Both the position numbers and the translations under genes were made by a program. A stretch of DNA of 64,000 bases from Pyrococcus yayanosii CH1 (GTDB lineage Archaea; Methanobacteriota_B; Thermococci; Thermococcales; Thermococcaceae). Location of the stretch: assembly GCF_000215995.1 (NCBI RefSeq), contig NC_015680.1, forward strand, positions 1,178,001 to 1,242,000, given 5' to 3'. Shown piece after piece: positions 1 through 64,000 of this stretch. The notes beneath the pieces were generated by a model. It worked only from the letters and a program-made list of their open reading frames with translations. It did not search any database and was not told the DNA's origin. Each line of letters opens with the position of its first letter. Within the stretch, counting starts at the first letter, position 1.

Positions 1-504
1 GAGGAGGCCAAGAGGATAGTCATGAAGAGCTTCGCGAACACGGCCCGAAGGTTTGGCCAGAGCGAGCTCCTCGGTTATATATATGGAGCCCTCTTCTTCT
101 CCGATGAACCTCTTAGCCTTGCCGAGATAGCCGAGATTACCGGATACTCCCTTTCCCACGTGAGCTCAGCCATGAAGGTACTAGAGGGAGTCGGACTAGT
201 CCAGAGGGTAAAGAAGCCCGGGGACAGAAAGGCCTATTTTGTGGCCACCAAAAGCTTTGGCGAGTGGAGAAGCGCAGCATTCTACAGCCGCCTCCTCAGG
301 GACGTCGAGGAGACTCGGGAAAACCTCCTTAGAGCCTTAAAAGAACTGGAGGGAGAAGAGGAAAAAGATGCCGAGAGGATCAGAGAGAAACTAGAGAAGG
401 CGCTTAGGAGGAATGAAACGGCGAGAAAGTTGCTCGCATTCTTAATGAGGTTCAGGGATGAGGAAGAGTTGTTAAAAGCCCTCGAAAGATGCCTCGAGGG
501 CTGA
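1..504 (+). CDS. GbsR/MarR-like winged-helix transcription regulator (5' end outside window)
   Basis: Probable DNA-binding regulator of the GbsR (COG1510) type. The winged helix-turn-helix lies at about residues 25-75, with the recognition-helix segment GYSLSHVSSAMKVLEGVGLV and a wing rich in K/R. A charged coiled-coil-like helix follows (ELEGEEEKDAERIREKLEKA). The frame is open to base 1, and family members normally begin a few residues before ARRFGQSELLG, so the true start is probably upstream of the window. An internal ATG at 22 is the first one visible. The target genes are unknown. The family assignment is moderately sure. Confidence 0.8.
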   Translation, partial: EEAKRIVMKSFANTARRFGQSELLGYIYGALFFSDEPLSLAEIAEITGYSLSHVSSAMKVLEGVGLVQRVKKPGDRKAYFVATKSFGEWRSAAFYSRLLRDVEETRENLLRALKELEGEEEKDAERIREKLEKALRRNETARKLLAFLMRFRDEEELLKALERCLEG

Positions 505-560
505 TCAGCCAGGAATCCGGTCATCACCACTCAGTATCGGATGGCGCTCATCACATCTGT
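500..560 (-). ncRNA. Candidate C/D box sRNA (2'-O-methylation guide)
   Basis: Read on the minus strand, all four boxes are present with consensus sequence: C box GTGATGA (548-554), D' box CTGA (531-534), C' box GTGATGA (521-527) and D box CTGA (505-508). The guide segments are about 13 nt (535-547) and 12 nt (509-520), the usual size for Thermococcales sRNAs. A TATA-like CGATATAAGG lies roughly 25 nt upstream on the same strand (about 577-587). The RNA overlaps the stop codon of the upstream regulator gene on the opposite strand. The target nucleotides were not determined. Confidence 0.75.
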
Positions 561-600
561 TCCTTCTATCTTGGAATCCTTATATCGGTTTCGCTCCAAA

Positions 601-610
601 GCTTATAAAA
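601..610 (+). promoter_or_regulatory. TATA box of rimI-endA
   Basis: GCTTATAAAA is centred about 26 nt before the ATG at 632, so transcription should begin at or next to the start codon. The GGGAGG at 613-618 is too far from the ATG to act as its Shine-Dalgarno sequence. A leaderless mRNA is therefore likely for the first gene, while endA downstream has its own ribosome binding site. Confidence 0.55.
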
Positions 611-631
611 CAGGGAGGAAGAGTTTAAAAC

Positions 632-1141
632 ATGGAAGAAACGGTGGTCAGGGACAAAAGGGCCCGGAAGAAGATACCCATTAATCTCGTCACAATTAGA
701 CCGGCAAAACTCTTCGACATACCCTACATAATGAGGGTAGAGCACCTATCCTTCCGGGAGAAGTATCCGAGGGGAATATTCCTCACGTTCCTTGAGGCCA
801 ATCCCGACACCTTCCTTGTGGCCGAGTACAATGGAAAGGTTATAGGCTACGTAATGGGTTACCTAAGGCCCGACATGGAGGGCCACATAATGAGCATAGC
901 GGTCGACCCGGAGTACAGGGGGAACGGCATAGGAAAGGCCCTGATGATAGCCGTGATAGAGCGACTCCTCAAGAAGGGAGCCAGATGGATAGGGCTAGAA
1001 GTGAGGGTAAGTAACGAGAGAGCGATAAGACTCTACGAAAGGCTCGGCTTCCGGAAGGTCAAGCGAATTATAGGCTACTACTCAGATGGTGAAGATGCCT
1101 ATTATATGGTGCTCCCGGCCGAGGAGTGGAGGGGGAACTAA
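632..1141 (+). CDS. rimI: GNAT N-terminal acetyltransferase (RimI/Ard1-like)
   Basis: Acetyl-CoA dependent acetyltransferase of the RimI/NAT family, expected to acetylate protein N-termini, including ribosomal proteins. The GNAT fold starts near residue 20 (LVTIRPAKLFDIPYIMRVE). The acetyl-CoA loop is HIMSIAVDPEYRGNGIGKAL, and the family C-terminal signature is NERAIRLYERLGFRKV. The length of 169 residues is normal. It overlaps endA by one base (TAATG), so the two are co-transcribed and probably coupled. A broken second copy of this gene pair lies at 9720-9965. Confidence 0.9.
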   Translation: MEETVVRDKRARKKIPINLVTIRPAKLFDIPYIMRVEHLSFREKYPRGIFLTFLEANPDTFLVAEYNGKVIGYVMGYLRPDMEGHIMSIAVDPEYRGNGIGKALMIAVIERLLKKGARWIGLEVRVSNERAIRLYERLGFRKVKRIIGYYSDGEDAYYMVLPAEEWRGN

Positions 1142-1653
1142 TGAAGGAGCCAATAGAGTTCAGGCTAAGTGGCGACAGGGTCTTCAGCGAGAGAGAGAAG
1201 GCGATAAATCAGCTACACAACAACCGAGGCTACGGGGAGGTCATCGAGGGAAAGCTCTTCCTCTCGCTCGTCGAGGCGGCATACCTTTTGGAGAAGGGGA
1301 AGATAAGAGTACTGGATGGAGACAGGGAGCTCTCGCTTGAGGAGCTCTTTGATCTTGGTCGGAAGCGTGATGAGGACTTTGACGTGAAGTTTCTCGTTTA
1401 TAGGGATCTAAGGGAGAGGGGCTACATCGTTAAATCCGGCCTTAAGTTCGGCTCCCACTACCGCGTTTATAGGAGAGGATCAGAGCACTCGGACTGGCTC
1501 GTTTGGGTGGTGCGGGAGAACGCCAAGCTGAGCCCTAATGACATAACTGCCCGTATCAGAGTGGCCCACGGTGTCAGGAAGAGCATGGTTATGGCTGTGG
1601 TTGACGAGGATGGGGATGTAGTATATTACAGAATCGAGTGGGTGAAGTTTTAA
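1141..1653 (+). CDS. endA: tRNA-splicing endonuclease EndA
   Basis: Homodimeric archaeal endonuclease that cuts bulge-helix-bulge introns from precursor tRNAs and rRNAs. The catalytic triad is visible: Tyr in SHYRVYRRG, His in GSEHSDWLVWVV and Lys in VRKSMVMAVVDE. At 170 residues it has the short euryarchaeal size. I chose the ATG at 1141 because it overlaps the rimI stop and has GGAGGGGG just upstream; an in-frame ATG at 1126 lies inside rimI and lacks a site. The partner gene is rimI, and a relic of endA sits near 9860-9960. Confidence 0.93.
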   Translation: MKEPIEFRLSGDRVFSEREKAINQLHNNRGYGEVIEGKLFLSLVEAAYLLEKGKIRVLDGDRELSLEELFDLGRKRDEDFDVKFLVYRDLRERGYIVKSGLKFGSHYRVYRRGSEHSDWLVWVVRENAKLSPNDITARIRVAHGVRKSMVMAVVDEDGDVVYYRIEWVKF

Positions 1654-1657
1654 CTTA

Positions 1658-1738
1658 AGGCTTAAATAGTGGTAAGGATTTCATGAACAAGCCTGTTTTC
1701 GGTAGCACTTATTGAGGGTGGCAACAATATGAACAAAG
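1658..1738 (+). repeat. Direct repeat copy A (endA 3' flank plus 3' tail of a membrane-protein gene)
   Basis: This stretch is nearly identical to 9960-10006 and 10054-10085. The shared blocks include AGGATTTCATGAACAAG, CTGTTTTCGGTAGC and AATATGAACAAA. On the minus strand the last part reads LFILLPPSIS, which matches LFILLPPPIS, the end of the intact membrane protein at 10049. So the stump of a second copy of that gene follows endA here. Copies A and B bracket about 8.3 kb. Confidence 0.85.
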
Positions 1739-1792
1739 GCAGCCTTCTCCGAGCTGTCCCTTGGGAAAAGAGAAATAACCAGGTATTGAAAT

Positions 1793-2548
1793 CTAAGGGG
1801 AGCAAACGTACTTCACACATCCCCTTTCGAAGGCCTTAAACGAGCCAAGTTTGAGGCCCAGAAGGGCTTTATTGATATCTACCGCCTTCATAGAGGCAAC
1901 GTGCGTCACTCCTGTATCTCTGAAAAACTCGGGGAGCAGTCCTCCAGTTGGGCCAACGAGGATGAACGTCTTGGCGTTTTTGCTCCTGTCAATGAGCATG
2001 TCGAAGGTTCCGTTCACAAGGCTGGTGGCGCTCGCTATTATTGCCTCCATCTCCGGAAGAAGAACGTACTCAAGGGCGTCGCTGAGTGTGTCTTTGGTCC
2101 ACAGCTTGGGGTTCCTCTCGAAAACATAGACATTCTTTCCCTTCCTCCTTAGAACTTCAACAACAGGCTCGATGTTTCCAATCACGGCCACTCTTTCCAC
2201 GTTCTCGGGCACAATCTCAACTATGTCCCTGAGCTCCGCGTCCTCAAGGGAGAAGTGGTACTGGCAGACGGCGTTCATAGCAGCCAGACCAAGGGTCCTC
2301 TCGATGGCGTTGAGTGAGTCCGCCCGCTCTATTAAGGCCGGGAGGGTTATCTCTTCGAGGGAGCTTTCGTACCTTCCCACCTCCTCGCTAAGGGTCATAG
2401 CGACGCCGAGCGCCGATTTTCCACTGTCATCTCTGACGAGAACCCACGTGTATGGCAGGCCGAAGGAAAAATCAGCGAGCTCAAGCCCACGGGAGAGCTT
2501 TAAGACCTTTCTTTTAATCGAGCCTATGAACACCTCAGTCACCTCCAA
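1793..2548 (-). CDS. DUF364/DUF4213 family protein (putative heavy-metal chelation domain)
   Basis: 251-residue cytosolic protein of the DUF4213/DUF364 type, whose fold resembles a Rossmann domain and which often sits beside metal or cofactor transport genes. Visible family features are VAVIGNIEPVVEVLRRKGKN (a nucleotide-fold strand and turn), LPEMEAIIASATSLVNGTFD, and the glycine-rich VGPTGGLLPEFF. It ends with Cys residues (FERGCVKYVCSP) that might bind metal. It overlaps the upstream lipoprotein gene by 14 nt and ends an operon with an iron-type ABC transporter. A role in metal or siderophore handling is inferred from this context. Confidence 0.8.
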   Translation of the reverse strand: MEVTEVFIGSIKRKVLKLSRGLELADFSFGLPYTWVLVRDDSGKSALGVAMTLSEEVGRYESSLEEITLPALIERADSLNAIERTLGLAAMNAVCQYHFSLEDAELRDIVEIVPENVERVAVIGNIEPVVEVLRRKGKNVYVFERNPKLWTKDTLSDALEYVLLPEMEAIIASATSLVNGTFDMLIDRSKNAKTFILVGPTGGLLPEFFRDTGVTHVASMKAVDINKALLGLKLGSFKAFERGCVKYVCSP

Positions 2549-3284
2549 TCCTTATCCCCTTAATGCCGCATATGTTGAGCTCGGGAACGCAGAAACCGTT
2601 CTCGAACTCTATCGTCGGGTTTTTCTCGATAACATCGGAGAGCCTGAAGGTTTTCTCGCCCCGGGACGTTACGAAGGTTACCTCCTTTGCTTCGGGCCAC
2701 GGATCTGCCAGGTTAATGATATCTTTGAGGCCTGCCTTTGATTTTTCATGCTTTACGATGTAGTCAATGCCCTCGAAGATACCTAAGGTTCTTGGAGATA
2801 AATACAACTCGTTCTCCACCATTCCGTATATGTGGAGCGCGCTGCTTTCGTTCAGGAACTCGACCACCTTTATTCTGTCTATCCAGTGGCACTTACACCC
2901 GAAGGATAGACTTGTTATCAGCCTCACCGTCCCGTTTACAGGCTCTCCGTCGCGGTAGAGGGCCAGAACCATGCTGACGTTCGATGGCACGCTGACTATC
3001 TCGCCGTTTTCGGAGATGAAGTTTATCACGTCCCCCTTTCCGAGCTTCTGCGGGGGTATACCTTCCCAGTGGACGGTTCTTCCGAGGGCAAGGTCCGGAA
3101 CGGGCATGTCCGTCAGACCGAGCTTCTTTGGATCCTCCAGTGAAAGCTCCTTCACGCTGTTTCCTGAGATAATGTACAGTGTCCATGTGCCCTCCGAACT
3201 GTTTGTTTCCCCCGTGTTCGAGCCGTTCGAAACGCATCCGCACACAAAAACGGTCAAGATTACAAAGACCAGGATTTTTCTCAT
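2535..3284 (-). CDS. Lipoprotein of unknown function in metal-transport operon
   Basis: 249 residues with a short hydrophobic signal and the lipobox-like VCGC at about residues 14-17, so it is probably anchored to the outer face of the membrane. A Thr/Ser/Asn-rich linker follows. The rest is mainly predicted beta structure and has two Cys pairs (GCKCHW and a pair near the C-terminus), which could bind a metal or form disulfides. I do not recognise a family. It sits between an ABC ATPase gene (4-nt overlap) and the DUF364 gene, which suggests an accessory role in metal or cofactor uptake. Confidence 0.75.
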   Translation of the reverse strand: MRKILVFVILTVFVCGCVSNGSNTGETNSSEGTWTLYIISGNSVKELSLEDPKKLGLTDMPVPDLALGRTVHWEGIPPQKLGKGDVINFISENGEIVSVPSNVSMVLALYRDGEPVNGTVRLITSLSFGCKCHWIDRIKVVEFLNESSALHIYGMVENELYLSPRTLGIFEGIDYIVKHEKSKAGLKDIINLADPWPEAKEVTFVTSRGEKTFRLSDVIEKNPTIEFENGFCVPELNICGIKGIRIGGD

Positions 3285-4036
3285 GGTACCACCTCCCGGG
3301 GAACCATTATCTCGGCGGTAACCCTTTCAACCGGGATGTCATAAAGAACTGAGAGGTTCTGTGGAGTTATCACCTCTTCCGCCCTGCCCCCGGCTATTAT
3401 CTTCCCGTTCTTGAGCAGAAACGCCCTCTCGGAGTACGTCAGGGCGAGGTTCGGGTCGTGGAGTGAAACGAGGACGGGCTTTTTCTCGGAGAGGGATTTT
3501 ATGATGGACATCACCTCGTACTTGTTTTTAAAATCGGGGAAAGAAGTTGGCTCGTCGAAGAGTAAAACCCTTCCCCCCTGAGCCACCGCGCGGGCTATCA
3601 TGACAAGTCTCCTCTCACCGCCGCTGAGCTCAGTGAAGGGCCTGTTTTTTAGCTTTTCGAGGCCGAGGGTTCTTAAGGCCTGGAGCGCGGCTTCTTCATC
3701 CTCTTTTCTTGGCCCCTCGATTGGGTTGATGTAAGGGTTTCTCCCCATAAGAACCATCTGGAAGACCGTGTAGGGGAAGGTTGATGAGAACTCCTGCGGT
3801 GAATACGTTATCAGCTTCGAGACTTCCCTCCGTGGAAGCCCCGTTATGTCCCTGCCATCCACGATCACGCGCCCTGTTTCGGGTCTCAGTATTCCTGCTA
3901 TGCACTTCAGGAGGGTAGTCTTGCCAGCGCCGTTCGGCCCGAGGAGGCAGGTGAGTCCTCTCTCCACCGAAAGGTTTACGCTCTTTAAAACCCGCCTCTG
4001 GCCGTAGGAGAAGCTCAGTCCCTCAACGCACAGCAT
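3281..4036 (-). CDS. ABC transporter ATP-binding protein, iron-siderophore/cobalamin type (FecE/BtuD-like)
   Basis: Complete ATPase subunit of 251 residues. Walker A is GPNGAGKTT, the Q-loop region is YSPQEF, the ABC signature is LSGGERR, Walker B is VLLFDEP and the switch His is in VSLHDPNLAL. The sequence style (TVFQMVLMGRNPYI) is that of FecE/BtuD ATPases, which drive import of iron chelates or cobalamin. Its permease and binding-protein partners upstream are broken, so this intact ATPase probably has no transporter of its own any more unless it serves another one. Confidence 0.9.
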   Translation of the reverse strand: MLCVEGLSFSYGQRRVLKSVNLSVERGLTCLLGPNGAGKTTLLKCIAGILRPETGRVIVDGRDITGLPRREVSKLITYSPQEFSSTFPYTVFQMVLMGRNPYINPIEGPRKEDEEAALQALRTLGLEKLKNRPFTELSGGERRLVMIARAVAQGGRVLLFDEPTSFPDFKNKYEVMSIIKSLSEKKPVLVSLHDPNLALTYSERAFLLKNGKIIAGGRAEEVITPQNLSVLYDIPVERVTAEIMVPREVVP

Positions 4037-4643
4037 ACCATCGCCTCCTCAATATAAGAACGAGCGCAGGGGCGCCTATTATGGACGTCATTACCCCCAG
4101 GGGGAGCTCCATTGGGGCAAGGCTCCTCGCGAGGTCATCGCAGATGATCAAAAGTGTCGCCCCGATCAGGGCCGAGGCAGGGACAAGGATTCTTGCATCG
4201 TGCCCAACCAGGAGCCTGGCTATGTGTGGCGCAATAAGTCCAATCCAACTCACTATCTCGGCCATGGCCGTTGAGGCCGATATGCCAAGGGTTGAAAGCA
4301 GTATTATCAGGGTTCTGTAGACCTTAACGTTCAATCCAAGGGCCTTTGCCTCCTCCTCTCCAAGGCTCAGACATTTAGCGGCCATCGGAGGAGTGCCAGT
4401 CCCGCGATGCAAATCAAAATGGGGATCGGGAGAAAGCTCATACTCTCCCACCTCATTCCCGCGAGGCTCCCGAGGAGCCAGAAGACTATCGTGGGCAGTT
4501 TGTCGTAGGGATCGGCCGTATATTTGGCGATGCCAACCAGGGCCGAGAAAAAGGCCGAGACGGCCATTCCTGCGAGGACGAGGCTCAGGATTCCATCTCC
4601 TATGAGCCTCGATAGGTAACCTTCCCCGGGTCTATGCCGTACC
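4023..4643 (-). pseudogene. FecCD/BtuC-type ABC permease, N-terminally deleted and frameshifted
   Basis: Two frames together encode the C-terminal two thirds of a FecCD permease. The first runs from LIGDGILSLVLAGMAVSAFF to LALLRWPLNV, and the second from LSLGEEEAKALGLNV through SWIGLIAPHIARLLVGHD to the stop. The break is a one-base loss near 4369-4373; restoring one C would join LNV to LSLGEEEA. The first 100 or more residues are absent, and the remainder abuts the end of the binding-protein relic. Such proteins form the membrane channel of iron-chelate importers, but this copy cannot work. Confidence 0.85.
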
Positions 4644-4877
4644 ACTTCCCGTAAAACTCGTCTGCAATTTTCTGGACATCAACATCTTGGAAGAGGTCCG
4701 GGTGTAGAACCTTTGCCAGCCAGTAGAGGCTGAGAACCCACTTTGGAGCAGGATAATCCCAGCTCTCACCGTCGTTGGGCATGGCATACACTTTTCCTTC
4801 CTTCACGGCCTTTATGGACTGCCATGCGGGGTCGTTCAGTATGGTCTTCTTGACCTCCGTGCTCGGGTAGGTGAGCG
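4600..4877 (-). pseudogene. C-terminal fragment of periplasmic (substrate-binding) protein of the ABC importer
   Basis: About 90 codons remain of a TroA/BtuF-like binding protein. Reading from the junction: YPSTEVKKTILNDPAW, then KAVKEGKVYAMPNDGESWD and the typical C-terminal FYGKWYGIDPGKVTY. The 5' four fifths, with its signal peptide, is missing. The break lies at about 4877, where the sequence switches straight into a headless tldD on the other strand. It would have delivered the chelate to the permease. Confidence 0.85.
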
Positions 4878-5542
4878 TCTCCCCTTACTTTGCCGGGATG
4901 ATTGCCCACGAGGCTCTCGGTCACTTGGCTGAGGCAGACCAACTGCCGAACACGCCTTTAGCCAAAAAGCTCGGGGAGCAGATTGCACCGGAGTTTGTTA
5001 GCTTAAGCGACGGGAACGTCGAGAACGGCCACGGGAACGATAGATACGATGACGAAGGCGTCCCAGTCAGAAAAGTTGAAATCCTGAAGGATGGAATCTT
5101 CAACGAGCCCCTCTTGGACAGGGAGAGGGCTTATGAGCTCGGGGTTTCCCCGAACGGTCACGCGAGGGCCGAGAGCTACGCCTTTGAGCCAATGGTGAGG
5201 ATGAGGAACACCTACTTTGAGCCCGGTGACTGGTCCTTCGAGGAGCTTGTTTCCGAGGTTAAGCACGGCTACTACCTCGTCCGCCCTGGACCGGGACAGA
5301 CAGGAGTGGACTCGTCTTTCACCGTTGGTGTCCTCGAGGGATACACAATCGAGAACGGTGAAATTGGGGAGCCAATATTCAACGCCACGGCCACCGGGAG
5401 GGCTCTGGATGCACTTCCCGGAATCCGGGGACTCGGGAAGGAGCTCGACTTCGAGAATACCTACTGCGGGAAGGGCCAGGTGGTTAGGGTGAGCATGGGC
5501 GGGCCACACGTTCTCTTCGAGAGGGGAATAAGGGTGGTGTGA
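4871..5542 (+). pseudogene. tldD: TldD metalloprotease, N-terminal half missing
   Basis: Only the C-terminal 220 residues of TldD (normally about 450-470) are left. The zinc motif HEALGHLAEAD is intact, and the rest includes the TldD signatures LVRPGPGQTGVDSSFTVG and FNATATGRALDALPGIRGLG. TldD and TldE form a heterodimeric protease that degrades unfolded peptides. The ATG/GTG available at the junction is accidental. The N-terminal propeptide-like domain that builds the chamber is absent, so it is probably inactive although the catalytic half is undamaged. It is four-square in phase with tldE, which starts at the next base. Confidence 0.85.
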
Positions 5543-6742
5543 ATGGAGCAGGAAATTTACAGGTTGCGTGAGGAGCGGAAGGGTGTCTCCCTTGAGGGAA
5601 GCTTTAAGCCCTTTGCCAAGGTTAGGGAGTTCACGGCGGTCAGGCTCATCGAAAACGGAAAAATGGGCTCGGCGCTTGCAGAAGGCGAGGGCGAGGCAGA
5701 GGCTTTTAGGCTTGCCCGCGAGACACTTCGCTTTTCCAGTGAAGAGGACTACAGGCTCCCAACTGGCCACAAATCCCGCTGGAAGAGGGCGTTTGAAATT
5801 GACGTTGGCGACCTTGCCGGAGAGCTCTCCGCGCTGGCCGGCGAGCTGAAGGGCATTTCCCTCTCGGGTACGGTGGAGCTCATAACGAGGCGCTTCTCGG
5901 TGGAGAGCACCGCGGGAGCTGACGTTGAGGGTTCATATTCCTTCCTGAGAGCCGAGCTCGAAATCGGGGGTGGGCTTTCCTTTCAGGTTTCCGCGGGCTC
6001 GGCTTCAAAAACGGAACTAATTGAGTTCATTAAGCCATATCTCGAGCTTATCGATAGGCTCGATGAAATCGCGCCCCCAAAAGGGAAAGTTGAGGTGGTC
6101 TTTGCCCCAACGCCACTTTACACCCTTCTTCTCCCCCCAGTCCTCTGGAAGTTTCGGGGAAGAACAGTTGTGAACTCACCGGGGATGGAGGCGAAGGAAG
6201 GGAAAGTCTTGGCCTCGCCTCTCGTGACGGTTCTTGATGATCCTCTCGACGAGGGTTCGCTCCGCTACGTTAAGGCAGACGATGAAGGGGTTAAGGCGAG
6301 AAAAAACTTTCTCATTGAGAAAGGCATTGCTAAAGGACTCTTATGGGACAGCTACACCGCCTGGAAGGCAGGGAAGGAAAGCACGGGCAACGGAATAAGA
6401 ATAGAAGAGGAGGTTTTCGATGGTCCACACAACCTGACGCTTGCACCGGGAAGAGAAACCCTTGAGCGGATGATAGAAGAGGTGGAGAAGGGCTTTTTGG
6501 CCCTTGGCCTCAGGGGGGCAAATGCACTCGACCCAGTGACAGGCAACTTTTCAGTCGTCGTAACGCCTGCCCTAATAATCGAGAGGGGTGAGGTTAAGGG
6601 CTTCTCCCGCTTTGAACTCAAGGGGAACGTCTGGGAACTGCTCAAAACCACCACGGGAGTTGGGAGCGAGCTTACAAGGGTGTGGCTCGACGAAGGGCTC
6701 TCGCTATCCCTACCCTTCCTGAGGACGGAGGTGGTTGTGTGA
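5543..6742 (+). CDS. tldE: TldE (PmbA) subunit of TldD/E protease
   Basis: 399-residue partner of TldD. It lacks the HExxxH zinc motif, as expected for TldE, and carries the family features VVFAPTPLYTLLLPPVLWKF, a central MEAKEGKVLASPLVTVLDDP, and a C-terminal GANALDPVTGNFSVVV. It begins directly after the tldD stop codon and overlaps the methyltransferase gene downstream by 4 nt. With its partner truncated, its present function is doubtful; a second tldDE pair may exist elsewhere in the genome. Confidence 0.88.
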   Translation: MEQEIYRLREERKGVSLEGSFKPFAKVREFTAVRLIENGKMGSALAEGEGEAEAFRLARETLRFSSEEDYRLPTGHKSRWKRAFEIDVGDLAGELSALAGELKGISLSGTVELITRRFSVESTAGADVEGSYSFLRAELEIGGGLSFQVSAGSASKTELIEFIKPYLELIDRLDEIAPPKGKVEVVFAPTPLYTLLLPPVLWKFRGRTVVNSPGMEAKEGKVLASPLVTVLDDPLDEGSLRYVKADDEGVKARKNFLIEKGIAKGLLWDSYTAWKAGKESTGNGIRIEEEVFDGPHNLTLAPGRETLERMIEEVEKGFLALGLRGANALDPVTGNFSVVVTPALIIERGEVKGFSRFELKGNVWELLKTTTGVGSELTRVWLDEGLSLSLPFLRTEVVV

Positions 6743-7350
6743 GAGAAACCCTGGATAACTTCCACTCCAAAGCCGTCGAAGTGTTTAAAAAAGCAGGTGA
6801 CACGGAGGAGGAACTCAAGTGGCTCACCGGTTCGACACTAGCCCTGTTTCCTGCTCACAGGGAGGAGGTCAGGCTGAGGCTTAGAACCATGGAGGAAATC
6901 GTACGGCGGGCAGAAGGGAAAATCCTCGACGTTGGTTCCGGTTCCGGACTGCTTGCCCTCGCGCTCTCCGAGAAGGGAACCGTCATCGGAGTCGAAAAGA
7001 GGGCCGACTTCTTTCCCTTCCTTCGGGAACTTGAGAGCGGAGACCTTAGGTTTATCCGGGCAGATTTCCTCAGCGACGACGTTGGGCGGGACTTTGACAC
7101 CGTGGTCTTCTCCTACACCCTCCACGACCTTGAACCGGAGTCGTTCATAAAACGGGCCGCTGACGTTCTCTCGCCCGGTGGCAGAATCCTCGTCGGCGAC
7201 TTCGACCTTAATGGGTTGAGAGAAAAGGTAAAGGAGCTCACCGGGCTTTATGGGCTCCTCGTGAGTGAGGAGCTCGTCCTCGGATGGGCAACGAGTCACG
7301 GTAGGGAGTGCGATGCGTTCCTGCTCGTTCTCAAAAAACAGGGAGGCTGA
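6739..7350 (+). CDS. Class I SAM-dependent methyltransferase
   Basis: Small methyltransferase of about 203 residues. Motif I for SAM binding is ILDVGSGSGLLALAL, motif II contains VIGVEKR, and motif IV contains VVFSYTLHDLEP. The strand after it is SPGGRILVGDFD. I chose the GTG at 6739, which overlaps the tldE stop (GTGA) and has GGAGGTGG upstream; an in-frame ATG at 6682 lies within tldE and would add an unlikely tail. The substrate is unknown. It belongs to the tldE-methyltransferase-nitrilase operon. Confidence 0.82.
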   Translation: MRETLDNFHSKAVEVFKKAGDTEEELKWLTGSTLALFPAHREEVRLRLRTMEEIVRRAEGKILDVGSGSGLLALALSEKGTVIGVEKRADFFPFLRELESGDLRFIRADFLSDDVGRDFDTVVFSYTLHDLEPESFIKRAADVLSPGGRILVGDFDLNGLREKVKELTGLYGLLVSEELVLGWATSHGRECDAFLLVLKKQGG

Positions 7351-7353
7351 AAA

Positions 7354-8028
7354 ATGAGGGTCGCTCTAATCCCTATGAAGGTTGAGGCTGGAAACTTTGA
7401 GGCCAACTGGCGGGAGTTTGAGAAGCGCTTTGGGGAGGCCCTGAAACATGACCCTGACTTCGTTGTCTTCCCGGAGTACTGTTTAACTGGCTTTGAGGAG
7501 TGGGACTTCAGCGGGGCGGAGCTTTACGGCGAGATAGTTGAGTGGGTGAGCCGGCTTGCCAGGAAGGCGGGTGTTTACGTCGTCTTCGGCCTTTTGGAAC
7601 CCTACAAAAACTGCGTCTACAATTCAGCTTTGCTGATCGGCCGGAACGGGGAAATCCTGCTGAAGCACCGCAAGTTTCAAGAACCTTACAAGTTCTGCAC
7701 CGGCAATACAGTAAGAACTGCAAGAACTGAGTTTGGAAAGGCCGCGATAATCATCTGCGGCGACCTCTACAACAAGAGGATAGCGAAGTGGGTTCGGAAA
7801 AAGAGACCGGACTTCATCTTTATACCGATGGAGTACTCGCCGGACTACGGCGAGCCGAACGAGGAGGATGTGAAGGCAATGTCCGAGCGGGCTGAACTCC
7901 TCGGTGTTAGGACATTCATAGTCAACAGCTACCCGCCGGGCGGGGCTTGGGTCTTCGATGGGGACGGGAACCTGCTGGCTGAGAGCAGGGGAGATAAAAT
8001 GTTGGTGTGGGAAGAAAAGCGGGATTAG
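7354..8028 (+). CDS. Carbon-nitrogen hydrolase (nitrilase superfamily)
   Basis: Single-domain amidase of 224 residues. The Glu-Lys-Cys catalytic triad is visible: Glu in VVFPEYCLTG, Lys in ILLKHRKFQEPY and Cys in AIIICGDLYNK. It probably cleaves an amide such as omega-amidase or beta-ureidopropionase substrates, but the substrate cannot be read from sequence. It lies 3 nt after the methyltransferase gene and converges with the DUF2202 gene, overlapping it by 4 nt. It is shorter than most nitrilases (about 260), so it is a compact version. Confidence 0.85.
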   Translation: MRVALIPMKVEAGNFEANWREFEKRFGEALKHDPDFVVFPEYCLTGFEEWDFSGAELYGEIVEWVSRLARKAGVYVVFGLLEPYKNCVYNSALLIGRNGEILLKHRKFQEPYKFCTGNTVRTARTEFGKAAIIICGDLYNKRIAKWVRKKRPDFIFIPMEYSPDYGEPNEEDVKAMSERAELLGVRTFIVNSYPPGGAWVFDGDGNLLAESRGDKMLVWEEKRD

Positions 8029-8762
8029 GGCTTGCCGCCCCTCCCTTGACCTGTCTCCATCGGGCTATTGATTATCGCCTCGAACTCGTCCTTCGGCAGA
8101 ACCTGCGGCTCGTAGGTTACCCCGTAATTTGAAAGTGTTTTCACGAAGGCCCTCAGGTGATTCCTTGAGCCCATCATGAGGTTCTCGTAGACGGTTATGA
8201 TGTCTATTTTGTCAGTCTGTGCTATCCTCTCCTGCAGGTCGATTATGTCAATTTCCTCTATGTAAGCGCCGACTTTGAGCGCATCTATTTCACTTTTCAT
8301 CCCCTGCTCAACGAGTTGATTGTACAGGTTCTGCAGGTCTCTGTTCTGGAACTCACCAATCCCCCTACTGGTGGTTGGATCGGTCAGGTTGTACTTTTTC
8401 AGGAGCAGTCTGACGGACTCAACATGGGTGGTTTCGCTCTTGGCGATGTTGTTGAATATTGGAAGCCCCCACTTCTCGTAGAGTTTGATGTAAACGTCGT
8501 GCGCCAGCTTCTCCTCCTCGATCATCCAGAGAAGGCTTTCTTTTTCCTGCTGTGTCAGTTCCCCAGCAGGTATGGAATCTATGTAAGATTGAAGACTCTG
8601 GACGTTCAGGTTACCGTTGGTGTCCCCGGTTAAGGGAATCGTATCGTTCGCGGGTTGGGTCGCCGTAGGAGCAGTTGAAGTTTCGCCGATACTTATACAT
8701 CCCGAGGTGATGACCCCCATAGTTAGAATGGCCATCAAGAAAAATGCGTAAATCCTTTTCAC
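8025..8762 (-). CDS. DUF2202 ferritin-like lipoprotein
   Basis: 245 residues. There is a signal peptide with a lipobox-like SGC near residue 21, a Thr/Ala-rich linker, and then a ferritin-like four-helix DUF2202 domain. Metal-ligand candidates are the Glu/His pairs in MIEEEKLAHDVYIKLYEKW and KSETTHVESVRLLLKKY, plus GSRNHLRAFVKTL. Such domains may bind a di-iron centre, but the function is not established. The short basic tail is glycine-rich. It is outside-facing and transcribed toward the nitrilase gene. Confidence 0.85.
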   Translation of the reverse strand: MKRIYAFFLMAILTMGVITSGCISIGETSTAPTATQPANDTIPLTGDTNGNLNVQSLQSYIDSIPAGELTQQEKESLLWMIEEEKLAHDVYIKLYEKWGLPIFNNIAKSETTHVESVRLLLKKYNLTDPTTSRGIGEFQNRDLQNLYNQLVEQGMKSEIDALKVGAYIEEIDIIDLQERIAQTDKIDIITVYENLMMGSRNHLRAFVKTLSNYGVTYEPQVLPKDEFEAIINSPMETGQGRGGKP

Positions 8763-8849
8763 GTTAATCCCCCTCGTTTGTCTTTCATTGGATACTCTGC
8801 CAGAGGTTCATAAATACCTTTTGGTTCATCCGGCTATTCAAAACGATGC

Positions 8850-9184
8850 ATTGTCAAAAGCCATCTCGAAGTCAACCCTGTCGTGGGGCTTGAAGTGGTC
8901 AACGATACCCCTTCCGCTGTCTCCTAAAACGCCCTCACCGTGGGCGTCGTCTATGTAGAGAATCGCGTCGTACTGTTCAGCTAATTCGGCCATCTCTGGG
9001 AGCGGTGCCAAATCACCATCCATGCTGAAGACCCCGGCGCTGACGATGATCTTCTTATCCTTGCTCTCCTCCTTTATCTTGGGATGGGCCGCTAAACCGA
9101 GGTAGTTGTTGGAGCACATACTTCAGAACGCGGTTTCCATCAACCACGACCCAGGGCCCCTAGGAGCTCTCAAGCTTCTTCGCA
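8850..9184 (-). pseudogene. Relic of kbl-like PLP enzyme with internal deletion
   Basis: The relic matches the intact gene at 11713-12900. From its 5' side it reads [12 protein letters not shown] (preceded by an in-frame stop), [17 protein letters not shown], then jumps about 120 codons to [20 protein letters not shown] and runs to HDRVDFEM. The PLP lysine region and everything after it is missing. The 5' edge coincides with the IS-like end at 9185. It is clearly non-functional. Confidence 0.9.
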
Positions 9185-9705
9185 ACCTCCTCCCCCCTTA
9201 GCTAAGGGTTCCAACGCCTTAACCCCTTGCTAGTGGGGAGGTTTGAGGGGTTCTCATTAGAGAACCCGTTCTAATCGGTTCATAAAGTTTTTTAACAGTG
9301 TTAATGTAATGCCTCGCCTGAAGTTTAGCTTTCTTATGCATTCTCTTGAGCCTCCTGCCCGTTTTGGCTTCAGACTTGTTGAATTTCGACTGATATTCTC
9401 AAATCTTTCTCCTCCAGTAAAAATCAATGCTTTTGAGGCTTCGGCGGCAGTTTTACCTGCTCTTTCACTGCCAGAGGGTGTTGTTCTCTACCCTCTGCTG
9501 CTTTCAGTTGGATCAGTTGGAATTGGGCTAACTGAAGACCGTCAGGAATATGCCCTTGTTGGTATAACAGTCCTGCCTACTGACAAAGACAAGACATCCC
9601 AAAAGAGGGCTCATCCTTCAGAATACTCTGTGGCCTCAATGCATAATCCCAGTATTTGGTGATTGCTGGAACGTTTTTTGAGGCCAAACATTAGAAGCTT
9701 TGGCG
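9185..9705 (-). pseudogene. Degraded TnpB-like (IS605/IS1341-type) element
   Basis: On the minus strand, scattered frames give TnpB-like text: KALIFTGGERFENIS, then after a frameshift FNKSEAKTGRRLKRMHKKAK and ARHYINTVKKLYEPIR. Stops and shifts interrupt every frame. The downstream end (9185-9222) closely matches the right end of the element at 16264-16299: ACCTCCTCCCC, then AGGGTTCCAACG, then TTAACCCCT. TnpB is an RNA-guided nuclease of IS200/IS605 elements. The plus-strand reading frame across 9309-9662 is most likely a shadow. There is no other gene in this stretch. Confidence 0.65.
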
Positions 9706-9719
9706 CGTAGCTTATAACA

Positions 9720-9965
9720 TGAGTGTGTCCGTTAGGGAAGCTGGCCGAATTCCCCTCGACATTCCCGACGTAGTGAGGATAGAGAAGGAATCTTTACAGG
9801 GCCGAGCACATGAGCATAGCCGTTGACCCCGCCTACAAAGGCAAGGCAGCGGACTGGAGAAGGCCATAAACCAGCTCTACAACAAGCGGTACTTCGGCAG
9901 AATGATCAATGGTAGGCTCTTTCTCTCGCTCCTTGATACGGCCTATCTTGTTGAGCGAGAGGCTT
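9720..9965 (+). pseudogene. Fused remnants of rimI and endA
   Basis: The remnant starts with a rimI-like N-terminus (LDIPDVVRIEKESL, compare FDIPYIMRVEHLSF at 632-1141). It jumps to HEHSR in one frame and MSIAVDPAYKGKA in another. It then passes into endA text, EKAINQLYNKRYFGRMINGR and LFLSLLDTAYLVE, which ends abruptly in the shared 3' flank. Both genes lost their middle and their catalytic parts. The order matches the intact operon at 632-1653. Confidence 0.88.
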
Positions 9966-10086
9966 AAAATAGCGAGGATTTCATGAACAAGTCTGTTTTC
10001 GGTAGCCCCTGCTAAGGATGTCCTTTATCAGGAATGCAAAAGGGAGGACTAAACACTTATTGGGGGTGGTAATAATATGAACAAAA
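9960..10086 (+). repeat. Direct repeat copy B (endA 3' flank)
   Basis: Counterpart of 1658-1738. It starts AGGCTTAAAATAG, continues with the common GGATTTCATGAACAAG and CTGTTTTCGGTAGC blocks, and then has an extra stretch of about 47 bp before CACTTATTG and AATATGAACAAA. Here the second block is the intact 3' end of the membrane-protein gene at 10049. This shows that the left copy is the truncated one for that gene. Confidence 0.85.
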
Positions 10087-10852
10087 CCACCCCGATGCTG
10101 AACGACGCCAGATAAGCAATTATGCCGATATATGGTCTGAGCTTCCTTCCAAGGAGGTAAAACGACAGTCCCCAGGCCCCTATGATAAGAAAACCTTCGA
10201 TTCCGCGCCTTAAATATATGGGGAAATAGAGGTAGTCAACCAGCCGGATTATCGTTATTATCCATCCCGTATACATGAGGGGAAACAGGGAAAGTACTGG
10301 GTCTATCCCGTTTTCCTTCAGCTTGAAAATACGGAGAGCCAGCTTAATCCCCAGTACCCAGAGGAGAACCCTAAAAATTGCGCTTACTATTAGAATTATA
10401 GGCATCTCATAGAACCCTGCGAGCTCAAGGGCGAGCACGTTGGGAGTATAGAGGGAAACAGCGATAGTAACAATTCTGGAGAAGGATATTGGGGAATAAA
10501 ACGCCAGAAATACATACAACAAGAGCAGTACCATAAACCCCACGATATTTTTTGAGTAACCATTTTTGCCAACTATCCACGCAAGTGAGATTGATAGTAG
10601 AACCAATATCACCAATGAAAGGATAAGAACGTTGTACATGGCTACAAAATTAGTATCTCTTTCTTGTCTGACCTGCTCATGAAGATACTCCTTAAAGGCT
10701 TCTCTACTTTTGCTAGCTAATATAATTCCCGTCACTAAAGTTGCTGGGAACAGGATATGCCGGGAAATCCCCGATTTAATCAGGTAAGGGATGGCGAAAA
10801 TAAGTAAAAGAAGCGTTTGGAATAGAATTGTGGCTTTCAGTCTGATTTTCAT
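10049..10852 (-). CDS. Polytopic membrane protein of unknown function
   Basis: About 267 residues, mostly hydrophobic, with seven or eight likely membrane spans (for example ATILFQTLLLLIFAIPYLI and YNVLILSLVILVLLSISLAW). No family is recognised. I prefer the ATG at 10852, which has GAGGTG 5-6 nt upstream; a GTG at 10858 overlaps the stop of the upstream gene. It forms a two-gene operon with the secreted protein before it. Base composition is lower in GC than that of its neighbours. A stump of a second copy of its 3' end lies at 1707-1738. Confidence 0.75.
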   Translation of the reverse strand: MKIRLKATILFQTLLLLIFAIPYLIKSGISRHILFPATLVTGIILASKSREAFKEYLHEQVRQERDTNFVAMYNVLILSLVILVLLSISLAWIVGKNGYSKNIVGFMVLLLLYVFLAFYSPISFSRIVTIAVSLYTPNVLALELAGFYEMPIILIVSAIFRVLLWVLGIKLALRIFKLKENGIDPVLSLFPLMYTGWIITIIRLVDYLYFPIYLRRGIEGFLIIGAWGLSFYLLGRKLRPYIGIIAYLASFSIGVVLFILLPPPISV

Positions 10853-10854
10853 TG

Positions 10855-11514
10855 TCACACCTCGGTGATTTTTATGTAGTCATAACTGACTCCCGAAGCT
10901 CCCAGCAAGCCGGTGAGGGCTCCTGCGAGTCCAGCCAGCACGTAACCCAAGATGGTTCCTCCAAGATCACTTAAAAACGTGTCAATTTCATCGTAGGTGT
11001 TTGCTCCCAGCACAAGTATGCCGTAGCTCTCCCCTTTTCCTCTTGAGAACTTAACTGGGACTTTAAAGGCGGACATGGTCCAACCGCTGTTCTCAATCTT
11101 GAACTTATGGAACGGCTTGCCCCATTTCTTCGTTGTTCCCTCGTATTTAACCTCGTTCCACTTCCATTCTACCTCATTAGGGTATAACGTAACACCGCTT
11201 GGAACCCCTATCCAGACCCGATAGCCTCCTATTGGCAACTTTCCGATACCCACTACCAGTGAAAGTTTGCTTCCATGTTTCACCTTGTAATGTTTGTATG
11301 CAAAGAATATCAAGTGTACTATCCTCTTATCCTGAATGCCACTTCCGTCGAGATACACTTCTAAAGCAGCTCCGGGTGTTACTGACTGGGGTTGAACATC
11401 CCCACCAACCCATTGCTGTTTGTTATAGGTGCTTGGAATCGCCATTGCACTTCCTGCAGTCACTCCTACCATCAGCAGTCCCAAGAGAACTGCCAACAGG
11501 CCTTTCCACTTCAT
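10855..11514 (-). CDS. Secreted/membrane-anchored protein of unknown function
   Basis: 219 residues beginning MKWKGLLAVLLGLLMVG, a Sec signal peptide ending near AMA. A beta-rich extracellular part follows, and then a Gly/Ala/Leu-rich segment near the C-terminus (GTILGYVLAGLAGALTGLLG) that could be a membrane anchor or a bacteriocin-like amphipathic helix. I chose the ATG at 11514 for its GGTGA site; an in-frame ATG at 11556 would put 14 unlikely residues before the signal. It overlaps the membrane protein gene downstream, so the two are probably a functional pair. No family is recognised. Confidence 0.75.
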   Translation of the reverse strand: MKWKGLLAVLLGLLMVGVTAGSAMAIPSTYNKQQWVGGDVQPQSVTPGAALEVYLDGSGIQDKRIVHLIFFAYKHYKVKHGSKLSLVVGIGKLPIGGYRVWIGVPSGVTLYPNEVEWKWNEVKYEGTTKKWGKPFHKFKIENSGWTMSAFKVPVKFSRGKGESYGILVLGANTYDEIDTFLSDLGGTILGYVLAGLAGALTGLLGASGVSYDYIKITEV

Positions 11515-11712
11515 GAGGTCACCTTCGTAGGGTTGTCTGCAATGTCTGCTATCCAACTTTATCTTATAAGTTTTTCCATTTACTTAAAGTAAATCTTCCC
11601 TTAGGATTTGTCAAAAGTAGCCTGAGTAAAAATGGTGATACAATCGGTGATCCTTAGGCCACAACTGCCTGCGCGTAGACTCAAATGGGGGGTAAAAAAG
11701 AGCGATCACGCT

Positions 11713-12900
11713 TCACTTCAAAAAGCCGGTCTTTTTGCCCAGATCCTCGAAGGCATCGATGACGTACTGGAGATCTTCCTTAGTGTGGGCCGCTGAAGGC
11801 TCAAGCCTTATTCTCGCCGTTCCGAGCGGGACGGTCGGATAAACAATCGCCTGCGCGAAGATGTTGTACTCGTCATATAGGCGTTTGCTGAACTCCTGGG
11901 CAAGCTTCTCGTCGTAGAGCATGACCGGCGTTATCGGGTGCTTGGTGTTGCCGAGGTCGTAGCCGAGGTCTCTCAAACCTTTCTGGAGGAAGTGAGTGTT
12001 ATCCCAGAGCTTCTTGACGAGCTCATCACTCTTCTGAAGTATCTCTACGGCCGCTATCGCCGCGGCAACGTCAGGTGGGTTCATGGCACTTGAAAATAGA
12101 AACGGCCTCGCCCTCTGCTTGAGATACTCTATAGCCTCCTCAGGTCCGGCGACGTAGCCGCCTATTACTCCAAAGGCCTTGCTTAGTGTACCCATCTCGA
12201 AATCAACGCGATCGTGGAGCTTGAAGTGGTCTACTATTCCACGGCCATGCTCTCCAAGGACACCCTCACCGTGGGCATCGTCTACGTAAACTATTGCATC
12301 GTACTGCTCGGCAAGCTCAACTATCTCCGGCAGGGGAGCGAGGTCGCCGTCCATCGAGAAGACTCCGTCAGTGACGATGATTTTCTTCTTCTTATCCTTG
12401 TTCTCCTCCAGCTTCTTCTTGAGGTCGTCCATGTCTATGTGCTTGTAGATAACCTTAGGAGCGCCGCTGAGGCGCATTCCGTCGATTATGCTCGCATGGT
12501 TGAGCTCCTCGCTGATAAAGACGCCATCCTCCCCCTTCCTAAGGAGGGCACTTATTGAACCAAGATTCGCATTGTAACCGCTCTGGAAGAGTATTGCCGC
12601 TTCCCTCTTCTTGAACTTAGCCAATTTCTCTTCTAGCTCGACGTGAAGCTCCATGGTCCCTGCAATCGTCCTAACGGCTCCGGCACCGACGCCATAGTCA
12701 AGGATAGCCCTTATGGCAGCCTCCTTAATCTTCGGGTGGGCTGCGAGGCCGAGATAGTTGTTGGAACACATGTTGAGAACTCTCTTGCCATCAACGACGA
12801 CCCATGGTCCCTGGGCGCTTTGGAGAACCCTTATGGTTACGTAGAGGCCCTTCTCCTTGAGCTCCTTAAGCTCCTCGGTAATCCAGTCAAGCTTCCCCAT
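11713..12900 (-). CDS. kbl: 2-amino-3-ketobutyrate CoA ligase-like PLP enzyme (alpha-oxoamine synthase family)
   Basis: PLP-dependent acyl transferase of 395 residues in the Kbl/BioF/HemA family. It is most likely glycine C-acetyltransferase, which cleaves 2-amino-3-ketobutyrate with CoA in threonine breakdown. Family features are the N-terminal [17 protein letters not shown], the ring-stacking His in [15 protein letters not shown], the Asp in [13 protein letters not shown], and the PLP lysine in [14 protein letters not shown] chose the ATG at 12900 for its GGTGGT site; earlier in-frame starts at 12912 and 12951 lack one. A crippled copy sits at 8850-9184. Confidence 0.88.
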
Positions 12901-12993
12901 AGAAACCACCATCAATGGATTGAGTTTCACCGCTATAAAACTTTCGTCCAAAGGTTTTTATCCGATGATGGCCCATCCTCCCCGGGTGGCCCT

Positions 12994-14304
12994 ATGGCGG
13001 GAATAGAGAGAGTAAGGGGAACGCGGGACTTCTCTCCAGAGGAGATGGCGAAGAGGCGATGGGTTTTCGAGAGAATAAGGGAAGTCTTCGAGCTCTATGG
13101 GTTCAAAGAGATTCTAACACCCACCCTCGAGTACACTAAGCTCTTCCAGCTGAGAAGTGGGGAGGAGGTCGTCAAGCAGCTCTACGCTTTCAAGGATAAG
13201 GGTGGCCGCGATGTATCCCTGAGACCCGATATGACGTCAAGCGTCGCCCGTCTCTTCGTCAATGAGTTCCAGAATGCTCCAAAGCCCATCAAGTGGTATT
13301 ACATCGCCAACATGTTTCGATACGAGGAGCCCCAGAGCGGTCGCTACAGGGAGTTCTGGCAGGCCGGTGTTGAGCTGATAGGAAGCGATAGAGTGGAGGC
13401 GGACGCAGAGGTCATAGCACTCCTCGTGGAGAGCTACCTTGCTACCAGACTGAAGGACTTCACGGTGAACATAGGAGACAGGGTTTTGCTCGACGAATTC
13501 GCAAGAGAGCTCGGTGTCGAGGACGATGTAGGTTTGATGAGACTCGTAGACAAGAAAGACAAGATGAGCCGGGAGGACTTCATTAAGGCTTTAAGGGATT
13601 TCGGCCTCGACGATGGAAGCGTTGAGAAAGTTCTCTCGCTAATCGAAATGAAAGGCAAGCCCGATGACGTTCTGCCAAAGGCAGAGGAGCTCTTCAGGAG
13701 CGAGAAGGCCAGAGCGGAGATTGAACGCCTCTACGAGCTCGTTGACCTGCTTGAGGCTTACGGCGTCGGAGATTTCATCCTGATAGATCTCGGTATAGCA
13801 AGGGGCCTCGACTACTACACGAGCGTCGTCTTCGAGGCGATAGCGCCCAATGACATCGGCATAGGGTCGATAGGTGGTGGCGGCCGCTACGATAACCTCA
13901 TAGAGGTCTTTGGAGGGAAGCCTACACCTGCCACGGGCTTTGCCATAGGGATAGAGAGGCTAATCCCAATACTGGAGTGGAAGGGCCTCCTTCCGGAGCC
14001 GAAGTTGGGGGCAGAGGTTTATGTGATACCCATTGGAGACGACCCAGAAGTCAGGAGAGCGGCCCTTAAGATAACGGCGGAGCTCAGGAGGGCAGGGGTT
14101 AGGGCGGACCACGAGCTCATGGGTAGGAAGCTTAGGAAGGCCCTCGACTACGCTGGAAGGCTCGGCGTTCCCTACGTCGTTCTCGTCGGAAAGAAGGACC
14201 TTGCAGAGGGAAGGGTGACGGTAAGGGACATGGAGAGCGGCGAGCAGAGAACAGTGGAAATTGACAAGGTTGATGAAGAGGTTTTAGGGTTACTCAGGAG
14301 ATAG
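12994..14304 (+). CDS. hisS: Histidyl-tRNA synthetase
   Basis: Class II synthetase of 436 residues that charges tRNA-His. Motif 1 lies in GFKEILTPTLEYTKLF, motif 2 in WYYIANMFRYEEPQSGRYRE, the HisRS-specific LDYYTSVVFEA follows RG, and motif 3 is in ATGFAIGIERLIPIL. The C-terminal anticodon-binding domain runs from about residue 345 (EVYVIPIGDDPEVRRAALKI). I chose the ATG at 12994, preceded by GGTGG; the open frame extends upstream to 12643 but that part is antisense to kbl. It is divergent from kbl and apparently has its own promoter. Confidence 0.96.
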   Translation: MAGIERVRGTRDFSPEEMAKRRWVFERIREVFELYGFKEILTPTLEYTKLFQLRSGEEVVKQLYAFKDKGGRDVSLRPDMTSSVARLFVNEFQNAPKPIKWYYIANMFRYEEPQSGRYREFWQAGVELIGSDRVEADAEVIALLVESYLATRLKDFTVNIGDRVLLDEFARELGVEDDVGLMRLVDKKDKMSREDFIKALRDFGLDDGSVEKVLSLIEMKGKPDDVLPKAEELFRSEKARAEIERLYELVDLLEAYGVGDFILIDLGIARGLDYYTSVVFEAIAPNDIGIGSIGGGGRYDNLIEVFGGKPTPATGFAIGIERLIPILEWKGLLPEPKLGAEVYVIPIGDDPEVRRAALKITAELRRAGVRADHELMGRKLRKALDYAGRLGVPYVVLVGKKDLAEGRVTVRDMESGEQRTVEIDKVDEEVLGLLRR

Positions 14305-14356
14305 AGCCCATTGCTTTCTTCTGAAAAATAATAAAATTGAAATCAAGGAGATATCC

Positions 14357-15775
14357 TCAACTTGCATCTCCATTTTTTGTAGTTATGCAAATTCCCGTTC
14401 TTGGGTTGCATGGTGGGGATGGTGATTTGCCATCGGTTATAATGCCGAAGACCAATGGGACGTTAACCTTTGGCCCACCAGCCCTCACATTCACACTTAC
14501 AACGCTGTACATTGCATAACAACTCTTCCTTGGCTTAATGTCAACATCGTACACTGCAATCGATACCGCGTTCATGCACTTGTGAAATCCGAACGTCAGG
14601 CTGAGTGCGCTGGCCAATCTTCCAAGCTTCGGGCTTACTCCAGTAAGATACTTTCCGGCCGCATAGCCTATTGGAATGCTCAAGCTCGACCTAGAGGAAA
14701 GTGAATTGGCCTGAAGTTGCTTTATGAATACTGCTTCCTCCCAGTTTCCGATATTGCCAATCCACTTTCTCTTCCATTCTGCTTCTTTTGAGATACTCCA
14801 GATGTTGGGAGTCTTTGTAATTCTTGGAGGATTCTGCCCCACAGATTTCTCGAACCTCCATCCTTCTCCCAGCTCTTTAATATTGTAATCTCCAGTGCTG
14901 TGGATTTTGATGGGGTATGTTTGGACTATTTCTATGTCAACGTATTTCTTTGTGAGCTTATCATATGCGGGAACTTTGGCGTGAACCACGATATACCCAA
15001 CCCTAATGTTCAGATACCTCTCCCAGGTGTTTGAATTGACTGTTAAGGGTCCCAATGATTGATAGCTTACATCAAGTGCCCATCCTTCGAAGTTGTGTCC
15101 TTTAGATACGCTGAGGACTGTAAAAGGCCCAACGTCAATTCCAATCGTCCAGTAGCTGTAGGTGCTCCTGCTGAGTAGGAGATCCCAGTCAAAATCAATC
15201 TCTTCTGCAACTCGATTTTCTATTTTTAGCCCCATCACTGAAACCCACTCGTCAAAAGTCTTTGCCTTTGCCCTGCTTTCAAAGTAGAAATCCCAGTTTG
15301 AGGCTAGGCAGTACCTTCCCCCAAAGTCCATGTAACCATTTGGACAAGAGCCCGTTGCCTGAACATTGTAGCTTCCCTTCAAGTCGAGAAATTCGCCTTC
15401 AAGCCTGATCCTGCTTGAGGTTACGCTTTTCACTCCAAGCCTTCCGTCTTTGGTTATGTAGAGGATTAGGGGAGTTGGTGGGGCGTAGAGAGCTTTCTCA
15501 GTAGTTGAGAATTCCTTTATCCATTCCTGCCTGGGCACTTTGACGAAGACTGGGAAGAATCCGCCAGCTTTTCCGATTTTCAGTACTTTAACACTCCCAT
15601 TGGGCAGAGGGTAGTAGATAACGTAGTTGCCCGAACCTTCAATCTTGTACACATCGTAGCCGAATATTCTACTTACGGAGTCCTCGTTATTCACCATGTA
15701 GTTCAAGGCCCCCACAATAGTTCCTCCAAAAAGAATCAATAACCAAACTACCAACAAAAATTCCCTACTCACCAT
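14357..15775 (-). CDS. Large secreted or membrane-anchored protein, unknown
   Basis: About 472 residues. An N-terminal hydrophobic helix (FLLVVWLLILFGGTIVGAL) serves as signal or anchor. It is followed by a long extracellular beta-rich region with many Tyr, Trp and Gly residues and two or three Cys pairs (CPNGYMDFGGRYC, and near the end CKxx-type and CNPRTGIC). No family is recognised. The ATG at 15775 follows a weak site; a TTG at 15793 with GGTGAT before it is an alternative. GC content is lower than that of the flanking hisS, as in the secreted gene at 10855. Its role could be at the cell surface. Confidence 0.72.
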   Translation of the reverse strand: MVSREFLLVVWLLILFGGTIVGALNYMVNNEDSVSRIFGYDVYKIEGSGNYVIYYPLPNGSVKVLKIGKAGGFFPVFVKVPRQEWIKEFSTTEKALYAPPTPLILYITKDGRLGVKSVTSSRIRLEGEFLDLKGSYNVQATGSCPNGYMDFGGRYCLASNWDFYFESRAKAKTFDEWVSVMGLKIENRVAEEIDFDWDLLLSRSTYSYWTIGIDVGPFTVLSVSKGHNFEGWALDVSYQSLGPLTVNSNTWERYLNIRVGYIVVHAKVPAYDKLTKKYVDIEIVQTYPIKIHSTGDYNIKELGEGWRFEKSVGQNPPRITKTPNIWSISKEAEWKRKWIGNIGNWEEAVFIKQLQANSLSSRSSLSIPIGYAAGKYLTGVSPKLGRLASALSLTFGFHKCMNAVSIAVYDVDIKPRKSCYAMYSVVSVNVRAGGPKVNVPLVFGIITDGKSPSPPCNPRTGICITTKNGDAS

Positions 15776-15979
15776 AGTTATTCCCAACAACAATCACCCC
15801 ACACAAACTTATAAAATTTACTCTTAATTCTTATAGGCTTTTTGTTATTTGATGACTTTACTAGTCTCCTTAAGTAGCGGGGCGAGACGCAGGAGGTGGG
15901 CTAGGGGACAATATCTGAGCCATCCAGCTAATCTTGATGTGCCGACAGAGTCCCATTAACAAAAAATTGCAAAGAAGGG

Positions 15980-16105
15980 CTATTTCCTCTTAAGTTCGAA
16001 CTTCCTGACCATTCTACGCACCCGCCACTCTTCGAACCTTCTCACGAAAGGACATCTTGTCCTCCACTTAGTGTATATCTCCTTGAGAGCCCTAATCATG
16101 GACAT
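15980..16105 (-). CDS. Small basic protein (41 aa), hypothetical
   Basis: Open frame of 41 codons starting ATG (16105), with a second ATG at 16099. The product is very rich in Arg and Lys (KEIYTKWRTRCPFVRRFEEW, then RVRRMVRKFELKRK) and looks helical. A TATA-like A/T run lies about 30 nt upstream (16140-16155), but there is no clear ribosome binding site. It could bind nucleic acid or could be chance. The rest of the 15776-16260 stretch shows no other coding signal. Confidence 0.35.
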   Translation of the reverse strand: MSMIRALKEIYTKWRTRCPFVRRFEEWRVRRMVRKFELKRK

Positions 16106-16261
16106 TGCCCCCAGCCAAAGTAGTTAAATCCCTAGGACAAATTAATTTTTTAAGGTAATGGTGCTGCCGATAAACCCACTTCCAGCTGTCCAAGGTGAAC
16201 GGCCAGAACACGATTTATCCCATGGACCTCCCAATTATCCACCATCTCCTCTACACACAAC

Positions 16262-16680
16262 TGACCTCCTCCCCGCCCTGAAGGGCGAGGGTTCCAACGA
16301 ATTAACCCCTCGCCAGAGGCGGTTCGGTTCGCGGGCCCATCACCTACTCCCGTTACCAGTTTCGGTTCAGCCCGCAAGCCGGGTCTTCGGCCCGTTACCC
16401 CTACCGGCAAACCCGGATTAGGGTTATCGTTTAGAGGCCACCCCTCAGAGTTTTTGACTGCCAAGAGGCAGTCTTTTGAAAGGACGCTTAACAACGCCAA
16501 CCCTCCAACGCTGGAGGGTAACGTGAAACCCCTCATCTCATCGGGTTATCTTACGGTGGCCTCTTCGAGGCCTTATTACGCTGGCAAGACTTAAAAAGGT
16601 TTCGGTGGTTAGAATGCTCGACTCAAGAATACTGCATCCCCTCCCTAAAGGGCGAGGCTTTCACCGGCACGTAACGCCCG
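16262..16680 (-). mobile_element. IS200/IS605-like element without transposase (possible solo omega-RNA locus)
   Basis: Both ends are visible on the minus strand. The left end is AAGCCTCGCCCTTTAGGG at about 16642-16660, and the right end is GTTGGAACCCTCGCCC, TTCAGGGCGGGGAGGAGGT at 16264-16297 with a perfect hairpin (CGCCCTGAAGGGCG). The interior, about 350 bp, is GC-rich and full of short inverted repeats (for example GACTGCC with GGCAGTC, and CCTCCAGCG with CGCTGGAGG). It has no transposase or TnpB domain. The structure near the right end resembles the guide-RNA scaffold of TnpB elements. The frames 16150-16536 (minus) and 16158-16421 (plus) are probably not genes. Confidence 0.6.
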
Positions 16681-16786
16681 GTTCCCTCGCTCTCCCCGAT
16701 GGTGTTGAGACGGCAAATCAATAGCTGGAGAAGAAGTTCCGGCCTATAAAAGCGTAGGGATTAAAATACCTAAGTGTCGAAAACAT

Positions 16787-16847
16787 GGGAGGATGATGAG
16801 TCTGGAGCCCCCCGAGTTGTGAGGAGAACTTGCGGGGCTGACCTCCA
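16787..16847 (+). ncRNA. Candidate C/D box sRNA upstream of alaS cluster
   Basis: C box ATGATGA (16793-16799), D' box CCGA (16812-16815), C' box GTGAGGA (16819-16825) and D box CTGA (16838-16841). The ends pair as a terminal stem, GGAGG with CCTCC, next to the C and D boxes, as expected for the k-turn. A TATA-like TTAAAATAC lies about 25 nt upstream (16761-16769). The sRNA ends directly at the ATG of the next gene, so that gene's mRNA may overlap it. Guide targets were not identified. Confidence 0.75.
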
Positions 16848-17122
16848 TGATTAAGAGGATGCTTTGTCGGGAGTATATCGAAGAAATCGAAAGATTGGAG
16901 CGCTCCATAGTGGAGCTGGAGGAGGAAATCGTCAGGCTGAAGACTCAGCTCAGGATGAAGACAAACGAGGCCACGAGCCTAGCCATAGAGAACGCCAACC
17001 TCAGACACAAGCTGGAGAGGCTCCAGCGGCAGTACGAAAGGCTCATCGAGTTTCTAAAGAATGCTAAGATACCATTTGTGATAATTGATGAGGAATGCGA
17101 GGAGGAAACTGAGGGAAGATAG
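16847..17122 (+). CDS. Small coiled-coil protein upstream of alaS
   Basis: 91 residues with a heptad pattern through most of its length ([20 protein letters not shown], then [20 protein letters not shown]), ending in an acidic tail [11 protein letters not shown]. It is probably a dimeric coiled coil. It has no Shine-Dalgarno sequence because its start abuts a C/D box sRNA; an in-frame ATG at 16859 is an alternative. The function is unknown. It lies 50 nt before alaS on the same strand. Confidence 0.7.
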
Positions 17123-17172
17123 GAAACCTTTATTACCAAGAGTTCTCCCCAACTTCTTGGAGGGAGAGTGCC

Positions 17173-19911
17173 ATGGAGTTCATCATGAAGACTAGGATGT
17201 TCGAGGAGGAGGGCTGGATAAGGAAGACCTGCAAGGTCTGCGGGAAACCCTTCTGGACACTCGACCCCGACAGGGAGACCTGCGGCGACCCGCCGTGCGA
17301 TGAATATGAATTCATTGGCAAACCGGGCATCCCAAAGAAGTACACCCTTGACGAGATGCGCGAGACCTTTTTAGGTTTCTTCGAGAAGCACGGGCACGGC
17401 AGGGTGAAGCGCTACCCGGTTCTTCCGCGCTGGCGCGATGATGTCCTCCTCGTTGGCGCTTCAATCATGGACTTCCAGCCTTGGGTTATCAGCGGCGAAG
17501 CCGATCCACCTGCCAATCCACTCACCATAAGCCAGCCCTCTATAAGGTTCACCGACATCGACAACGTCGGAATAACTGGCAGGCACTTCACGATCTTCGA
17601 GATGATGGCCCATCATGCTTTCAACTACCCTGGAAAGCCGATTTACTGGATGGACGAGACCGTTGAGCTAGCCTTTGAGTTCTTCACCAAAGAACTCAAG
17701 ATGAAGCCGGAGGACATTACCTTCAAGGAGAACCCGTGGGCCGGTGGAGGAAACGCCGGGCCGGCATTCGAGGTTCTCTACCGCGGCCTTGAGGTTGCTA
17801 CCCTCGTCTTCATGCAGTATAAGAAGGCCCTAGAAAATGCAGACCCAAGCCAGGTTGTCATCATCAAGGGCGAGAAGTATGTCCCTATGGAGACGAAAGT
17901 CGTCGACACCGGCTACGGCCTTGAACGCTTGGTCTGGATGAGCCAGGGGACGCCCACCGCTTACGACGCCGTCCTCGACTACGTCATCGAGCCGCTCAAG
18001 AGGGAGGCCGGTGTTGAGAAGATAGATGAGCGCATTTTAATGGAGAACTCTCGCCTTGCCGGAATGTTCGACATCGAGGACATGGGCGATCTGAAGGTCC
18101 TCCGCGAGCAGGTGGCCAAGCGTGTCGGCATAAGCGTCGAGGAGCTTGAGAAGGCGATAAGGCCCTACGAGCTCATCTATGCCATAGCGGACCACACGAA
18201 GGCTTTAACCTTTATGCTCGCCGACGGTGTCATTCCCTCCAACGTTAAGGCCGGCTACTTAGCTCGTCTGTTGATAAGGAAGAGCATGAGACACCTAAGG
18301 GAGCTTGGGCTTGAGGCACCACTCGCCGAAATCGTCGCCATGCACATAAAAGCCCTGCACAAGACGTTCCCCGAGTTCAAGGAAATGGAAGACATAATAC
18401 TGGAGATTATTGAGCTGGAGGAGAAGCGCTATGCTGAGACACTGAAGAGGGGAAGCGAGCTCGTGAAAAGGGAGATAACAAAACTAAAGAAGAAGGGGAA
18501 GAAAGAAATACCGCTGGAGAAGCTCATAACCTTCTACGAGAGCCATGGTCTAACACCGGAGATCGTCAAAGAGATAGCCGAGAAGGAAGGCGTTGATGTT
18601 CACATCCCAGACAACTTCTACTCCCTCGTGGCAAAGGAGGCCGAGAAGGGCGAGAAGAAAGAGGCCGCCAAGCACGTGGTCGACTTCGAGCTCGTCAAGG
18701 ACCTGCCGGAGACGAGGACGCTTTACTACGAGGACCCGTTCATGAAGGAGTTCAAGGCAAAAGTTCTTAGGGTCATCGACAACTGGCTCGTTCTCGACCA
18801 GACCGCCTTCTATCCGGAGGGCGGCGGCCAGCCCTACGACACGGGCGTTCTGGTGGTGGACGGGGAGGAAGTTAAGGTCACCAACGTCCAGAAGGTCGGG
18901 AAAGTAATCCTCCACAAGGTCGAGGAGCCTGAGAAGTTTAAGGAGGGGATGACCGTCCACGGAAAGCTCGACTGGGACAGGAGAATACAGCACATGCGCC
19001 ACCACACCGGAACCCACGTCCTCATGGGCGCCCTCGTAAGGGTTCTCGGAAAGCACGTCTGGCAAGCTGGAAGCCAGCTCCACACCGACTGGGCCCGCTT
19101 GGACATTTCTCACTACAAACGCATAACCGAGGAGGAGCTCAGAGAAATCGAGAGGCTCGCCAACAGCATAGTCATGGAGAACAGGCCGGTAAAGTGGGAG
19201 TGGCTTCCAAGAACCGAGGCAGAGCAGAAGTACGGCTTTAGGCTCTACCAGGGCGGAGTCGTGCCTGGCAGAGTTATCCGCGTCCTTAAGATAGAGGACT
19301 GGGACGTCCAGGCCTGTGGTGGAACTCATCTCCCGAGCACGGGCCTAATCGGGCCAATTAAGATACTCAGGACGGAGCGCATACAGGACGGCGTTGAAAG
19401 GATAATCTTTGCCTGTGGAGAGGCCGCCGTCAGGGAGTGGCAGAAAGAGAGGGAGCTCCTGAGAAAGACAAGCGAAGTCTTCCGCGTCCCTCCAGACAAG
19501 CTCCCAGAGACCGCGAAGAGGTTCTTCAACGAGTGGAAAGAAGCCAAGAAGGACGTCGAGAGGCTTAAGAAGGAGCTGGCCGAGGCCCAGATCCGTAACC
19601 TTGAGACAGCTGGACAGAGAATCGGGAACGTCGAGCTGATATTCCATAAGGTGGAGCTTGACCCCGCAACCCTCAGGGACGCGGCCCTGAGGCTCAAGAA
19701 GCCTGGCAGGGTGGTGGTGCTCTACAATGGAAGTGGTAACTTCGTCGTAGCCGTCGGCGATGGTGTGGAGGTAAAGGCGGGGGATATCGCCAAGAGGATA
19801 ACGACCGTAGCCGGAGGAGGAGGTGGCGGCAAGACCGATTTAGCTCAGGGAAGGGTCAAGGACGTCTCCAAGATAAAGGAGGTAATAGAAGACGTGAAGA
19901 ATGCCCTTTAG
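17173..19911 (+). CDS. alaS: Alanyl-tRNA synthetase (archaeal type)
   Basis: 912-residue class II enzyme that charges tRNA-Ala and clears Ser/Gly mischarging. It has the archaeal N-terminal extension with a Cys cluster ([23 protein letters not shown]) that may bind zinc. Catalytic motifs lie at [16 protein letters not shown] and [17 protein letters not shown]. The editing domain has [15 protein letters not shown] and [10 protein letters not shown], and the C-Ala end has [13 protein letters not shown]. The start at 17173 is supported by GGAGGGAG. It converges with the gene at 19908, overlapping by 4 nt. Confidence 0.97.
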
Positions 19912-20384
19912 CTTCCCTCTTTTTGCTTCTCAATGTATATGGTGTCCTCCCATCTCCAGAGGGGAAGCTTGCTCATCCTAATCTCTATCGTGGCGTTGAC
20001 TTCACCCCTAACGACCTTCTTTGTGAGCTCAGGAGAGAGCGTGAACTGAACGTAAACCCATTCCGGAACCTTTCCTTTCTCAACCTTTATGCTGAAGCTG
20101 TCAACTCCTCTAAAGCTTTCATTCCCGTAGCCCACGACGTATTTCGTGCCCTCTGGGAACTTTATCCTCAGCTCAAAGCTGTCCACGAGGGGATTTATCT
20201 TCAGACCGAACAACCCATCTCCCTCGCCGGTCTGTGGATTTACGACGATATAAGTGATGCTCCTGTTGTTATCGTAGTAGACTTCCTCGTATTCCACGGT
20301 CGCCGGGGGCAACTTGGCTGTTTTCATGGCATAGGCAAGGAGAGCCACCAGTACGATAAGGAGTCCAAGCAGACGCTTATCCAC
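19908..20384 (-). CDS. Small secreted/anchored protein, unknown
   Basis: 158 residues. An N-terminal helix ([19 protein letters not shown]) anchors it in the membrane, and the remaining 130 residues look like a beta-sandwich ([38 protein letters not shown]). No family is recognised. It starts with GTG at 20384. It is monocistronic and divergent from the 4-alpha-glucanotransferase gene, sharing an intergenic region of less than 100 bp. Confidence 0.72.
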
Positions 20385-20437
20385 TCACACCACCCACATC
20401 ATCTCGTCTACTGAGGTTAAATAGTTTAGTGGCACAA

Positions 20438-20469
20438 ACCTTATATTTCATGAATCACTGGAAGTGATA
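20438..20469 (+). promoter_or_regulatory. TATA box and TGM operator of the 4-alpha-glucanotransferase gene
   Basis: ACCTTATATT is the TATA region. It is followed by AATCAC-TGGAA-GTGATA (20453-20469), which matches the Thermococcales glycolytic motif TATCAC-N5-GTGATA except for one base. This motif is the binding site of Tgr/TrmBL1. Its place downstream of the TATA box is the arrangement used for repression when sugar is absent. Confidence 0.8.
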
Positions 20470-20480
20470 AGGTGGGGAAG

Positions 20481-22427
20481 ATGGAGAAGATAAACTTCAT
20501 ATTTGGCATACACAATCACCAGCCCCTTGGGAACTTCGGATGGGTCTTCGAGAGCGCCTACGAAAGGGCTTACAGACCTTTTCTCGAGGCCCTCGAGGAG
20601 TACCCGAACATGAAGGCGGCTATCCACATAAGCGGACCCCTCGTGGAGTGGATTGAAGAGAACAGGCCGGAATACTTTGACCTGCTCCGCACACTCATCA
20701 AGAGAGGCCAGGTCGAACTCGTAGTCGCCGGCTTTTACGAGCCCGTGCTCGCGGCAATCCCCAAGGAGGACCGCATAGAGCAGATAAGGCTTATGAAGGA
20801 GTGGGCCAAGAAGCTCGGGTATGATGCAAGGGGCGTCTGGTTAACCGAGAGGGTCTGGCAGCCCGAGCTCGTCAAGACCCTCCGCGAGGCCGGGATAGAG
20901 TACGTGATCGTGGACGACTACCACTTCATGAGTGCCGGTCTGAGCAAGGAGGAGCTCTTCTGGCCCTACTACACGGAAGATGGTGGTGAGGTCATAACTG
21001 TTTTCCCCATAGATGAGAAGCTCCGCTACCTAATTCCATTCAGGCCAGTTGAGAAAACCATTGAATACCTCCACTCCCTCATAGATGATGACGAGAGCAA
21101 AGTTGCGGTCTTCCACGACGACGGGGAGAAGTTCGGCGTCTGGCCCGGCACCTATGAGTGGGTGCACGAGAAGGGATGGCTCAGGGAGTTCTTCGAGAGG
21201 GTATCCAGCGACGAGCGGATCAACTTGATGCTTTACTCTGAGTATCTGGAGCGCTTCAGGCCCAAAGGATTGGTATACCTGCCAATAGCCTCCTACTTCG
21301 AGATGAGCGAGTGGTCCCTTCCGGCGAGGCAGGCAAAGCTCTTCGTCGAGTTCGTGAACAGACTCAAGGAAAGGGGCGAGTTCGAGCGCTACCGCGTCTT
21401 CGTTCGTGGCGGCATCTGGAAGAACTTCTTCTTCAAGTATCCAGAGGGCAACTACATGCACAAGCGGATGCTGATGATCAGTAAGCTCGCAAGGGATAAG
21501 CCAGAGGCTAGGCGCTTCATTCTCAGGGCCCAATGCAACGACGCCTACTGGCACGGCGTCTTCGGCGGCATATACCTGCCCCATCTGAGGAGGGCCATCT
21601 GGGAGAACATTATTAGGGCCCACGTCCCCATCGGAAGCTTCGTCAAGGACATAGACTATGACGGCCGCGAGGAGGTTTACCTCGAGAACGAGAATTTCAT
21701 AGCGGTATTCAAGCCGGCCTACGGTGGGGCCCTCTTCGAGCTGAGCTCCAAAAGGAAGGCAGTGAACTACTGCGATGTCCTCGCCAGGAGATGGGAGCAC
21801 TACCACGAGGTCTCCGAAGCGGCGACACCCGAGGAGGAAGGCGAGGGAGTGGCAAGCATCCATGAACTCGGCAAGAAGATTCCCGAGGAAATTAGGAGAG
21901 AGTTAGCCTACGACAACCATCTCAGGGCGCTCCTCCAAGACCACTTCCTCTCTCCTGAGACAACCCTCGACGACTACAGACTCGCCCGCTACGAGGAGCT
22001 CGGCGACTTCTTGACGGGCCCCTACAATTACGAGCCCTTCGAGAACGGTGTAACACTCTGGAGGGACGGGTACCCCGGGAGAAGGGTGGAGAAGTCTTTC
22101 CGCCTCACCGAGGACGGCTTCGTTGTCGATTATAGGGTGAAGAGCGATGCCAAAGTCCTCTTCGGCGTGGAGCTGAACTTGGCCGTGCACAGTGTCATGG
22201 AGAAGCCAGAAGAATTCGAGGCCGATAGGGTAGAAATAGACGACACCTATGCCATCGGGAAGGCCGTCATCGAGCTCGACAAAAGGGCGAGGGTCTGGAA
22301 ATATCCCATAAAGACACTATCGCAAAGTGAGAGCGGGTGGGACTTTATCCAGCAGGGTGTCAGCTACACTTTCCTGTTCCCCCTTGACGGCGAGTTGAGG
22401 TTCAGGCTGAGGTTCAGGGAGCTCTGA
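20481..22427 (+). CDS. 4-alpha-glucanotransferase (GH57)
   Basis: 648-residue cytosolic glucanotransferase that moves maltodextrin segments between chains. It closely follows the T. litoralis GH57 enzyme from its beginning, MEKINFIFGIHNHQPLGNFG. The nucleophile Glu is in GVWLTERVWQPEL and the acid/base Asp is in KVAVFHDDGEKFGVWP. The N-terminal 380 residues form the (beta/alpha)7 barrel and the rest the C-terminal beta domain. I chose the ATG at 20481 because GGTGGGG lies just upstream; the GTG at 20472 is inside that site. A TGM operator controls it. Confidence 0.95.
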   Translation: MEKINFIFGIHNHQPLGNFGWVFESAYERAYRPFLEALEEYPNMKAAIHISGPLVEWIEENRPEYFDLLRTLIKRGQVELVVAGFYEPVLAAIPKEDRIEQIRLMKEWAKKLGYDARGVWLTERVWQPELVKTLREAGIEYVIVDDYHFMSAGLSKEELFWPYYTEDGGEVITVFPIDEKLRYLIPFRPVEKTIEYLHSLIDDDESKVAVFHDDGEKFGVWPGTYEWVHEKGWLREFFERVSSDERINLMLYSEYLERFRPKGLVYLPIASYFEMSEWSLPARQAKLFVEFVNRLKERGEFERYRVFVRGGIWKNFFFKYPEGNYMHKRMLMISKLARDKPEARRFILRAQCNDAYWHGVFGGIYLPHLRRAIWENIIRAHVPIGSFVKDIDYDGREEVYLENENFIAVFKPAYGGALFELSSKRKAVNYCDVLARRWEHYHEVSEAATPEEEGEGVASIHELGKKIPEEIRRELAYDNHLRALLQDHFLSPETTLDDYRLARYEELGDFLTGPYNYEPFENGVTLWRDGYPGRRVEKSFRLTEDGFVVDYRVKSDAKVLFGVELNLAVHSVMEKPEEFEADRVEIDDTYAIGKAVIELDKRARVWKYPIKTLSQSESGWDFIQQGVSYTFLFPLDGELRFRLRFREL

Positions 22428-22464
22428 TTTCAAAACTTTCTTATTTTAGCTGGCTGGAAAGGAG

Positions 22465-22526
22465 GGGCCTCGGCTAGGGAGGCCTTCATCACCGCTCAGG
22501 GCCCGAAAGTTTCCCCTCATCGGCCC
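22465..22526 (-). ncRNA. Candidate C/D box sRNA (imperfect boxes)
   Basis: On the minus strand: a degenerate C box CGATGAG (about 22515-22521), D' CTGA (22496-22499), perfect C' GTGATGA (22486-22492) and D box CCGA (22470-22473). The flanks GGGCC and GGCCC can pair as a terminal stem that closes the k-turn. Guides would be about 14 and 12 nt. It lies between two converging genes and overlaps the stop of the membrane-protein gene. The C and D boxes both carry a T-to-C change, so it is less certain than the other two. Confidence 0.5.
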
Positions 22527-24781
22527 GGAGTAAAGCGAACCCTCACACGCCTCTTCTTAGTCTCGGGGAACGCATAGAGGGAGAGGAACAGCCACGCCAG
22601 GCCGGAGTACAGTCTAAGCTTCTCAAAGGGATCTCTAAACTCCCCGCTGACTCTATGGCAGCCGGATTCAAGCGTCACGAGCATTAAGCCCGTCCGGTCA
22701 TCTCGCATGACCTTTAACGGTTTATCGCCAGATGAGATGTGCCAGTGAGGGTAATAGGCCTCAGAGATTCTGACCATGGACGTTTCGTTAACGTCAACTA
22801 AGAGGTAAAAGCGTCCGTCGCTCCTGAAGAGGATTGAATAGTTTAGGGATATCTGCCGGATGGAGAGCAATCCCTCGATAATGGAGAGTTCATAAGAGGA
22901 ATTCCAGTAAAGGGAGTGGAATATGAGATTGCCCCCAAGGAAGTAAACCCGACCCCTTCCGTAGTCTCTGAAGCCTATCAGAGTTAGGTTGCCCGCCCTT
23001 ACGAGAGGGGTAACGTTCTCGAAGAGAGGACCAAACCAAGGGCCATCGGCATACTGGAAGGGGGCAAAGAGAGAGACATCGTAAACGGAGGAGCTCAAGT
23101 TCCCCACCGGTCCAACCTCGACCTCAGCACCGAAGGCCTCACCATCAGCCTCTGGAGCCCATATTACGGTACCCCCTTCCCTTGCGAACTCCTCGAGTCG
23201 TTTAACTTCTTCCTCGGTCGGCATCCCTGCGTATATTATAGCATCAACGCCGGAGAGTTCGTTGGGGAGCTTCGGTAGGTAGGCGTAGTCGAAGGGCAAC
23301 TCCCAGTACCGCCCGATGAGGAGGACGCGGACGGGCTGAACGAAGCTGACGTTCGCCTCATAGACCCTGTAACGGCCGAACTCCACGACTGGTACGTACT
23401 CGAGGGACCTCAGAAAGTCTTCGGAAACCAAGCCGCAGTCCCCTTCGATAACAAACCTCACAGCGTAAGCGCGAAGATAATAGGTCAAAGTTGGGTCACC
23501 TATAGAGAGGAAGTACCAAAGCTTCTCTTCTCCTTCCCTCGCAGGATTTCCTTCATGATACCAGCCGTTGAAGACCGTCTTACCGGTGAGAGCCGGGAGA
23601 TAACTGGGCCATGAGAATTCGCAAGGTGCATCGACAATGAACCTCCAGTCAACCCCCGGCTGCTCTCCCAGCCATTCCGCGAGGGCAAGATAGTCGTCAG
23701 GAAGCCTAGGAATGGTAGGCAGGAAGAGCAAAGAAATCACCAGAGTGACCGTTAGGGGGGCCACCAACAAGACCTTTTTGGAGGTAACATCGACGGCCTT
23801 CGCTCCAGCGACGGCCACAATGTAAGCTAGGAGGTCAAGCCACCTGTAGGGAGGGATTATACGGAGCAGGAGCAGTGAGTGAAGCCACGGGGTGGGAGAG
23901 TAATATCCAAAGGAGAGGTATATGAAGATAGCCGCCAGGATGAGCTCCCTAAGTCCTCTCCTCTTCAAGACGAGAATTGAAAGAGAGAACACGGCCAGTC
24001 CCAAGAGAAACTCAGGTCTTAAGAGGTCCGATGGAGGAACGCTATAAGCTTTGAAGAGGTGCGTCCCATATATATCCCAAAAGTCCACCCAGGCCCTCTC
24101 GAAGAAAAAGGGGACGTACCAGAAGGCCACTAAGAGCATCGTGAGCGCGGTGAGTTTGAAGGCGTTCTCGATGGTTCCCATCTTCACCAGCCTCTCCCCA
24201 TATAGGGCGAGCGTCAGAACGAGCAGCGGGATTAAGATAGAGTGGTGGGTGAGCAGAATGGCCGAGATTGCCAGGGACGAGAAAACGACCGTTCGTATGT
24301 GCCTCTCGGAGAGGAGCAAAACGGCAAGAACAAAGAGGGGAGCGAGATTTATCGCGTTTGCCCTTGGGAAGTTGGCTTCCACGTATACCACGAACAACTT
24401 AGATGGGAATAGAAGGTAAATGACGGGACCAACGTACGCTCCCAACCCGAGCCCAAGCCTCCTTAGAAGGAAGAACATAGACCAGGCCCCGATAAATGAT
24501 GTGAGCACGAGTGTAAAGCTATAGCCGAGGATATCACTCCTAAGAATTTTCCCGAAGAAAGCTCCGAGGAGATAGGAGGCTGGCGGATAAAAACGGAAGA
24601 AGGGAAAACCAGCATACCAATCCTCTATCCAGGGCTTCCATCCATCTTCCATGAGCTTGTGAATCTTAAAGAGATGGCCGTTCCCATCAACTGGAAGAGC
24701 AGGTGGTGATGGGGCTGTGATAAGGGGGAGGTAGATGAAAATCGACAGCAGGAGAAGCAGGACGAAATAGGCCTTCTTCAC
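22517..24781 (-). CDS. Large integral membrane protein of the PTPS-related/glycosyltransferase-like type
   Basis: 754 residues. The first 370 hold about ten membrane spans, beginning LLLLLSIFIYLPLITAPSPP. Conserved loop text such as GHLFKIHKLMEDGWKPWIED and GFPFFRFYPPASYLLGAFFG is typical of the 6-pyruvoyl-tetrahydropterin-synthase-related membrane family, which resembles GT-C glycosyltransferases. The outer C-terminal half is a beta-rich ectodomain, followed by one last span (LYSGLAWLFLSLYAFPE). It may modify surface glycans, but this is inference. It starts with GTG overlapping the stop of the gene at 24778. Confidence 0.78.
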   Translation of the reverse strand: MKKAYFVLLLLLSIFIYLPLITAPSPPALPVDGNGHLFKIHKLMEDGWKPWIEDWYAGFPFFRFYPPASYLLGAFFGKILRSDILGYSFTLVLTSFIGAWSMFFLLRRLGLGLGAYVGPVIYLLFPSKLFVVYVEANFPRANAINLAPLFVLAVLLLSERHIRTVVFSSLAISAILLTHHSILIPLLVLTLALYGERLVKMGTIENAFKLTALTMLLVAFWYVPFFFERAWVDFWDIYGTHLFKAYSVPPSDLLRPEFLLGLAVFSLSILVLKRRGLRELILAAIFIYLSFGYYSPTPWLHSLLLLRIIPPYRWLDLLAYIVAVAGAKAVDVTSKKVLLVAPLTVTLVISLLFLPTIPRLPDDYLALAEWLGEQPGVDWRFIVDAPCEFSWPSYLPALTGKTVFNGWYHEGNPAREGEEKLWYFLSIGDPTLTYYLRAYAVRFVIEGDCGLVSEDFLRSLEYVPVVEFGRYRVYEANVSFVQPVRVLLIGRYWELPFDYAYLPKLPNELSGVDAIIYAGMPTEEEVKRLEEFAREGGTVIWAPEADGEAFGAEVEVGPVGNLSSSVYDVSLFAPFQYADGPWFGPLFENVTPLVRAGNLTLIGFRDYGRGRVYFLGGNLIFHSLYWNSSYELSIIEGLLSIRQISLNYSILFRSDGRFYLLVDVNETSMVRISEAYYPHWHISSGDKPLKVMRDDRTGLMLVTLESGCHRVSGEFRDPFEKLRLYSGLAWLFLSLYAFPETKKRRVRVRFTPGR

Positions 24782-25218
24782 AATTCCGCCCCCTTGATTA
24801 GCCTGAGGAGCTCCTTAAGACCCGCTAACGTGGCGGCAAAGTAAGTTCCATCATAACTCCCAGCAAGCCAGAGCTCATCTCCCGCCTTCACGAACCTTAC
24901 CGCAAACCCTCCCTTCTTCAGCCAAGGACCCTCTCCCTCGACCTCAAGGGCCTCGGAGAATCCAACAACCTTCGCCCTCCTGAGGAAGCTAGGATGTGAA
25001 AGTAGGAGCTCAAGGAGTTCTGGAAAGGCTCTTTCGTCAACCCATATCATTATCTCGCCCGTGGAGAACTCGTGGATTACCCTCATCCTCCCCCCGTCCA
25101 ACCGTGCATCGGCCACGTACCTCTCGCTTCCCTCGACCTCGCCCAGCTTAATACCCTTAAGAAACTCGTTCAAGAACTTAATTGGATATCCCGTATCCAG
25201 TATTTTAACCACCGCCAT
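24778..25218 (-). CDS. Conserved hypothetical cytosolic protein
   Basis: 146 residues, alpha/beta, with no membrane segment. Repeated beta strands (RMRVIHEFSTGEIMIWVDER, ELWLAGSYDGTYFAATLAGL) suggest a small sensor-like or PH-like fold, but I do not recognise the family. It is the first gene of a two-gene operon with the large membrane protein (stop/start overlap GTGA) and is divergent from the glycosyltransferase gene at 25272. Confidence 0.7.
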   Translation of the reverse strand: MAVVKILDTGYPIKFLNEFLKGIKLGEVEGSERYVADARLDGGRMRVIHEFSTGEIMIWVDERAFPELLELLLSHPSFLRRAKVVGFSEALEVEGEGPWLKKGGFAVRFVKAGDELWLAGSYDGTYFAATLAGLKELLRLIKGAEL

Positions 25219-25271
25219 CCATGCCCCCCGAGAATTTAAAAATCCTCCAGACTAAAACGGTTGCGGTAGTC

Positions 25272-26612
25272 ATGAGGGTTTCCCTGAGGTTCCAGTCGGT
25301 GGTATATCTATACCTCATAGGACTCATCGCATTAGCGGAGCTCTTGCCTGCGGCCTACGTGCTCGAGGGGGTACTATTGTTTCTGTTCTTCATGGTATTC
25401 TCGGGGACCATCTTCTACATTCTGCTGATGCTCGCTACGAGGCGTTCTTATCCGTCCGAGGTCTCAGATGATGAACCTAGCCCCCTCGACCCTCTCGTCT
25501 ACGTCCTCGTGCCTGCCCATAATGAGGAGAATGTTATAGGGAAGACCGCCAGGAGCGTCTTAAATCAGGACTACCTAAACTTGAAGCTTTTTCTAATAAA
25601 CGACAACTCAACGGACGGAACGAGGAAGATCATGGAGGCTATAAAGCGCCAGAACCCGAAGAGGGTGGTCGTGATAGATGTCCCACCCGATAGGGGGCGC
25701 AAGAAGCCCAGGGCCCTTAACTATGCCCTCGAGCTGATAGAAAAGGAGCATGAAAAGCCGGAGTTTGTGTTCATCCTCGACGCTGACTACATCCTTCCTC
25801 CCGATGCGATTAGAAAGCTCGTGAGGATAATGGAGAAGGCTCCCAACTACGTCATCGGGATTCAGGGGAACGTGAGACCTAGGAACTGGCGGAAGAACTT
25901 CATTACAAAGTTTATAACCCTCGAGAGGCTCGCGGGCTTCAACGTTGCCATAGAGGGGGATATGAAGCTCAACGAGAACGGGAAGTATGGAGGAACGGTG
26001 GCACTGATAAGATTTAAGGACCTAATAAGGGTCGGCAAGTTTGGGGAGGATGCCATAACGGAAGACACAGAGCTCTGGGCGAGAGCCCTTATTTCAGGCT
26101 ACCGGTTCTGGTACTACCACGGGATTGTGGGATGGGAGGAGGCTGTCGAGGACTTAAGGCACTACATAAAGCAAAGGAGCAGGTGGGCCCAGGGGCACCT
26201 CCAAGTCATGATTGATTACTACTGGAACGTCCTGAGAGGATGCACGACGCCCGTGGAAGCCTTCGTAGAGCACTTCTACCTCCTGAGTTACCTCGTGCCC
26301 GTGTTCTGGCTACTCTCCCTGCTACTTAACGGCTACCTACTCTTAACCGGTGCAAGGAGCTTCGGCCTAATACCTCCGAAGATATCGATAGCCATGTCCA
26401 TTGTGGCCTTCCTGGTGTTCTGGGCCTCTATAGCGTACTCAAACTGGATTGAAGGAAAGAGAACAGGCCTTCAAATTGAGTGGAGCTTCATCGCAGCATA
26501 TCCACTATACTTCTCGCTCTTCGTATTCATGGCGGTTATCTATACGACAAGAGCCCTCCTAAGGCTCATAGCGGGAAAGTTTCACTGGGAAAAGACGAAG
26601 AGGTTCACCTGA
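25272..26612 (+). CDS. Family 2 glycosyltransferase, processive membrane type
   Basis: 446 residues. Two membrane helices at the N-terminus are followed by the GT2 domain (YVLVPAHNEENVIGKTARSV, first Asp motif LINDNSTDGT, DAD motif FILDADYILPPDAIRKL, acceptor motif GEDAITEDTELWAR). The QRSRW signature of cellulose/hyaluronan-synthase-like enzymes is present in KQRSRWAQGHLQ. Three or four helices close the C-terminus. I chose the ATG at 25272 because the TATA-like TTTAAAAAT at 25234-25243 places the transcription start near 25265, downstream of the ATG at 25221. It likely makes an extracellular or lipid-linked glycan. Confidence 0.88.
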   Translation: MRVSLRFQSVVYLYLIGLIALAELLPAAYVLEGVLLFLFFMVFSGTIFYILLMLATRRSYPSEVSDDEPSPLDPLVYVLVPAHNEENVIGKTARSVLNQDYLNLKLFLINDNSTDGTRKIMEAIKRQNPKRVVVIDVPPDRGRKKPRALNYALELIEKEHEKPEFVFILDADYILPPDAIRKLVRIMEKAPNYVIGIQGNVRPRNWRKNFITKFITLERLAGFNVAIEGDMKLNENGKYGGTVALIRFKDLIRVGKFGEDAITEDTELWARALISGYRFWYYHGIVGWEEAVEDLRHYIKQRSRWAQGHLQVMIDYYWNVLRGCTTPVEAFVEHFYLLSYLVPVFWLLSLLLNGYLLLTGARSFGLIPPKISIAMSIVAFLVFWASIAYSNWIEGKRTGLQIEWSFIAAYPLYFSLFVFMAVIYTTRALLRLIAGKFHWEKTKRFT

Positions 26613-27099
26613 AGGGATTCTTGAGCACGAGCATGTCGATACGACCGGAAGATACTTCGTCGTATAGGAGAGAGATTAGGGAGAGTGACACCATCTCCCG
26701 GGAGAGGAGGTGCTCGAAAAGCCCCTTAGTGATTATCAACAGACCGAGGAAGAAATACCCTCCCTTCAGCATGTCGGCAACTAAGAGCACCAAGCCTATG
26801 AGAACGTGTCCAAGGGCATAGGCACCCAGAGGTGGTGAATACATCCTGAAGAGCCTCCAGTAGACCGGGAATCTCGTCCTCTTCAGGGAAGACAGAAAAT
26901 CCCTGTACATTATAGAGGACGTTAGGAAGAAGAAGGTCCCCAAGAGGTACGAGAGAGTCTGCTTAGGTCTCGCCCAATAGAGATTCAGGACTGTGAAAAG
27001 GGCCGCCAATAGGGTGGCCACGTAGAGGTACAGCATATATGCGCGGACGATCATGAGGAGAGAGCGTCTCTCCCCGGGGACGTTCGAATATATCCTCAT
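26605..27099 (-). CDS. Small polytopic membrane protein, unknown
   Basis: 164 residues with about four or five membrane spans (AYMLYLYVATLLAALFTVL, LGTFFFLTSSIMYRDFL, GAYALGHVLIGLVLLVADML). I do not recognise a family. It starts at an ATG that overlaps the ttuA stop (ATGA) and converges with the glycosyltransferase gene, sharing 8 bp. The link with ttuA is positional only. Confidence 0.7.
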   Translation of the reverse strand: MRIYSNVPGERRSLLMIVRAYMLYLYVATLLAALFTVLNLYWARPKQTLSYLLGTFFFLTSSIMYRDFLSSLKRTRFPVYWRLFRMYSPPLGAYALGHVLIGLVLLVADMLKGGYFFLGLLIITKGLFEHLLSREMVSLSLISLLYDEVSSGRIDMLVLKNPFR

Positions 27100-28004
27100 C
27101 CCCGCCTCACCCTGAAGTCGAGAGGCTTCTCAAGCCCCCAGAAGCGGCAGAAGGAGCACACTTCTCCCTGGGCAGGCATGCCACAGACCTTGCACTCTTT
27201 GAGCTCCACCTTCTCCCTGAGCTCGAAGAGGTGCCTCTTCCTGAGATAGCCCTTCACGAAGTTCATCTTCGTGCCCGGTCTCTTCTCTTCCATCTCGTTG
27301 AGCATCGCCTTCATGTCAAGTGTCGTGGCACCCCTTGCATGAGGACACTCTTCCACTATATATTCAAGGCCGACAGCAAGCGCGTAAGCCACGACTTCCC
27401 TCTCTGTGAGCTCGTAGAGGGGCTTAACTTTCTTGACGAACTTACCCTCCCCCGGCAACAGGGGGCCTCCTTTGGCGAGGTATTCGGTGTTCCAGTGGAG
27501 GATGTTGTTGAGAAGGAACGATGCCTCATCGTCGAGGTTGTGACCCGTCGCTATCGCATCGAAGCCGTTGTCATAGGCAAACTTGTTCATTATGTAGCGC
27601 TTCGTCAGGCCGCAGTAGGAGCAGGGGGGCCTTCTCGTTTTAACCTCACCGATGCCATAGCCGAGAAGCTCCTTGACGCGGACGATGTGAAGCGGGGCAC
27701 CAATAATGGCACACTGCTTCCTCGCGTAGGCCTCGCTCTTCTCCGAGTACTCGCCTATGCCGAGATTTATGTGAAGGCACTCCATATCATAGCCAAGCTT
27801 ATTGAGGACATAGGCAGTTACGGCCGAGTCCTTTCCGCCGCTGACCGCAACGAGAATTTTCTCCCCCTTGCGGAGAAGTTTGTATTTCTCTATCGTCCTC
27901 TGGACCTTCCTCTCGAAATACTCGACGAAGTGCTCCTCGCAGAGGTACATCCGAGGATAGTGAAGCTTAATGTAGGCGGGCCTCCCACAGAGCTTACATC
28001 TCAC
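27096..28004 (-). CDS. ttuA: tRNA 2-thiouridine synthesizing protein TtuA-like
   Basis: 302-residue TtuA/Ncs6-type enzyme that adenylates and thiolates U54 (or U34) of tRNA. It has an N-terminal zinc finger (CKLCGRPAYIKL and LCEEHF), the PP-loop VAVSGGKDS, and central Cys residues for a 4Fe-4S cluster (PPCSYCG and EECPHARG). The C-terminal zinc finger is CKVCGMPAQGEVCSFC. I chose the GTG at 28004, with GGTGG upstream; the frame open to 28064 adds an unlikely leader. Thiolated tRNA is known to protect thermophile tRNAs at high temperature. Confidence 0.9.
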   Translation of the reverse strand: MRCKLCGRPAYIKLHYPRMYLCEEHFVEYFERKVQRTIEKYKLLRKGEKILVAVSGGKDSAVTAYVLNKLGYDMECLHINLGIGEYSEKSEAYARKQCAIIGAPLHIVRVKELLGYGIGEVKTRRPPCSYCGLTKRYIMNKFAYDNGFDAIATGHNLDDEASFLLNNILHWNTEYLAKGGPLLPGEGKFVKKVKPLYELTEREVVAYALAVGLEYIVEECPHARGATTLDMKAMLNEMEEKRPGTKMNFVKGYLRKRHLFELREKVELKECKVCGMPAQGEVCSFCRFWGLEKPLDFRVRRG

Positions 28005-28044
28005 GGTCCCACCTGAAAAAAGGTGAGAAGGGCCGTTTTTAAGG

Positions 28045-29499
28045 TTAGCCCTCCAGGGCCTCAATCTTCTCCTTCCAGTTGCCGGGTCTCTTGAACTCCT
28101 TGAGAGTGTAGAGACCCTCCTTAACGAGTATGCCCCTAGCGGCCATTATGCCCGTCGCGGCGGCATTTACTATGTCCCTGCTTAAACCTGCACCGTCACC
28201 GGCCGCGAAGACGTTCTCTATGCTCGTTTCAAGGAGCTCGTTTACCTCCACCTTCATGGCGTAGTACTTTATCTCGGGGGCATAGAGGAGAGTGTGGTCG
28301 CTAGCTACTCCGGGAATTACTTTGTCAAGCTTTTCAAGACCCTCGATTATGTTCGTCACGACCCTGTGTGGAAGAGCCATGGCTATATCGCCGGGGGTGA
28401 CGTGCTTAAGTGTCGGCTCAACATCACTCTTCCTTATCCTGCTCCACGTGCTCCTTCTGCCGCGCCTCAGGTCACCGAGCCTCTGTATTATGGGCCTTCC
28501 CCCACCTATGGTGGTGGCCAGCTGTGCTATGCTCCTCCCGTAGGCCGTCGTATCCTCAACGGGCTCTGTGAGCTCTATTCTGCTCAGGAAGGCAAAGTTT
28601 GTGTTGTTGCTCTTTTTATCCCTCATGGAGTGCCCGTTTACGCCGACGTAGTTCTCGTACCTCTCCTCCACTACAAAGCCGTTGGGATTCGTACAGAAAG
28701 TCCTCACGAAGTCGTCGTAGGTGTCCGTGTATATGTGGAACTTTGGATCGTGGTTTATGCTGGTTATTGGCTCCATGACTATGGCCGGAACCTCCACCCT
28801 CACACCCACATCTATCGGCCCATGTCTCGCCCTAAGGCCTATCTTCCTGGCGACGTCATGGAACCAGTCCGCACCTCCCCTACCCGGGGCCACGATTATG
28901 TAGCGGGTTTCTATCGTGAAGATATCCTTTCCCCTTCTAACCTTCACCCATCCCCTGTTGAACTCCAGGGCCCTCGTCCAGAGGAAGAACTTGACGCCCT
29001 TGGACTCCAAGTGCTCCTTGATGCTCTTTATAACCTCTGGGGTGTGGTCGCTCCCTATGTGCCTCTGGATTATAGGGATGAACTTCACGCCTGCTTGAGC
29101 GGCCCTGCGCTCCCAGTAGCGTATCTGGTCGGGATTACCCTTATAGAGCTTCCTTGGGGCCCCGTGCTTGAGGAGTATCTGGTCAACCTCCCAGACGAGC
29201 TGCCAAGAATAATTCTCGTCATTCGTCAGCTCCGTCAGGTCACCGCCGATGTCGGGGCGGAGGTTTATCGTCCCGTCGCTTAAGCCGCCAGCACCACCGA
29301 CACCGCTCATTATGTGGCAGGGCTTACAGCCGACGCAGTAGCCGAGCTCGTACATTGGGCAGATCCTCTGCTCGACATCACCGCCTTCATCAATTATGAG
29401 AACCTTCAAGTTGCTCCTCTCGACGAGCTCATAGGCCGCGAAGAGACCGGCGGGACCAGCTCCTATTATCACGACATCAAACTTATCGTCCAGAACCAT
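28045..29499 (-). CDS. FAD-dependent dehydrogenase (COG2509 type)
   Basis: 484 residues. The N-terminal dinucleotide-binding motif is DVVIIGAGPAGLFAAYEL. A Cys-rich stretch, CPMYELGYCVGCKPCHIMSG, could hold an iron-sulfur cluster or disulfides. The second FAD contact is IIVAPGRGGADW, and the C-terminal FAD motif is ENVFAAGDGAGLSRDIVNAA. Similar proteins are annotated as uncharacterised FAD-dependent dehydrogenases; the substrate is unknown. It is upstream of ttuA on the same strand with a 40-nt gap. Confidence 0.87.
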   Translation of the reverse strand: MVLDDKFDVVIIGAGPAGLFAAYELVERSNLKVLIIDEGGDVEQRICPMYELGYCVGCKPCHIMSGVGGAGGLSDGTINLRPDIGGDLTELTNDENYSWQLVWEVDQILLKHGAPRKLYKGNPDQIRYWERRAAQAGVKFIPIIQRHIGSDHTPEVIKSIKEHLESKGVKFFLWTRALEFNRGWVKVRRGKDIFTIETRYIIVAPGRGGADWFHDVARKIGLRARHGPIDVGVRVEVPAIVMEPITSINHDPKFHIYTDTYDDFVRTFCTNPNGFVVEERYENYVGVNGHSMRDKKSNNTNFAFLSRIELTEPVEDTTAYGRSIAQLATTIGGGRPIIQRLGDLRRGRRSTWSRIRKSDVEPTLKHVTPGDIAMALPHRVVTNIIEGLEKLDKVIPGVASDHTLLYAPEIKYYAMKVEVNELLETSIENVFAAGDGAGLSRDIVNAAATGIMAARGILVKEGLYTLKEFKRPGNWKEKIEALEG

Positions 29500-29588
29500 A
29501 TTTCCCTTGCCAAAGTGAAGTTCATCGCGGTTTATAAAGTTTTTGGCAGATTTCAGTTAAAAAGTTCGCCATTAATTTGCGAAAACGA

Positions 29589-29909
29589 TCATCCTTTTGG
29601 TAAGTTCCGCAGGGCCTTCAAGAACCTCTCGATGACGTCCTCCGGGGCGGGGCCATCAAGACCCACCAGCTTGGGCTGTTCACCTTCAATGAACCTCTCC
29701 AGAACATCCACGGCCCATGTCCAAGCCTCCGTGTAGTTGTTTATGGTAGGTGGTGTCTCATCAACCCTGTACCACTCCCCCGTCTTGGCGTCGTAAACGG
29801 CGAGGATGGGAGGAATGGTATCGCAGGGGCAATCCACGTAGACCAACTCTATGATGAAGTCACCGAACTGGAGGAAGCCATTTACCTTGAGCTCGCTGCG
29901 CCAGTCCAT
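29589..29909 (-). CDS. Conserved hypothetical protein
   Basis: 106 residues, acidic, with CPCDTIPPILAVYDAKTGEW near the middle. No family is recognised. I chose the ATG at 29909, which has GGTGGGAAC upstream; the longer open frame to 30023 overlaps the divergent phosphoesterase gene and includes an unlikely Cys-rich leader. It is divergent from that gene, with a promoter-like A/T segment at about 29925-29960. Confidence 0.65.
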   Translation of the reverse strand: MDWRSELKVNGFLQFGDFIIELVYVDCPCDTIPPILAVYDAKTGEWYRVDETPPTINNYTEAWTWAVDVLERFIEGEQPKLVGLDGPAPEDVIERFLKALRNLPKG

Positions 29910-29996
29910 GTTCCCACCAATATTTATGAAAGAACTTTCACTTTTTAAACAAAATCCTCTAAAACACCGACAACAGAGGAGTTCCGGGTGGGGGTC

Positions 29997-30632
29997 ATGA
30001 TTGTCGCCGTCACGGACATCCACGGTAACGCCAGCATGGTCAAGAAGCTTGCCGACGAGTTGAGTGGCCTTGACTTCGAGATGATCCTAATCGCAGGTGA
30101 CGTAACACACTTCGGGAACGGTGTGGAGGCCAAGAAAATCCTGGAGCCGCTCTTAGACCTTGGAAGGCCTGTTCTCGCCGTGATGGGTAACTGCGATGGG
30201 AGGGACGTTTCCGAAGCCCTTGAAGAGCTGGGAATAAGCGTCCACAATAGAAGGATTGAGATCAATGGAAAAGGAGTTGTAGGGTTTGGCGGCTCAAACA
30301 TAACGCCCTTCTCGACGGTCTGGGAGTTTACGGAAGAGGAAATAAAGAGGGGCTTGGAGAAGAACTACAGGGCAGGGGACATCATCTTAACGCACGCACC
30401 TCCTCACGGCACCTCCCTCGACAGAACGGTCTCAGGCCTTCACGTTGGAAGTCAAGCCCTCAGGAAGTTCATAGAAGAAAGAAGGCCACCCCTCGTAGTC
30501 TGTGGCCACATCCACGAGGGAAGAGGAGTGGACGTCATCGGGGAAACCGTGGCAGTAAATCCCGGCCCCCTCTTCCGGGGTTATTACGCTCTCATAGAGA
30601 ACAGGAAAGTGGAACTCAGGAGGCTTAGGTAG
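29997..30632 (+). CDS. Calcineurin-like metallophosphoesterase
   Basis: 211 residues. All metal-binding motifs are present: VAVTDIHGN, LIAGDVTHFGNG, VMGNCDG, LTHAPPHG and VCGHIHEGRG. The size and the final VNPGPLFRGYYALIE are typical of archaeal YfcE-like phosphodiesterases. The ATG at 29997 is preferred, with GGGTGGGGG before it; a GTG lies at 29988. It converges with the ABC ATPase gene, overlapping it by 8 nt. The substrate is unknown. Confidence 0.88.
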   Translation: MIVAVTDIHGNASMVKKLADELSGLDFEMILIAGDVTHFGNGVEAKKILEPLLDLGRPVLAVMGNCDGRDVSEALEELGISVHNRRIEINGKGVVGFGGSNITPFSTVWEFTEEEIKRGLEKNYRAGDIILTHAPPHGTSLDRTVSGLHVGSQALRKFIEERRPPLVVCGHIHEGRGVDVIGETVAVNPGPLFRGYYALIENRKVELRRLR

Positions 30633-31554
30633 GCCTCACCATCTTAAGGAATATCTCCTCCAGGCTAGGCTCCCTTACCTGCATCATCAGAATCTTGGCA
30701 CCCTGTGATACCACAAGGTCATGAACTGCCTCCCTGACGTCTTCGGGTGCAATAATCCTGTACCTGTTCGGTCCGACCTCTTCAACCTTCCATTCGACGC
30801 TCTCGAAGCTGACGGGCTTGTTCGTTTCTAACATTATGATGTATCCGGCCTCCCTCAGGAACTCCCTCTTTATGTTGTTAAGGGCATCTTCCCGAATCAG
30901 CCTGCCCTTTACTATGACGCCGACCGTGTCGCAAATCTCCTCCACGTGGGCCAGTATGTGCGAGGAAAAGAACACCGTCTTGCCGGCTTTCCTCTGCTCC
31001 CTTATTATCTCCTTGAACTCGGCGATTCCCGCCGGATCAAGGCCTGTCATTGGCTCATCAAGGATCAGAAGGTCTGGATCGTTTATCAAGGCTTGAGCAA
31101 GAAGAAGCCTCTGCCTCATGCCCTTTGAGAACTTGCCGACCTTTTTGTTCCTCACATTCCAGAGGTCCACAAGCTTCAAGAGTTCTTCAATCCTTTTCTC
31201 CCTCTCGGCCTTTGGGAGCCCAAAGGCCTCGCCAATCAACTCAAGAGTCTGGAACGGTGTTAGGAATTCCCAAAGAGTCGCATGCTCGGGCATGTAACCA
31301 ATTCTCTTCTTGGCTTCAATAAGAGACCTCTCCCTGAACTTACCTCTGCTAAAAACCTCGGTACTAAACAGTTCAATCATGCCTTCTTGTGGACGTATCA
31401 GGCCCAGAACGCTTAATATCGTTGTGGTCTTCCCAGCTCCATTGGGTCCAAGGAATCCGTAGATCTTGCCTTCCCTGAGCTCTAAGTTCAGGCCGTCTAG
31501 AGCTTTAACGCTCCCATACCTCTTGACTAACCCCTCAATCTTTAGGATCGCCAT
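30625..31554 (-). CDS. ABC transporter ATP-binding protein, ABC-2 export type
   Basis: 309 residues. Walker A is FLGPNGAGKTT, the Q-loop region is GYMPEH, the signature is FSKGMRQRLLLAQAL, Walker B is LLILDEPMTGLDP and the switch is SSHILAHVEEIC. The C-terminal extra domain of about 80 residues resembles the CcmA/DrrA group. With the ABC-2 permease upstream it should form an exporter of a hydrophobic compound or a polymer. The ATG at 31554 follows AGGTGAT; a GTG at 31563 overlaps the permease stop. Confidence 0.9.
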   Translation of the reverse strand: MAILKIEGLVKRYGSVKALDGLNLELREGKIYGFLGPNGAGKTTTILSVLGLIRPQEGMIELFSTEVFSRGKFRERSLIEAKKRIGYMPEHATLWEFLTPFQTLELIGEAFGLPKAEREKRIEELLKLVDLWNVRNKKVGKFSKGMRQRLLLAQALINDPDLLILDEPMTGLDPAGIAEFKEIIREQRKAGKTVFFSSHILAHVEEICDTVGVIVKGRLIREDALNNIKREFLREAGYIIMLETNKPVSFESVEWKVEEVGPNRYRIIAPEDVREAVHDLVVSQGAKILMMQVREPSLEEIFLKMVRPT

Positions 31555-31559
31555 TGATA

Positions 31560-32714
31560 TCACCTCAGGTCAATCTTCCCAAACCTGAAGACTGCTAGGC
31601 CGAGATACACAAAGGTCATCGCCGCAAGTATTCCCAAATTGAGAATGTTCCTCGAGACTGAGTATGCAACACCCTGATAAGAGTATGTGATTGTGCATTC
31701 CTCTTTTATCACGGCCACGTAATACTCAGAACCCGTGAAGGTTTGTTCGGTGAACTCTCTCCCAGCGGACGTAGAACCGCCGCTGCAGTACCCTTCCCCC
31801 TTTGTGACGTTAACTTCTACCTTCACGGGGCCGCTCGAGTAGTCTGGGGTGCCGAGCTCAGTAGCCTTATAATACGTGACGTTCCTAACCACAACGTGTT
31901 CAAGCTTTGAAAGGTTGCCAAAAATTATGTTGAGCTGGGCATTAGGGTTGAAGAAAAGGAACTCCGTCTTGTACTCCCTCGAGAGTCTCTGACGTTCGGC
32001 TTCAAGTAACTTCATCTTCTCTTCGTAGGCTGTCCACTCCTCTTCCGTTATGTTACCGTTAAGCTGGGGCACCTCAATAGGCCCAAGCTTCTTCTCCACG
32101 ACCTTCTCTGCATCTATATAAGCCTTATATTCAACGAGGGCCGGTGAGATGAGAGCCAGTAAAAAGAACAAGACAAGAGCCGCCCCCATAGCCCCGGAGG
32201 AGGACTTTATCATAGTCGAAAGCAGGTAACCTAGAGCAAGTAGCTGGATCATTGCAAGGAGGAGCACCAGGTTCATTAAAATTGTGTCTCTAAGGAGGGA
32301 TGTCGTTAAGTCAATGCCAAGGTACTTTATCCCAAAAACCGCTACGAGGGATGAGAGCAATATTGCAAGTGCCAAGATCACCGTGTTAGCTAAAATCTTG
32401 CCGAGAATGTAGCCGGCCCGAGTTATGGGCTTGCTTATGGCAATTCTTATTGTCCCCTTCTCGACTTCGGAGTTTATTGCAGTTGCACCAAGGAGTAGTG
32501 CGAGTATAGAAACAAAAAAGCCTACCATGCCCTTAACAGCATTAATAAGACTGCTTACCAAGTACTCCTCCGTGTAACCTTTACCAAAGAACTCTCCAGA
32601 AGCCTTTATTCCATAGAGCACCGGCAAATACAGAACCATCATGATAAGGACTATTATCCAGAACTTCTTTGTTCTTAGACTCTGCTTGAGCTCGAGCCTG
32701 AAGCTCCAGAGCAT
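31560..32714 (-). CDS. ABC-2 type permease
   Basis: 384 residues with an N-terminal helix (KKFWIIVLIMMVLYLPVLYG), a large outside loop of roughly 130 residues (about 215-345) rich in Lys and Glu, and six or seven spans in all. The ABC-2 signature-like GTIRIAISKPITRAGYILGK lies between helices two and three. It is the partner of the ATPase at 30625. I chose the ATG at 32714 because of its strong GGAGGTGAT. A long A/T tract at about 32755-32770 is the likely promoter. Confidence 0.87.
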   Translation of the reverse strand: MLWSFRLELKQSLRTKKFWIIVLIMMVLYLPVLYGIKASGEFFGKGYTEEYLVSSLINAVKGMVGFFVSILALLLGATAINSEVEKGTIRIAISKPITRAGYILGKILANTVILALAILLSSLVAVFGIKYLGIDLTTSLLRDTILMNLVLLLAMIQLLALGYLLSTMIKSSSGAMGAALVLFFLLALISPALVEYKAYIDAEKVVEKKLGPIEVPQLNGNITEEEWTAYEEKMKLLEAERQRLSREYKTEFLFFNPNAQLNIIFGNLSKLEHVVVRNVTYYKATELGTPDYSSGPVKVEVNVTKGEGYCSGGSTSAGREFTEQTFTGSEYYVAVIKEECTITYSYQGVAYSVSRNILNLGILAAMTFVYLGLAVFRFGKIDLR

Positions 32715-32854
32715 GCTATCACCTCCAGTCGATACGGGCAAAATGAGATATAGTAGTATAAAAATTTTTCTGTGTCTTGGAATATGAATTAACCTCACAA
32801 CTGAATGAGGAAAGGATTAAATTCCAGCGAGATAAAGAAAGAGTGGGGAAGGCC

Positions 32855-33130
32855 ATGGGAATAGTAAGGGCTCATCTAAGGATTTACGGGAGAGTCCAGG
32901 GCGTCGGATTCAGATGGAGCATGCAGAGAGAGGCGAAGAAGCTTGGCGTCAACGGATGGGTCAGAAACCTGCCGGACGGCAGCGTCGAGGCGGTACTAGA
33001 AGGAGAGGAAGAGAGAGTCGAGGCCCTCATAGGCTGGGCCCACCAAGGGCCACCCCTCGCCAGGGTCACGCGGGTGGAGATAGAATGGGAGGAACCCAAG
33101 GGGGAGAAGGGGTTCAAGGTTGTTGGGTGA
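32855..33130 (+). CDS. acyP: Acylphosphatase
   Basis: 91-residue enzyme that hydrolyses acyl phosphates. The active-site loop is [16 protein letters not shown] (phosphate-binding Arg in GFRW), and the catalytic Asn is in [16 protein letters not shown]. The ATG at 32855 has GTGGGGAAGG before it; the frame stays open upstream to 32777, but homology starts at [13 protein letters not shown]. It converges with the regulator gene at 33114, overlapping it by 17 nt. Confidence 0.94.
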
Positions 33131-33704
33131 CTGCGAGAGGTAGCTTTCTGGGGCAGTATTTGACCTCACACTTGGGACATATCATCTTCTCCCTATTTTT
33201 CTCCGGTGTGTGGATGACTATCTTCTCGAGGGTGGTCTCTGCCCTAAGAGCCGTAAAGATGTCGAAAGGAAGGATTCCATCTATAACGACATAAACTTTG
33301 CTATCACTCTCGTAGGGATTCCTGCCGGATATCTCAACGACCCTTATGCCGTGCTCCGCGAGAAGGGAGAATAGCTTTGCTATGGCCCTCTCATAGGAGC
33401 CCTTCTGAATAGTCAGCTCAAGAACCTCCCAACCCATTAGGGGGGCGACTGAGATAAGAGTCGAGGTTGGGCTTATGTTCTCGAAGAGTATCTTGAGAGC
33501 AGGCTTCGACTCGATGTACTCTATGGTATGATAAACTATCTTCCTGTTCACACCCGTTGCTTTAGCTATTCCACTTATTGGGACCTCAACGTCTCTCACA
33601 TAAACTTTTCCATTCTTTACGGATAGGCCTGCCTCCCATAAGAACTCCACAACCTTCCTCCTGGCCGGGAAATTCTTAAAGTAGGCTTCCAATATGTGTA
33701 TCAT
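33114..33704 (-). CDS. HTH regulator with ACT-like domain (amino-acid-responsive)
   Basis: About 196 residues. The N-terminal helix-turn-helix is [20 protein letters not shown]. An ACT/RAM-like region follows with [20 protein letters not shown] and [22 protein letters not shown]. The C-terminus has a small Cys motif, [13 protein letters not shown], that may bind zinc. This is the layout of archaeal regulators of amino-acid metabolism. I prefer the ATG at 33704, with GGTGG before it; a GTG lies at 33713. It is divergent from guaB. The effector and targets are unknown. Confidence 0.8.
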
Positions 33705-33819
33705 TTCTGCCACCTCTTACTCAATATTGGGTAGAGATGAATATTTAAATCTTTCCGGCATTAGGGACAACCTTTTTATACGAGCCGGAGAGGTAGTGAA
33801 AAAGGGAACGGAGGGCTAA

Positions 33820-35283
<1,464 letters not shown>

Positions 35284-35497
35284 CATTTTCTCAAGATCTC
35301 AAGGGAAGAATTCATTAAGCTGAGGGAAAGGGGCTCAGTCATTCCCAAATATCCAAGGGTTTGAAGAGATTCGCCGAGGTGTTTAAACGAGCTTAGACCC
35401 GAGGGTTTAGTTATATTCTTCCTGAATGGGCTTCACAATTCGAAGAAAACACAAAGGGCTAAGAAATTACCTGCTTACAAAGGTCCTTATAAAAGTA
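35284..35497 (+). other. Intergenic stretch with a possible gene-end relic
   Basis: No intact gene. One frame reads ISREEFIKLRERGSVIPKYP (about 35297-35356), and a second frame just after it reads GLKRFAEVFKRA before a stop. A one-base shift would join them into a plausible protein C-terminus. It may be the last trace of a lost gene. The rest up to the tRNA shows nothing I can name. Confidence 0.35.
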
Positions 35498-35575
35498 TGG
35501 TAGCGGGGGGAGGATTTGAACCTCCGACCTCCGGGTTATGAGCCCGGCGGGCACTCCTAGCTGCCCCACCCCGCT
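35498..35575 (-). tRNA. Initiator tRNA-Met (CAU)
   Basis: A full cloverleaf can be folded on the minus strand. The acceptor AGCGGGG pairs with CCCCGCT, and CCA is encoded. The anticodon arm is CGGGCTCATAACCCG, with three stacked G:C pairs and anticodon CAU, the hallmark of initiators. The T arm is GGAGGTTCAAATCCTCC. There is no intron. A TATA box lies upstream on the same strand. Confidence 0.95.
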
Positions 35576-35604
35576 GCCTGGCCCAGTAAATACTTCACCG
35601 CTTC

Positions 35605-35616
35605 GGTTTATAAATC
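35605..35616 (-). promoter_or_regulatory. TATA box of tRNA-Met
   Basis: On the minus strand GATTTATAAAC lies about 30-40 nt before the tRNA 5' end, the correct spacing for an archaeal tRNA promoter. Confidence 0.6.
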
Positions 35617-35671
35617 TTACGCTCTGCTCAAGAATCATTCCTCTGAGGCCATCTACCGATTTTTCTCTTTT

Positions 35672-35702
35672 GCAAGCCTCGCCCTTTAGGGGGAGTGGTT
35701 GT
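35672..35702 (+). repeat. Solo IS605-like left end
   Basis: AAGCCTCGCCCTTTAGGGG with a short hairpin (CCCTTTAGGG) matches the left end of the element at 16642-16660. No right end or transposase is next to it. It lies about 55 bp before the aconitase X start, and its flank may contribute to that promoter. Confidence 0.5.
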
Positions 35703-35754
35703 TGAGACCGGGATAGCTTTTAAACTCCCCCACCCTAAAATCCTCGGTGATCCC

Positions 35755-36915
35755 ATGTATCTGACAAAAGAAGAGGAACTCGCGCTCGCCGGCGAGTACG
35801 GCTACGCCGTTCAGAAGGCGATGGAAATACTTGTGGCCCTGGGGGATGTTTACGGGGCCGACAGGTTGATACCTATAAAGAGCGCCCAAATTGCTGGCGT
35901 GAGTTATAAGAACATCGGCGAGGCCGGAATCGAGTTCCTTAGGGATTTTGTCGAGGCAGGGGCAAAAGTCAGCGTTTACACGACCCTCAATCCGGCGGGA
36001 ATCGGCGATGAAGAGTTCATGGATAGACAAGCTGAAATCATCAAGCTTTACCGGCGAATGGGAGTTGATGTAACCGCGACGTGTACCCCCTACTACGGGG
36101 CCAACCTCCCGAAGTTCGGCGACCACCTCGCCTGGAGCGAGAGCTCTGCTGTTAGCTTTGCGAACTCCATCATAGGTGCGAGAACTAACAGGGAGGGCGG
36201 GCCATCGAGCCTCGCAGCCGCGATAGTTGGCAAGACACCGAACTATGGTCTTCACATCAACGAAAACAGGAAGGCAACCGTCGTCGTCGAGGTCGAAACG
36301 GAGCTGAAAAGCTTCCTAGACTACTCCCTTCTCGGCTATCATCTTGGGAAAACGCTGGAAAGTGACGTTCCCTACTTCAGAAATCTAAAGCCCGAGCGAT
36401 TGGACCAGCTAAAAGAATTGGGGGCGAGCATGGCCGCCACTGGCTCCATAGCCCTCTATCACGTCGAAGGCGAGACACCGGAATGGAAAACAGCCATAAG
36501 GGATAAGGTCGAGAGAATCCAGGTAGGAAGGGAAGAGCTTGAGGATATCAGGGAGAGGTTCGACACCGAGTGGAGAGAGATAGACGCAATACTCATTGGC
36601 TGTCCACATGCATCACTTATGGAGATTAAGGAGGTAGCGGAGTTGCTCAAAATGCGGGGAAAGCCCCTCAGAATCCCCCTCTTCATAACTACTAGTAGAG
36701 CCGTGAAGGCTCTCGCGGACGCCCTCGGCTACACCGAGGTGATAGAGCGCTACAATGGCAGATTGCTAACGGATGTCTGCCTTGTTGTATCCCCTATTCG
36801 GGACTGGTATTCCGGCATAGCCACCAACAGCGGTAAGGCTGCCTTCTACTTCAGCTCCTTCGGCCTCAAGGTCCGGCTCGATGATATGGAAAAGCTAATG
36901 ATGGAGGCGCCGTAG
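35755..36915 (+). CDS. Aconitase X catalytic domain, large subunit of phosphomevalonate dehydratase
   Basis: 386 residues of the AcnX family, known in archaea as the large subunit of phosphomevalonate 5-dehydratase, which makes trans-anhydromevalonate 5-phosphate in the archaeal mevalonate pathway. Family text includes DRLIPIKSAQIAGVSYKNIG, TATCTPYYGANLPKFGDHLA (Cys ligand), and IGCPHASLMEIKEVAELL. I chose the ATG at 35755, preceded by GGTGAT; earlier in-frame codons add a tail that reads from the IS-like end. The small subunit gene begins at the next base. Confidence 0.9.
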   Translation: MYLTKEEELALAGEYGYAVQKAMEILVALGDVYGADRLIPIKSAQIAGVSYKNIGEAGIEFLRDFVEAGAKVSVYTTLNPAGIGDEEFMDRQAEIIKLYRRMGVDVTATCTPYYGANLPKFGDHLAWSESSAVSFANSIIGARTNREGGPSSLAAAIVGKTPNYGLHINENRKATVVVEVETELKSFLDYSLLGYHLGKTLESDVPYFRNLKPERLDQLKELGASMAATGSIALYHVEGETPEWKTAIRDKVERIQVGREELEDIRERFDTEWREIDAILIGCPHASLMEIKEVAELLKMRGKPLRIPLFITTSRAVKALADALGYTEVIERYNGRLLTDVCLVVSPIRDWYSGIATNSGKAAFYFSSFGLKVRLDDMEKLMMEAP

Positions 36916-37308
36916 ATGAAGCTAAGGGGTAAGGGAATAGTTAAGGGAAAGGCTGAAGGAACTGCCCTAGTCTCAAGGAAGCCCCTCTCATTCCTCGGGG
37001 GCGTTGATCCGGAAACTGGAATAATCACAGATGTTGAGAGCGACATAAGGGGCGAGAGCGTGGCAGGGAAGATTCTCGTTTTTCCCAGAGGAAAAGGTTC
37101 GACTGTAGGTTCTTACGTTCTCTACGCCCTGGCCAAGAACGGGAAAGCACCAAAAGCTATAATAGTCGAGGAGGCTGAAACTATAGTGACCGTCGGTGCC
37201 ATAATAGCCGGCATCCCGCTGGTGGCCGGAATAGACGTGTCGAAGCTCAGGAGCGGGATGAGGCTTCGCGTAGATGGTGAATCTGGAGAGGTGGAGGTAG
37301 TTGACTAA
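36916..37308 (+). CDS. Aconitase X swivel domain, small subunit of phosphomevalonate dehydratase
   Basis: 130 residues. It has the swivel-domain signatures GKGIVKGKAEGTALVSRKPL, ILVFPRGKGSTVGSYVLYAL and the conserved ETIVTVGAIIAGIPLV. Together with the large subunit it forms the lyase that binds the iron-sulfur cluster and the substrate. It follows the large subunit with no gap and overlaps the next gene by 8 nt, so the three are translated together. Confidence 0.9.
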   Translation: MKLRGKGIVKGKAEGTALVSRKPLSFLGGVDPETGIITDVESDIRGESVAGKILVFPRGKGSTVGSYVLYALAKNGKAPKAIIVEEAETIVTVGAIIAGIPLVAGIDVSKLRSGMRLRVDGESGEVEVVD

Positions 37309-38527
37309 GGGCATCTACGAGTGCATCAACTGTGGGCACAGGGAAGTTCTGGAAAGAAGCGACCCCATGCTTCCAGGAGCATGCCCCAAATGCGGCGGCG
37401 ACATGATACTAGTCGGCTTCGAGGTGGAGGTAGAAGAAGGCCCTGCCGAGACGCTTGAGACAAAGCTCGGGGAATTCTATGAGCTCGGCGGGTTACTGGA
37501 GAGCCAGAACAATGTTTACGCCTTTGAGGTGCTTGCGATAAAGGAGGATAACTTCGAGAAGGTTCTGCGAGAACTCGAAGGGCTCGGTTACTGGGCCGCT
37601 CTCAAGAAAAGGGATGGTAAGGTCGTCCTATATGTTTTCCCGGCCCAAGAAATTGGTGGCAAGGAAAATCCCATCATCGGGGTGCTCCTATTCCTCCTCA
37701 CCCTAGCTAGCACGTTCTTCGCCGGCTATGCACTATCCTTAAACTATGTTGCAGCTCTCCGTGAGTTCGGGCTTCCAGGAATCGAAAACGTCTACCTAAA
37801 TGCCCTTGCCTTCTCCATCAGCATAATGGCCATTCTTGGAACGCACGAAATGGGGCATAAGATAGCTTCTGCCCTCCACGGTGTCAAATCCACGTTTCCC
37901 TACTTCATTCCCTTCCCATCCTTCATAGGAACGCTGGGTGCAGTGATAAGGGTTAAATCCCCAATCCCGACGCGGAACGCGGCAGTTGACCTCGGGGCCA
38001 GCGGGCCGATAGCCGGGCTCCTCGTGGCCATCCCAGTAACCCTGATAGGTTTGAAGCTCTCCCTCCAAGTTCCCGTCGAGGCAATAACGTCTGAAAAGGG
38101 AACGATTATCTTCGGAAACAGCATCCTCTTCATGCTCCTGATGAAAGCTACTCTCGATGTACCTCAGGGGTATGGCTTGATACTTCACCCCGTTGCCATA
38201 GCCGGATGGGTGGGGATATTTGTAACTTTCCTGAACTTAATTCCGGCAGCTCAGCTCGACGGAGGCCACATAGCTAGGGCTTTCCTTCCCGAAAAGGCCC
38301 ACAGGGGACTAACATATGCCATAGCCATCGGCACGCTCTTCCTCAGTTACTTCTGGCCGGGATGGCTTCTCTGGGGCCTACTCATCCTCTTCATGGGAAG
38401 GGTCGGAAACCCTGGTGCTCTCGACGAGGTTTCCCCTCTGACGCTAGGAAGGAAGATCCTAGCAATTATTGTTACCGTTATATTCATCGCGTCCGCCATA
38501 CCAATTCCTTTCTCCTTCATTGACTGA
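37301..38527 (+). CDS. Zinc-finger-fused site-2 protease (M50 family)
   Basis: 408 residues. An N-terminal rubredoxin-like zinc knuckle (YECINCGHREVL, ACPKCGGDMIL) precedes a soluble domain, then about seven membrane spans. The metalloprotease motif is ILGTHEMGHKIAS (HExxH), and the third ligand is in LIPAAQLDGGHIARAF. It cuts substrates inside the membrane. It starts with TTG at 37301, which has GGTGGAGGT upstream and overlaps the AcnX small subunit. Why it is in an operon with AcnX is unknown. Confidence 0.9.
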   Translation: MTKGIYECINCGHREVLERSDPMLPGACPKCGGDMILVGFEVEVEEGPAETLETKLGEFYELGGLLESQNNVYAFEVLAIKEDNFEKVLRELEGLGYWAALKKRDGKVVLYVFPAQEIGGKENPIIGVLLFLLTLASTFFAGYALSLNYVAALREFGLPGIENVYLNALAFSISIMAILGTHEMGHKIASALHGVKSTFPYFIPFPSFIGTLGAVIRVKSPIPTRNAAVDLGASGPIAGLLVAIPVTLIGLKLSLQVPVEAITSEKGTIIFGNSILFMLLMKATLDVPQGYGLILHPVAIAGWVGIFVTFLNLIPAAQLDGGHIARAFLPEKAHRGLTYAIAIGTLFLSYFWPGWLLWGLLILFMGRVGNPGALDEVSPLTLGRKILAIIVTVIFIASAIPIPFSFID

Positions 38528-38594
38528 TTTCGAAACATTTTTATTCTTTAACTTCGGAATTTTACATAAAAGTTACAAATCAGGAGGGGACTGT

Positions 38595-39314
38595 ATGCGA
38601 ATAGAGATAAAGCTACTGCCGCTAAAGGAGCAGGCAGTGCTACCCTTTAATTATAATTACGAGGTTTATTTTCAGCTTGTGGAAAAGGTTAGGACGATAG
38701 AACCGGACGTTGCCGAGCTTATGAGCTCCTCCAGAGACTTGTGGACGTTTTCTCGCATCATCGTGCGAAATAGGAGGGTGATCCCGGATAGGGGTATCGA
38801 GATACTTTCCGACGATGTTTCCCTATATATATCATCTTCGAACGAAGACATCATAAGGGCCATTGCTGAAGCCGTCGAGAAGAGTCCCGAGATTCATGTA
38901 GGAAACATTACTTTCCTCGTCAGCAAGGTTCGGGTTCTGAAGATGCCCAAGATAGGGAAGGAGAACACATTCTCGACACTCAGCCCCATAGTTGTGAGGA
39001 CGGTCAAGTTCGATGAGGGCAGGCTCAAACACTGGGACCTTTATCCCCACGATGAGCTCTTTATAGACAAGCTCCGAAAAACCATGCTCCTTCGCTACAC
39101 GGAAATAAATGGTCATATGCCCGAGGACAAGGACTTCAAAATCGAGACCATAAGGTTCAAACCTACGAGACTCATGGTAGGCGGCTCCTATGTCAGGGGA
39201 TCTCTCATGGTCTTCCGCTATATAGGCTCTCGAGAAATTGCTGAGTTCGCCTACGACAACGGCTTTGGAGAGAAGACTCGATTTGGCTTTGGCATGGTCA
39301 AGCTAATAGAATGA
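38595..39314 (+). CDS. cas6: Cas6 family CRISPR RNA-binding protein, probably non-catalytic
   Basis: 239 residues with the Cas6 double ferredoxin fold. The start is MRIEIKLLPLKEQ and the C-terminal glycine loop is GFGEKTRFGFGMVKLI. Cas6 cuts CRISPR transcripts within each repeat. In P. furiosus Cas6 the active residues are Tyr31, His46 and Lys52. Here the same zone reads EPDVAELMSSSRDLW, and there is no His in the first 90 residues. It therefore looks like the non-catalytic Cas6 homologue described from P. horikoshii. The ATG at 38595 has GGAGGGGA. No other cas gene is nearby. Confidence 0.88.
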   Translation: MRIEIKLLPLKEQAVLPFNYNYEVYFQLVEKVRTIEPDVAELMSSSRDLWTFSRIIVRNRRVIPDRGIEILSDDVSLYISSSNEDIIRAIAEAVEKSPEIHVGNITFLVSKVRVLKMPKIGKENTFSTLSPIVVRTVKFDEGRLKHWDLYPHDELFIDKLRKTMLLRYTEINGHMPEDKDFKIETIRFKPTRLMVGGSYVRGSLMVFRYIGSREIAEFAYDNGFGEKTRFGFGMVKLIE

Positions 39315-40179
39315 CTATGATTGCTATGAGTCCTTCTATAAGCCACACGAGGGCCACCAGTCGGGGCTCCGTGAGCCTAAAGGTTCTCATTAAGAAGCCA
39401 AGGAAAGATAAGTATGGAGGAGCCTCCAGAGTGCCATCCGGCCTGATTCTCGCCCCACCCATCTTCTTTCCAGAAAATTTAACCCTCAGCTTAAGGAGGA
39501 AGTCAAGGGCGTGAGGTATAAGGAGGACTGCCCCCCAAAACTCAGCACCACCGAGGACGGCGACCAGCCCAAAGAGGGCTCCGAGGGAGAGAGTGCCTGT
39601 ATCTCCAGGGAACACCCTTGCAGGGTAGCGGTTCCAGAGCAGGAAGCCAAGAGATGTTGAAAGACCAAGAAGAGCAAGAGAGCGGGCAGCTCCGCCAGTT
39701 ATCAAGGCCAGGGCCGCGAACATTATTGCCGAGGTGCCCGCCTCAAGCCCGTTGAAGCCCGCCAGCATGTTTACTAAGTTGGCAGAGGCCGTGACGTAGA
39801 GTACCGCGACGAGACCCATCAAGGGGCCGAGCTGAACCTCCAGGCCAGGGAAGTGCAGGACCTCGCTGGGGGGTCGGAGGAGGAGAGGCAGAGAGGCAAA
39901 GAGGGAGAGGGCCACTTTGTGTGACTGTCTGAGGGCTGTAAGGTCGTCAAGAACGCCGATGAGTCCAAAGAGTAGATAGATTATCAGGGAAAGCTCTTCA
40001 ACTCCCGCAATGAGCCCGGCGATACCAACGGATAGGAGCATGGCCAAACCGCCCATCTCGGGAACCTCAGGTTTCCCGGGCTTGTGGATGTCCCTACCAA
40101 CTATCCCCGCTTTCCCCATCAGGTGGGCGATGTAGGGGGTTATAAGAACCGTCAGGGGGAATGCAAGGAGCTCCTTCAC
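39298..40179 (-). CDS. WecA/MraY-like glycosyl-1-phosphate transferase
   Basis: 293-residue enzyme with about nine or ten spans that transfers a sugar-1-phosphate to dolichyl phosphate, probably the first step of N-glycan or surface polymer assembly (AglH/GPT-like). Signature loops are KPEVPEMGGLAML, FGLIGVLDDLTALRQSHK (the DD motif), LVNMLAGFNGLEAGTSAIM and FPGDTGTLSLGALFG. It begins with GTG overlapping the stop of the HD gene and converges with cas6. Confidence 0.9.
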   Translation of the reverse strand: MKELLAFPLTVLITPYIAHLMGKAGIVGRDIHKPGKPEVPEMGGLAMLLSVGIAGLIAGVEELSLIIYLLFGLIGVLDDLTALRQSHKVALSLFASLPLLLRPPSEVLHFPGLEVQLGPLMGLVAVLYVTASANLVNMLAGFNGLEAGTSAIMFAALALITGGAARSLALLGLSTSLGFLLWNRYPARVFPGDTGTLSLGALFGLVAVLGGAEFWGAVLLIPHALDFLLKLRVKFSGKKMGGARIRPDGTLEAPPYLSFLGFLMRTFRLTEPRLVALVWLIEGLIAIIVILLA

Positions 40180-40703
40180 ACCTTCCTCCTCCTCGCAAGT
40201 TCCTCAACCAAATCCCTGAAGTACCTATAAAATTCGCTTCTTCTCAGGTGGTCGAGGGCCCTCCAGAACTCATTCAGGTTCCGGTGGCCAGCCCGCTCGT
40301 ATTCGTAAGTCTGGACGAGCATTTCCAGTTTGTCGGCGAACTTTACAAGCCTACCCTCGAGCGTCCTGCCTTCGGCGTAGTCCTCGAAGAGCTCCAAATA
40401 GTCAGGCAACATTTCACGGAAGGCCCTCCTCTCGGCAACATCCTTATCGAAGTAGGCCTGAGCCGTCAGGGGGATGTCCGTCAGTCTGGCCTCGGCGACA
40501 TCATGGATTATGGCTATCTTAAGGGCCCTCTCGACGTCCACGGGGATACCCCTCCTCTTCAGCTCGTCCGCGAGCAACATTGTTACAAAGGTCACCCTGA
40601 ACGAGTGCTCCGCTATGCTCTCCGGGTTTGAAACTCCTCTAAGAAGCCATCCTGTTCTTGGCAACGTCTTCAGCCTTCCCACCTCTATTATCAAGTCCAG
40701 CAT
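40176..40703 (-). CDS. HD-domain phosphohydrolase (YfbR-like 5'-nucleotidase)
   Basis: About 175 residues. The HD metal motif is in SIAEHSFRVTFVTMLLADEL and ALKIAIIHDVAEARLTDIP (His-Asp pair), and the C-terminal Asp in ADKLEMLVQTYEYE completes the site. Such enzymes dephosphorylate deoxynucleoside monophosphates. I prefer the ATG at 40703 (GGAGTG upstream); a GTG at 40709 overlaps the previous stop. It lies between the OB-fold gene and the WecA-like gene, all overlapping. Confidence 0.88.
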   Translation of the reverse strand: MLDLIIEVGRLKTLPRTGWLLRGVSNPESIAEHSFRVTFVTMLLADELKRRGIPVDVERALKIAIIHDVAEARLTDIPLTAQAYFDKDVAERRAFREMLPDYLELFEDYAEGRTLEGRLVKFADKLEMLVQTYEYERAGHRNLNEFWRALDHLRRSEFYRYFRDLVEELARRRKV

Positions 40704-40705
40704 GC

Positions 40706-41017
40706 TCACTCCTCCGTCACGTATATGGCCCCTTCCGTCTCTATGGCTTTCGCAATTATAGCGTCCCCGACGAAGCGACCGTAAACTTTCACCCTCTCAC
40801 CCATCCTGATGAAGGGAGTGCCTGAAAACTCTACCCTAAAACCCCCAAGCCTAAAGGTCGTCCTGTAGCTGGGAAGCTCCATCGGGAGGAACTCCACGAT
40901 GGGCTTGTCCTCGACCTCCCCTTCAAGAACCACGTTCTTTCCCCTGAAGCCGCCCGCCCTTAGGTCCTCAGATGTGACGATATAATAATAATGATGACCA
41001 AGCTTGACCCTCTTCAT
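40706..41017 (-). CDS. OB-fold-like small protein, unknown
   Basis: About 103 residues with strand-rich text (GKNVVLEGEVEDKPIVEFLP, FRMGERVKVYGRFVGDAIIA) that looks like an OB fold, so it may bind nucleic acid. No specific family is recognised. I chose the ATG at 41017, preceded by GGTGGAG; GTG at 41026 is the alternative. It is the first gene of an operon with the HD phosphohydrolase. Confidence 0.7.
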   Translation of the reverse strand: MKRVKLGHHYYYIVTSEDLRAGGFRGKNVVLEGEVEDKPIVEFLPMELPSYRTTFRLGGFRVEFSGTPFIRMGERVKVYGRFVGDAIIAKAIETEGAIYVTEE

Positions 41018-41077
41018 GGACTCCACCGGCCCAATCCCTTTATATCCAAAGACCTAACACCAATATCGGGTGAGAGG

Positions 41078-41638
41078 ATGATAAAGGTTGCGATTATTGG
41101 GGCCGAGAACGTGGGCAAGTCAACGCTCATGAACGCCCTCCTGGGTGAGAAGATTTCGGAGGTCTCAGAGGTTCCCGGGACGACGAAGGGAATCATAAAG
41201 AGGGCCTTTGGAAAGGTGAAGATACCTAAGACAATGAAAAATCCGATTGGTGGCGTCGATGAGCTCCTCCTAATAGACACGGCGGGCCTATTTGATCCCG
41301 AGATGGAGCTGAGAGGGAAAGTGCTCAGCGAGGAGAAGTTCAAAGCCCTCCTGGAAGAAATCCAAGGGGCGGATATCGTAATCCACATGATAGACGCCAC
41401 AAAGGGTCTTCACAGGGGAATGGAGAAGCTCCACTACCTGCTGAAGTTCCGGTACGAGAAGCCCATAATCGTCGTGATAAACAAGATAGACCTCGTGCCA
41501 AGGGAGAAGGCTGAGGAGCTCAGACTCATCGTGAGAAAAAGGCTTGAACAAGAGCCGATACTCCTTTCGCTGGTCACGATGGAGGGCTTCGACGAGCTCC
41601 TCAGGGCGCTTGGCCACTACGCTCAGTACGCGAAGTAA
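41078..41638 (+). CDS. Small Era/Der-like GTPase
   Basis: 186 residues. The G1 loop is IGAENVGKSTLMNALLG, the G2 Thr is in VPGTTKGIIKRAFG, G3 is LLIDTAGLFD and G4 is VVINKIDLVP. It resembles bacterial Era/Der, but no KH domain is present, so a role in ribosome assembly is possible and unproven. I chose the ATG at 41078 with GGGTGAGAGG before it. It has a TATA-like TTTATATCC at 41039-41047. It is 19 nt from pcm. Confidence 0.88.
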   Translation: MIKVAIIGAENVGKSTLMNALLGEKISEVSEVPGTTKGIIKRAFGKVKIPKTMKNPIGGVDELLLIDTAGLFDPEMELRGKVLSEEKFKALLEEIQGADIVIHMIDATKGLHRGMEKLHYLLKFRYEKPIIVVINKIDLVPREKAEELRLIVRKRLEQEPILLSLVTMEGFDELLRALGHYAQYAK

Positions 41639-41651
41639 GGGAGGGTGGTAG

Positions 41652-42928
<1,277 letters not shown>

Positions 42929-42937
42929 ACACCCTAG

Positions 42938-43624
<687 letters not shown>

Positions 43625-43654
43625 GCCGCTTCTTTTCAAAAAAATTTTGGAATA

Positions 43655-44662
43655 TCAAAGCTCAACCTTGACGGCCCTTCCAGTTCTAGAGGACTCATAA
43701 GCAGCGAGAACGACGGCCAAGTTCTTCAGAGCGTCCTCTCCCGTTATGGGGGGCTTCTCGTCGCGGATTATGGCATCAACGAAGGACTCAACTATGCCGC
43801 TCACGTCGGGCCTCTCCCAGTATATCTTCTCGGTTTTGTCCTGATAGACTGTGAAGTCGGGATAGGCCGTCCTCACGTCCAAGAAGCCCTCGCTACCCAC
43901 AATGTAGTACTTTATCTCGAGGCCGTAGGGGTAGCCTTTCGGATTAGCCCAGCCCGCCGTCAGGAGGGCCACAACACCGTTCTTAAACTCTATCAGGGCA
44001 GTTCCTATGTCGTCCACCGGGAACCCCCATATCTTGGCTCCTATGTCCGCGAAGACCTTCACGGGCTCGCTGTTAGTCAGCCAGAAGAGGGAGTCTATGC
44101 CATGAGGGGCAGTATCCATGAAGCCGCCTCCGCCCGACTTCCTCTCGTCGATGAACCAGCTCGTGTCGATACCTTCCAAGAACATCGGGGGCCTAACGTA
44201 CTCGGAAATTGTGTAAATGTACTCCAGCTCGCCTATCTCTCCCGTGTCCACCATCTCCTTGGCCTTCCTGAGCGGCACCGTGAAGCGGGGGTTGAAGGGC
44301 ACCATGAGCTTGACACCTGCCTTCTCGGCCGCTTTCACTATCTCGCGCCCGTCCTCGAGGGTTAAGGCTATGGGCTTCTCGAGGAGTATATGCTTGCCCT
44401 CCTCTGCGGCCCTTATGGCAACCTCCTTGTGTCTGTAAGTCTCGATCGCTATGTAAACGGCCTCGACATCCTCGTCCCTCAGGAGATCTTCATAGTTCTT
44501 GTAGAACCTCGCCCCGTACTTCCTCGCCTCCATCCTCGCTACGTTGGCGTTGGCCCCATCCCCCGATATCGCAACCAGCTTAGCTCTCCTGCTCGCCTTA
44601 ATCGTGGCCGCATAGCGAAGAGCATGTGGGTGTGCATAGCTTATAATGCCGAACTTCACCAT
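43655..44662 (-). CDS. Gfo/Idh/MocA family oxidoreductase
   Basis: 335 residues. The Rossmann start is VKFGIISYAHPHALRYAA, the motif EKP lies in KHILLEKPIALTLEDGREIV, and the catalytic His region is FMDTAPHGIDSLFWL. The family acts on sugars or cyclitols with NAD(P). The usual GxGxxG start is replaced by SYAHPH, so cofactor binding may be unusual. It overlaps the second Gfo/Idh gene by about 7 nt, and both converge with tpiA. Confidence 0.86.
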   Translation of the reverse strand: MVKFGIISYAHPHALRYAATIKASRRAKLVAISGDGANANVARMEARKYGARFYKNYEDLLRDEDVEAVYIAIETYRHKEVAIRAAEEGKHILLEKPIALTLEDGREIVKAAEKAGVKLMVPFNPRFTVPLRKAKEMVDTGEIGELEYIYTISEYVRPPMFLEGIDTSWFIDERKSGGGGFMDTAPHGIDSLFWLTNSEPVKVFADIGAKIWGFPVDDIGTALIEFKNGVVALLTAGWANPKGYPYGLEIKYYIVGSEGFLDVRTAYPDFTVYQDKTEKIYWERPDVSGIVESFVDAIIRDEKPPITGEDALKNLAVVLAAYESSRTGRAVKVEL

Positions 44663-45693
44663 GCTCCCACCTCCAACTCAACGGGCTCTCCCTTCCTCAT
44701 GCTCTCCTTAGCCTTCTCGGCTATGTAGAGGGCTATGAGAGCATCCTGCGCCGTGACCACTGGCTCGCGGTCATGGAGGATGCACTCGAAGAAGTGCCTA
44801 AGCTCGGCCTCAAAGGCTTCGGGGAACGTGGACAGCATCGGAGAGAAGCGCGGCATCTCAAAAGTGCTCTTGACAACTCCAACGACGGGCGTGTCGAGCG
44901 GCGTGTAGCGGATACGGCCGTTCTTGCCTATTATGTCCAGGTGGTGGTAGAAGACGCCATACTTGGCCGGATAGGGATAGCTCCAGCTAACCTCGGCTAT
45001 GCCTGTTCTACCGCCCTCGAACTTTATGAACATGACGACGTGATCATACGTGCCGTTAACCCTTGCCTCCCCCCTTATGGCTTTGCCAATGGCAAACACC
45101 TCTACGGGCTCGCCCTCGAAGAACCATCTTAGGAAGTCTGTCACGTGAACGCCGAGATCAAGGGCTACGCCTCCACTTTTGCTTTCATCCCAATACCAGT
45201 AATCGGCCGGGAACGGCAGGTGCTGAACCTCCGTCTTCCTTATCTGCATCGGCAGGATGTTCCTGCTCTTGATAACCTCCTTTATCTGAATCCACCGCTT
45301 GTCGAATCTCCTCACGTGGCCAACGAAGAGCTTCAAGCCCTCTTTTTCCGCCGTCTTTATCATTTCCTTGGCTTCTTCCGTCGTCAGGGCAATCGGCTTC
45401 TCCACTATTACGTGCTTTCCAGCTTTGAGTGCCTCTATCGCTATCTCGGCATGCGTGTATGTGGGGGTTAGCACTTCAACAACGTCGAGGTCAAGACTCA
45501 AGAACTCGTCGAGATTCGTGTAAGCTTTAGCGTTGAGATCCTTAGCCGCTTTCCTGGCGGCTTCCTCACTTACGTCCATGACCGCCACTACCTTAATGCT
45601 CCTGATCGCCTTCAGGGCCGGCTTATGGGCCAGGTTGAATATGTTGCCGCATCCCACGACGCCGACCTTGAGCCTCTCCACCACCGGCCCCAC
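44656..45693 (-). CDS. Gfo/Idh/MocA family oxidoreductase (second copy)
   Basis: 345 residues. The NAD-binding motif is VGVVGCGNIFNLAHKPAL, the EKP motif is in KHVIVEKPIALTTEEAKEMI, and the catalytic region is GVALDLGVHVTDFLRWFF. It is a distinct member from the protein at 43655. The start may be the GTG at 45693 or nearer GTGs at 45684/45681; the site GGTGGTG favours the later ones. A TATA-like TTTTTTAAGG lies upstream. With the partner gene and the divergent GT81-like gene it may make or use a sugar acid or inositol compound. Confidence 0.86.
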   Translation of the reverse strand: MGPVVERLKVGVVGCGNIFNLAHKPALKAIRSIKVVAVMDVSEEAARKAAKDLNAKAYTNLDEFLSLDLDVVEVLTPTYTHAEIAIEALKAGKHVIVEKPIALTTEEAKEMIKTAEKEGLKLFVGHVRRFDKRWIQIKEVIKSRNILPMQIRKTEVQHLPFPADYWYWDESKSGGVALDLGVHVTDFLRWFFEGEPVEVFAIGKAIRGEARVNGTYDHVVMFIKFEGGRTGIAEVSWSYPYPAKYGVFYHHLDIIGKNGRIRYTPLDTPVVGVVKSTFEMPRFSPMLSTFPEAFEAELRHFFECILHDREPVVTAQDALIALYIAEKAKESMRKGEPVELEVGAW

Positions 45694-45760
45694 CCCTGTT
45701 GATATTTTAGTTACTAAACCTTAAAAAACCTAACGCGAACCATAGACTGGGGGATGGAAA

Positions 45761-46903
45761 ATGAAGGTCGTGGTTGGTATCCCGAGCTATAACAACGCTG
45801 ACACGATAGGGTTCGTCGTGAAGCAGGCCGCAGAGGGCCTGAAGAAGTACTTTGGTGGCGGAATAATAGTGAACGCCGACGGGGGGAGCGCGGACGGAAC
45901 GAGAGATGTTGTCATGAGGACAGAGGTGCCTGAGGGTATCGAAGTTTACAGCTTCGTCTATAAATGGCCTATCCCAGGGAAGGGTAGCGCGATGAAGGAG
46001 ATAATGGAGTTCGCCAGGGCCAGGGATGCAGATGCGGTTGTCTTCGTCGACAGCGATCTTAGGAGCATAACACCCGAGTGGATTTACAGGTTTGCCAAGC
46101 CCGTTGAGGAGGGCTACGACTTCGTGGCGCCCCTCTACATAAGGCATAAATGGGACGGAACGATAACCAACAACATAGCTTACCCAATGACCGCTTCCCT
46201 TTATGGCTTGGACGTGAGGCAACCCATAGGTGGAGACTTCGGCGTGAGTGCGAGGGCCATCGACGTTTACCTTGAAGACGAGGCCCTCTGGAAAACGGAC
46301 GTCGCGAGGTTCGGCGTCGACATATTTCTAACGACGACGGCGATAGCAAGGAAACTCAAGCTCGTTCAGGTAAGCCTTGGCATGAAGATACACAACCCCA
46401 AGGATCCGGCCGCATCCCTCGGCCCCATGTTCAACCAAGTTGTTGGGACGTTGTTCATGCTCATGAGGCGCTACGAGGATATCTGGAGGCCAGTAAAAGA
46501 GATAAGGCCTGTGGAGACGTGGGGAGAACCCGTTGAGGGCGAGCCGGAACCTGTGAAGGTCTCCCTCGACCTCCTCAAGGAAAGGGCCAGGGAGCTCTTC
46601 GCCAAGGAGGAGGAGACGCTCAGGGAAGTCCTGGCCAAGGAGACCTTTGAATGCGTCAAGAAGGCCCTGGAAACCTTTGAGTTCCCGGACGAGTTATGGG
46701 CAAGAGTCCTCTACGACGGGGCGGTGGCCTATAAGAGGGGCCTGCTGAAGAACGCCGAGCCCCTGATACCGCTATACTTTGCCAAAACGGCGGACTTCGT
46801 CATCAGGACAATGGAGATGAGCACGATGGAAGCTGAAAAACTTGTCAGGGAAAGGGCTAGGGTATTCTTGAGGGAGAAGCCCTACCTGGTAGAGAGGTGG
46901 TAG
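45761..46903 (+). CDS. GT81-like glycosyltransferase (glucosyl-3-phosphoglycerate synthase type)
   Basis: 380 residues. The GT-A domain has IPSYNNADTIGFVVKQAAEG, NADGGSADGTRD, GKGSAMKEIMEF, the metal motif VVFVDSDLRSITPEWI and the later QPIGGDFGVSARAIDV. This layout recalls GpgS enzymes that make glucosyl-3-phosphoglycerate, a precursor of compatible solutes. The last 130 residues are helical and of unknown use. It starts with ATG near a GGGGGATGG site. It is divergent from the two Gfo/Idh genes. The exact substrate is not known. Confidence 0.8.
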   Translation: MKVVVGIPSYNNADTIGFVVKQAAEGLKKYFGGGIIVNADGGSADGTRDVVMRTEVPEGIEVYSFVYKWPIPGKGSAMKEIMEFARARDADAVVFVDSDLRSITPEWIYRFAKPVEEGYDFVAPLYIRHKWDGTITNNIAYPMTASLYGLDVRQPIGGDFGVSARAIDVYLEDEALWKTDVARFGVDIFLTTTAIARKLKLVQVSLGMKIHNPKDPAASLGPMFNQVVGTLFMLMRRYEDIWRPVKEIRPVETWGEPVEGEPEPVKVSLDLLKERARELFAKEEETLREVLAKETFECVKKALETFEFPDELWARVLYDGAVAYKRGLLKNAEPLIPLYFAKTADFVIRTMEMSTMEAEKLVRERARVFLREKPYLVERW

Positions 46904-46906
46904 CCC

Positions 46907-47512
46907 TCAGACGATTTTCAGAACCTCTCTGACGTCCTTCTTCCTCCCCCTGGGCTTCACATCTCCCTTAGGATATCCGAGGCTTATGAGGCCTACTAGG
47001 CAGTATTCATCTCCGAGGCCAGCCATTTTCCTGAGTTCCTCCTCAATGTGCTCGAAGCAAGCAACCCCTATGTAGCAGGTTCCCAGTCCAAGCTCGACAG
47101 CCTTCAGCATAAGGTTCTCGATGGCCATTGCCGCGCTCTCGAGGGCCCAGTATAATTCGAGGTGACTATACCTCTCATCCTGAAGGGCCTTGACGTTCTT
47201 GTTCACGAAGACACCGAGATACAGAGGAGCCCTATACATGCCCTCCTCAAACCTCTTCTGAAGCTTCTGCATCTTCTCTTCTGGAAGACCCCTTTTCCTG
47301 AAGTACTCAATGTGGCCCTGCTTTATGAGTTCGTAAACCTTTTCCCTGACATCCCTGCTCTTGTAGGCCACAAATAGCCAGTTTTCCAAGCCGCTCGCGG
47401 TCGGAGCTCTTATGGCCGCCCTTATCAGCTCTTCAAGAATTTCATCATCGACTTCCCTGTCCTCATAAAACCTCACGGACGTCCTCTTAGTTATCGCCTC
47501 ATCCAGCTCCAT
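46907..47512 (-). CDS. Nitroreductase-family flavoprotein
   Basis: 201 residues of the nitroreductase fold with FMN. The typical opening is MELDEAITKRTSVRFYEDRE, the FMN motif is RAAIRAPTASGLENWLFVAY, and the late motif is LGLGTCYIGVACFEHIEEEL and LISLGYPKGDVKPRGRK. The substrate could be a quinone or a nitro compound, but this is unknown. I chose the ATG at 47512, with GGTGAT upstream; the frame stays open to 47596 without a site. Confidence 0.9.
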   Translation of the reverse strand: MELDEAITKRTSVRFYEDREVDDEILEELIRAAIRAPTASGLENWLFVAYKSRDVREKVYELIKQGHIEYFRKRGLPEEKMQKLQKRFEEGMYRAPLYLGVFVNKNVKALQDERYSHLELYWALESAAMAIENLMLKAVELGLGTCYIGVACFEHIEEELRKMAGLGDEYCLVGLISLGYPKGDVKPRGRKKDVREVLKIV

Positions 47513-47558
47513 GGGATCACCAAACACAGCTATGTCCGCACGCAATTTAACGTTTGTG

Positions 47559-48071
47559 CTAATCAAGGGCCTTGAGAAGCTCGATGAAGCCGTCAAGGTC
47601 AGTCTTCTTAAACTCCTTCTCGAACCTCAGGCCCAACTCTGCAACTTCCTCCGGCGTTATCACGAGCCCTGCCCCCTCCGCATTTACGCCAGGACAATTG
47701 GCGTCGTAGTAAAGCCACAGCTTTGCATCCCCAAGCTCTACCGGCTCCTCTCCCTCGACCCCGATGGGCTTCCTTGAGACCATAAATGGGTAGATACGGC
47801 ATATGAGAGGCCTGACTGGATGGATGGTGCACCTCCCCGTTTCAGGATTATGAAAGATGCAGCCTAAATCCCATTCCCTCACCGAAAGAACGAACCTAAC
47901 CTTCCCGCCCTCTACCGAAAGCGTGACGAAGTCTTGCAAGTCGTGGCCGGCCTTCGATATCCTCCCTATATCGGCCAGCGTCAAGTAGACGTGCCTCCCC
48001 CTGCAGCAGTCGAGGCAGAAGAGGCACTTGAAGCGAATGGGCTTTTTGAAGGGACGAGGTTTGAAGCGCAC
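47559..48071 (-). CDS. YkgJ-family Cys-rich (CxxCxxxxCC-type) protein
   Basis: 170 residues. The N-terminal Cys cluster is KCLFCLDCCRG, and a second is DLGCIFHNPETGRCTIHP followed by RPLICRIYPF. The family is thought to bind zinc or an iron-sulfur cluster; its role is unknown. It starts at a GTG with GGTGAT before it, about 10 nt after the elp3 stop, so it is in the elp3 transcript. Confidence 0.85.
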   Translation of the reverse strand: MRFKPRPFKKPIRFKCLFCLDCCRGRHVYLTLADIGRISKAGHDLQDFVTLSVEGGKVRFVLSVREWDLGCIFHNPETGRCTIHPVRPLICRIYPFMVSRKPIGVEGEEPVELGDAKLWLYYDANCPGVNAEGAGLVITPEEVAELGLRFEKEFKKTDLDGFIELLKALD

Positions 48072-48080
48072 ACTATCACC

Positions 48081-49850
48081 TCACGTGTTTAAATGAGCGT
48101 CGAACTCCTCGCTTTTTCCAAAGTTTGCATACCCTCTGTCGAGCCTCTTGCTGACATAAGGCCCGTCCTTCCGGTAGCCGAACTTCCTGTAATATTCCCT
48201 GACGCCCACGCCACTTATGACGAGCATCTTCTTGACGTCGAACTCCTCCCTCGCTGTCCTCTCCGCCTCGGCCAAGAGCTCCCGACCATAGCCACGATGC
48301 TGCCACTCGTACTTCGGCTTCTCCCCTATCGGAACGAGCGGGCCGTAAATGTGGAGCTCTCTTACTATGGCCGAGGGGCAGCAGTTAATCTCTCTACGGT
48401 GGGCCTTCTCGCTCGGTATTCTAAGACGTAGAAAGCCTATGAGAATGTCGTTCTTCGTGTCCTCAAAGCTGAGGAAGATTTCCTGGCCCTCGCTTGCCTC
48501 GTAGTCTTCGCGGAGGAGCTCTATGTGATCGGGATCAGGCTGAATACCAAACTTCTGCATCTGATGGCCAACTTCCCTGAACCTTATTTCCCTCGGCCTT
48601 ATGCCCCTCTTGATAAGCTCGTTGAAGACGAGCTGGCCAAGGTTTGAGTGCTTGACGCCCGCGACTATTAGGTTAGAGGGGATATCCCTCTGGATTCTCA
48701 TAACACGAACCCACTTGGGCAGGATTTTGTAAACCTCCACGAGGAGCTCTACGGCTTCTTCGGTCGTGTAGGGTCTGTACTTGCCCGCCTTATACCAAGC
48801 GTAGAGGGGGGCATCTGCCGTGACGAGGGTCGGATATATCTTCAGCATGTCGGGCCTGAATCTCTCATCCTCAAAGATCATGCGGAAGGCCCTCAGATCG
48901 CGCTCGAAGTTGCTCCCCGGAAGGCCCGGCATTATATGGTAATTCACCTTGAGGCCCGCGTCCTTAAGCAGCTGCGTGGCCCTCACGACGTCCTCGACTG
49001 TGTGCCCCCTTCTAACCCGCTCGTAGATGAAGTTAAAGACCGTCTGAACACCCAGCTCCACCCTTGTAGTACCAAGGGCCAACATCCTGTCGATCTGCTT
49101 CTCAAAGGCCCAGTCTGGTCGAGTTTCGATTGTTAAACCCACCATCCTGACTTTGGCCCTCTCGTTCTTCCTCTGCTCGTCCTCAAGGTAATAGTACCGC
49201 CTTCTATGCGTCCTCCCCCAGGCCCTCCTGAAAGCCGGATCTTCCTCAAGAACGGAGGCATCCCCTTCGATTATCAGCCTCACCAGCTTCTCCTCAAGGT
49301 TCTCGATGTCCCGGAAGTAAGGAAAGTCGTTCATGGCCTTGAACGCCTCCTTTATGAACCACTCCTGGTAATCCAAGTCGACGGCCAGGAATGTGCCTCC
49401 CTGAATTATTACCTCCACCTTATCCACGGGATGACCTATGTCATAGAGTTGCTTTAGCCGAGCCATCATTATGATGTACGGATGATACCCGTACTGTGAG
49501 GCTCTTAAGGCGGAAGGTTCCTTCCCAGTATAACTTTGGGGGGAACCAACGCTAGGTCCCCCTGGACAATAAATGCACCTTCCATGGGGGCAGGGGAACG
49601 GCTTTGTCATCATGGCAACTACAGCAACCCCGCTTATCGTTCTCGTTGGCTTTTTCTTAAGTAACTCCCTAAACTTCTCCCTAACGTTATCTGGAAGGGC
49701 TCTCCATATTTCCGAGTTCTTAGGCAACCTTGGAAGATGATACCTGCGTGAAACCTCAACCTTTAACCTGTTGAGCTCCTCCCTATCCCTCACCTTACCC
49801 TGAAGCAGGGCGTTGACTATCTCTCTCAATGCGCTTTCAAACTCTCCCAT
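48081..49850 (-). CDS. elp3: tRNA uridine(34) acetyltransferase Elp3
   Basis: 589 residues. The radical-SAM domain has the Cys motif CPHGRCIYCPGGP, which holds the 4Fe-4S cluster, and it continues through VEVIIQGGTFLAVDLDYQEW and LGVQTVFNFIYERVRRGHT. The GNAT domain lies in the last 120 residues (ELLAEAERTAREEFDVKKML). Archaeal Elp3 adds the carboxymethyl group to U34 of tRNAs. The C-terminus ends near a short Tyr-rich segment. The next gene on the strand is the YkgJ-family gene. Confidence 0.96.
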   Translation of the reverse strand: MGEFESALREIVNALLQGKVRDREELNRLKVEVSRRYHLPRLPKNSEIWRALPDNVREKFRELLKKKPTRTISGVAVVAMMTKPFPCPHGRCIYCPGGPSVGSPQSYTGKEPSALRASQYGYHPYIIMMARLKQLYDIGHPVDKVEVIIQGGTFLAVDLDYQEWFIKEAFKAMNDFPYFRDIENLEEKLVRLIIEGDASVLEEDPAFRRAWGRTHRRRYYYLEDEQRKNERAKVRMVGLTIETRPDWAFEKQIDRMLALGTTRVELGVQTVFNFIYERVRRGHTVEDVVRATQLLKDAGLKVNYHIMPGLPGSNFERDLRAFRMIFEDERFRPDMLKIYPTLVTADAPLYAWYKAGKYRPYTTEEAVELLVEVYKILPKWVRVMRIQRDIPSNLIVAGVKHSNLGQLVFNELIKRGIRPREIRFREVGHQMQKFGIQPDPDHIELLREDYEASEGQEIFLSFEDTKNDILIGFLRLRIPSEKAHRREINCCPSAIVRELHIYGPLVPIGEKPKYEWQHRGYGRELLAEAERTAREEFDVKKMLVISGVGVREYYRKFGYRKDGPYVSKRLDRGYANFGKSEEFDAHLNT

Positions 49851-49906
49851 TCTCGCACCTCTCAGCTCAACTCAGAAAGGACCGTTTAAAGAATTTATCT
49901 TGGAAA

Positions 49907-49928
49907 TGTTTATTAGGAATAATAAACA
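49907..49928 (+). promoter_or_regulatory. Perfect 9-bp palindrome before lipoprotein gene
   Basis: TGTTTATTA-GGAA-TAATAAACA, a perfect inverted repeat 20 bp before the ATG at 49949 and just after an A/T-rich TATA region. It looks like an operator for a dimeric regulator; the regulator is unknown. A hairpin in the mRNA leader is the alternative. Confidence 0.6.
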
Positions 49929-49948
49929 TGTGACTATGGTGAAATGAT

Positions 49949-50605
49949 ATGAAAAATTTTAAGGCTATGGTATTTTTGGTAATTATCATTGCTGGAGCTA
50001 GTCTAGCTCTCGGTTGTCTAAATGGTGGAGAAACTAAAAGTTACACTCAAGGCCCGGAAAAACTAACAACGACCAGGCTAGATAAAGTTTGGGTAGTTGT
50101 GAATACAAGCGAGATTGAGATGAACATTCTGGTTCCCATAAAGATAGAACCTATGGTGAGTAGCACATTCTTTAACTTAAGAATAAACAGGGTGAACGTT
50201 ATGGTGAATCTTGAGTCAGGAGTAAGCAAGAAAGCTAGTATTAAAATAGGAAGGTATCTCCTCAAGTTTTCTGAGATTCCAGAAAATATAAGCGTGTACA
50301 TCGATGGAACTAAGATTGAAAAGGAAAGGAATTACATAATCTCGGGTGAGAAGCGTCATGAAGTAAAAATTTTATGGAATGGCAAGTCCTACATTGGGAA
50401 CCTAACTATAAAAGGCTACACCGATGAAACAACATTTACCTTCAGAATTAAAGCCGGAGACATAAGCAATAAGACAAAACTAGGCTCCATTCAAGTTGGG
50501 AGCTTCAAAGCTGATGTATATGCAGAAAATATTAGTAGGGGGATAAGAGTATCCATAATCTACGATAATGAAAGTTTTGGGGAAGGAGTTATATCCCTAA
50601 GCTAA
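49949..50605 (+). CDS. Lipoprotein of unknown function
   Basis: 218 residues. The signal peptide ends in the lipobox-like LALGCLNGG, and a mainly beta ectodomain follows. It is Lys- and Asn-rich, and its DNA is clearly more A/T-rich than the core genes, a sign of recent transfer. No family is recognised. It converges with the SDR gene, overlapping it by 4 nt. A palindrome lies in its leader. Confidence 0.72.
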   Translation: MKNFKAMVFLVIIIAGASLALGCLNGGETKSYTQGPEKLTTTRLDKVWVVVNTSEIEMNILVPIKIEPMVSSTFFNLRINRVNVMVNLESGVSKKASIKIGRYLLKFSEIPENISVYIDGTKIEKERNYIISGEKRHEVKILWNGKSYIGNLTIKGYTDETTFTFRIKAGDISNKTKLGSIQVGSFKADVYAENISRGIRVSIIYDNESFGEGVISLS

Positions 50606-51399
50606 GTCGAAAGGAAGCCACCGTCAACGGGAATTATTGCACCGTTAACGTAGCTTGACAAATCGCTTGCAAGGAAGAGGATTACCCGAGCAACCTCATC
50701 AGGATTTCCAAACCTGCCCATAGGAAGCCGAGCCCTAAAGTTAAATGATATTGATATCTTCTCCATGTCGAGCTTCATGACAGCTTCTCTCTTTAGCTTC
50801 TTAACACCTTCAGTCTCTATTCCTCCAGGAACTACAACGTTCGCCCTAATCTTCCTTCCATACTCTCTGGCTATTGCCCTCGTTAATGCCACTACTCCCA
50901 GCTTTGCAACGTCATAGTGAACTAGTCCTGGAGCAAAGGGTAAAAAAGCTTCTATGGAGCTAACGTTTATTATAACCCCACCTCTTTCCTTTCTAAGTTT
51001 TATGAAGTGTTGGCACATCCAAAACACGGAGTTAAGATTTATCTCCAAAACCCTCCTGTATAAGGCTTCATCAACCTCGGTGAATTTCCTGAACCAATAA
51101 ACTCCAGCATTGTTTACCAATATGTCCGGTGGATCGTCCTTAAGATTATTCCATAGGTCATCTATCTCACCCTTCTTTGCTAAATCAACAACATAAGTGT
51201 TAACTTTAACTCCAAAGGTTTCCGCAAGCCTTTTCGTTTCCTCAAGCCCCTTTTCGTTTATGTCGACCAGCTCCAGATCAGCACCGGCTTCAGCAAACCT
51301 TATTGCCGTTGCCTTCCCTATACCAGATGCGGCCCCAGTTAATAATGCCTTCTTTCCCTTAAGGGAGATAAGCTGGGAGAGAGGTTCCAAGTCCATCAT
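50602..51399 (-). CDS. Short-chain dehydrogenase/reductase (SDR)
   Basis: 265 residues with the classic SDR marks: GKKALLTGAASGIGKATAIR (TGxxxGxG), DILVNNAGVY, the catalytic Ser in INVSSIEAFLPF, and the Tyr/Lys pair in LVHYDVAKLGVVAL. The end GAIIPVDGGFLST is typical. The substrate is unknown. The DNA is A/T-rich like that of the lipoprotein gene next to it, so the two may have been acquired together. Confidence 0.9.
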   Translation of the reverse strand: MMDLEPLSQLISLKGKKALLTGAASGIGKATAIRFAEAGADLELVDINEKGLEETKRLAETFGVKVNTYVVDLAKKGEIDDLWNNLKDDPPDILVNNAGVYWFRKFTEVDEALYRRVLEINLNSVFWMCQHFIKLRKERGGVIINVSSIEAFLPFAPGLVHYDVAKLGVVALTRAIAREYGRKIRANVVVPGGIETEGVKKLKREAVMKLDMEKISISFNFRARLPMGRFGNPDEVARVILFLASDLSSYVNGAIIPVDGGFLST

Positions 51400-51489
51400 A
51401 TTCCTAACTTGAACCCCAACTTTAATATAAATGTTTCCAACTGATAACCCTTTAAATCCTGCCAGCTAACTTCACAGTTGGTGAGGAAA

Positions 51490-52662
51490 GTGAGAAGCTT
51501 TTATATTGCCTCTGAAGAAGAAATTAAAAAGGGCAAAACAACAGATGTATACTTCATAAGGACAAAGAAGATACTCGAAGAAAAAGGAATACACAAGAAA
51601 GTTTTCGCCGAGGTCACGACAACAAGTCTTCCAAAGGGCTGGAAGTGGGGAGTTTTGGCGGGAATCGAGGAGGTCGCTAAGCTCTTGGAAGGCCTGCCAG
51701 TTAACGTCTACGCCATGCCTGAGGGGACGATATTCCATCCCTACGAGCCCGTTCTCCAGATAGAGGGCTACTACGAGGACTTCGGGATATACGAGACGGC
51801 TCTTCTCGGAATGTTGAGTCAAGCGAGCGGCATAGCCACCGCCGCCCTGAGGATTAAGATAGCGGCGAACTTCAAGCCCGTCTATTCCTTCGGCATAAGG
51901 CACATGCATCCCGCCATTGCGCCTATGATAGATAGGGCCGCTTTCATTGGAGGTTGCGACGGTGTTTCTGGCGTCCTCGGAGCGGAGATGCTTGGAGAAA
52001 AGCCCGTTGGAACAATGCCCCATGCCCTCATAATAACGGTGGGTGACCAAGTTAAGGCCTGGAAATTCTTCGACGAGGTCATCGAGCCCGAGGTTCCGAG
52101 GGTGGCTCTCGTGGATACCTTCTACGACGAGAAGACTGAAGCTATCATGGCGGCTGAGGCCCTTGGCGAAAGGCTGAACGCAGTGAGACTGGACACGCCG
52201 AGCTCCAGGAGGGGGAACTTCAGAAGGATAATCGAGGAGGTTCGCTGGGAACTCGACCTCAGGGGTTACAGGCATGTGAAAATCTTTGTCAGTGGGGGCC
52301 TCGACGAGGAGAAAATAAGGGAGATAGCCGACGTTGCGGACGCCTTTGGCGTTGGTGGGGCCATAGCATCCGCGAAGCCGATTGACTTCTCCTTAGACAT
52401 AGTCGAGGTTGAAGGTAAGCCAATCACGAAGAGGGGAAAGCTGAGCGGGAGAAAGCAGGTCTATAGGTGCGAGAACGGCCACTATCATAAGGTTCCAGCC
52501 GATAAGAAGTTCGAACGCTGTCCCGTGTGCGGCGCAAAGGTGGAGCCACTTCTAAGGCCACTCATAGAGAAGGGGGAGATAGTAGGAGAGCTCCCGAAGG
52601 CAAGAGAGATAAGGGCCTACGTGCTGGAACAGGCCGAGAAGTTTGGGCTTGAAATAGAATGA
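51490..52662 (+). CDS. Nicotinate phosphoribosyltransferase
   Basis: About 390 residues of the NAPRTase/quinolinate-PRTase-like fold that joins nicotinate to PRPP for NAD salvage. Family text includes RSFYIASEEEIKKGKTTDVY, the HMHPA loop in FGIRHMHPAIAPMIDRAAF, SGGLDEEKI and AFGVGGAIASA. A C-terminal zinc ribbon, YRCENGHYHKVP with RCPVCGAKV, is present. I chose the GTG at 51490, with GGTGAGG before it; a TTG at 51478 is possible. A TATA-like TTTAAAT lies at 51450. Confidence 0.9.
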   Translation: MRSFYIASEEEIKKGKTTDVYFIRTKKILEEKGIHKKVFAEVTTTSLPKGWKWGVLAGIEEVAKLLEGLPVNVYAMPEGTIFHPYEPVLQIEGYYEDFGIYETALLGMLSQASGIATAALRIKIAANFKPVYSFGIRHMHPAIAPMIDRAAFIGGCDGVSGVLGAEMLGEKPVGTMPHALIITVGDQVKAWKFFDEVIEPEVPRVALVDTFYDEKTEAIMAAEALGERLNAVRLDTPSSRRGNFRRIIEEVRWELDLRGYRHVKIFVSGGLDEEKIREIADVADAFGVGGAIASAKPIDFSLDIVEVEGKPITKRGKLSGRKQVYRCENGHYHKVPADKKFERCPVCGAKVEPLLRPLIEKGEIVGELPKAREIRAYVLEQAEKFGLEIE

Positions 52663-52672
52663 AGAAAAGAGC

Positions 52673-52882
<210 letters not shown>

Positions 52883-52944
52883 TCACCGGGTTTACATGAG
52901 CTCCTGCGAATATAAACTTTTCGTAGTGGAATCGAGAAACCAAA

Positions 52945-52982
52945 GGGGCGACCGGACCCCGTGTTACCGCCCAGCAGGTAAC
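52945..52982 (+). other. Two adjacent inverted repeats between ferredoxin and CRISPR leader
   Basis: GGGG-CGACCGGA-CCCC (52945-52960) and GTTACC-GCCCAGCA-GGTAAC (52963-52982) are perfect hairpins, 2 nt apart, followed by ACTGACAG. They lie in the stretch 52877-53128, where I see no gene. They could be part of a small RNA or an old element end. Confidence 0.4.
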
Positions 52983-53129
52983 TGACAGATTTGCTTCGAT
53001 TTTCAAGTCTCTCCCACGTTCTTCCTTATTTTTGCCATTGACTCACTTTCAATGGGTCATCACAGAAAAGAACTGCCCAAAGTTGTTTCCTCTTTCGGTT
53101 TACCATTTCAGTAGTAATCTCTTGTCAGG

Positions 53130-53460
53130 TGTGTTCGTTTGGAAGTGGGAGGAGCTCGTGCTCGCTTGGGGAGTGTGAGGAGCAGGTACTGGAGTTCGAG
53201 GGGTTCGCGCGGTTAATTAAGCCTTTGTTTTTGGTTTTGATTGCGGGCTCGGGCTTATTTTTGACCAATTGGTTTTCGATTTCCAAAAATCCAAAATTTG
53301 GCACTCTAATAGGATTATTAATGAAATTCAGGTTCATGCGAGCTTTTTCATTTTCGGGCCAGATTTATAAGCGAAGTGCAGTGCCACCAATTCCGAGGAA
53401 AAACCTTAAATACACAATCCGAAAAGCTACTATTTGAAGAACAAGAAAAATAAACCCAGG
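53130..53460 (+). promoter_or_regulatory. CRISPR leader
   Basis: A/T-rich stretch directly before repeat 1, with a TATA-like CCTTAAATAC at 53404-53413 about 50 nt before the first repeat. The array degenerates at its far (right) end, and the 3' end of each repeat supplies the GTGGAAAG tag, so transcription runs left to right. The open frame at 53129-53437 is inside this leader and is not convincing as a gene. Confidence 0.75.
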
Positions 53461-55114
53461 GTTTCCGTAGAACGTAGTCGTGTGGAAAGTCAGTCAACCA
53501 CGCAAATCACCGAAAATATTCAGCCAACGTTTCCGTAGAACGTAGTCGTGTGGAAAGAAGATTTTTGTGAACCCCTTTCGTCTTTTTACTATTGCAGTTT
53601 CCGTAGAACGTAGTCGTGTGGAAAGATAATATGTTTGCGATGTTCACGCCGTTTATTTCCACGTGTTTCCGTAGAACGTAGTCGTGTGGAAAGCGTACCC
53701 CTCCTCTGGGTACGCGTAGAATTCTACTGCGTTTCCGTAGAACGTAGTCGTGTGGAAAGAGATTTGGCCGGCTGAGCTGAGACTGAGCTGAGATTTGGCC
53801 CGAGGGTTTCCGTAGAACGTAGTCGTGTGGAAAGGACTGCCACTTAGCAGTACCAGCTGCCTTCACACCCTTGGTTTCCGTAGAACGTAGTCGTGTGGAA
53901 AGGTTTTGTTCTTAAAACAAAAACAAGGTTGCTTTTGTTTCCGTAGAACGTAGTCGTGTGGAAAGTTCTTTTGCTTCTGCTGAATTTTTGCTCCTCTGGA
54001 GGTTTCCGTAGAACGTAGTCGTGTGGAAAGTGCCCCAGCGCTCCGCTTCCTCAAAAACGAGCTCCGCGTGTTTCCGTAGAACGTAGTCGTGTGGAAAGAA
54101 TGTCATCAATGAGTGTGTTCGTATCGCTGTCGCTCCCGTTTCCGTAGAACGTAGTCGTGTGGAAAGTAGTATAATGAGAATGGTGCGGAGGTGTGGAAGG
54201 ATGAGAGGTTTCCGTAGAACGTAGTCGTGTGGAAAGTGGATTTCACTTGTTCTAACTGCTGGTAAAGCTCTTGTTTCCGTAGAACGTAGTCGTGTGGAAA
54301 GATTGATAGAGTGTTATCGCCAGTCAAGTCAATTGGGGTTTCCGTAGAACGTAGTCGTGTGGAAAGAGGCACTTGTTCAGGCTTGCCGTTCTCATCAAAA
54401 GTCCAGTTTCCGTAGAACGTAGTCGTGTGGAAAGCTTCTCTAACCCTCCTGCTTTTTTGAACAATGTTCGGGCGTTTCCGTAGAACGTAGTCGTGTGGAA
54501 AGCCTTCTCGCACCAGCCTCTCTAGCGTGCTTCTAAATACGTTTCCGTAGAACGTAGTCGTGTGGAAAGCACTATACCCATCTGGATATTCCCCAACGAA
54601 TTCCTCCTGTTTCCGTAGAACGTAGTCGTGTGGAAAGAATTCGGAAGAATAGAAATCCACGTTAAAAAGGTAAAAGTTTCCGTAGAACGTAGTCGTGTGG
54701 AAAGTGGAAAGGGCTCGCCGACGCCACCATAGACACCGCCTGGAAGAGGTTTCCGTAGAACGTAATCGTGTGGAAAGACGGAGTATCTCATTGCAATGAT
54801 TTCTAAAATCTTCATGTTTCCGTAGAACGTAATCGTGTGGAAAGTTCGAGTTGAAAATCTTCTGCACGAACTTCGTCTTTGATAGTTTCCGTAGAACGTA
54901 ATCGTGTGGAAAGGATGAGGGCGTCCTGGGCCCGGGTCACCCCCGCCCGTTGAGTTTCCGTAGAACGTAATCGTGTGGAAAGACGAAGACAAAGTATCTC
55001 TCTGGGTTCTCTAGTATCTCTGTTTCCGTAGAACGTAATCGTGTGGAAAGCCGAATACCTTAAAGCAACTAGTTCAACTATTTTCGTTTCCGTAGAACGC
55101 AATCGTGTGGGAAG
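53461..55114 (+). CRISPR. CRISPR array, 25 repeats and 24 spacers
   Basis: The repeat is 29 bp, beginning GTTTCCGTAGAACGT and ending CGTGTGGAAAG, repeated with 34-46-nt spacers. Repeats 1-19 have AGTCG in the middle, repeats 20-24 (from 54749) have AATCG, and the last, at 55086-55114, has further changes (AACGCAATCG and GTGGGAAG). It belongs to the Thermococcales repeat group ending in GGAAAG, used by type I and III systems. No cas operon is within the window; a cas6-like gene is at 38595. The peptides encoded across the repeats are not real proteins. Confidence 0.99.
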
Positions 55115-55116
55115 TG

Positions 55117-55139
55117 CCTCCGATGGGGTGCTACGGAGG
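55117..55139 (+). terminator. Hairpin after last repeat
   Basis: CCTCCG (55117-55122) pairs with CGGAGG (55134-55139), directly after the degenerate last repeat. It may help end CRISPR transcription, though no T-run follows. The stretch to the stop of the MIP18-family gene at 55180 holds nothing else. Confidence 0.35.
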
Positions 55140-55179
55140 TAAGAACAGAATATGATGAGAAGATGACGAAAATAAGAAG

Positions 55180-55701
55180 TCAATAAATCCCGAGTCTCTT
55201 CTTGGCCTCCTCGCTCATCCGGTCAGGCGTCCATGGCGGGTCGAAAGTTAACTCTATCTCCGCGTCCCTAACGCCCGGTATCTCCAGGATCTTCTCCTCA
55301 ACGGCCCTGAGAATCCACACGGTGAGCGGGCAGCCAGGGGTTGTCATCGTCATCTTCACGTAAATGGTTCTGTCGGGCCTTATATCCAGCTCATATATCA
55401 GGCCAAGGTTCACGACGTCCAGACCTATCTCGGGGTCTATAACCTCCTTGAGCTTCTCAAGGATCATCTCCCTCGTGAGCTCCACGTTCTCGTCCACCTT
55501 CTCCTCCCTGGCAAACCCTATCTCGACCTGCCTGACGCCCTCCAGCTCCTTTATCCGGGTGTAAATCTTGAGGAGCGTCGCATCGTCAACCTTCTCCTTG
55601 AACCTTATCCTCACGGTCCCATCCTCAACTTCCACGCTTTCCAAGGCATCCTCCCCGACAAGCTCTCCAATTGCCCTGAGAACATCCTCCTTCGTCAGCA
55701 T
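55180..55701 (-). CDS. MIP18-family (DUF59/PaaD-like) iron-sulfur assembly protein
   Basis: 173 residues. The N-terminal half is a small alpha/beta domain, and the second half is the DUF59 domain with KLKEVIDPEIGLDVVNLGLI and the conserved Cys motif in MTMTTPGCPLTVWI. Members help load iron-sulfur clusters (SufT-like). I chose the ATG at 55701, with GGTGGGTG upstream; the in-frame ATGs at 55734 lack a site. It lies between the CRISPR array and PEP carboxykinase. Confidence 0.85.
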   Translation of the reverse strand: MLTKEDVLRAIGELVGEDALESVEVEDGTVRIRFKEKVDDATLLKIYTRIKELEGVRQVEIGFAREEKVDENVELTREMILEKLKEVIDPEIGLDVVNLGLIYELDIRPDRTIYVKMTMTTPGCPLTVWILRAVEEKILEIPGVRDAEIELTFDPPWTPDRMSEEAKKRLGIY

Positions 55702-55832
55702 TACACCCACCTGACGGAAGCTTGTGATCATCAAATTTAAACCTTTTGGAACACTTGTGGGTAATCAAATGCCAAAGGTTAATAACCCGTCCGTCGAAGA
55801 GGGTTCGTCAAAGATGTGGGCCGGTGGTTGCT

Positions 55833-57710
55833 ATGGAGTCAAACCCCCTTGAGTTCCTCGAGAAAAAGCTCGATAGGGAGCAGTTCGAGAAAGTTAAAGC
55901 CATAAACAATCCCGAGCTCCACAGGTTTCTCGCCGATTGGATAGCCTGGCTGGAGCCGAGCAAAGTGTTCGTCTGCACGGACAGCCCCGAGGACGAGTTC
56001 TACGTCAAGTGGAAGGCCCTATACAATGGCGAAGAACGCATGCTCGAAACTCCCGGACACACCGTCCACTACGACAACTACTACGACCAGGCGAGGGATA
56101 AGGCAAATACGAAGCTGCTCGTTCCGAAGGGCGTTAAGCTCCCATTCCTTAACACGATGGACAGGGAGGAGGGCCTCAGGGAGATTAGGGAGATAATGCG
56201 CGGCATAATGAGGGGCAAGGAACTTTTCATATGCTTCTTCGTCCTTGGGCCCAAGAACTCCGTCTTCACGATTCCGGCCGTCCAGCTAACGGACTCAGCC
56301 TACGTTGCTCACTCCGAGTTCCTGCTTTATAGAAAGGGATATGAGGAGTTCAGAAGGCTAGGTCCTACGGCCAACTTCCTTAAGTTCGTTCACTCTGCCG
56401 GCGAGCTCGATGATAGAAAGACGAGCAAGAATCTCGACAAGAGAAGGATATACATCGACCTCGTGGACGAGGCCGTCTATTCGGCCAACACTCAGTACGG
56501 GGGCAATACGATAGGCCTCAAGAAGCTCGCCTTCCGCCTGACCATCCAAAGGGCAGTTAGGGAAGGATGGCTCAGCGAGCATATGTTTTTAATGAGAATC
56601 AACGGGCCCAGCGGCAGGAAGACATACTTCACCGGTGCCTACCCCAGCATGTGCGGCAAGACATCAACTGCAATGCTTCCCTGGGAGAACATAGTGGGTG
56701 ATGACCTCGTCTTCATAAAGAACCTCGACGGCGTTGCCAGGGCCGTCAACGTGGAGATAGGCGTCTTCGGGATAATAGAGGGCATAAACGAGAAGGATGA
56801 CCCAATAATCTGGCAGGTTCTGCACTCGCCGGTCGAGATAATTTTCTCCAACGTCCTCATCAAGGACGGAAAGCCTTACTGGAACGGCATGGGCATTCCA
56901 ATTCCGGAGGAGGGCGAGAACCACAGCGGCAAGTGGTGGAGGGGTAAGAAGGACGCCGAGGGCAGGGAGATTCCGCCAAGCCACAAGAACGCCCGCTTTA
57001 CCGTCCGGCTGGAGGCCTTCCCGAACCTCGACAGAGAGGCCTTAGAGAGTCCGTGCGGCGTGGAAGTCGGGGGTATGATATTCGGCGGCCGCGACCCGGA
57101 CACATGGCCGCCCGTCAGGGAAGCCTTCGACTGGGAGCACGGCGTCATAACGATGGGCGCCGCCCTTGAGAGCGAAACCACAGCGGCAACGCTCGGCAAG
57201 GAAGGTGTTCGCGCTTTCAACCCGATGTCCATCCTCGACTTCCTGAGCGTCCACATAGGAGACTACCTCAGGAACTACCTCGAGTTCGGCCGGAAGCTAA
57301 AGAAGAGGCCCAAGATATTTGCCGTGAACTACTTCCTCCGCGAGAACGGCCAATGGTTGAACGAGAAGCTCGACAAGGCAGTGTGGCTTAAGTGGATGGA
57401 GCTGAGAGTTCACGGCGACGTAGATGCAATTGAAACGCCAATAGGCTACATACCGAAGTACGAGGACTTGGTTAGGCTTTTCAGAGAGGTTCTCAAAAAG
57501 GACTACCCCAAGGAAGACTACGAGAAGCAGTTCAAGCTTAGGATTCCCGAGCTCTTGGCGAAGATAGACCGCATAGAGAAGATTTATAAGGACGTTGGCA
57601 ACGTTCCGGAGGAGCTCTTCGAACAACTTGAGGCGGAGAAGAATAGGCTCCTCAAGACTAGGGAGAAGTTCGGCGACTATGTAAGTCCTTTCCAGCTTGA
57701 AAAGGCCTAG
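55833..57710 (+). CDS. pckG: Phosphoenolpyruvate carboxykinase (GTP)
   Basis: 625-residue enzyme of gluconeogenesis, oxaloacetate to PEP with GTP. The phosphate loop with the active Cys is YPSMCGKTSTAML. The metal and nucleotide sites are in GDDLVFIKN and the omega-loop side in FGGRDPDTWPPVREAFDWEH. GTP-type features such as PSHKNARFTVRLEAFPNLD are clear. I chose the ATG at 55833, with GGTGG before it; the open frame begins at 55746 without homology. A TGM site was not found. Confidence 0.96.
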   Translation: MESNPLEFLEKKLDREQFEKVKAINNPELHRFLADWIAWLEPSKVFVCTDSPEDEFYVKWKALYNGEERMLETPGHTVHYDNYYDQARDKANTKLLVPKGVKLPFLNTMDREEGLREIREIMRGIMRGKELFICFFVLGPKNSVFTIPAVQLTDSAYVAHSEFLLYRKGYEEFRRLGPTANFLKFVHSAGELDDRKTSKNLDKRRIYIDLVDEAVYSANTQYGGNTIGLKKLAFRLTIQRAVREGWLSEHMFLMRINGPSGRKTYFTGAYPSMCGKTSTAMLPWENIVGDDLVFIKNLDGVARAVNVEIGVFGIIEGINEKDDPIIWQVLHSPVEIIFSNVLIKDGKPYWNGMGIPIPEEGENHSGKWWRGKKDAEGREIPPSHKNARFTVRLEAFPNLDREALESPCGVEVGGMIFGGRDPDTWPPVREAFDWEHGVITMGAALESETTAATLGKEGVRAFNPMSILDFLSVHIGDYLRNYLEFGRKLKKRPKIFAVNYFLRENGQWLNEKLDKAVWLKWMELRVHGDVDAIETPIGYIPKYEDLVRLFREVLKKDYPKEDYEKQFKLRIPELLAKIDRIEKIYKDVGNVPEELFEQLEAEKNRLLKTREKFGDYVSPFQLEKA

Positions 57711-57745
57711 GCTTCTTTCCTTTTCTTCTTCCAAGGTTTTTCAAC
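57711..57745 (+). terminator. T-rich terminator after PEP carboxykinase
   Basis: A pyrimidine-rich run with several T tracts (CTTCTTTCCTTTTCTTCTTCC, in part, then GGTTTTTC) directly follows the stop codon, as expected for archaeal oligo-T termination. Confidence 0.55.
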
Positions 57746-57858
57746 GCTCCTTATCTATCATCGAGCTACCGAAACTTTTTTATATCCCTATCCGGCCCCC
57801 CTAGTTTGCAGAAACGACAGGGACGACAAGGAGGTGACAGAAATGCGAGGTGAGGGCG

Positions 57859-59046
57859 ATGGCAGTATGCGGTGCTGGGGCCACAAGGGAAGTGAAAGAA
57901 GTGCTAAGGGAAGCCGTAGTGGTATCGCTGCCCGCGCTGCTACTCTGCCTCTTCCTCGACTTCTTTGCCGGCGCATTCCTAGGCAAATTCTATGAGAAGA
58001 TTAGGCTCGAATATCCGATAATCCTCGTGATCCTTCCCGGGCTCATGGGTCTGAGGGGCAACATCTTTGGGGCTCTCGCCTCAAGGTTCGCGACAATGCT
58101 CCACCTCGGCGAGATGACGCCAACGCTGAGGGACGAAAACGTGACCAAAAACATCCTCATATCCCTGCTACTCTCGCTACTCCCAGTTACCATCCTCTGG
58201 CTCGTCGGCGTTTTAAAGGTGGGGAACGCAAACGTCGCCGTGGCCGTGTTCCTCATAGTTTCCGCCTCCACAATATTCGCCAGCTTAATCATAGGCTATT
58301 CAACGGCGCTCGCCACCCTGATTCCTTTCAGGAAGGGGGCCGACCCGGACGCGGTCGCCGCGCCACTCGTCACGACCATTGGAGACCTCGTGACTGTCCC
58401 GCTCCTTGTCGCGTTCATGATCCTTTACGAGCGCTCCACGGGATTTTTTGGAGGGTTGTTCCTAGCGGGGCTTGCCCTTGTGCTTCTCCTGTGGAGGCAC
58501 TCTCGGATAGGTAGGGATGACATAAGAACGTTCTTTGAAGTCATGGGTGTCGTTGCCATACTCGCGCTAGTTTCAAGCATCACCGGAAGCCTCCTCCAGT
58601 CCTACAGCGATGTAATTGGCGCCACTGTAATTTTCAGCGTGATGTATATCCCAATCCTGGCAGCCACAGGAAACTTCGGCTCTATCATCGGAGCGAAAAC
58701 GTCCACTAGGCTACACTTAGGGGAGATAGAGGGGCTCTTCAACCGAGATGTTCTCCTGGAGATAAGTGTATACACACTCCTAGCAGGGCTCATCGGACTC
58801 CTCGCCAACGTGATCGCAATCGGTGTTGTCAGGAGCGCCCTAAAAGAGACCGTCGGACTCGTAAGTAAATTCCTTATATTTTATCCCCTCCTCGTCTTTG
58901 GAGTAATGTGGATGGCATACTTCATGGCACTCTGGTTCGAACGCCTCGGCCTAGACCCCGACAACGCAACCGTTCCTGCGATAACGACCCTTGCCGATGT
59001 CTTTTCAACCCTCTTCATCATTCTAGTGGCCCGCTCGATGGTTTAA
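57859..59046 (+). CDS. MgtE/SLC41-like divalent cation channel with two repeats
   Basis: 395 residues, about ten membrane spans. Two MgtE-type halves are seen: ILPGLMGLRGNIFGALASRF in the first and IPILAATGNFGSIIGAKTST in the second. Both contain the G-rich N-x-G pattern and the acidic sites (LGEMTPTLR and LGEIEGLFNRD). It moves Mg2+ or similar ions. Start assignment is unclear: the ATG at 57859 or GTG at 57850 is used here, but a strong GGAGGTGA serves an ATG at 57843 in another frame. It heads an operon with two PhoU/TrkA-C genes. Confidence 0.88.
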   Translation: MAVCGAGATREVKEVLREAVVVSLPALLLCLFLDFFAGAFLGKFYEKIRLEYPIILVILPGLMGLRGNIFGALASRFATMLHLGEMTPTLRDENVTKNILISLLLSLLPVTILWLVGVLKVGNANVAVAVFLIVSASTIFASLIIGYSTALATLIPFRKGADPDAVAAPLVTTIGDLVTVPLLVAFMILYERSTGFFGGLFLAGLALVLLLWRHSRIGRDDIRTFFEVMGVVAILALVSSITGSLLQSYSDVIGATVIFSVMYIPILAATGNFGSIIGAKTSTRLHLGEIEGLFNRDVLLEISVYTLLAGLIGLLANVIAIGVVRSALKETVGLVSKFLIFYPLLVFGVMWMAYFMALWFERLGLDPDNATVPAITTLADVFSTLFIILVARSMV

Positions 59047-59106
59047 TCCCGTGAAGAAAACCTTAAAAGAAACTAAGGGTGAGGTAGAACGGGTGGGGGC
59101 GGGGAA

Positions 59107-59724
59107 ATGGAGGAACACGAGGAATTCGAATATCAGCCAAAAAGCGTCAGGGAAATCTTCATCGAGATGAAGAACATCGCGGAGCTTATGGTTGACCTCG
59201 CATACGCCTCTATTCTATTCGGCGATAAGGAGATAGCTGAAGAGGTTCTTGACCTCGAGGAGAGGATGGATCTCCTCAACTATCACCTCACGACCCACGC
59301 CGTCCTCGCGGCAAGGAACGTTAGAGAGGCCGAACAGGTGACTGCGATACTCCAGATGGCGAACGCCATAGAGGACATCTCGAATGCGGCAGGCGATCTT
59401 GCGAAGATGGTCTTGGAAGGCCTTGAACTCCACCCCGTCATAAAGGAGGCCATAATGGAGAGCGAGGAGATTATAGGTAAGATCGTCGTGAGCCCCGACT
59501 CCGTGCTCGTCGGAAGAACGCTAGGAGAGCTTAAACTGGCAACGAACACAGGAGTCTGGATAATAGCCGTCAAAAGAGGCAGAAGGTGGATATTCGGGCC
59601 CGATAAGGATTTCAGGATAAGGGCGAACGACGTCCTCATAGGGAAGGGAACCCACACCTCCGTGGAGCACCTCCGGGAGATAGCGAGGGGCGTCATAAGG
59701 GTGGTCGGAAATGAAAAAACTTGA
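59107..59724 (+). CDS. PhoU/TrkA-C domain protein, cation-channel regulator
   Basis: 205 residues. The N-terminal PhoU-like helical half has the motif EMKNIAELMVDLAYASILFG. The C-terminal TrkA-C (RCK_C) half carries LVGRTLGELKLATNTGVWII and IRANDVLIGKGTHTSVEHL. It likely senses a ligand and controls the MgtE-like channel just upstream. Its sister at 59711 overlaps it by 14 nt. Confidence 0.86.
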   Translation: MEEHEEFEYQPKSVREIFIEMKNIAELMVDLAYASILFGDKEIAEEVLDLEERMDLLNYHLTTHAVLAARNVREAEQVTAILQMANAIEDISNAAGDLAKMVLEGLELHPVIKEAIMESEEIIGKIVVSPDSVLVGRTLGELKLATNTGVWIIAVKRGRRWIFGPDKDFRIRANDVLIGKGTHTSVEHLREIARGVIRVVGNEKT

Positions 59725-60304
59725 GGAGATAAGGGAGTGCCTTATAGAGATGAAGAATATCTCGTCCCTGATGGTTGACCTCGCCTTCTCCTCCGTCATG
59801 TACAACAGCGATGACATAGCCGATGAAGTCTACCTGCTGGAGGAAAAAATGGACGAGCTCACGCTGAGAGTTAAGAAGCTTGCCCTAAAGGCCGCCAAAA
59901 ACGTTGATGATCCCGAGAGCCTGCTGAGCATCATAGAAATGGCCACCATAAATGAGCAGATAGGCGACTCCGCCTACGAGATAGCAGACATCGTTCTCAG
60001 GAATGTCGAACCCCATCCGATAATCAGGAAAATAATGCACGACGTCGAGGAAGAGATAGGGCGCGTGAAAGTCAACAAGGGGTCGATTCTCATTGGAAAG
60101 AGTCTCAAGCAACTCAAGCTTCCAACAAAGGTTGGTGTTAGGCTCATAGCGATAAAGCGAGACGGGAAGTACATATATAACCCCTCCAGGGATGAAGTTA
60201 TCAGAGAGGGAGACATTTTAATAGCGGTCGGTTCTGGAATAGACCGCCTGAGAGAGCTCTCAAACGAGAAGGGGGAAGAGGGAGAGCTGATAGAGGAGGA
60301 ATAA
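59711..60304 (+). CDS. PhoU/TrkA-C domain protein (second copy)
   Basis: 197 residues with the same layout as its neighbour: PhoU-like MKNISSLMVDLAFSSVMYN and TrkA-C text LIGKSLKQLKLPTKVGVRLI and IREGDILIAVGSGIDRLREL. The pair probably arose by duplication and may form a heteromer. It ends 8 bp before the tRNA-Gly half that marks the integrated element. It is the last chromosomal gene on this side. Confidence 0.86.
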   Translation: MKKLEEIRECLIEMKNISSLMVDLAFSSVMYNSDDIADEVYLLEEKMDELTLRVKKLALKAAKNVDDPESLLSIIEMATINEQIGDSAYEIADIVLRNVEPHPIIRKIMHDVEEEIGRVKVNKGSILIGKSLKQLKLPTKVGVRLIAIKRDGKYIYNPSRDEVIREGDILIAVGSGIDRLRELSNEKGEEGELIEEE

Positions 60305-60310
60305 TTAATT

Positions 60311-61186
60311 TTGGTGCGGTGGCCGGGATTTGAACCCGGGTCGCCGGCTCGGAAGGCGGGGGATTTCGCTGGATTGTGGGTCTCTCTTGAAGAGCAGTTT
60401 TTGGAGTGGCTCTCTGGACAAGTAAAGGCTGGAAAACTTTCTGAAGAAACGGCTGCAGAATATACCAGAGCTCTGAAAAAGTTCTTTGACAAGTATAGCC
60501 CACATTCAGTCGAGGAACTTGAGAGTGCCCTTACCAAGGAGAATTATAAGCGTCATCTATGTAAGGCACTCAGAAAGTTTGTGCAGTTCTTGAAGAAGCA
60601 GAAAATAATTGATCCAGTTTTTGCCGAAGAACTGAAGGAATCAATACCGATTAAGCCGACAAAGGAAAGTGAAGTTAGGATATCAACTGAGGAGCTATTG
60701 GAGGCTTGGGAGTATCACAAGAGACATTCTGATGAAGTTACTCGGCTTTTCTTCAAAATTCTCGTGTTCAGTGGAGCAAGGCTGAGAACTGTTCACAAGA
60801 TGCTAACTCAGTTTGATGAGAGGAGACTCTACATCTTGCCAAACTATCCCAATATTGCAAAATATGCTCTTATGGAAAGGCACGGGACAAAGGCATCTCT
60901 TTACATTTATATGCCTGCCGAGCTTGTCAATGAAATTAAGCCAGTCAAAATTAAGGAGGCAACAATTAGGAAACGCTTGGAATATGGAAGAGTGAATGCT
61001 TCGACAATAAGAAAATGGCATGCAACGTTTCTCTCAATGCAAGGTATAAAGGATCACGTAATAAATTACATCCAAAGTAGAGTACCAAGAGCGATTCTGG
61101 AGAAACACTATCTGGATTTGGAATTAGAGGCAGACGAGGCTTATTCTCGGGTGGTTGATGAGTTGAAGAAGGTGTTGGAGGGTTAG
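60311..61186 (+). CDS. int: SSV-type integrase, C-terminal part (intC)
   Basis: Tyrosine recombinase of archaeal viruses and plasmids. The frame passes through the tRNA half (residues 1-16 come from att) and continues with the core-binding region WLSGQVKAGKLSEETAAEYT and the catalytic domain. The catalytic Arg lies in FSGARLRTVHKML, the R-x-x-H-like patch in STIRKWHATFLSM and the nucleophile Tyr in EKHYLDLELEA. The N-terminal piece (intN) is separated by integration and lies at the other end. TTG at 60311 is only a formal start. Its DNA is A/T-rich. Confidence 0.88.
   Translation: MVRWPGFEPGSPARKAGDFAGLWVSLEEQFLEWLSGQVKAGKLSEETAAEYTRALKKFFDKYSPHSVEELESALTKENYKRHLCKALRKFVQFLKKQKIIDPVFAEELKESIPIKPTKESEVRISTEELLEAWEYHKRHSDEVTRLFFKILVFSGARLRTVHKMLTQFDERRLYILPNYPNIAKYALMERHGTKASLYIYMPAELVNEIKPVKIKEATIRKRLEYGRVNASTIRKWHATFLSMQGIKDHVINYIQSRVPRAILEKHYLDLELEADEAYSRVVDELKKVLEG
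60312..60357 (-). other. att site: 3' half of tRNA-Gly(UCC)
   Basis: Read on the minus strand, CTTCCGA (anticodon loop, UCC), GCCGG, the T arm CCGGGTTCAAATCCCGG, CCACCGC, A and CCA give the 3' half of tRNA-Gly. Beyond 60357 the match stops (CCCGC instead of CCGGC) and no D arm follows. So only the attachment core is here. The complete gene should be at the other end of the integrated element. Confidence 0.85.
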
Positions 61187-61188
61187 CA

Positions 61189-61332
61189 ATGGAGTTTTTG
61201 CTTAGGATTGTCTTCGTGTTTTTTGGTTTTGTTCTTGCGCTCGTGATGGGTTCTTTGTTTTATTTCGAGCTTAGCTGGTGGTTGGAGAGGAGAAAGTGGA
61301 TGAATAAATATGAAAAGACTTTAAGGAGGTGA
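61189..61332 (+). CDS. Small single-span membrane protein of the element
   Basis: 47 residues: FLLRIVFVFFGFVLALVMGS is a membrane helix, followed by an aromatic and basic tail (WWLERRKWMNKYEK). GGAGGG lies before the ATG, which overlaps nothing and begins 3 nt after the integrase stop. The function is unknown. Confidence 0.65.
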   Translation: MEFLLRIVFVFFGFVLALVMGSLFYFELSWWLERRKWMNKYEKTLRR

Positions 61333-61339
61333 GTGGAGG

Positions 61340-61507
61340 ATGGCCCGGGAAAAGCTAAATGGTTCTGGTGCTTTTGTTTGGTCTGTTAGCATCGATAAGG
61401 AAACACTAAGGATGATTAAGAGGCTTGCAAAGGAGACTGGAGTGAACAACCAGTCGGCGGTGGTTAGGATGGCAATTAGAGAGCTCTACAAGAAAATCAT
61501 CGGATAA
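61340..61507 (+). CDS. Ribbon-helix-helix (CopG/Arc-like) DNA-binding protein
   Basis: 55 residues. A short strand, FVWSVSIDKETLRMI, is followed by two helices (KRLAKETGVNNQSAVVRMAI), the ribbon-helix-helix pattern. It is probably a repressor or copy-control protein of the element. GGTGAGTGGAGG lies before the ATG. The gap after it (61508-61623) carries a promoter-like TTCTTAAATATC. Confidence 0.8.
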   Translation: MAREKLNGSGAFVWSVSIDKETLRMIKRLAKETGVNNQSAVVRMAIRELYKKIIG

Positions 61508-61623
61508 ATTCTGCATTTTTTATTTAATCTCTATCTAAGCATTCCTCAGCCCTTTTCTAATATTCTTAAATATCAGATGCATACTCTCTGTTTTAGGTTG
61601 TCTTGGGTCCCGGGGGCGATAGT

Positions 61624-61791
61624 ATGAATTCTGTGGAAAAGCTCGAAAAGAGGCTTAGGAAGTTGCGGAAGAGGAAGGCAAGGCTTGAGCAGGAGTATCA
61701 CAGGATTCTTGAGGAAAAGATTCGGGTTGAAAGAGAATTGAAGCAGGTTCTTGAGGATTTGAGGAGGGCAAGGCAGGTGGCGGTTGCATGA
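61624..61791 (+). CDS. Short coiled-coil protein of the element
   Basis: 55 residues, nearly all a charged helix (LEKRLRKLRKRKARLEQEYH, then RILEEKIRVERELKQVLEDL). It is probably dimeric. The ATG at 61624 has GGGGGCGAT before it. It overlaps the next gene by 4 nt (GCATGA), so they are coupled. The function is unknown. Confidence 0.65.
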   Translation: MNSVEKLEKRLRKLRKRKARLEQEYHRILEEKIRVERELKQVLEDLRRARQVAVA

Positions 61792-62147
61792 ACACAAACT
61801 CAGCAATTCAACTGCTGATTTTTGTTCTGATAGCTGGCTTTTTTGCAAAAACTGCATGGGGGATGATAACAAAGGAGGCAGCATTCTTTGGGGCTTTGGC
61901 TGGAATCACAATGCACTGGCTCTTGACAAACAAGGGGAACAAAAACGTTGTTTACATAAGACCACTTTCGGCGGGCTGGCGAGTGCTAATTTACGACATC
62001 TTGCTGTGCACGTTCTTGATCTCATTAGCACAGCAGGCTGGAAGCTTTTCTGCGCTCTTTGACGCTCTGAAGAACAACGTTCAGAATCTTGCACTCCTCT
62101 TGAGCTTGATTGGTGGAATTGGAATTGACTACAGTGTGGGAGGGTAA
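61788..62147 (+). CDS. Three-to-four-span membrane protein of the element
   Basis: 119 residues with spans at AIQLLIFVLIAGFFAKTAWG, EAAFFGALAGITMHWLL, LIYDILLCTFLISLAQQAG and NLALLLSLIGGIGIDYSVG. It has no recognised family. It comes just before the giant secreted protein and may act with it in the envelope or in secretion. Confidence 0.7.
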   Translation: MNTNSAIQLLIFVLIAGFFAKTAWGMITKEAAFFGALAGITMHWLLTNKGNKNVVYIRPLSAGWRVLIYDILLCTFLISLAQQAGSFSALFDALKNNVQNLALLLSLIGGIGIDYSVGG

Positions 62148-62152
62148 GGGAG

Positions 62153-64000
62153 ATGAGAAGGGCGTTAAGCGTTTTATTTAGTTTATTGTTGCTTTTTGGC
62201 ACTCTAACAGTAGGGACGGGCACGGTAAAGGCTGGGGGGACTTATGTTATTTATTACACTATTGAACATTCTTTCAATGTAAACGCTTTGGATAGCACGT
62301 GGACGTTTGATAATAATACTGGATTTTACACTAAAGACGTAACGTCGTTGGTTAACTGTTCGGCATTTGCACGACAGATAACAGTCGTTGCGGAGGTTAG
62401 CAGCTCTGCTTTAGTGCTTGAGTTTTCAGCTAATACGAAAGAGGACATTCTCAGAATATTCATGCCAGCGTCTCCGAACCTTGGTGGTTCAGTAACGACA
62501 TATAAGCCGCTTTTTGAAGAGTATGCGTCTCAAGTCATAGCTGACCTTTACAATGCGGGAGTTGTTAATGACTTAGGGATATACCAGAACGGTGTATTAT
62601 CGTCAGATAATCCCGAGCTAACAAAAACATGGAATGTAATTTATATGTATGGTATCAGCGGGCACGATGGAGTGATTTTTAAGACGTTGGGCTTTAATTC
62701 AACTGGAACGACGACTATTCTATTAGCAACACAGAATAATGGGGAAAATGCGGCGTCTTATGCAGTGTTTGATGGTGTAAAATATAATAATAATGCCTAT
62801 GTGTTGAAAACTGGTGTTCTGGAAGGTGCCCACGAGGCGAAAGTAGGAGCTTCGATAATGTATGGGATAAGCAGGTGGGCGTATTTGTATGTTATTTTTG
62901 ACGGTTCTTATTCTAAGACTTCGTGGAGTAATGCGATTGATGGAGATACGGGGCCGGACTTCGAAGGGGCTTTTAGCGTGTCTCCGCCTGCATTTCTTGT
63001 TACTTTCAGCGTTAAGGACGCTCTAACTGGCCAGCCCCTGAGCGGGGTAACGGTGAAAGAAGGCTCTAATGTCCTCGGCACAATTGACGACGGCGGGACG
63101 CTTGAACTAACGAAGGGCACTCATACTTTGACTTTTGAGAAAAGCGGATATTGGAGCACTACTTTGACAATTGACGTTCAGAGCGATATGAGCGTTAGCG
63201 TTGAAATGTATCCTTCTTCAACAGCGTTCAAGTTCCTGAACTTCCCAAGCGATATTCAAGTCTATGAGAACACGATTTACACGCTCACCTTCACCCTCTT
63301 CCCCATCGACACTTCCGCGACCTACAACACTTATCTCTCGATTTCGGGCCTCTCTGACATCATAGAAGTCAGAAAAGACGGCTCTCTCATCTCTCCCGAG
63401 GGCGGGAAGTACTACCTCGGCGACATCACCTCACCTGTCCAGGTCAGCATCAAGTTCAAGGCCGGCGCGGTCGGCACTCACGGGTTCACAATTACGCTCA
63501 CGAGCAACGACGCGATAATGAGCCAGACCTACACGACGACGAAACAGGTAACCTACACCGTCGAGCCGCTCCCGTTCAGCGTCCAGATGCCAAACGAGTG
63601 GCAGGTGGGCACGAACGAGCTGAGAATCAGTGAGAGCAGTGGGCAGAGCTACCTAATCACGGCTGTACTCAAAGATTCAAGCGGGAATGAAGTCTGGTCT
63701 GACAGCTACGCTTTCAGCCCGTACGAGGCGCACACTTTCAGCATCAACGTCCCGAGCGAGGGCTCCTACACGCTCGAACTCCAGTTCAATGGCCAGACAG
63801 CAGTCTATTCCGTCCAGGTGAATCCTGCCATCACCCTCGTTACCAAGACCCTTACCGTCTCTGAGGGCGGCGAGGGAGTCATCACGCTCCACTTCAAGAA
63901 CCCGAGCTCCAGCGTGCAGTACTACACGATTGTCGTCAGCGGTGGCTTCCTGCCGAAGGATATTAACCAGAGCATTTCAGTTGCTCCGCTTACTGAGAAA
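62153..64000 (+). CDS. Giant secreted protein of the element (runs off the window)
   Basis: At least 616 codons with no stop up to base 64000. A signal peptide (ALSVLFSLLLLFGTLTVGTG) starts it. The first 280 or so residues are a beta-rich domain (NALDSTWTFDNNTGFYTK and on). A PEGA/carboxypeptidase-regulatory-like repeat follows (LTGQPLSGVTVKEGSNVLGT, LELTKGTHTLTFEKSGYWST). Then come further immunoglobulin-like modules. It is probably a virion or cell-surface protein. GGTAAGGGAG precedes the ATG. The DNA changes from A/T-rich to G/C-rich near 63200. Confidence 0.8.
   Translation, partial: MRRALSVLFSLLLLFGTLTVGTGTVKAGGTYVIYYTIEHSFNVNALDSTWTFDNNTGFYTKDVTSLVNCSAFARQITVVAEVSSSALVLEFSANTKEDILRIFMPASPNLGGSVTTYKPLFEEYASQVIADLYNAGVVNDLGIYQNGVLSSDNPELTKTWNVIYMYGISGHDGVIFKTLGFNSTGTTTILLATQNNGENAASYAVFDGVKYNNNAYVLKTGVLEGAHEAKVGASIMYGISRWAYLYVIFDGSYSKTSWSNAIDGDTGPDFEGAFSVSPPAFLVTFSVKDALTGQPLSGVTVKEGSNVLGTIDDGGTLELTKGTHTLTFEKSGYWSTTLTIDVQSDMSVSVEMYPSSTAFKFLNFPSDIQVYENTIYTLTFTLFPIDTSATYNTYLSISGLSDIIEVRKDGSLISPEGGKYYLGDITSPVQVSIKFKAGAVGTHGFTITLTSNDAIMSQTYTTTKQVTYTVEPLPFSVQMPNEWQVGTNELRISESSGQSYLITAVLKDSSGNEVWSDSYAFSPYEAHTFSINVPSEGSYTLELQFNGQTAVYSVQVNPAITLVTKTLTVSEGGEGVITLHFKNPSSSVQYYTIVVSGGFLPKDINQSISVAPLTEK

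Follow-up and report, generated by a model that had tools for sequence, protein, structure and literature searches.

Remnants of probable Thermococcus ancestry beside the intact rimI-endA and kbl genes of Pyrococcus yayanosii CH1

Between the intact rimI-endA pair and the intact kbl gene of Pyrococcus yayanosii CH1 lie decayed copies of the same three genes whose sequences point to an origin in the Thermococcus group. The reading preferred here, at slightly more than even probability, is that a Thermococcus segment, circular or in tandem, was integrated by a single crossover, after which one copy of each gene decayed. The locus can be viewed as an arrested stage in the exchange of core genes between two genera of archaea, with native, foreign, and probably hybrid copies that can still be read. 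A preliminary description of the same DNA, made from its letters alone, had assumed Thermococcus as the host genus, which is Pyrococcus, and had titled the arrangement a tandem duplicate; this title fails, as the relics are nearer to orthologues of the Thermococcus group than to the window's own copies. Of its broader proposal, a duplication or a homologous insertion followed by reciprocal loss, the homologous insertion is supported and the duplication is not, and its observation that each gene was kept once is right.

Layout of the locus and gene order in relatives

The window, the whole stretch of 64,000 nucleotides analyzed, covers positions 1,178,001 to 1,242,000 of a genome that consists of one contig of 1,716,818 bases. 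The genome carries tRNA-Gln at 1,342,940-1,343,015 and tRNA-Gly at 1,255,785-1,255,862, adjoining the ends of two published islands of P. yayanosii CH1 at tRNA-Gln (1,343,016) and tRNA-Gly (1,255,863; PMC5126054), and is on this basis assigned to that strain. Its left part contains intact rimI (632..1141; TIGR01575) and endA (1144..1653; TIGR00324) on the plus strand, followed by a short flank with the tail of the gene mem, by the cargo, and by relics of kbl, of a TnpB element, and, beyond the stretch 9444-9689, of rimI and endA. The endA relic is followed by a second copy of the flank, by mem and sec, by the intact kbl on the minus strand (final ∼102 codons at 11713..12021 and 5′ part at 12022..12951), and by the native neighbor hisS (12994..14304, plus strand; TIGR00442), which adjoins kbl in 8 Pyrococcus-group relatives. 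The annotated 5′ end of kbl lies at 12951, and its homologues begin near 12909. All relics, together with the repeated endA 3′ flank, are located between the intact rimI-endA pair and the intact kbl. The preliminary description had given nearly the same order and coordinates.

Among 63 relatives checked, a count that does not include the fragmented assembly G019, endA and kbl are convergent neighbors at a distance of up to 3.7 kb in 60. The 59 loci that were measured are all convergent, with gaps of 27 to 3,735 bases (median of 965 bases), and have rimI upstream of endA; the 60th locus is an additional endA-kbl pair in G008, on a contig ending inside endA, and is not one of the 59. The two genes lie apart in the three exceptions, G010, G011, and G015. 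Forty loci, a subset of further family genomes picked mostly by the length of their contig, were retrieved at the kbl match irrespective of endA, and the pair is present in all 40. The adjacency of these genes, which the preliminary description had proposed to look for in relatives, is borne out for endA and kbl and, at the 59 measured loci, for rimI alongside them.

The repeats between the two gene blocks, perceived earlier from the letters, are real. Direct repeats connect the kbl relic with the intact gene (8861-9062 with 12192-12393 at 74% and 9068-9119 with 12720-12771 at 83%), the endA copies (1195-1293 with 9857-9955 at 72%), the rimI copies (890-924 with 9810-9844 at 77%), and the two flanks (1675-1720 with 9975-10020 and 1706-1744 with 10054-10092, both at 85%). 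The alignment score of the kbl relic is 156.5 compared to a maximum of 29 in 200 dinucleotide shuffles, and that of the rimI-endA relic with the flank is 67 compared to a maximum of 30.5, likewise in 200 shuffles. The TnpB relic suspected at the border also proves genuine. It occupies 9185..9443 on the minus strand, at the joint of the kbl and rimI relics. Positions 9279-9443 correspond to residues 227-286 of a TnpB protein encoded elsewhere in the genome, which carries an OrfB_IS605 domain (E value of 8e-20), and positions 9222-9281 correspond to residues 419-439 of that protein (E value of 0.009), with additional support at the DNA level.

Ancestry of the relics and of the surviving genes

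Two copies in the same order, with a repeated flank and 72 to 85% similarity, could also result from a tandem duplication of the native block in the P. yayanosii lineage, followed by complementary decay. Copies of this origin are expected to be closest to each other, which holds for neither the rimI-endA relic nor the kbl relic, and this origin is considered very improbable. The rimI relic (9690..9845 with an approximate start, plus strand) consists of an internally deleted gene of Thermococcus type with its promoter region, and the endA relic (9855..9958, plus strand), likewise of Thermococcus type and closest to G022, comprises codons ∼18 to 52. A comparison in three pieces, free of any reference, set the rimI-endA relic against 64 sequences, those of the 63 relatives together with the intact copy of the window. 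The first 26 in the ranking all belong to the Thermococcus group (genus code g2), and the own copy ranks 47th. Over the 202 relic columns, 167 positions are identical to G022, compared to 130 identical to the own copy. In the tree, the relic forms a clade with G022 with a support of 99/94, and the intact pair groups with 7 rows of the Pyrococcus group (genus code g1, to which the window belongs) with a support of 99/97. AU tests, which here and below compare two trees each, reject the relic and the own pair as sisters (p of 0.023), and with it a tandem duplication of rimI-endA, and also reject a position of the relic within Pyrococcus (p of 0.0075). The alignment of the relic onto G014/G022 used for the tree introduces a slight bias toward these two genomes, from which the three-piece ranking is free. 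At the level of sequence comparison, the ranking, the tree, and the AU tests establish a Thermococcus ancestry for the rimI-endA relic.

On the relic columns, the top raw identity of the intact rimI-endA pair is 74%, to G015 (g4), and its placement in Pyrococcus therefore rests on the tree and on an indel in endA. Intact endA is devoid of a one-residue insertion, as are 8 Pyrococcus-group rows, whereas the rows of other genera carry it. By both characters, the intact pair is of native Pyrococcus type. A paralogous origin of the rimI relic was considered, since the genome shows five GNAT matches, and was dropped because the start of the relic, VSVREAG...RIPL...DIPDVVRIE, fits Thermococcus-group rimI in place.

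The kbl relic (8853..9178, minus strand) retains only parts of the 5′ portion of the gene, codons ∼42 to 77 and 182 to 264, and is of Thermococcus type as well. It is identical to G064 and G041 at 268 of 306 nucleotides, compared to 231 of 306 for the window's kbl, which ranks 26th of 34 by its match to the relic. A search of 94 genomes gives a best identity of 88% for the core (G041), versus 74% for the own kbl, and of 92% for the N-terminal piece (G064), versus 79%. The relic is nested in clades of the Thermococcus group with supports of 97/93 and 99/98, the latter clade including the kbl of G015 (g4), a position that speaks against a tandem duplication. A tree that pairs the relic with the window's kbl is worse by 30 log units, with a borderline AU result (p of 0.061). 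In this tree, 10 of the 14 Thermococcus-group rows are best matches from the 94-genome search, and the alignment of the relic onto G018 causes a slight bias toward that genome; the rimI-endA tests and the later tests of kbl segments used wider sequence sets. A foreign ancestry of the kbl relic is strongly supported by these comparisons. The preliminary description had named relics closer to paralogues elsewhere than to the copies in the window as a refutation of its reading, and the finding comes near to this, the closer sequences being orthologues of the Thermococcus group.

For the intact kbl, a hybrid origin is probable, with moderate support. Codons 166 to 310, in the 5′ part, group with Pyrococcus with a support of 98/94, and codons 311 to 412 group with the Thermococcus group and G015 with a support of 98/87, a bootstrap placement that is not fully settled. 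The max-chi2 method, run with G048 against five Pyrococcus partners in turn, places a break at codons ∼310 to 326 (permutation p of ≤0.001 for each), where G048 was chosen as a partner after a tree had been seen; four other Thermococcus-group partners give p values of 0.038 to 0.74. Purine/pyrimidine coding, which strips most of the G+C effect, leaves codons 311 to 412 with 92.2% identity to the best Pyrococcus sequence versus 96.4% to the best Thermococcus-group sequence, so that the difference at the 3′ end persists beyond this effect. AU tests exclude neither a 3′ end joined to Pyrococcus (p of 0.167) nor codons 166 to 310 joined to the Thermococcus group (p of 0.31). These tests include G015; without it, the values had been 0.0445 for codons 322 to 412 with the Thermococcus group and 1e-5 for codons 20 to 310. 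The amino acid tree places the 3′ end nearest to G098 (g6), without support or resolution.

Integration, repeated flank, and cargo

Campbell-type integration is integration by a single crossover that leaves a partial diploidy. In the preferred reading, a chromosomal segment of Thermococcus with rimI-endA, cargo, and kbl would have entered the P. yayanosii lineage as a circular or tandem molecule and recombined in this manner with the native region of matching order. The crossover would most likely have taken place inside kbl near codon 310, and both rimI-endA and kbl would then have been present twice, each kbl as a hybrid; the right kbl would have been kept, and the left one would have carried the 5′ part of the donor. 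Decay would have spared the native rimI-endA pair and the kbl that begins with native sequence, and would have wrecked the rimI-endA pair of foreign origin and the kbl that begins with foreign sequence. The kbl relic ends at codon 264, and the reciprocal 3′ part of the gene is absent from it. We infer the form of the donor, a single event, the crossover site, and the order of the losses; the order of the pieces in the window and the gene order in relatives are direct observations. The foreign tract, read as kbl 5′-TnpB-rimI-endA-mem-sec-kbl 3′, is a circular permutation of the order rimI-endA-cargo-kbl conserved in the 59 loci, as is expected of a Campbell-type insert. Tandem duplication would give an identical order, so the arrangement favors a single crossover only in combination with the foreign ancestry of both relics.

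The nearest donors differ from piece to piece, with G022, G014, G064/G041, and G048/G052 as the respective closest genomes. This diversity would also be expected from several independent exchanges at a hotspot, by double crossovers or homology-assisted illegitimate joins at different times, with the TnpB element between them by chance. The composite cargo, in which the tail of a binding protein lies beside a C-terminal tldD, and the scrap of a kbl 3′ end in the corresponding interval of G022 point in the same direction. Independent exchanges do not by themselves predict the conserved orientation and an order given by one circular permutation, and they are regarded as a possible but rather doubtful origin.

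The repeated flank is not readily explained by a crossover in kbl. The left copy (1658..1744) consists of the endA 3′ flank and the final bases of mem, and the right copy (9960..10092) consists of the same flank with the 3′ end of mem. The motif occurs twice within the window, compared to 0.00 expected occurrences. A query with the 133-base flank gave no convincing match in 24 other genomes searched (best E value of 0.09); G063, which stands outside this set, contains most of the flank, from 9980 on, in a single copy. Among the genomes compared, two copies are found only in P. yayanosii. A crossover in kbl would account for a copy beside native endA only if a mem cassette had been present in the native interval beforehand; either this was the case or the crossover lay in the flank. 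The latter possibility amounts to a Campbell-type crossover in the endA 3′ flank, with a donor comprising the cargo, the kbl relic, TnpB, and the rimI-endA relics; mem, sec, and kbl would be preexisting, and the 3′ end of kbl would have been exchanged separately. Such an event accounts for the flank being doubled only here and for the Thermococcus-like tldD-tldE genes. It is judged unlikely, as the mosaic of kbl demands a second exchange and tldE lies far from kbl in the tldE-bearing relatives with both genes on one contig (e.g., G014, G060, G050, and G069). The G+C contents at third codon positions (GC3) of 48 for mem and 51 for sec, versus 63 to 67 in five native genes measured, also weigh against it, although they indicate only that these genes are recent cargo.

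The composite cargo of ∼7 kb (1745..8820) was identified by domain matches and, for some pieces, by eye. It contains genes for a DUF364 protein, a putative lipoprotein (by eye), an ABC transporter with a truncated permease and binding-protein pieces (these pieces by eye), the C-terminal part of tldD, a tldE-like protein, a methyltransferase, a nitrilase-like protein, and a DUF2202 protein. Only the C-terminal domain of tldD is present, abutted by the truncated transporter. The tldD-tldE genes show 88.6% nucleotide identity with G014 over 1,874 bases. At an E value of 1e-60, a search of 94 genomes of the family finds tldE in 13, one of them P. yayanosii itself, and finds no orthologue in the other 8 Pyrococcus-group genomes. 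In G022, G049, G060, and G069, tldE and a relative of the DUF2202 gene lie within ∼6 kb of each other, and this part of the cargo may therefore have moved as a unit. A position of this cargo next to kbl in Thermococcus was looked for by eye in one-contig cases and was not seen for tldE or close relatives of the DUF2202 gene.

The two genes to the right of the second flank are likewise cargo. mem (10049..10858, minus strand) encodes a membrane protein recognized by eye, with a subthreshold match to DUF1761, and sec (10855..11556, minus strand) encodes a secreted protein recognized by eye, without a Pfam or NCBIfam match. Matches to mem at an E value of 1e-5 are found in 8 of 94 family genomes, including P. 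yayanosii. The gene shows 82% amino acid identity and, over 925 bases that include much of the flank, 85.6% nucleotide identity with G063, and it follows endA in that genome as well. sec and mem adjoin endA also in G102 (g6), and partial or distant relatives of sec occur in the kbl-endA interval of some relatives.

Relation to known systems and a local inversion

The locus belongs to a known kind of arrangement, of which it is a well-preserved case. Excerpts of a 2017 study of hotspots (PMC5635113) propose double recombination, in bacterial species. The P. yayanosii locus resembles the hotspots described there in its variable cargo between conserved core genes, convergent at 59 of 59 loci, and in the sign of exchange in the flanking core gene kbl (supports of 98/94 and 98/87 with AU p values of 0.31 and 0.167), to which the position of the G015 (g4) kbl inside a Thermococcus-group clade (99/98) can be added. 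No integrase is seen among the region's 17 scanned proteins, a set without small open reading frames or the pieces of the ABC transporter's permease and binding protein. In contrast to those hotspots, as far as the excerpts describe them, it retains fragments of another genus's core genes in an order pointing to a single crossover, and it would thereby differ from a clean double exchange. Campbell-type integration is resembled by the permutation of the insert relative to its target and by the bounding homologous copies, one of which is probably hybrid. The locus departs from that model in showing no element or circle, in a putative donor that derives from the chromosome of another genus, and in the decay of one of the two copies of every gene. 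No tRNA target of an integrase-borne island is found in positions 1 to 35497 of the window.

In Thermococcales, the order to which P. yayanosii also belongs, inversions are frequent, and the integrase of pTN3 can imitate homologous recombination when the segments share only ∼100 bp, according to excerpts of PMC5495485. The effect is demonstrated there in T. nautili and in vitro, where it concerns inversions and reactions of integration. The list of 15 islands predicted for P. yayanosii, as given in excerpts of PMC5126054, does not include this locus, and a literature search found no paper dealing with it in the title or the start of the abstract. As a speculative generalization of low probability, chromosomal segments of Thermococcus may travel as circles, e.g., closed at a TnpB element, and integrate in Pyrococcus through a single crossover within a core gene; the endA-kbl interval would then be a constant exchange point of the Thermococcaceae at which core enzymes such as Kbl are replaced by inter-genus hybrids. 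The endA-kbl interval offers a place for measuring recombination between Pyrococcus and Thermococcus, and duplicates with apparent complementary decay should be tested for a foreign origin.

The surroundings of the locus show a further rearrangement. In the 7 Pyrococcus-group genomes with a longer stretch, the MarR-like gene found here at 22-504 (reg22) lies beyond hisS, and alaS is located on the side of rimI in 5 of these 7. The window shows the opposite arrangement, with reg22 adjoining rimI and alaS beyond hisS. With the positions of reg22 and alaS swapped relative to the Pyrococcus relatives, the block from rimI to hisS is locally inverted between its outer neighbors in P. yayanosii. Mediation of this inversion by TnpB was considered and is unsupported, no element being seen at the left breakpoint (504-632). 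As a separate observation, a remnant of an element is located at 16261-16335 and 16627-16663, near the right breakpoint of the inversion.

Inversion of the rimI-hisS block

The block extending from the intact rimI (632) to hisS (14304) is inverted locally relative to five of the seven Pyrococcus-group relatives. From the order compared with these relatives, the two ends of the inversion are placed at 505-631 and 14305-16846, with the remnant of a TnpB element (16261-16335 and 16627-16663) within the right end. In another Pyrococcus-group genome (G005, locus L036), an apparent end of a TnpB element, recognized by eye, lies immediately 3' of endA.

Cargo genes

hisS is adjoined in the window by a gene for a 478-residue protein (14357-15793) that has no match in Pfam or NCBIfam. 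Of another 40 loci, 4 (G056, G062, G065, and G096) carry its gene as cargo within the endA-kbl interval, the variable stretch between the convergent endA and kbl. Relatives of the tldE-like and DUF2202 genes (5543-8762 in the window) are likewise near neighbors, within about 6 kb, in the genomes G022, G049, G060, and G069. At 4600-5542, what appears by eye to be the tail of a substrate-binding protein abuts the C-terminal part of tldD, and this junction is an internal deletion joint within the cargo.

Additional kbl copies and alleles

The sole additional partial kbl copy among the 59 loci is a 3' scrap (codons 333-412; L051:9304-9543) between kbl and endA of the Thermococcus-group genome G022. 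It matches the kbl gene of the same genome at 216 of 226 positions and is therefore a recent local copy. The kbl allele of G015, a genome of another genus (g4; locus L056), resembles that of the Thermococcus group, which points to inter-genus exchange of kbl away from P. yayanosii.

Follow-up and report, generated by a model that had tools for sequence, protein, structure and literature searches.

Two spacers of a CRISPR array in Pyrococcus yayanosii CH1 very probably derive from a single gene start sampled in two divergent mobile elements

Introduction

In primed adaptation, the new spacers of a CRISPR array come from the element already targeted, in the vicinity of the old site. The targeting of related elements by several spacers has been catalogued for Thermococcales (PMC12934983) and for pT26-2 plasmids (PMC6972569); in the former survey, which assigns spacers to contigs by DNA similarity (at least 90% identity), a targeted contig had 14 matching spacers on average. 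The same paper cites histone-directed acquisition in a model archaeon (PMC12934983).

Here we describe two spacers, B20 and B24, of array B of Pyrococcus yayanosii CH1. Array B lies in the window, i.e., the whole 64,000-nt stretch of DNA that was analysed, spanning bases 1,178,001-1,242,000 of a single-contig genome, and coordinates given without a prefix are positions in it. The original prediction held that these two spacers encode homologous peptides in the same register and look like the result of one site being sampled twice, with the same PAM, in divergent versions of a virus or plasmid gene. We find that the observation is real and that its main interpretation is probably right.

Results

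Array B carries repeats of a type I-B class

Array B has the make-up of a CRISPR array: its near-identical repeats are regularly spaced, its spacers are unique, and its distal repeat is degenerate. Its parts are as follows.

53461-55114, forward strand: CRISPR array B, with 25 repeats of 29 nt and 24 spacers; repeat unit GTTTCCGTAGAACGTAGTCGTGTGGAAAG and variants, 29 nt
55086-55114: degenerate terminal repeat, at the distal end
53000-53460, forward strand: presumed leader side
54749-55050, forward strand: oldest block, distal to the leader, in which the repeats carry the variant GTAATCG; it contains B20 to B23 and adjoins B24

Because the degenerate last repeat lies at the right end, the leader is placed on the left. 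Spacer lengths range from 34 to 46 nt. The variant GTAATCG is present in the five repeats preceding B20 to B24, as it is in array A, while GTAGTCG is present in the 19 leader-proximal repeats; this substitution delimits an old block (54749-55114) that contains both B20 and B24.

The repeats are of the same class as those of array C (GTTTCCGTAGAACGGAATCGTGTGGAAAG), which sits in the same genome between cas8b/cas7b/cas5 and cas1/cas4/cas3, in a complete type I-B operon; it is thus through array C that the repeat class of array B is linked to type I-B. Like the type I-B array of Pyrococcus, array B has 29-nt repeats of the class adjoining cas8b-cas7-cas5-cas1-cas4-cas3; unlike it, array B is solitary and located approximately 40 kb from the type I-B operon, and no cas genes were seen among the immediate neighbours of array B tested. 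Further along the window, 60311-64000 represents the left part of an integrated plasmid of the pT26-2 family, PyaCH1_IP16 (1,238,312-1,255,830 in Pyrococcus yayanosii CH1; PMC6972569), which includes an archaeal phage integrase at about 60311-61186.

B20 and B24 encode related peptides

54778-54815, reverse strand: spacer B20, 38 nt, encoding MKILEIIAMRYS(V), the putative first codons of a gene
55051-55085, reverse strand: spacer B24, 35 nt, encoding (xxG)KIVELVALRYS, homologous to B20

The positions and sequences originally given for the two spacers are correct; the reverse complements read ATGAAGATTTTAGAAATCATTGCAATGAGATACTCCGT for B20 and GAAAATAGTTGAACTAGTTGCTTTAAGGTATTCGG for B24. The homology of the encoded peptides was confirmed as well, with seven of 11 residues identical and the other four conservative (KILEIIAMRYS vs. 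KIVELVALRYS). The ungapped BLOSUM62 score of these 11-mers is 42, as compared to 28 for the runner-up pair among the 24 spacers of array B. At the DNA level, 20 of 33 nt (61%) are identical, and mismatches fall on codon positions 1, 2, and 3 in a ratio of 4/0/9 (11 sites each), so that divergence is concentrated at synonymous positions; this is the pattern of diverging coding DNA under purifying selection, and it is not independent of the choice of pairs by peptide similarity.

Two details of the original prediction did not hold. The terminal residues of its peptides (V in B20, A in B24) are only partly encoded by the spacers, B20 supplying GT and B24 supplying G; these codons are finished by repeat bases and therefore provide no evidence for homology. 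The alignment also does not begin at the same distance from the repeat, since, in the crRNA sense, the conserved block starts 2 nt after the repeat in B20 and 1 nt after it in B24. The protospacer ends are consequently offset by 1 nt and the opposite ends by 2 nt; the two spacers share the strand and a near-identical, rather than identical, register.

An overlapping spacer exposes a putative gene start

The genome contains seven arrays of two repeat classes, with a total of 133 spacers. The end of B20 overlaps spacer G2, from another array, by 11 nt. Four pairs show end-to-end overlaps of at least 9 nt, i.e., B12/D25 (30 nt), A24/D7 (15 nt), D10/G3 (14 nt, on opposite strands), and B20/G2 (11 nt); when the spacer sets were shuffled, overlaps at this threshold averaged 0.12, and none of at least 11 nt occurred in 60 trials.

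Joined on the minus strand, B20 and G2 read GACAAAAAGAAGGGAGGTGGTGGGAGATGAAGATTTTAGAAATC..., and the join contains GGGAGGTGGTGGGAG-ATG, in which a Shine-Dalgarno sequence, GGAGGTG, is located 7 nt ahead of the ATG that opens the reverse complement of B20. An upstream frame terminates as ...DKKKGGGGR, its TGA stop overlapping this ATG. Because the Shine-Dalgarno sequence stands 7 nt before its initial ATG, B20 can be read as the first codons of a gene, in the very frame that the original prediction had picked on other grounds; the GGAGGTG of G2 thus supports the frame as that of a real gene, if indirectly. In B24, the codon preceding K ends in G, which is compatible with a start codon without proving one; B24 too may begin at a start codon. 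RNA folding of the B20/G2 tile revealed nothing remarkable. Approximately 20 nt of the tile, all within G2, also occur at the mre11/rad50 junction in several Thermococcus genomes; as the proteins diverge at once, we rejected this junction as a source and read the resemblance as convergence of a ribosome-binding site and an MKI start.

Could the pair have arisen by chance?

That two AT-rich spacers coincidentally encode similar hydrophobic peptides is quite unlikely. We used two nulls for the score of 42, namely random fragments of the same window and shuffles of B20 and B24 themselves. A score of at least 42 was reached by nine of 960,000 random fragment pairs and by none of 480,000 shuffles, placing the peptide similarity above chance; in those 480,000 trials, the shuffles did not reach a score of 40 either. 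The fragment null (~1e-5 per pair) translates into about 0.003 expected pairs for the 276 pairs of array B and into about 0.08 when all 8,256 spacer pairs in the genome are considered, and this genome-wide expectation is, by itself, not negligible. The DNA identity of 20/33 alone (P ~1e-4, given the register) is likewise unremarkable once the search over pairs and offsets is considered. Against coincidence, however, stand the complete absence of mismatches at codon position 2 along with nine at position 3, the location of both spacers on the same strand in nearly the same register, and the Shine-Dalgarno sequence and ATG exposed by G2, which support the frame independently.

Other targets appear to have been sampled repeatedly

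Several further spacers of the genome overlap or resemble each other in the peptides that they encode.

54237-54272, reverse strand: spacer B12, encoding ELYQQLEQVKS; 30 identical nt overlap D25, shifted by 6 nt
L042:6758-6795, L042:5545-5582, and L009:5013-5050: spacers D25, D7, and A24, respectively, which form a tile with B12
53760-53805, forward strand: spacer B5, which has CGGCTGAGCTGA and a similar layout in common with spacer E2 of another array
L010:4388-4429, L042:6353-6390, and within L049: spacers C12, D19, and E11, respectively

Together, B12, D25, A24, and D7, which come from three arrays of two repeat classes, cover 84 bp of a single coding stretch (VTSDPEEFREIQRQLKELYQQLEQVKS, minus strand). 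This stretch is coiled-coil-like, and A24 differs from D25 and B12 at a few bases, as if taken from relatives. C12, D19, and E11, from three arrays, encode on their minus strands the related, KIVSFF-like peptides RWNEARKIVSFF, WEEVKKLSTFFT, and KEIVSFFTEEPE, and probably represent another repeatedly sampled gene. Other peptide look-alikes include E9 and F15 (EEELFE-) as well as D28 and F14 (ELLTEFVGIPG and EILVEAIGVPG). Overall, ten peptide pairs scored at least 36, as compared to 0.75 expected under the genomic null, some of the ten being overlapping or GC-rich non-coding spacers. Taken together, the overlapping and peptide-similar spacers suggest that the strain met the same element families repeatedly, with not each pair established individually.

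Two observations concern the arrays themselves. Spacers 4-7 of array D (genome ~693,344-693,581; L042:5345-5582) recur unchanged, in order and in ordinal position, as spacers 4-7 of array F (~556,818-557,055; L050), 136 kb away, while spacers 1-3 and those from 8 onward differ; this block would represent recombination or gene conversion between arrays. Array D adjoins genes for CARF-PIN, CARF-HEPN (Csx1), and Cmr1, a type III-B module with signalling effectors (L042:7715-11834; genome ~695,700-699,800). In addition, the GC-rich palindromic spacers D2, D6, and D26 (L042) and G9 (L051) have a common layout, CGGGG..TGA..CGGGCGGG.AATCCGCCCC; their source was apparently a set of related non-coding hairpins in a single type of element.

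Searches for the target and the PAM

No protospacer of B20 or B24 was found in 94 Thermococcaceae genomes, IMG/VR, GTDB contigs, INPHARED, or PLSDB. A protein motif search, proposed along with the original prediction, was carried out in the 94 Thermococcaceae genomes with KI[LV]E[IL][IV]A[ML]RYS and looser forms, and only the two spacers themselves matched; a motif scan of GTDB contigs yielded no match. BLAST searches of phage and plasmid records with the spacers and tiles gave no credible match, and when all spacers were compared at the peptide level with 11 thermococcal plasmids or integrated elements, they performed no better than shuffled spacers; in that scan, F15 (EEELFEIFVEY) aligned in frame with a gene of a Thermococcus profundus plasmid. 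Two other repeatedly sampled motifs had no convincing match in IMG/VR.

Every target candidate was out of frame, non-coding, or in an unrelated gene. Those with two to three mismatches were judged to be chance matches and include L018, an Hjc-resolvase-like start (MRYRRG) after a ribosome-binding site, L017 and L019, which are short and stop-bounded, and unrelated genes. The IMG/VR candidates L020, L021, and L052 were rejected because they were out of frame or lay in a stop-bounded fragment of contigs from bacterial phages, and weak matches of B21, B23, and B11 in relatives were attributed to chance. Even with more than 1,100 vent metagenomes surveyed, only 33% of Thermococcales spacers could be assigned a protospacer (PMC12934983); missing protospacers are thus no strong evidence against a viral origin.

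The ends of B20 and B24 lie 1 nt apart, and the PAM-defined site is therefore not identical in the two. CCN is known as a PAM in Pyrococcus. As a prediction, a CCN PAM is possible for both spacers if the B20 element continues RYS as V-G (GTN GGN) and if, in the B24 element, RYS is followed by GNG and then by a codon whose first base is G.

Discussion

Two divergent members of one element family as the likely source

The peptide score and its nulls, the codon-position pattern, and the overlap with G2 lend good support to the proposal that one site was sampled twice, in divergent versions of a single gene. Judging from these sequences, we consider it very probable that B20 and B24 were acquired separately, each at the beginning of the same gene, from two divergent members of a single virus or plasmid family; we infer that the target is a mobile element and that the acquisitions were separate events. 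Counting against this reading are the lack of a protospacer in the collections searched, the 1-nt offset of the ends, and the genome-wide expectation of ~0.08 pairs.

Type I-B adaptation would have taken a spacer at the gene start (first dozen codons) of one element and, on another encounter, array B would have stored the same place from a divergent relative. A spacer with approximately 40% mismatch to its target should not protect. When the diverged relative arrived, the older spacer, being mismatched to that extent, would have given no protection, and the same site, with a suitable PAM, may therefore have been sampled again.

It is very unlikely that the two spacers come instead from paralogous genes, or repeated gene copies, of a single element. 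The sequence alone is compatible with such an origin, and B20 and B24 are only four spacers apart in the same old block; however, nothing points to paralogues, and for the tile formed by B12/D25 and A24, the best reading is that related elements carry diverged forms of one stretch. That one spacer is a duplicate of the other, drifted by mutation within the array, is hardly conceivable, since, although B20 and B24 lie within five repeat units and arrays recombine in this genome (as in the four-spacer block common to arrays D and F), in-array drift has no reason to spare position 2 (0/11) and hit position 3 (9/11), the flanking repeats differ far less than the spacers, and the spacers differ in length (38 vs. 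35 nt).

Beyond separate acquisition from two relatives, the resampling of one gene's start and of an 84-bp stretch of another by different arrays, from divergent elements, might be taken to reflect strongly site-directed adaptation, which we regard as unlikely. Its cause would then be a conserved feature of the DNA (the density of PAMs, the edge of a nucleosome, or a free end), and not the sampling of a frequent invader at random. If such a site preference is true, Pyrococcus arrays could be used to test whether acquisition returns to fixed positions.

Comparison with known cases of repeated acquisition

Comparing the peptides encoded by spacers within one genome can expose common targets that are missed by DNA matching, and overlapping spacers can expose the gene start of an unseen element. 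As in primed or hotspot acquisition, B20 and B24 would represent repeat acquisitions at or beside one site; in contrast to priming, the second acquisition would have hit the homologous site of a divergent element. As in the catalogues of Thermococcales and pT26-2 targets (PMC12934983; PMC6972569), one host carries several spacers against one element family; unlike in those DNA-matching surveys, B20 and B24 share only 61% of their DNA, their common site is visible in the peptide only, and no contig was found. The pair neatly illustrates a known phenomenon, the ordinary repeated immunisation against an element family, and not a new system.
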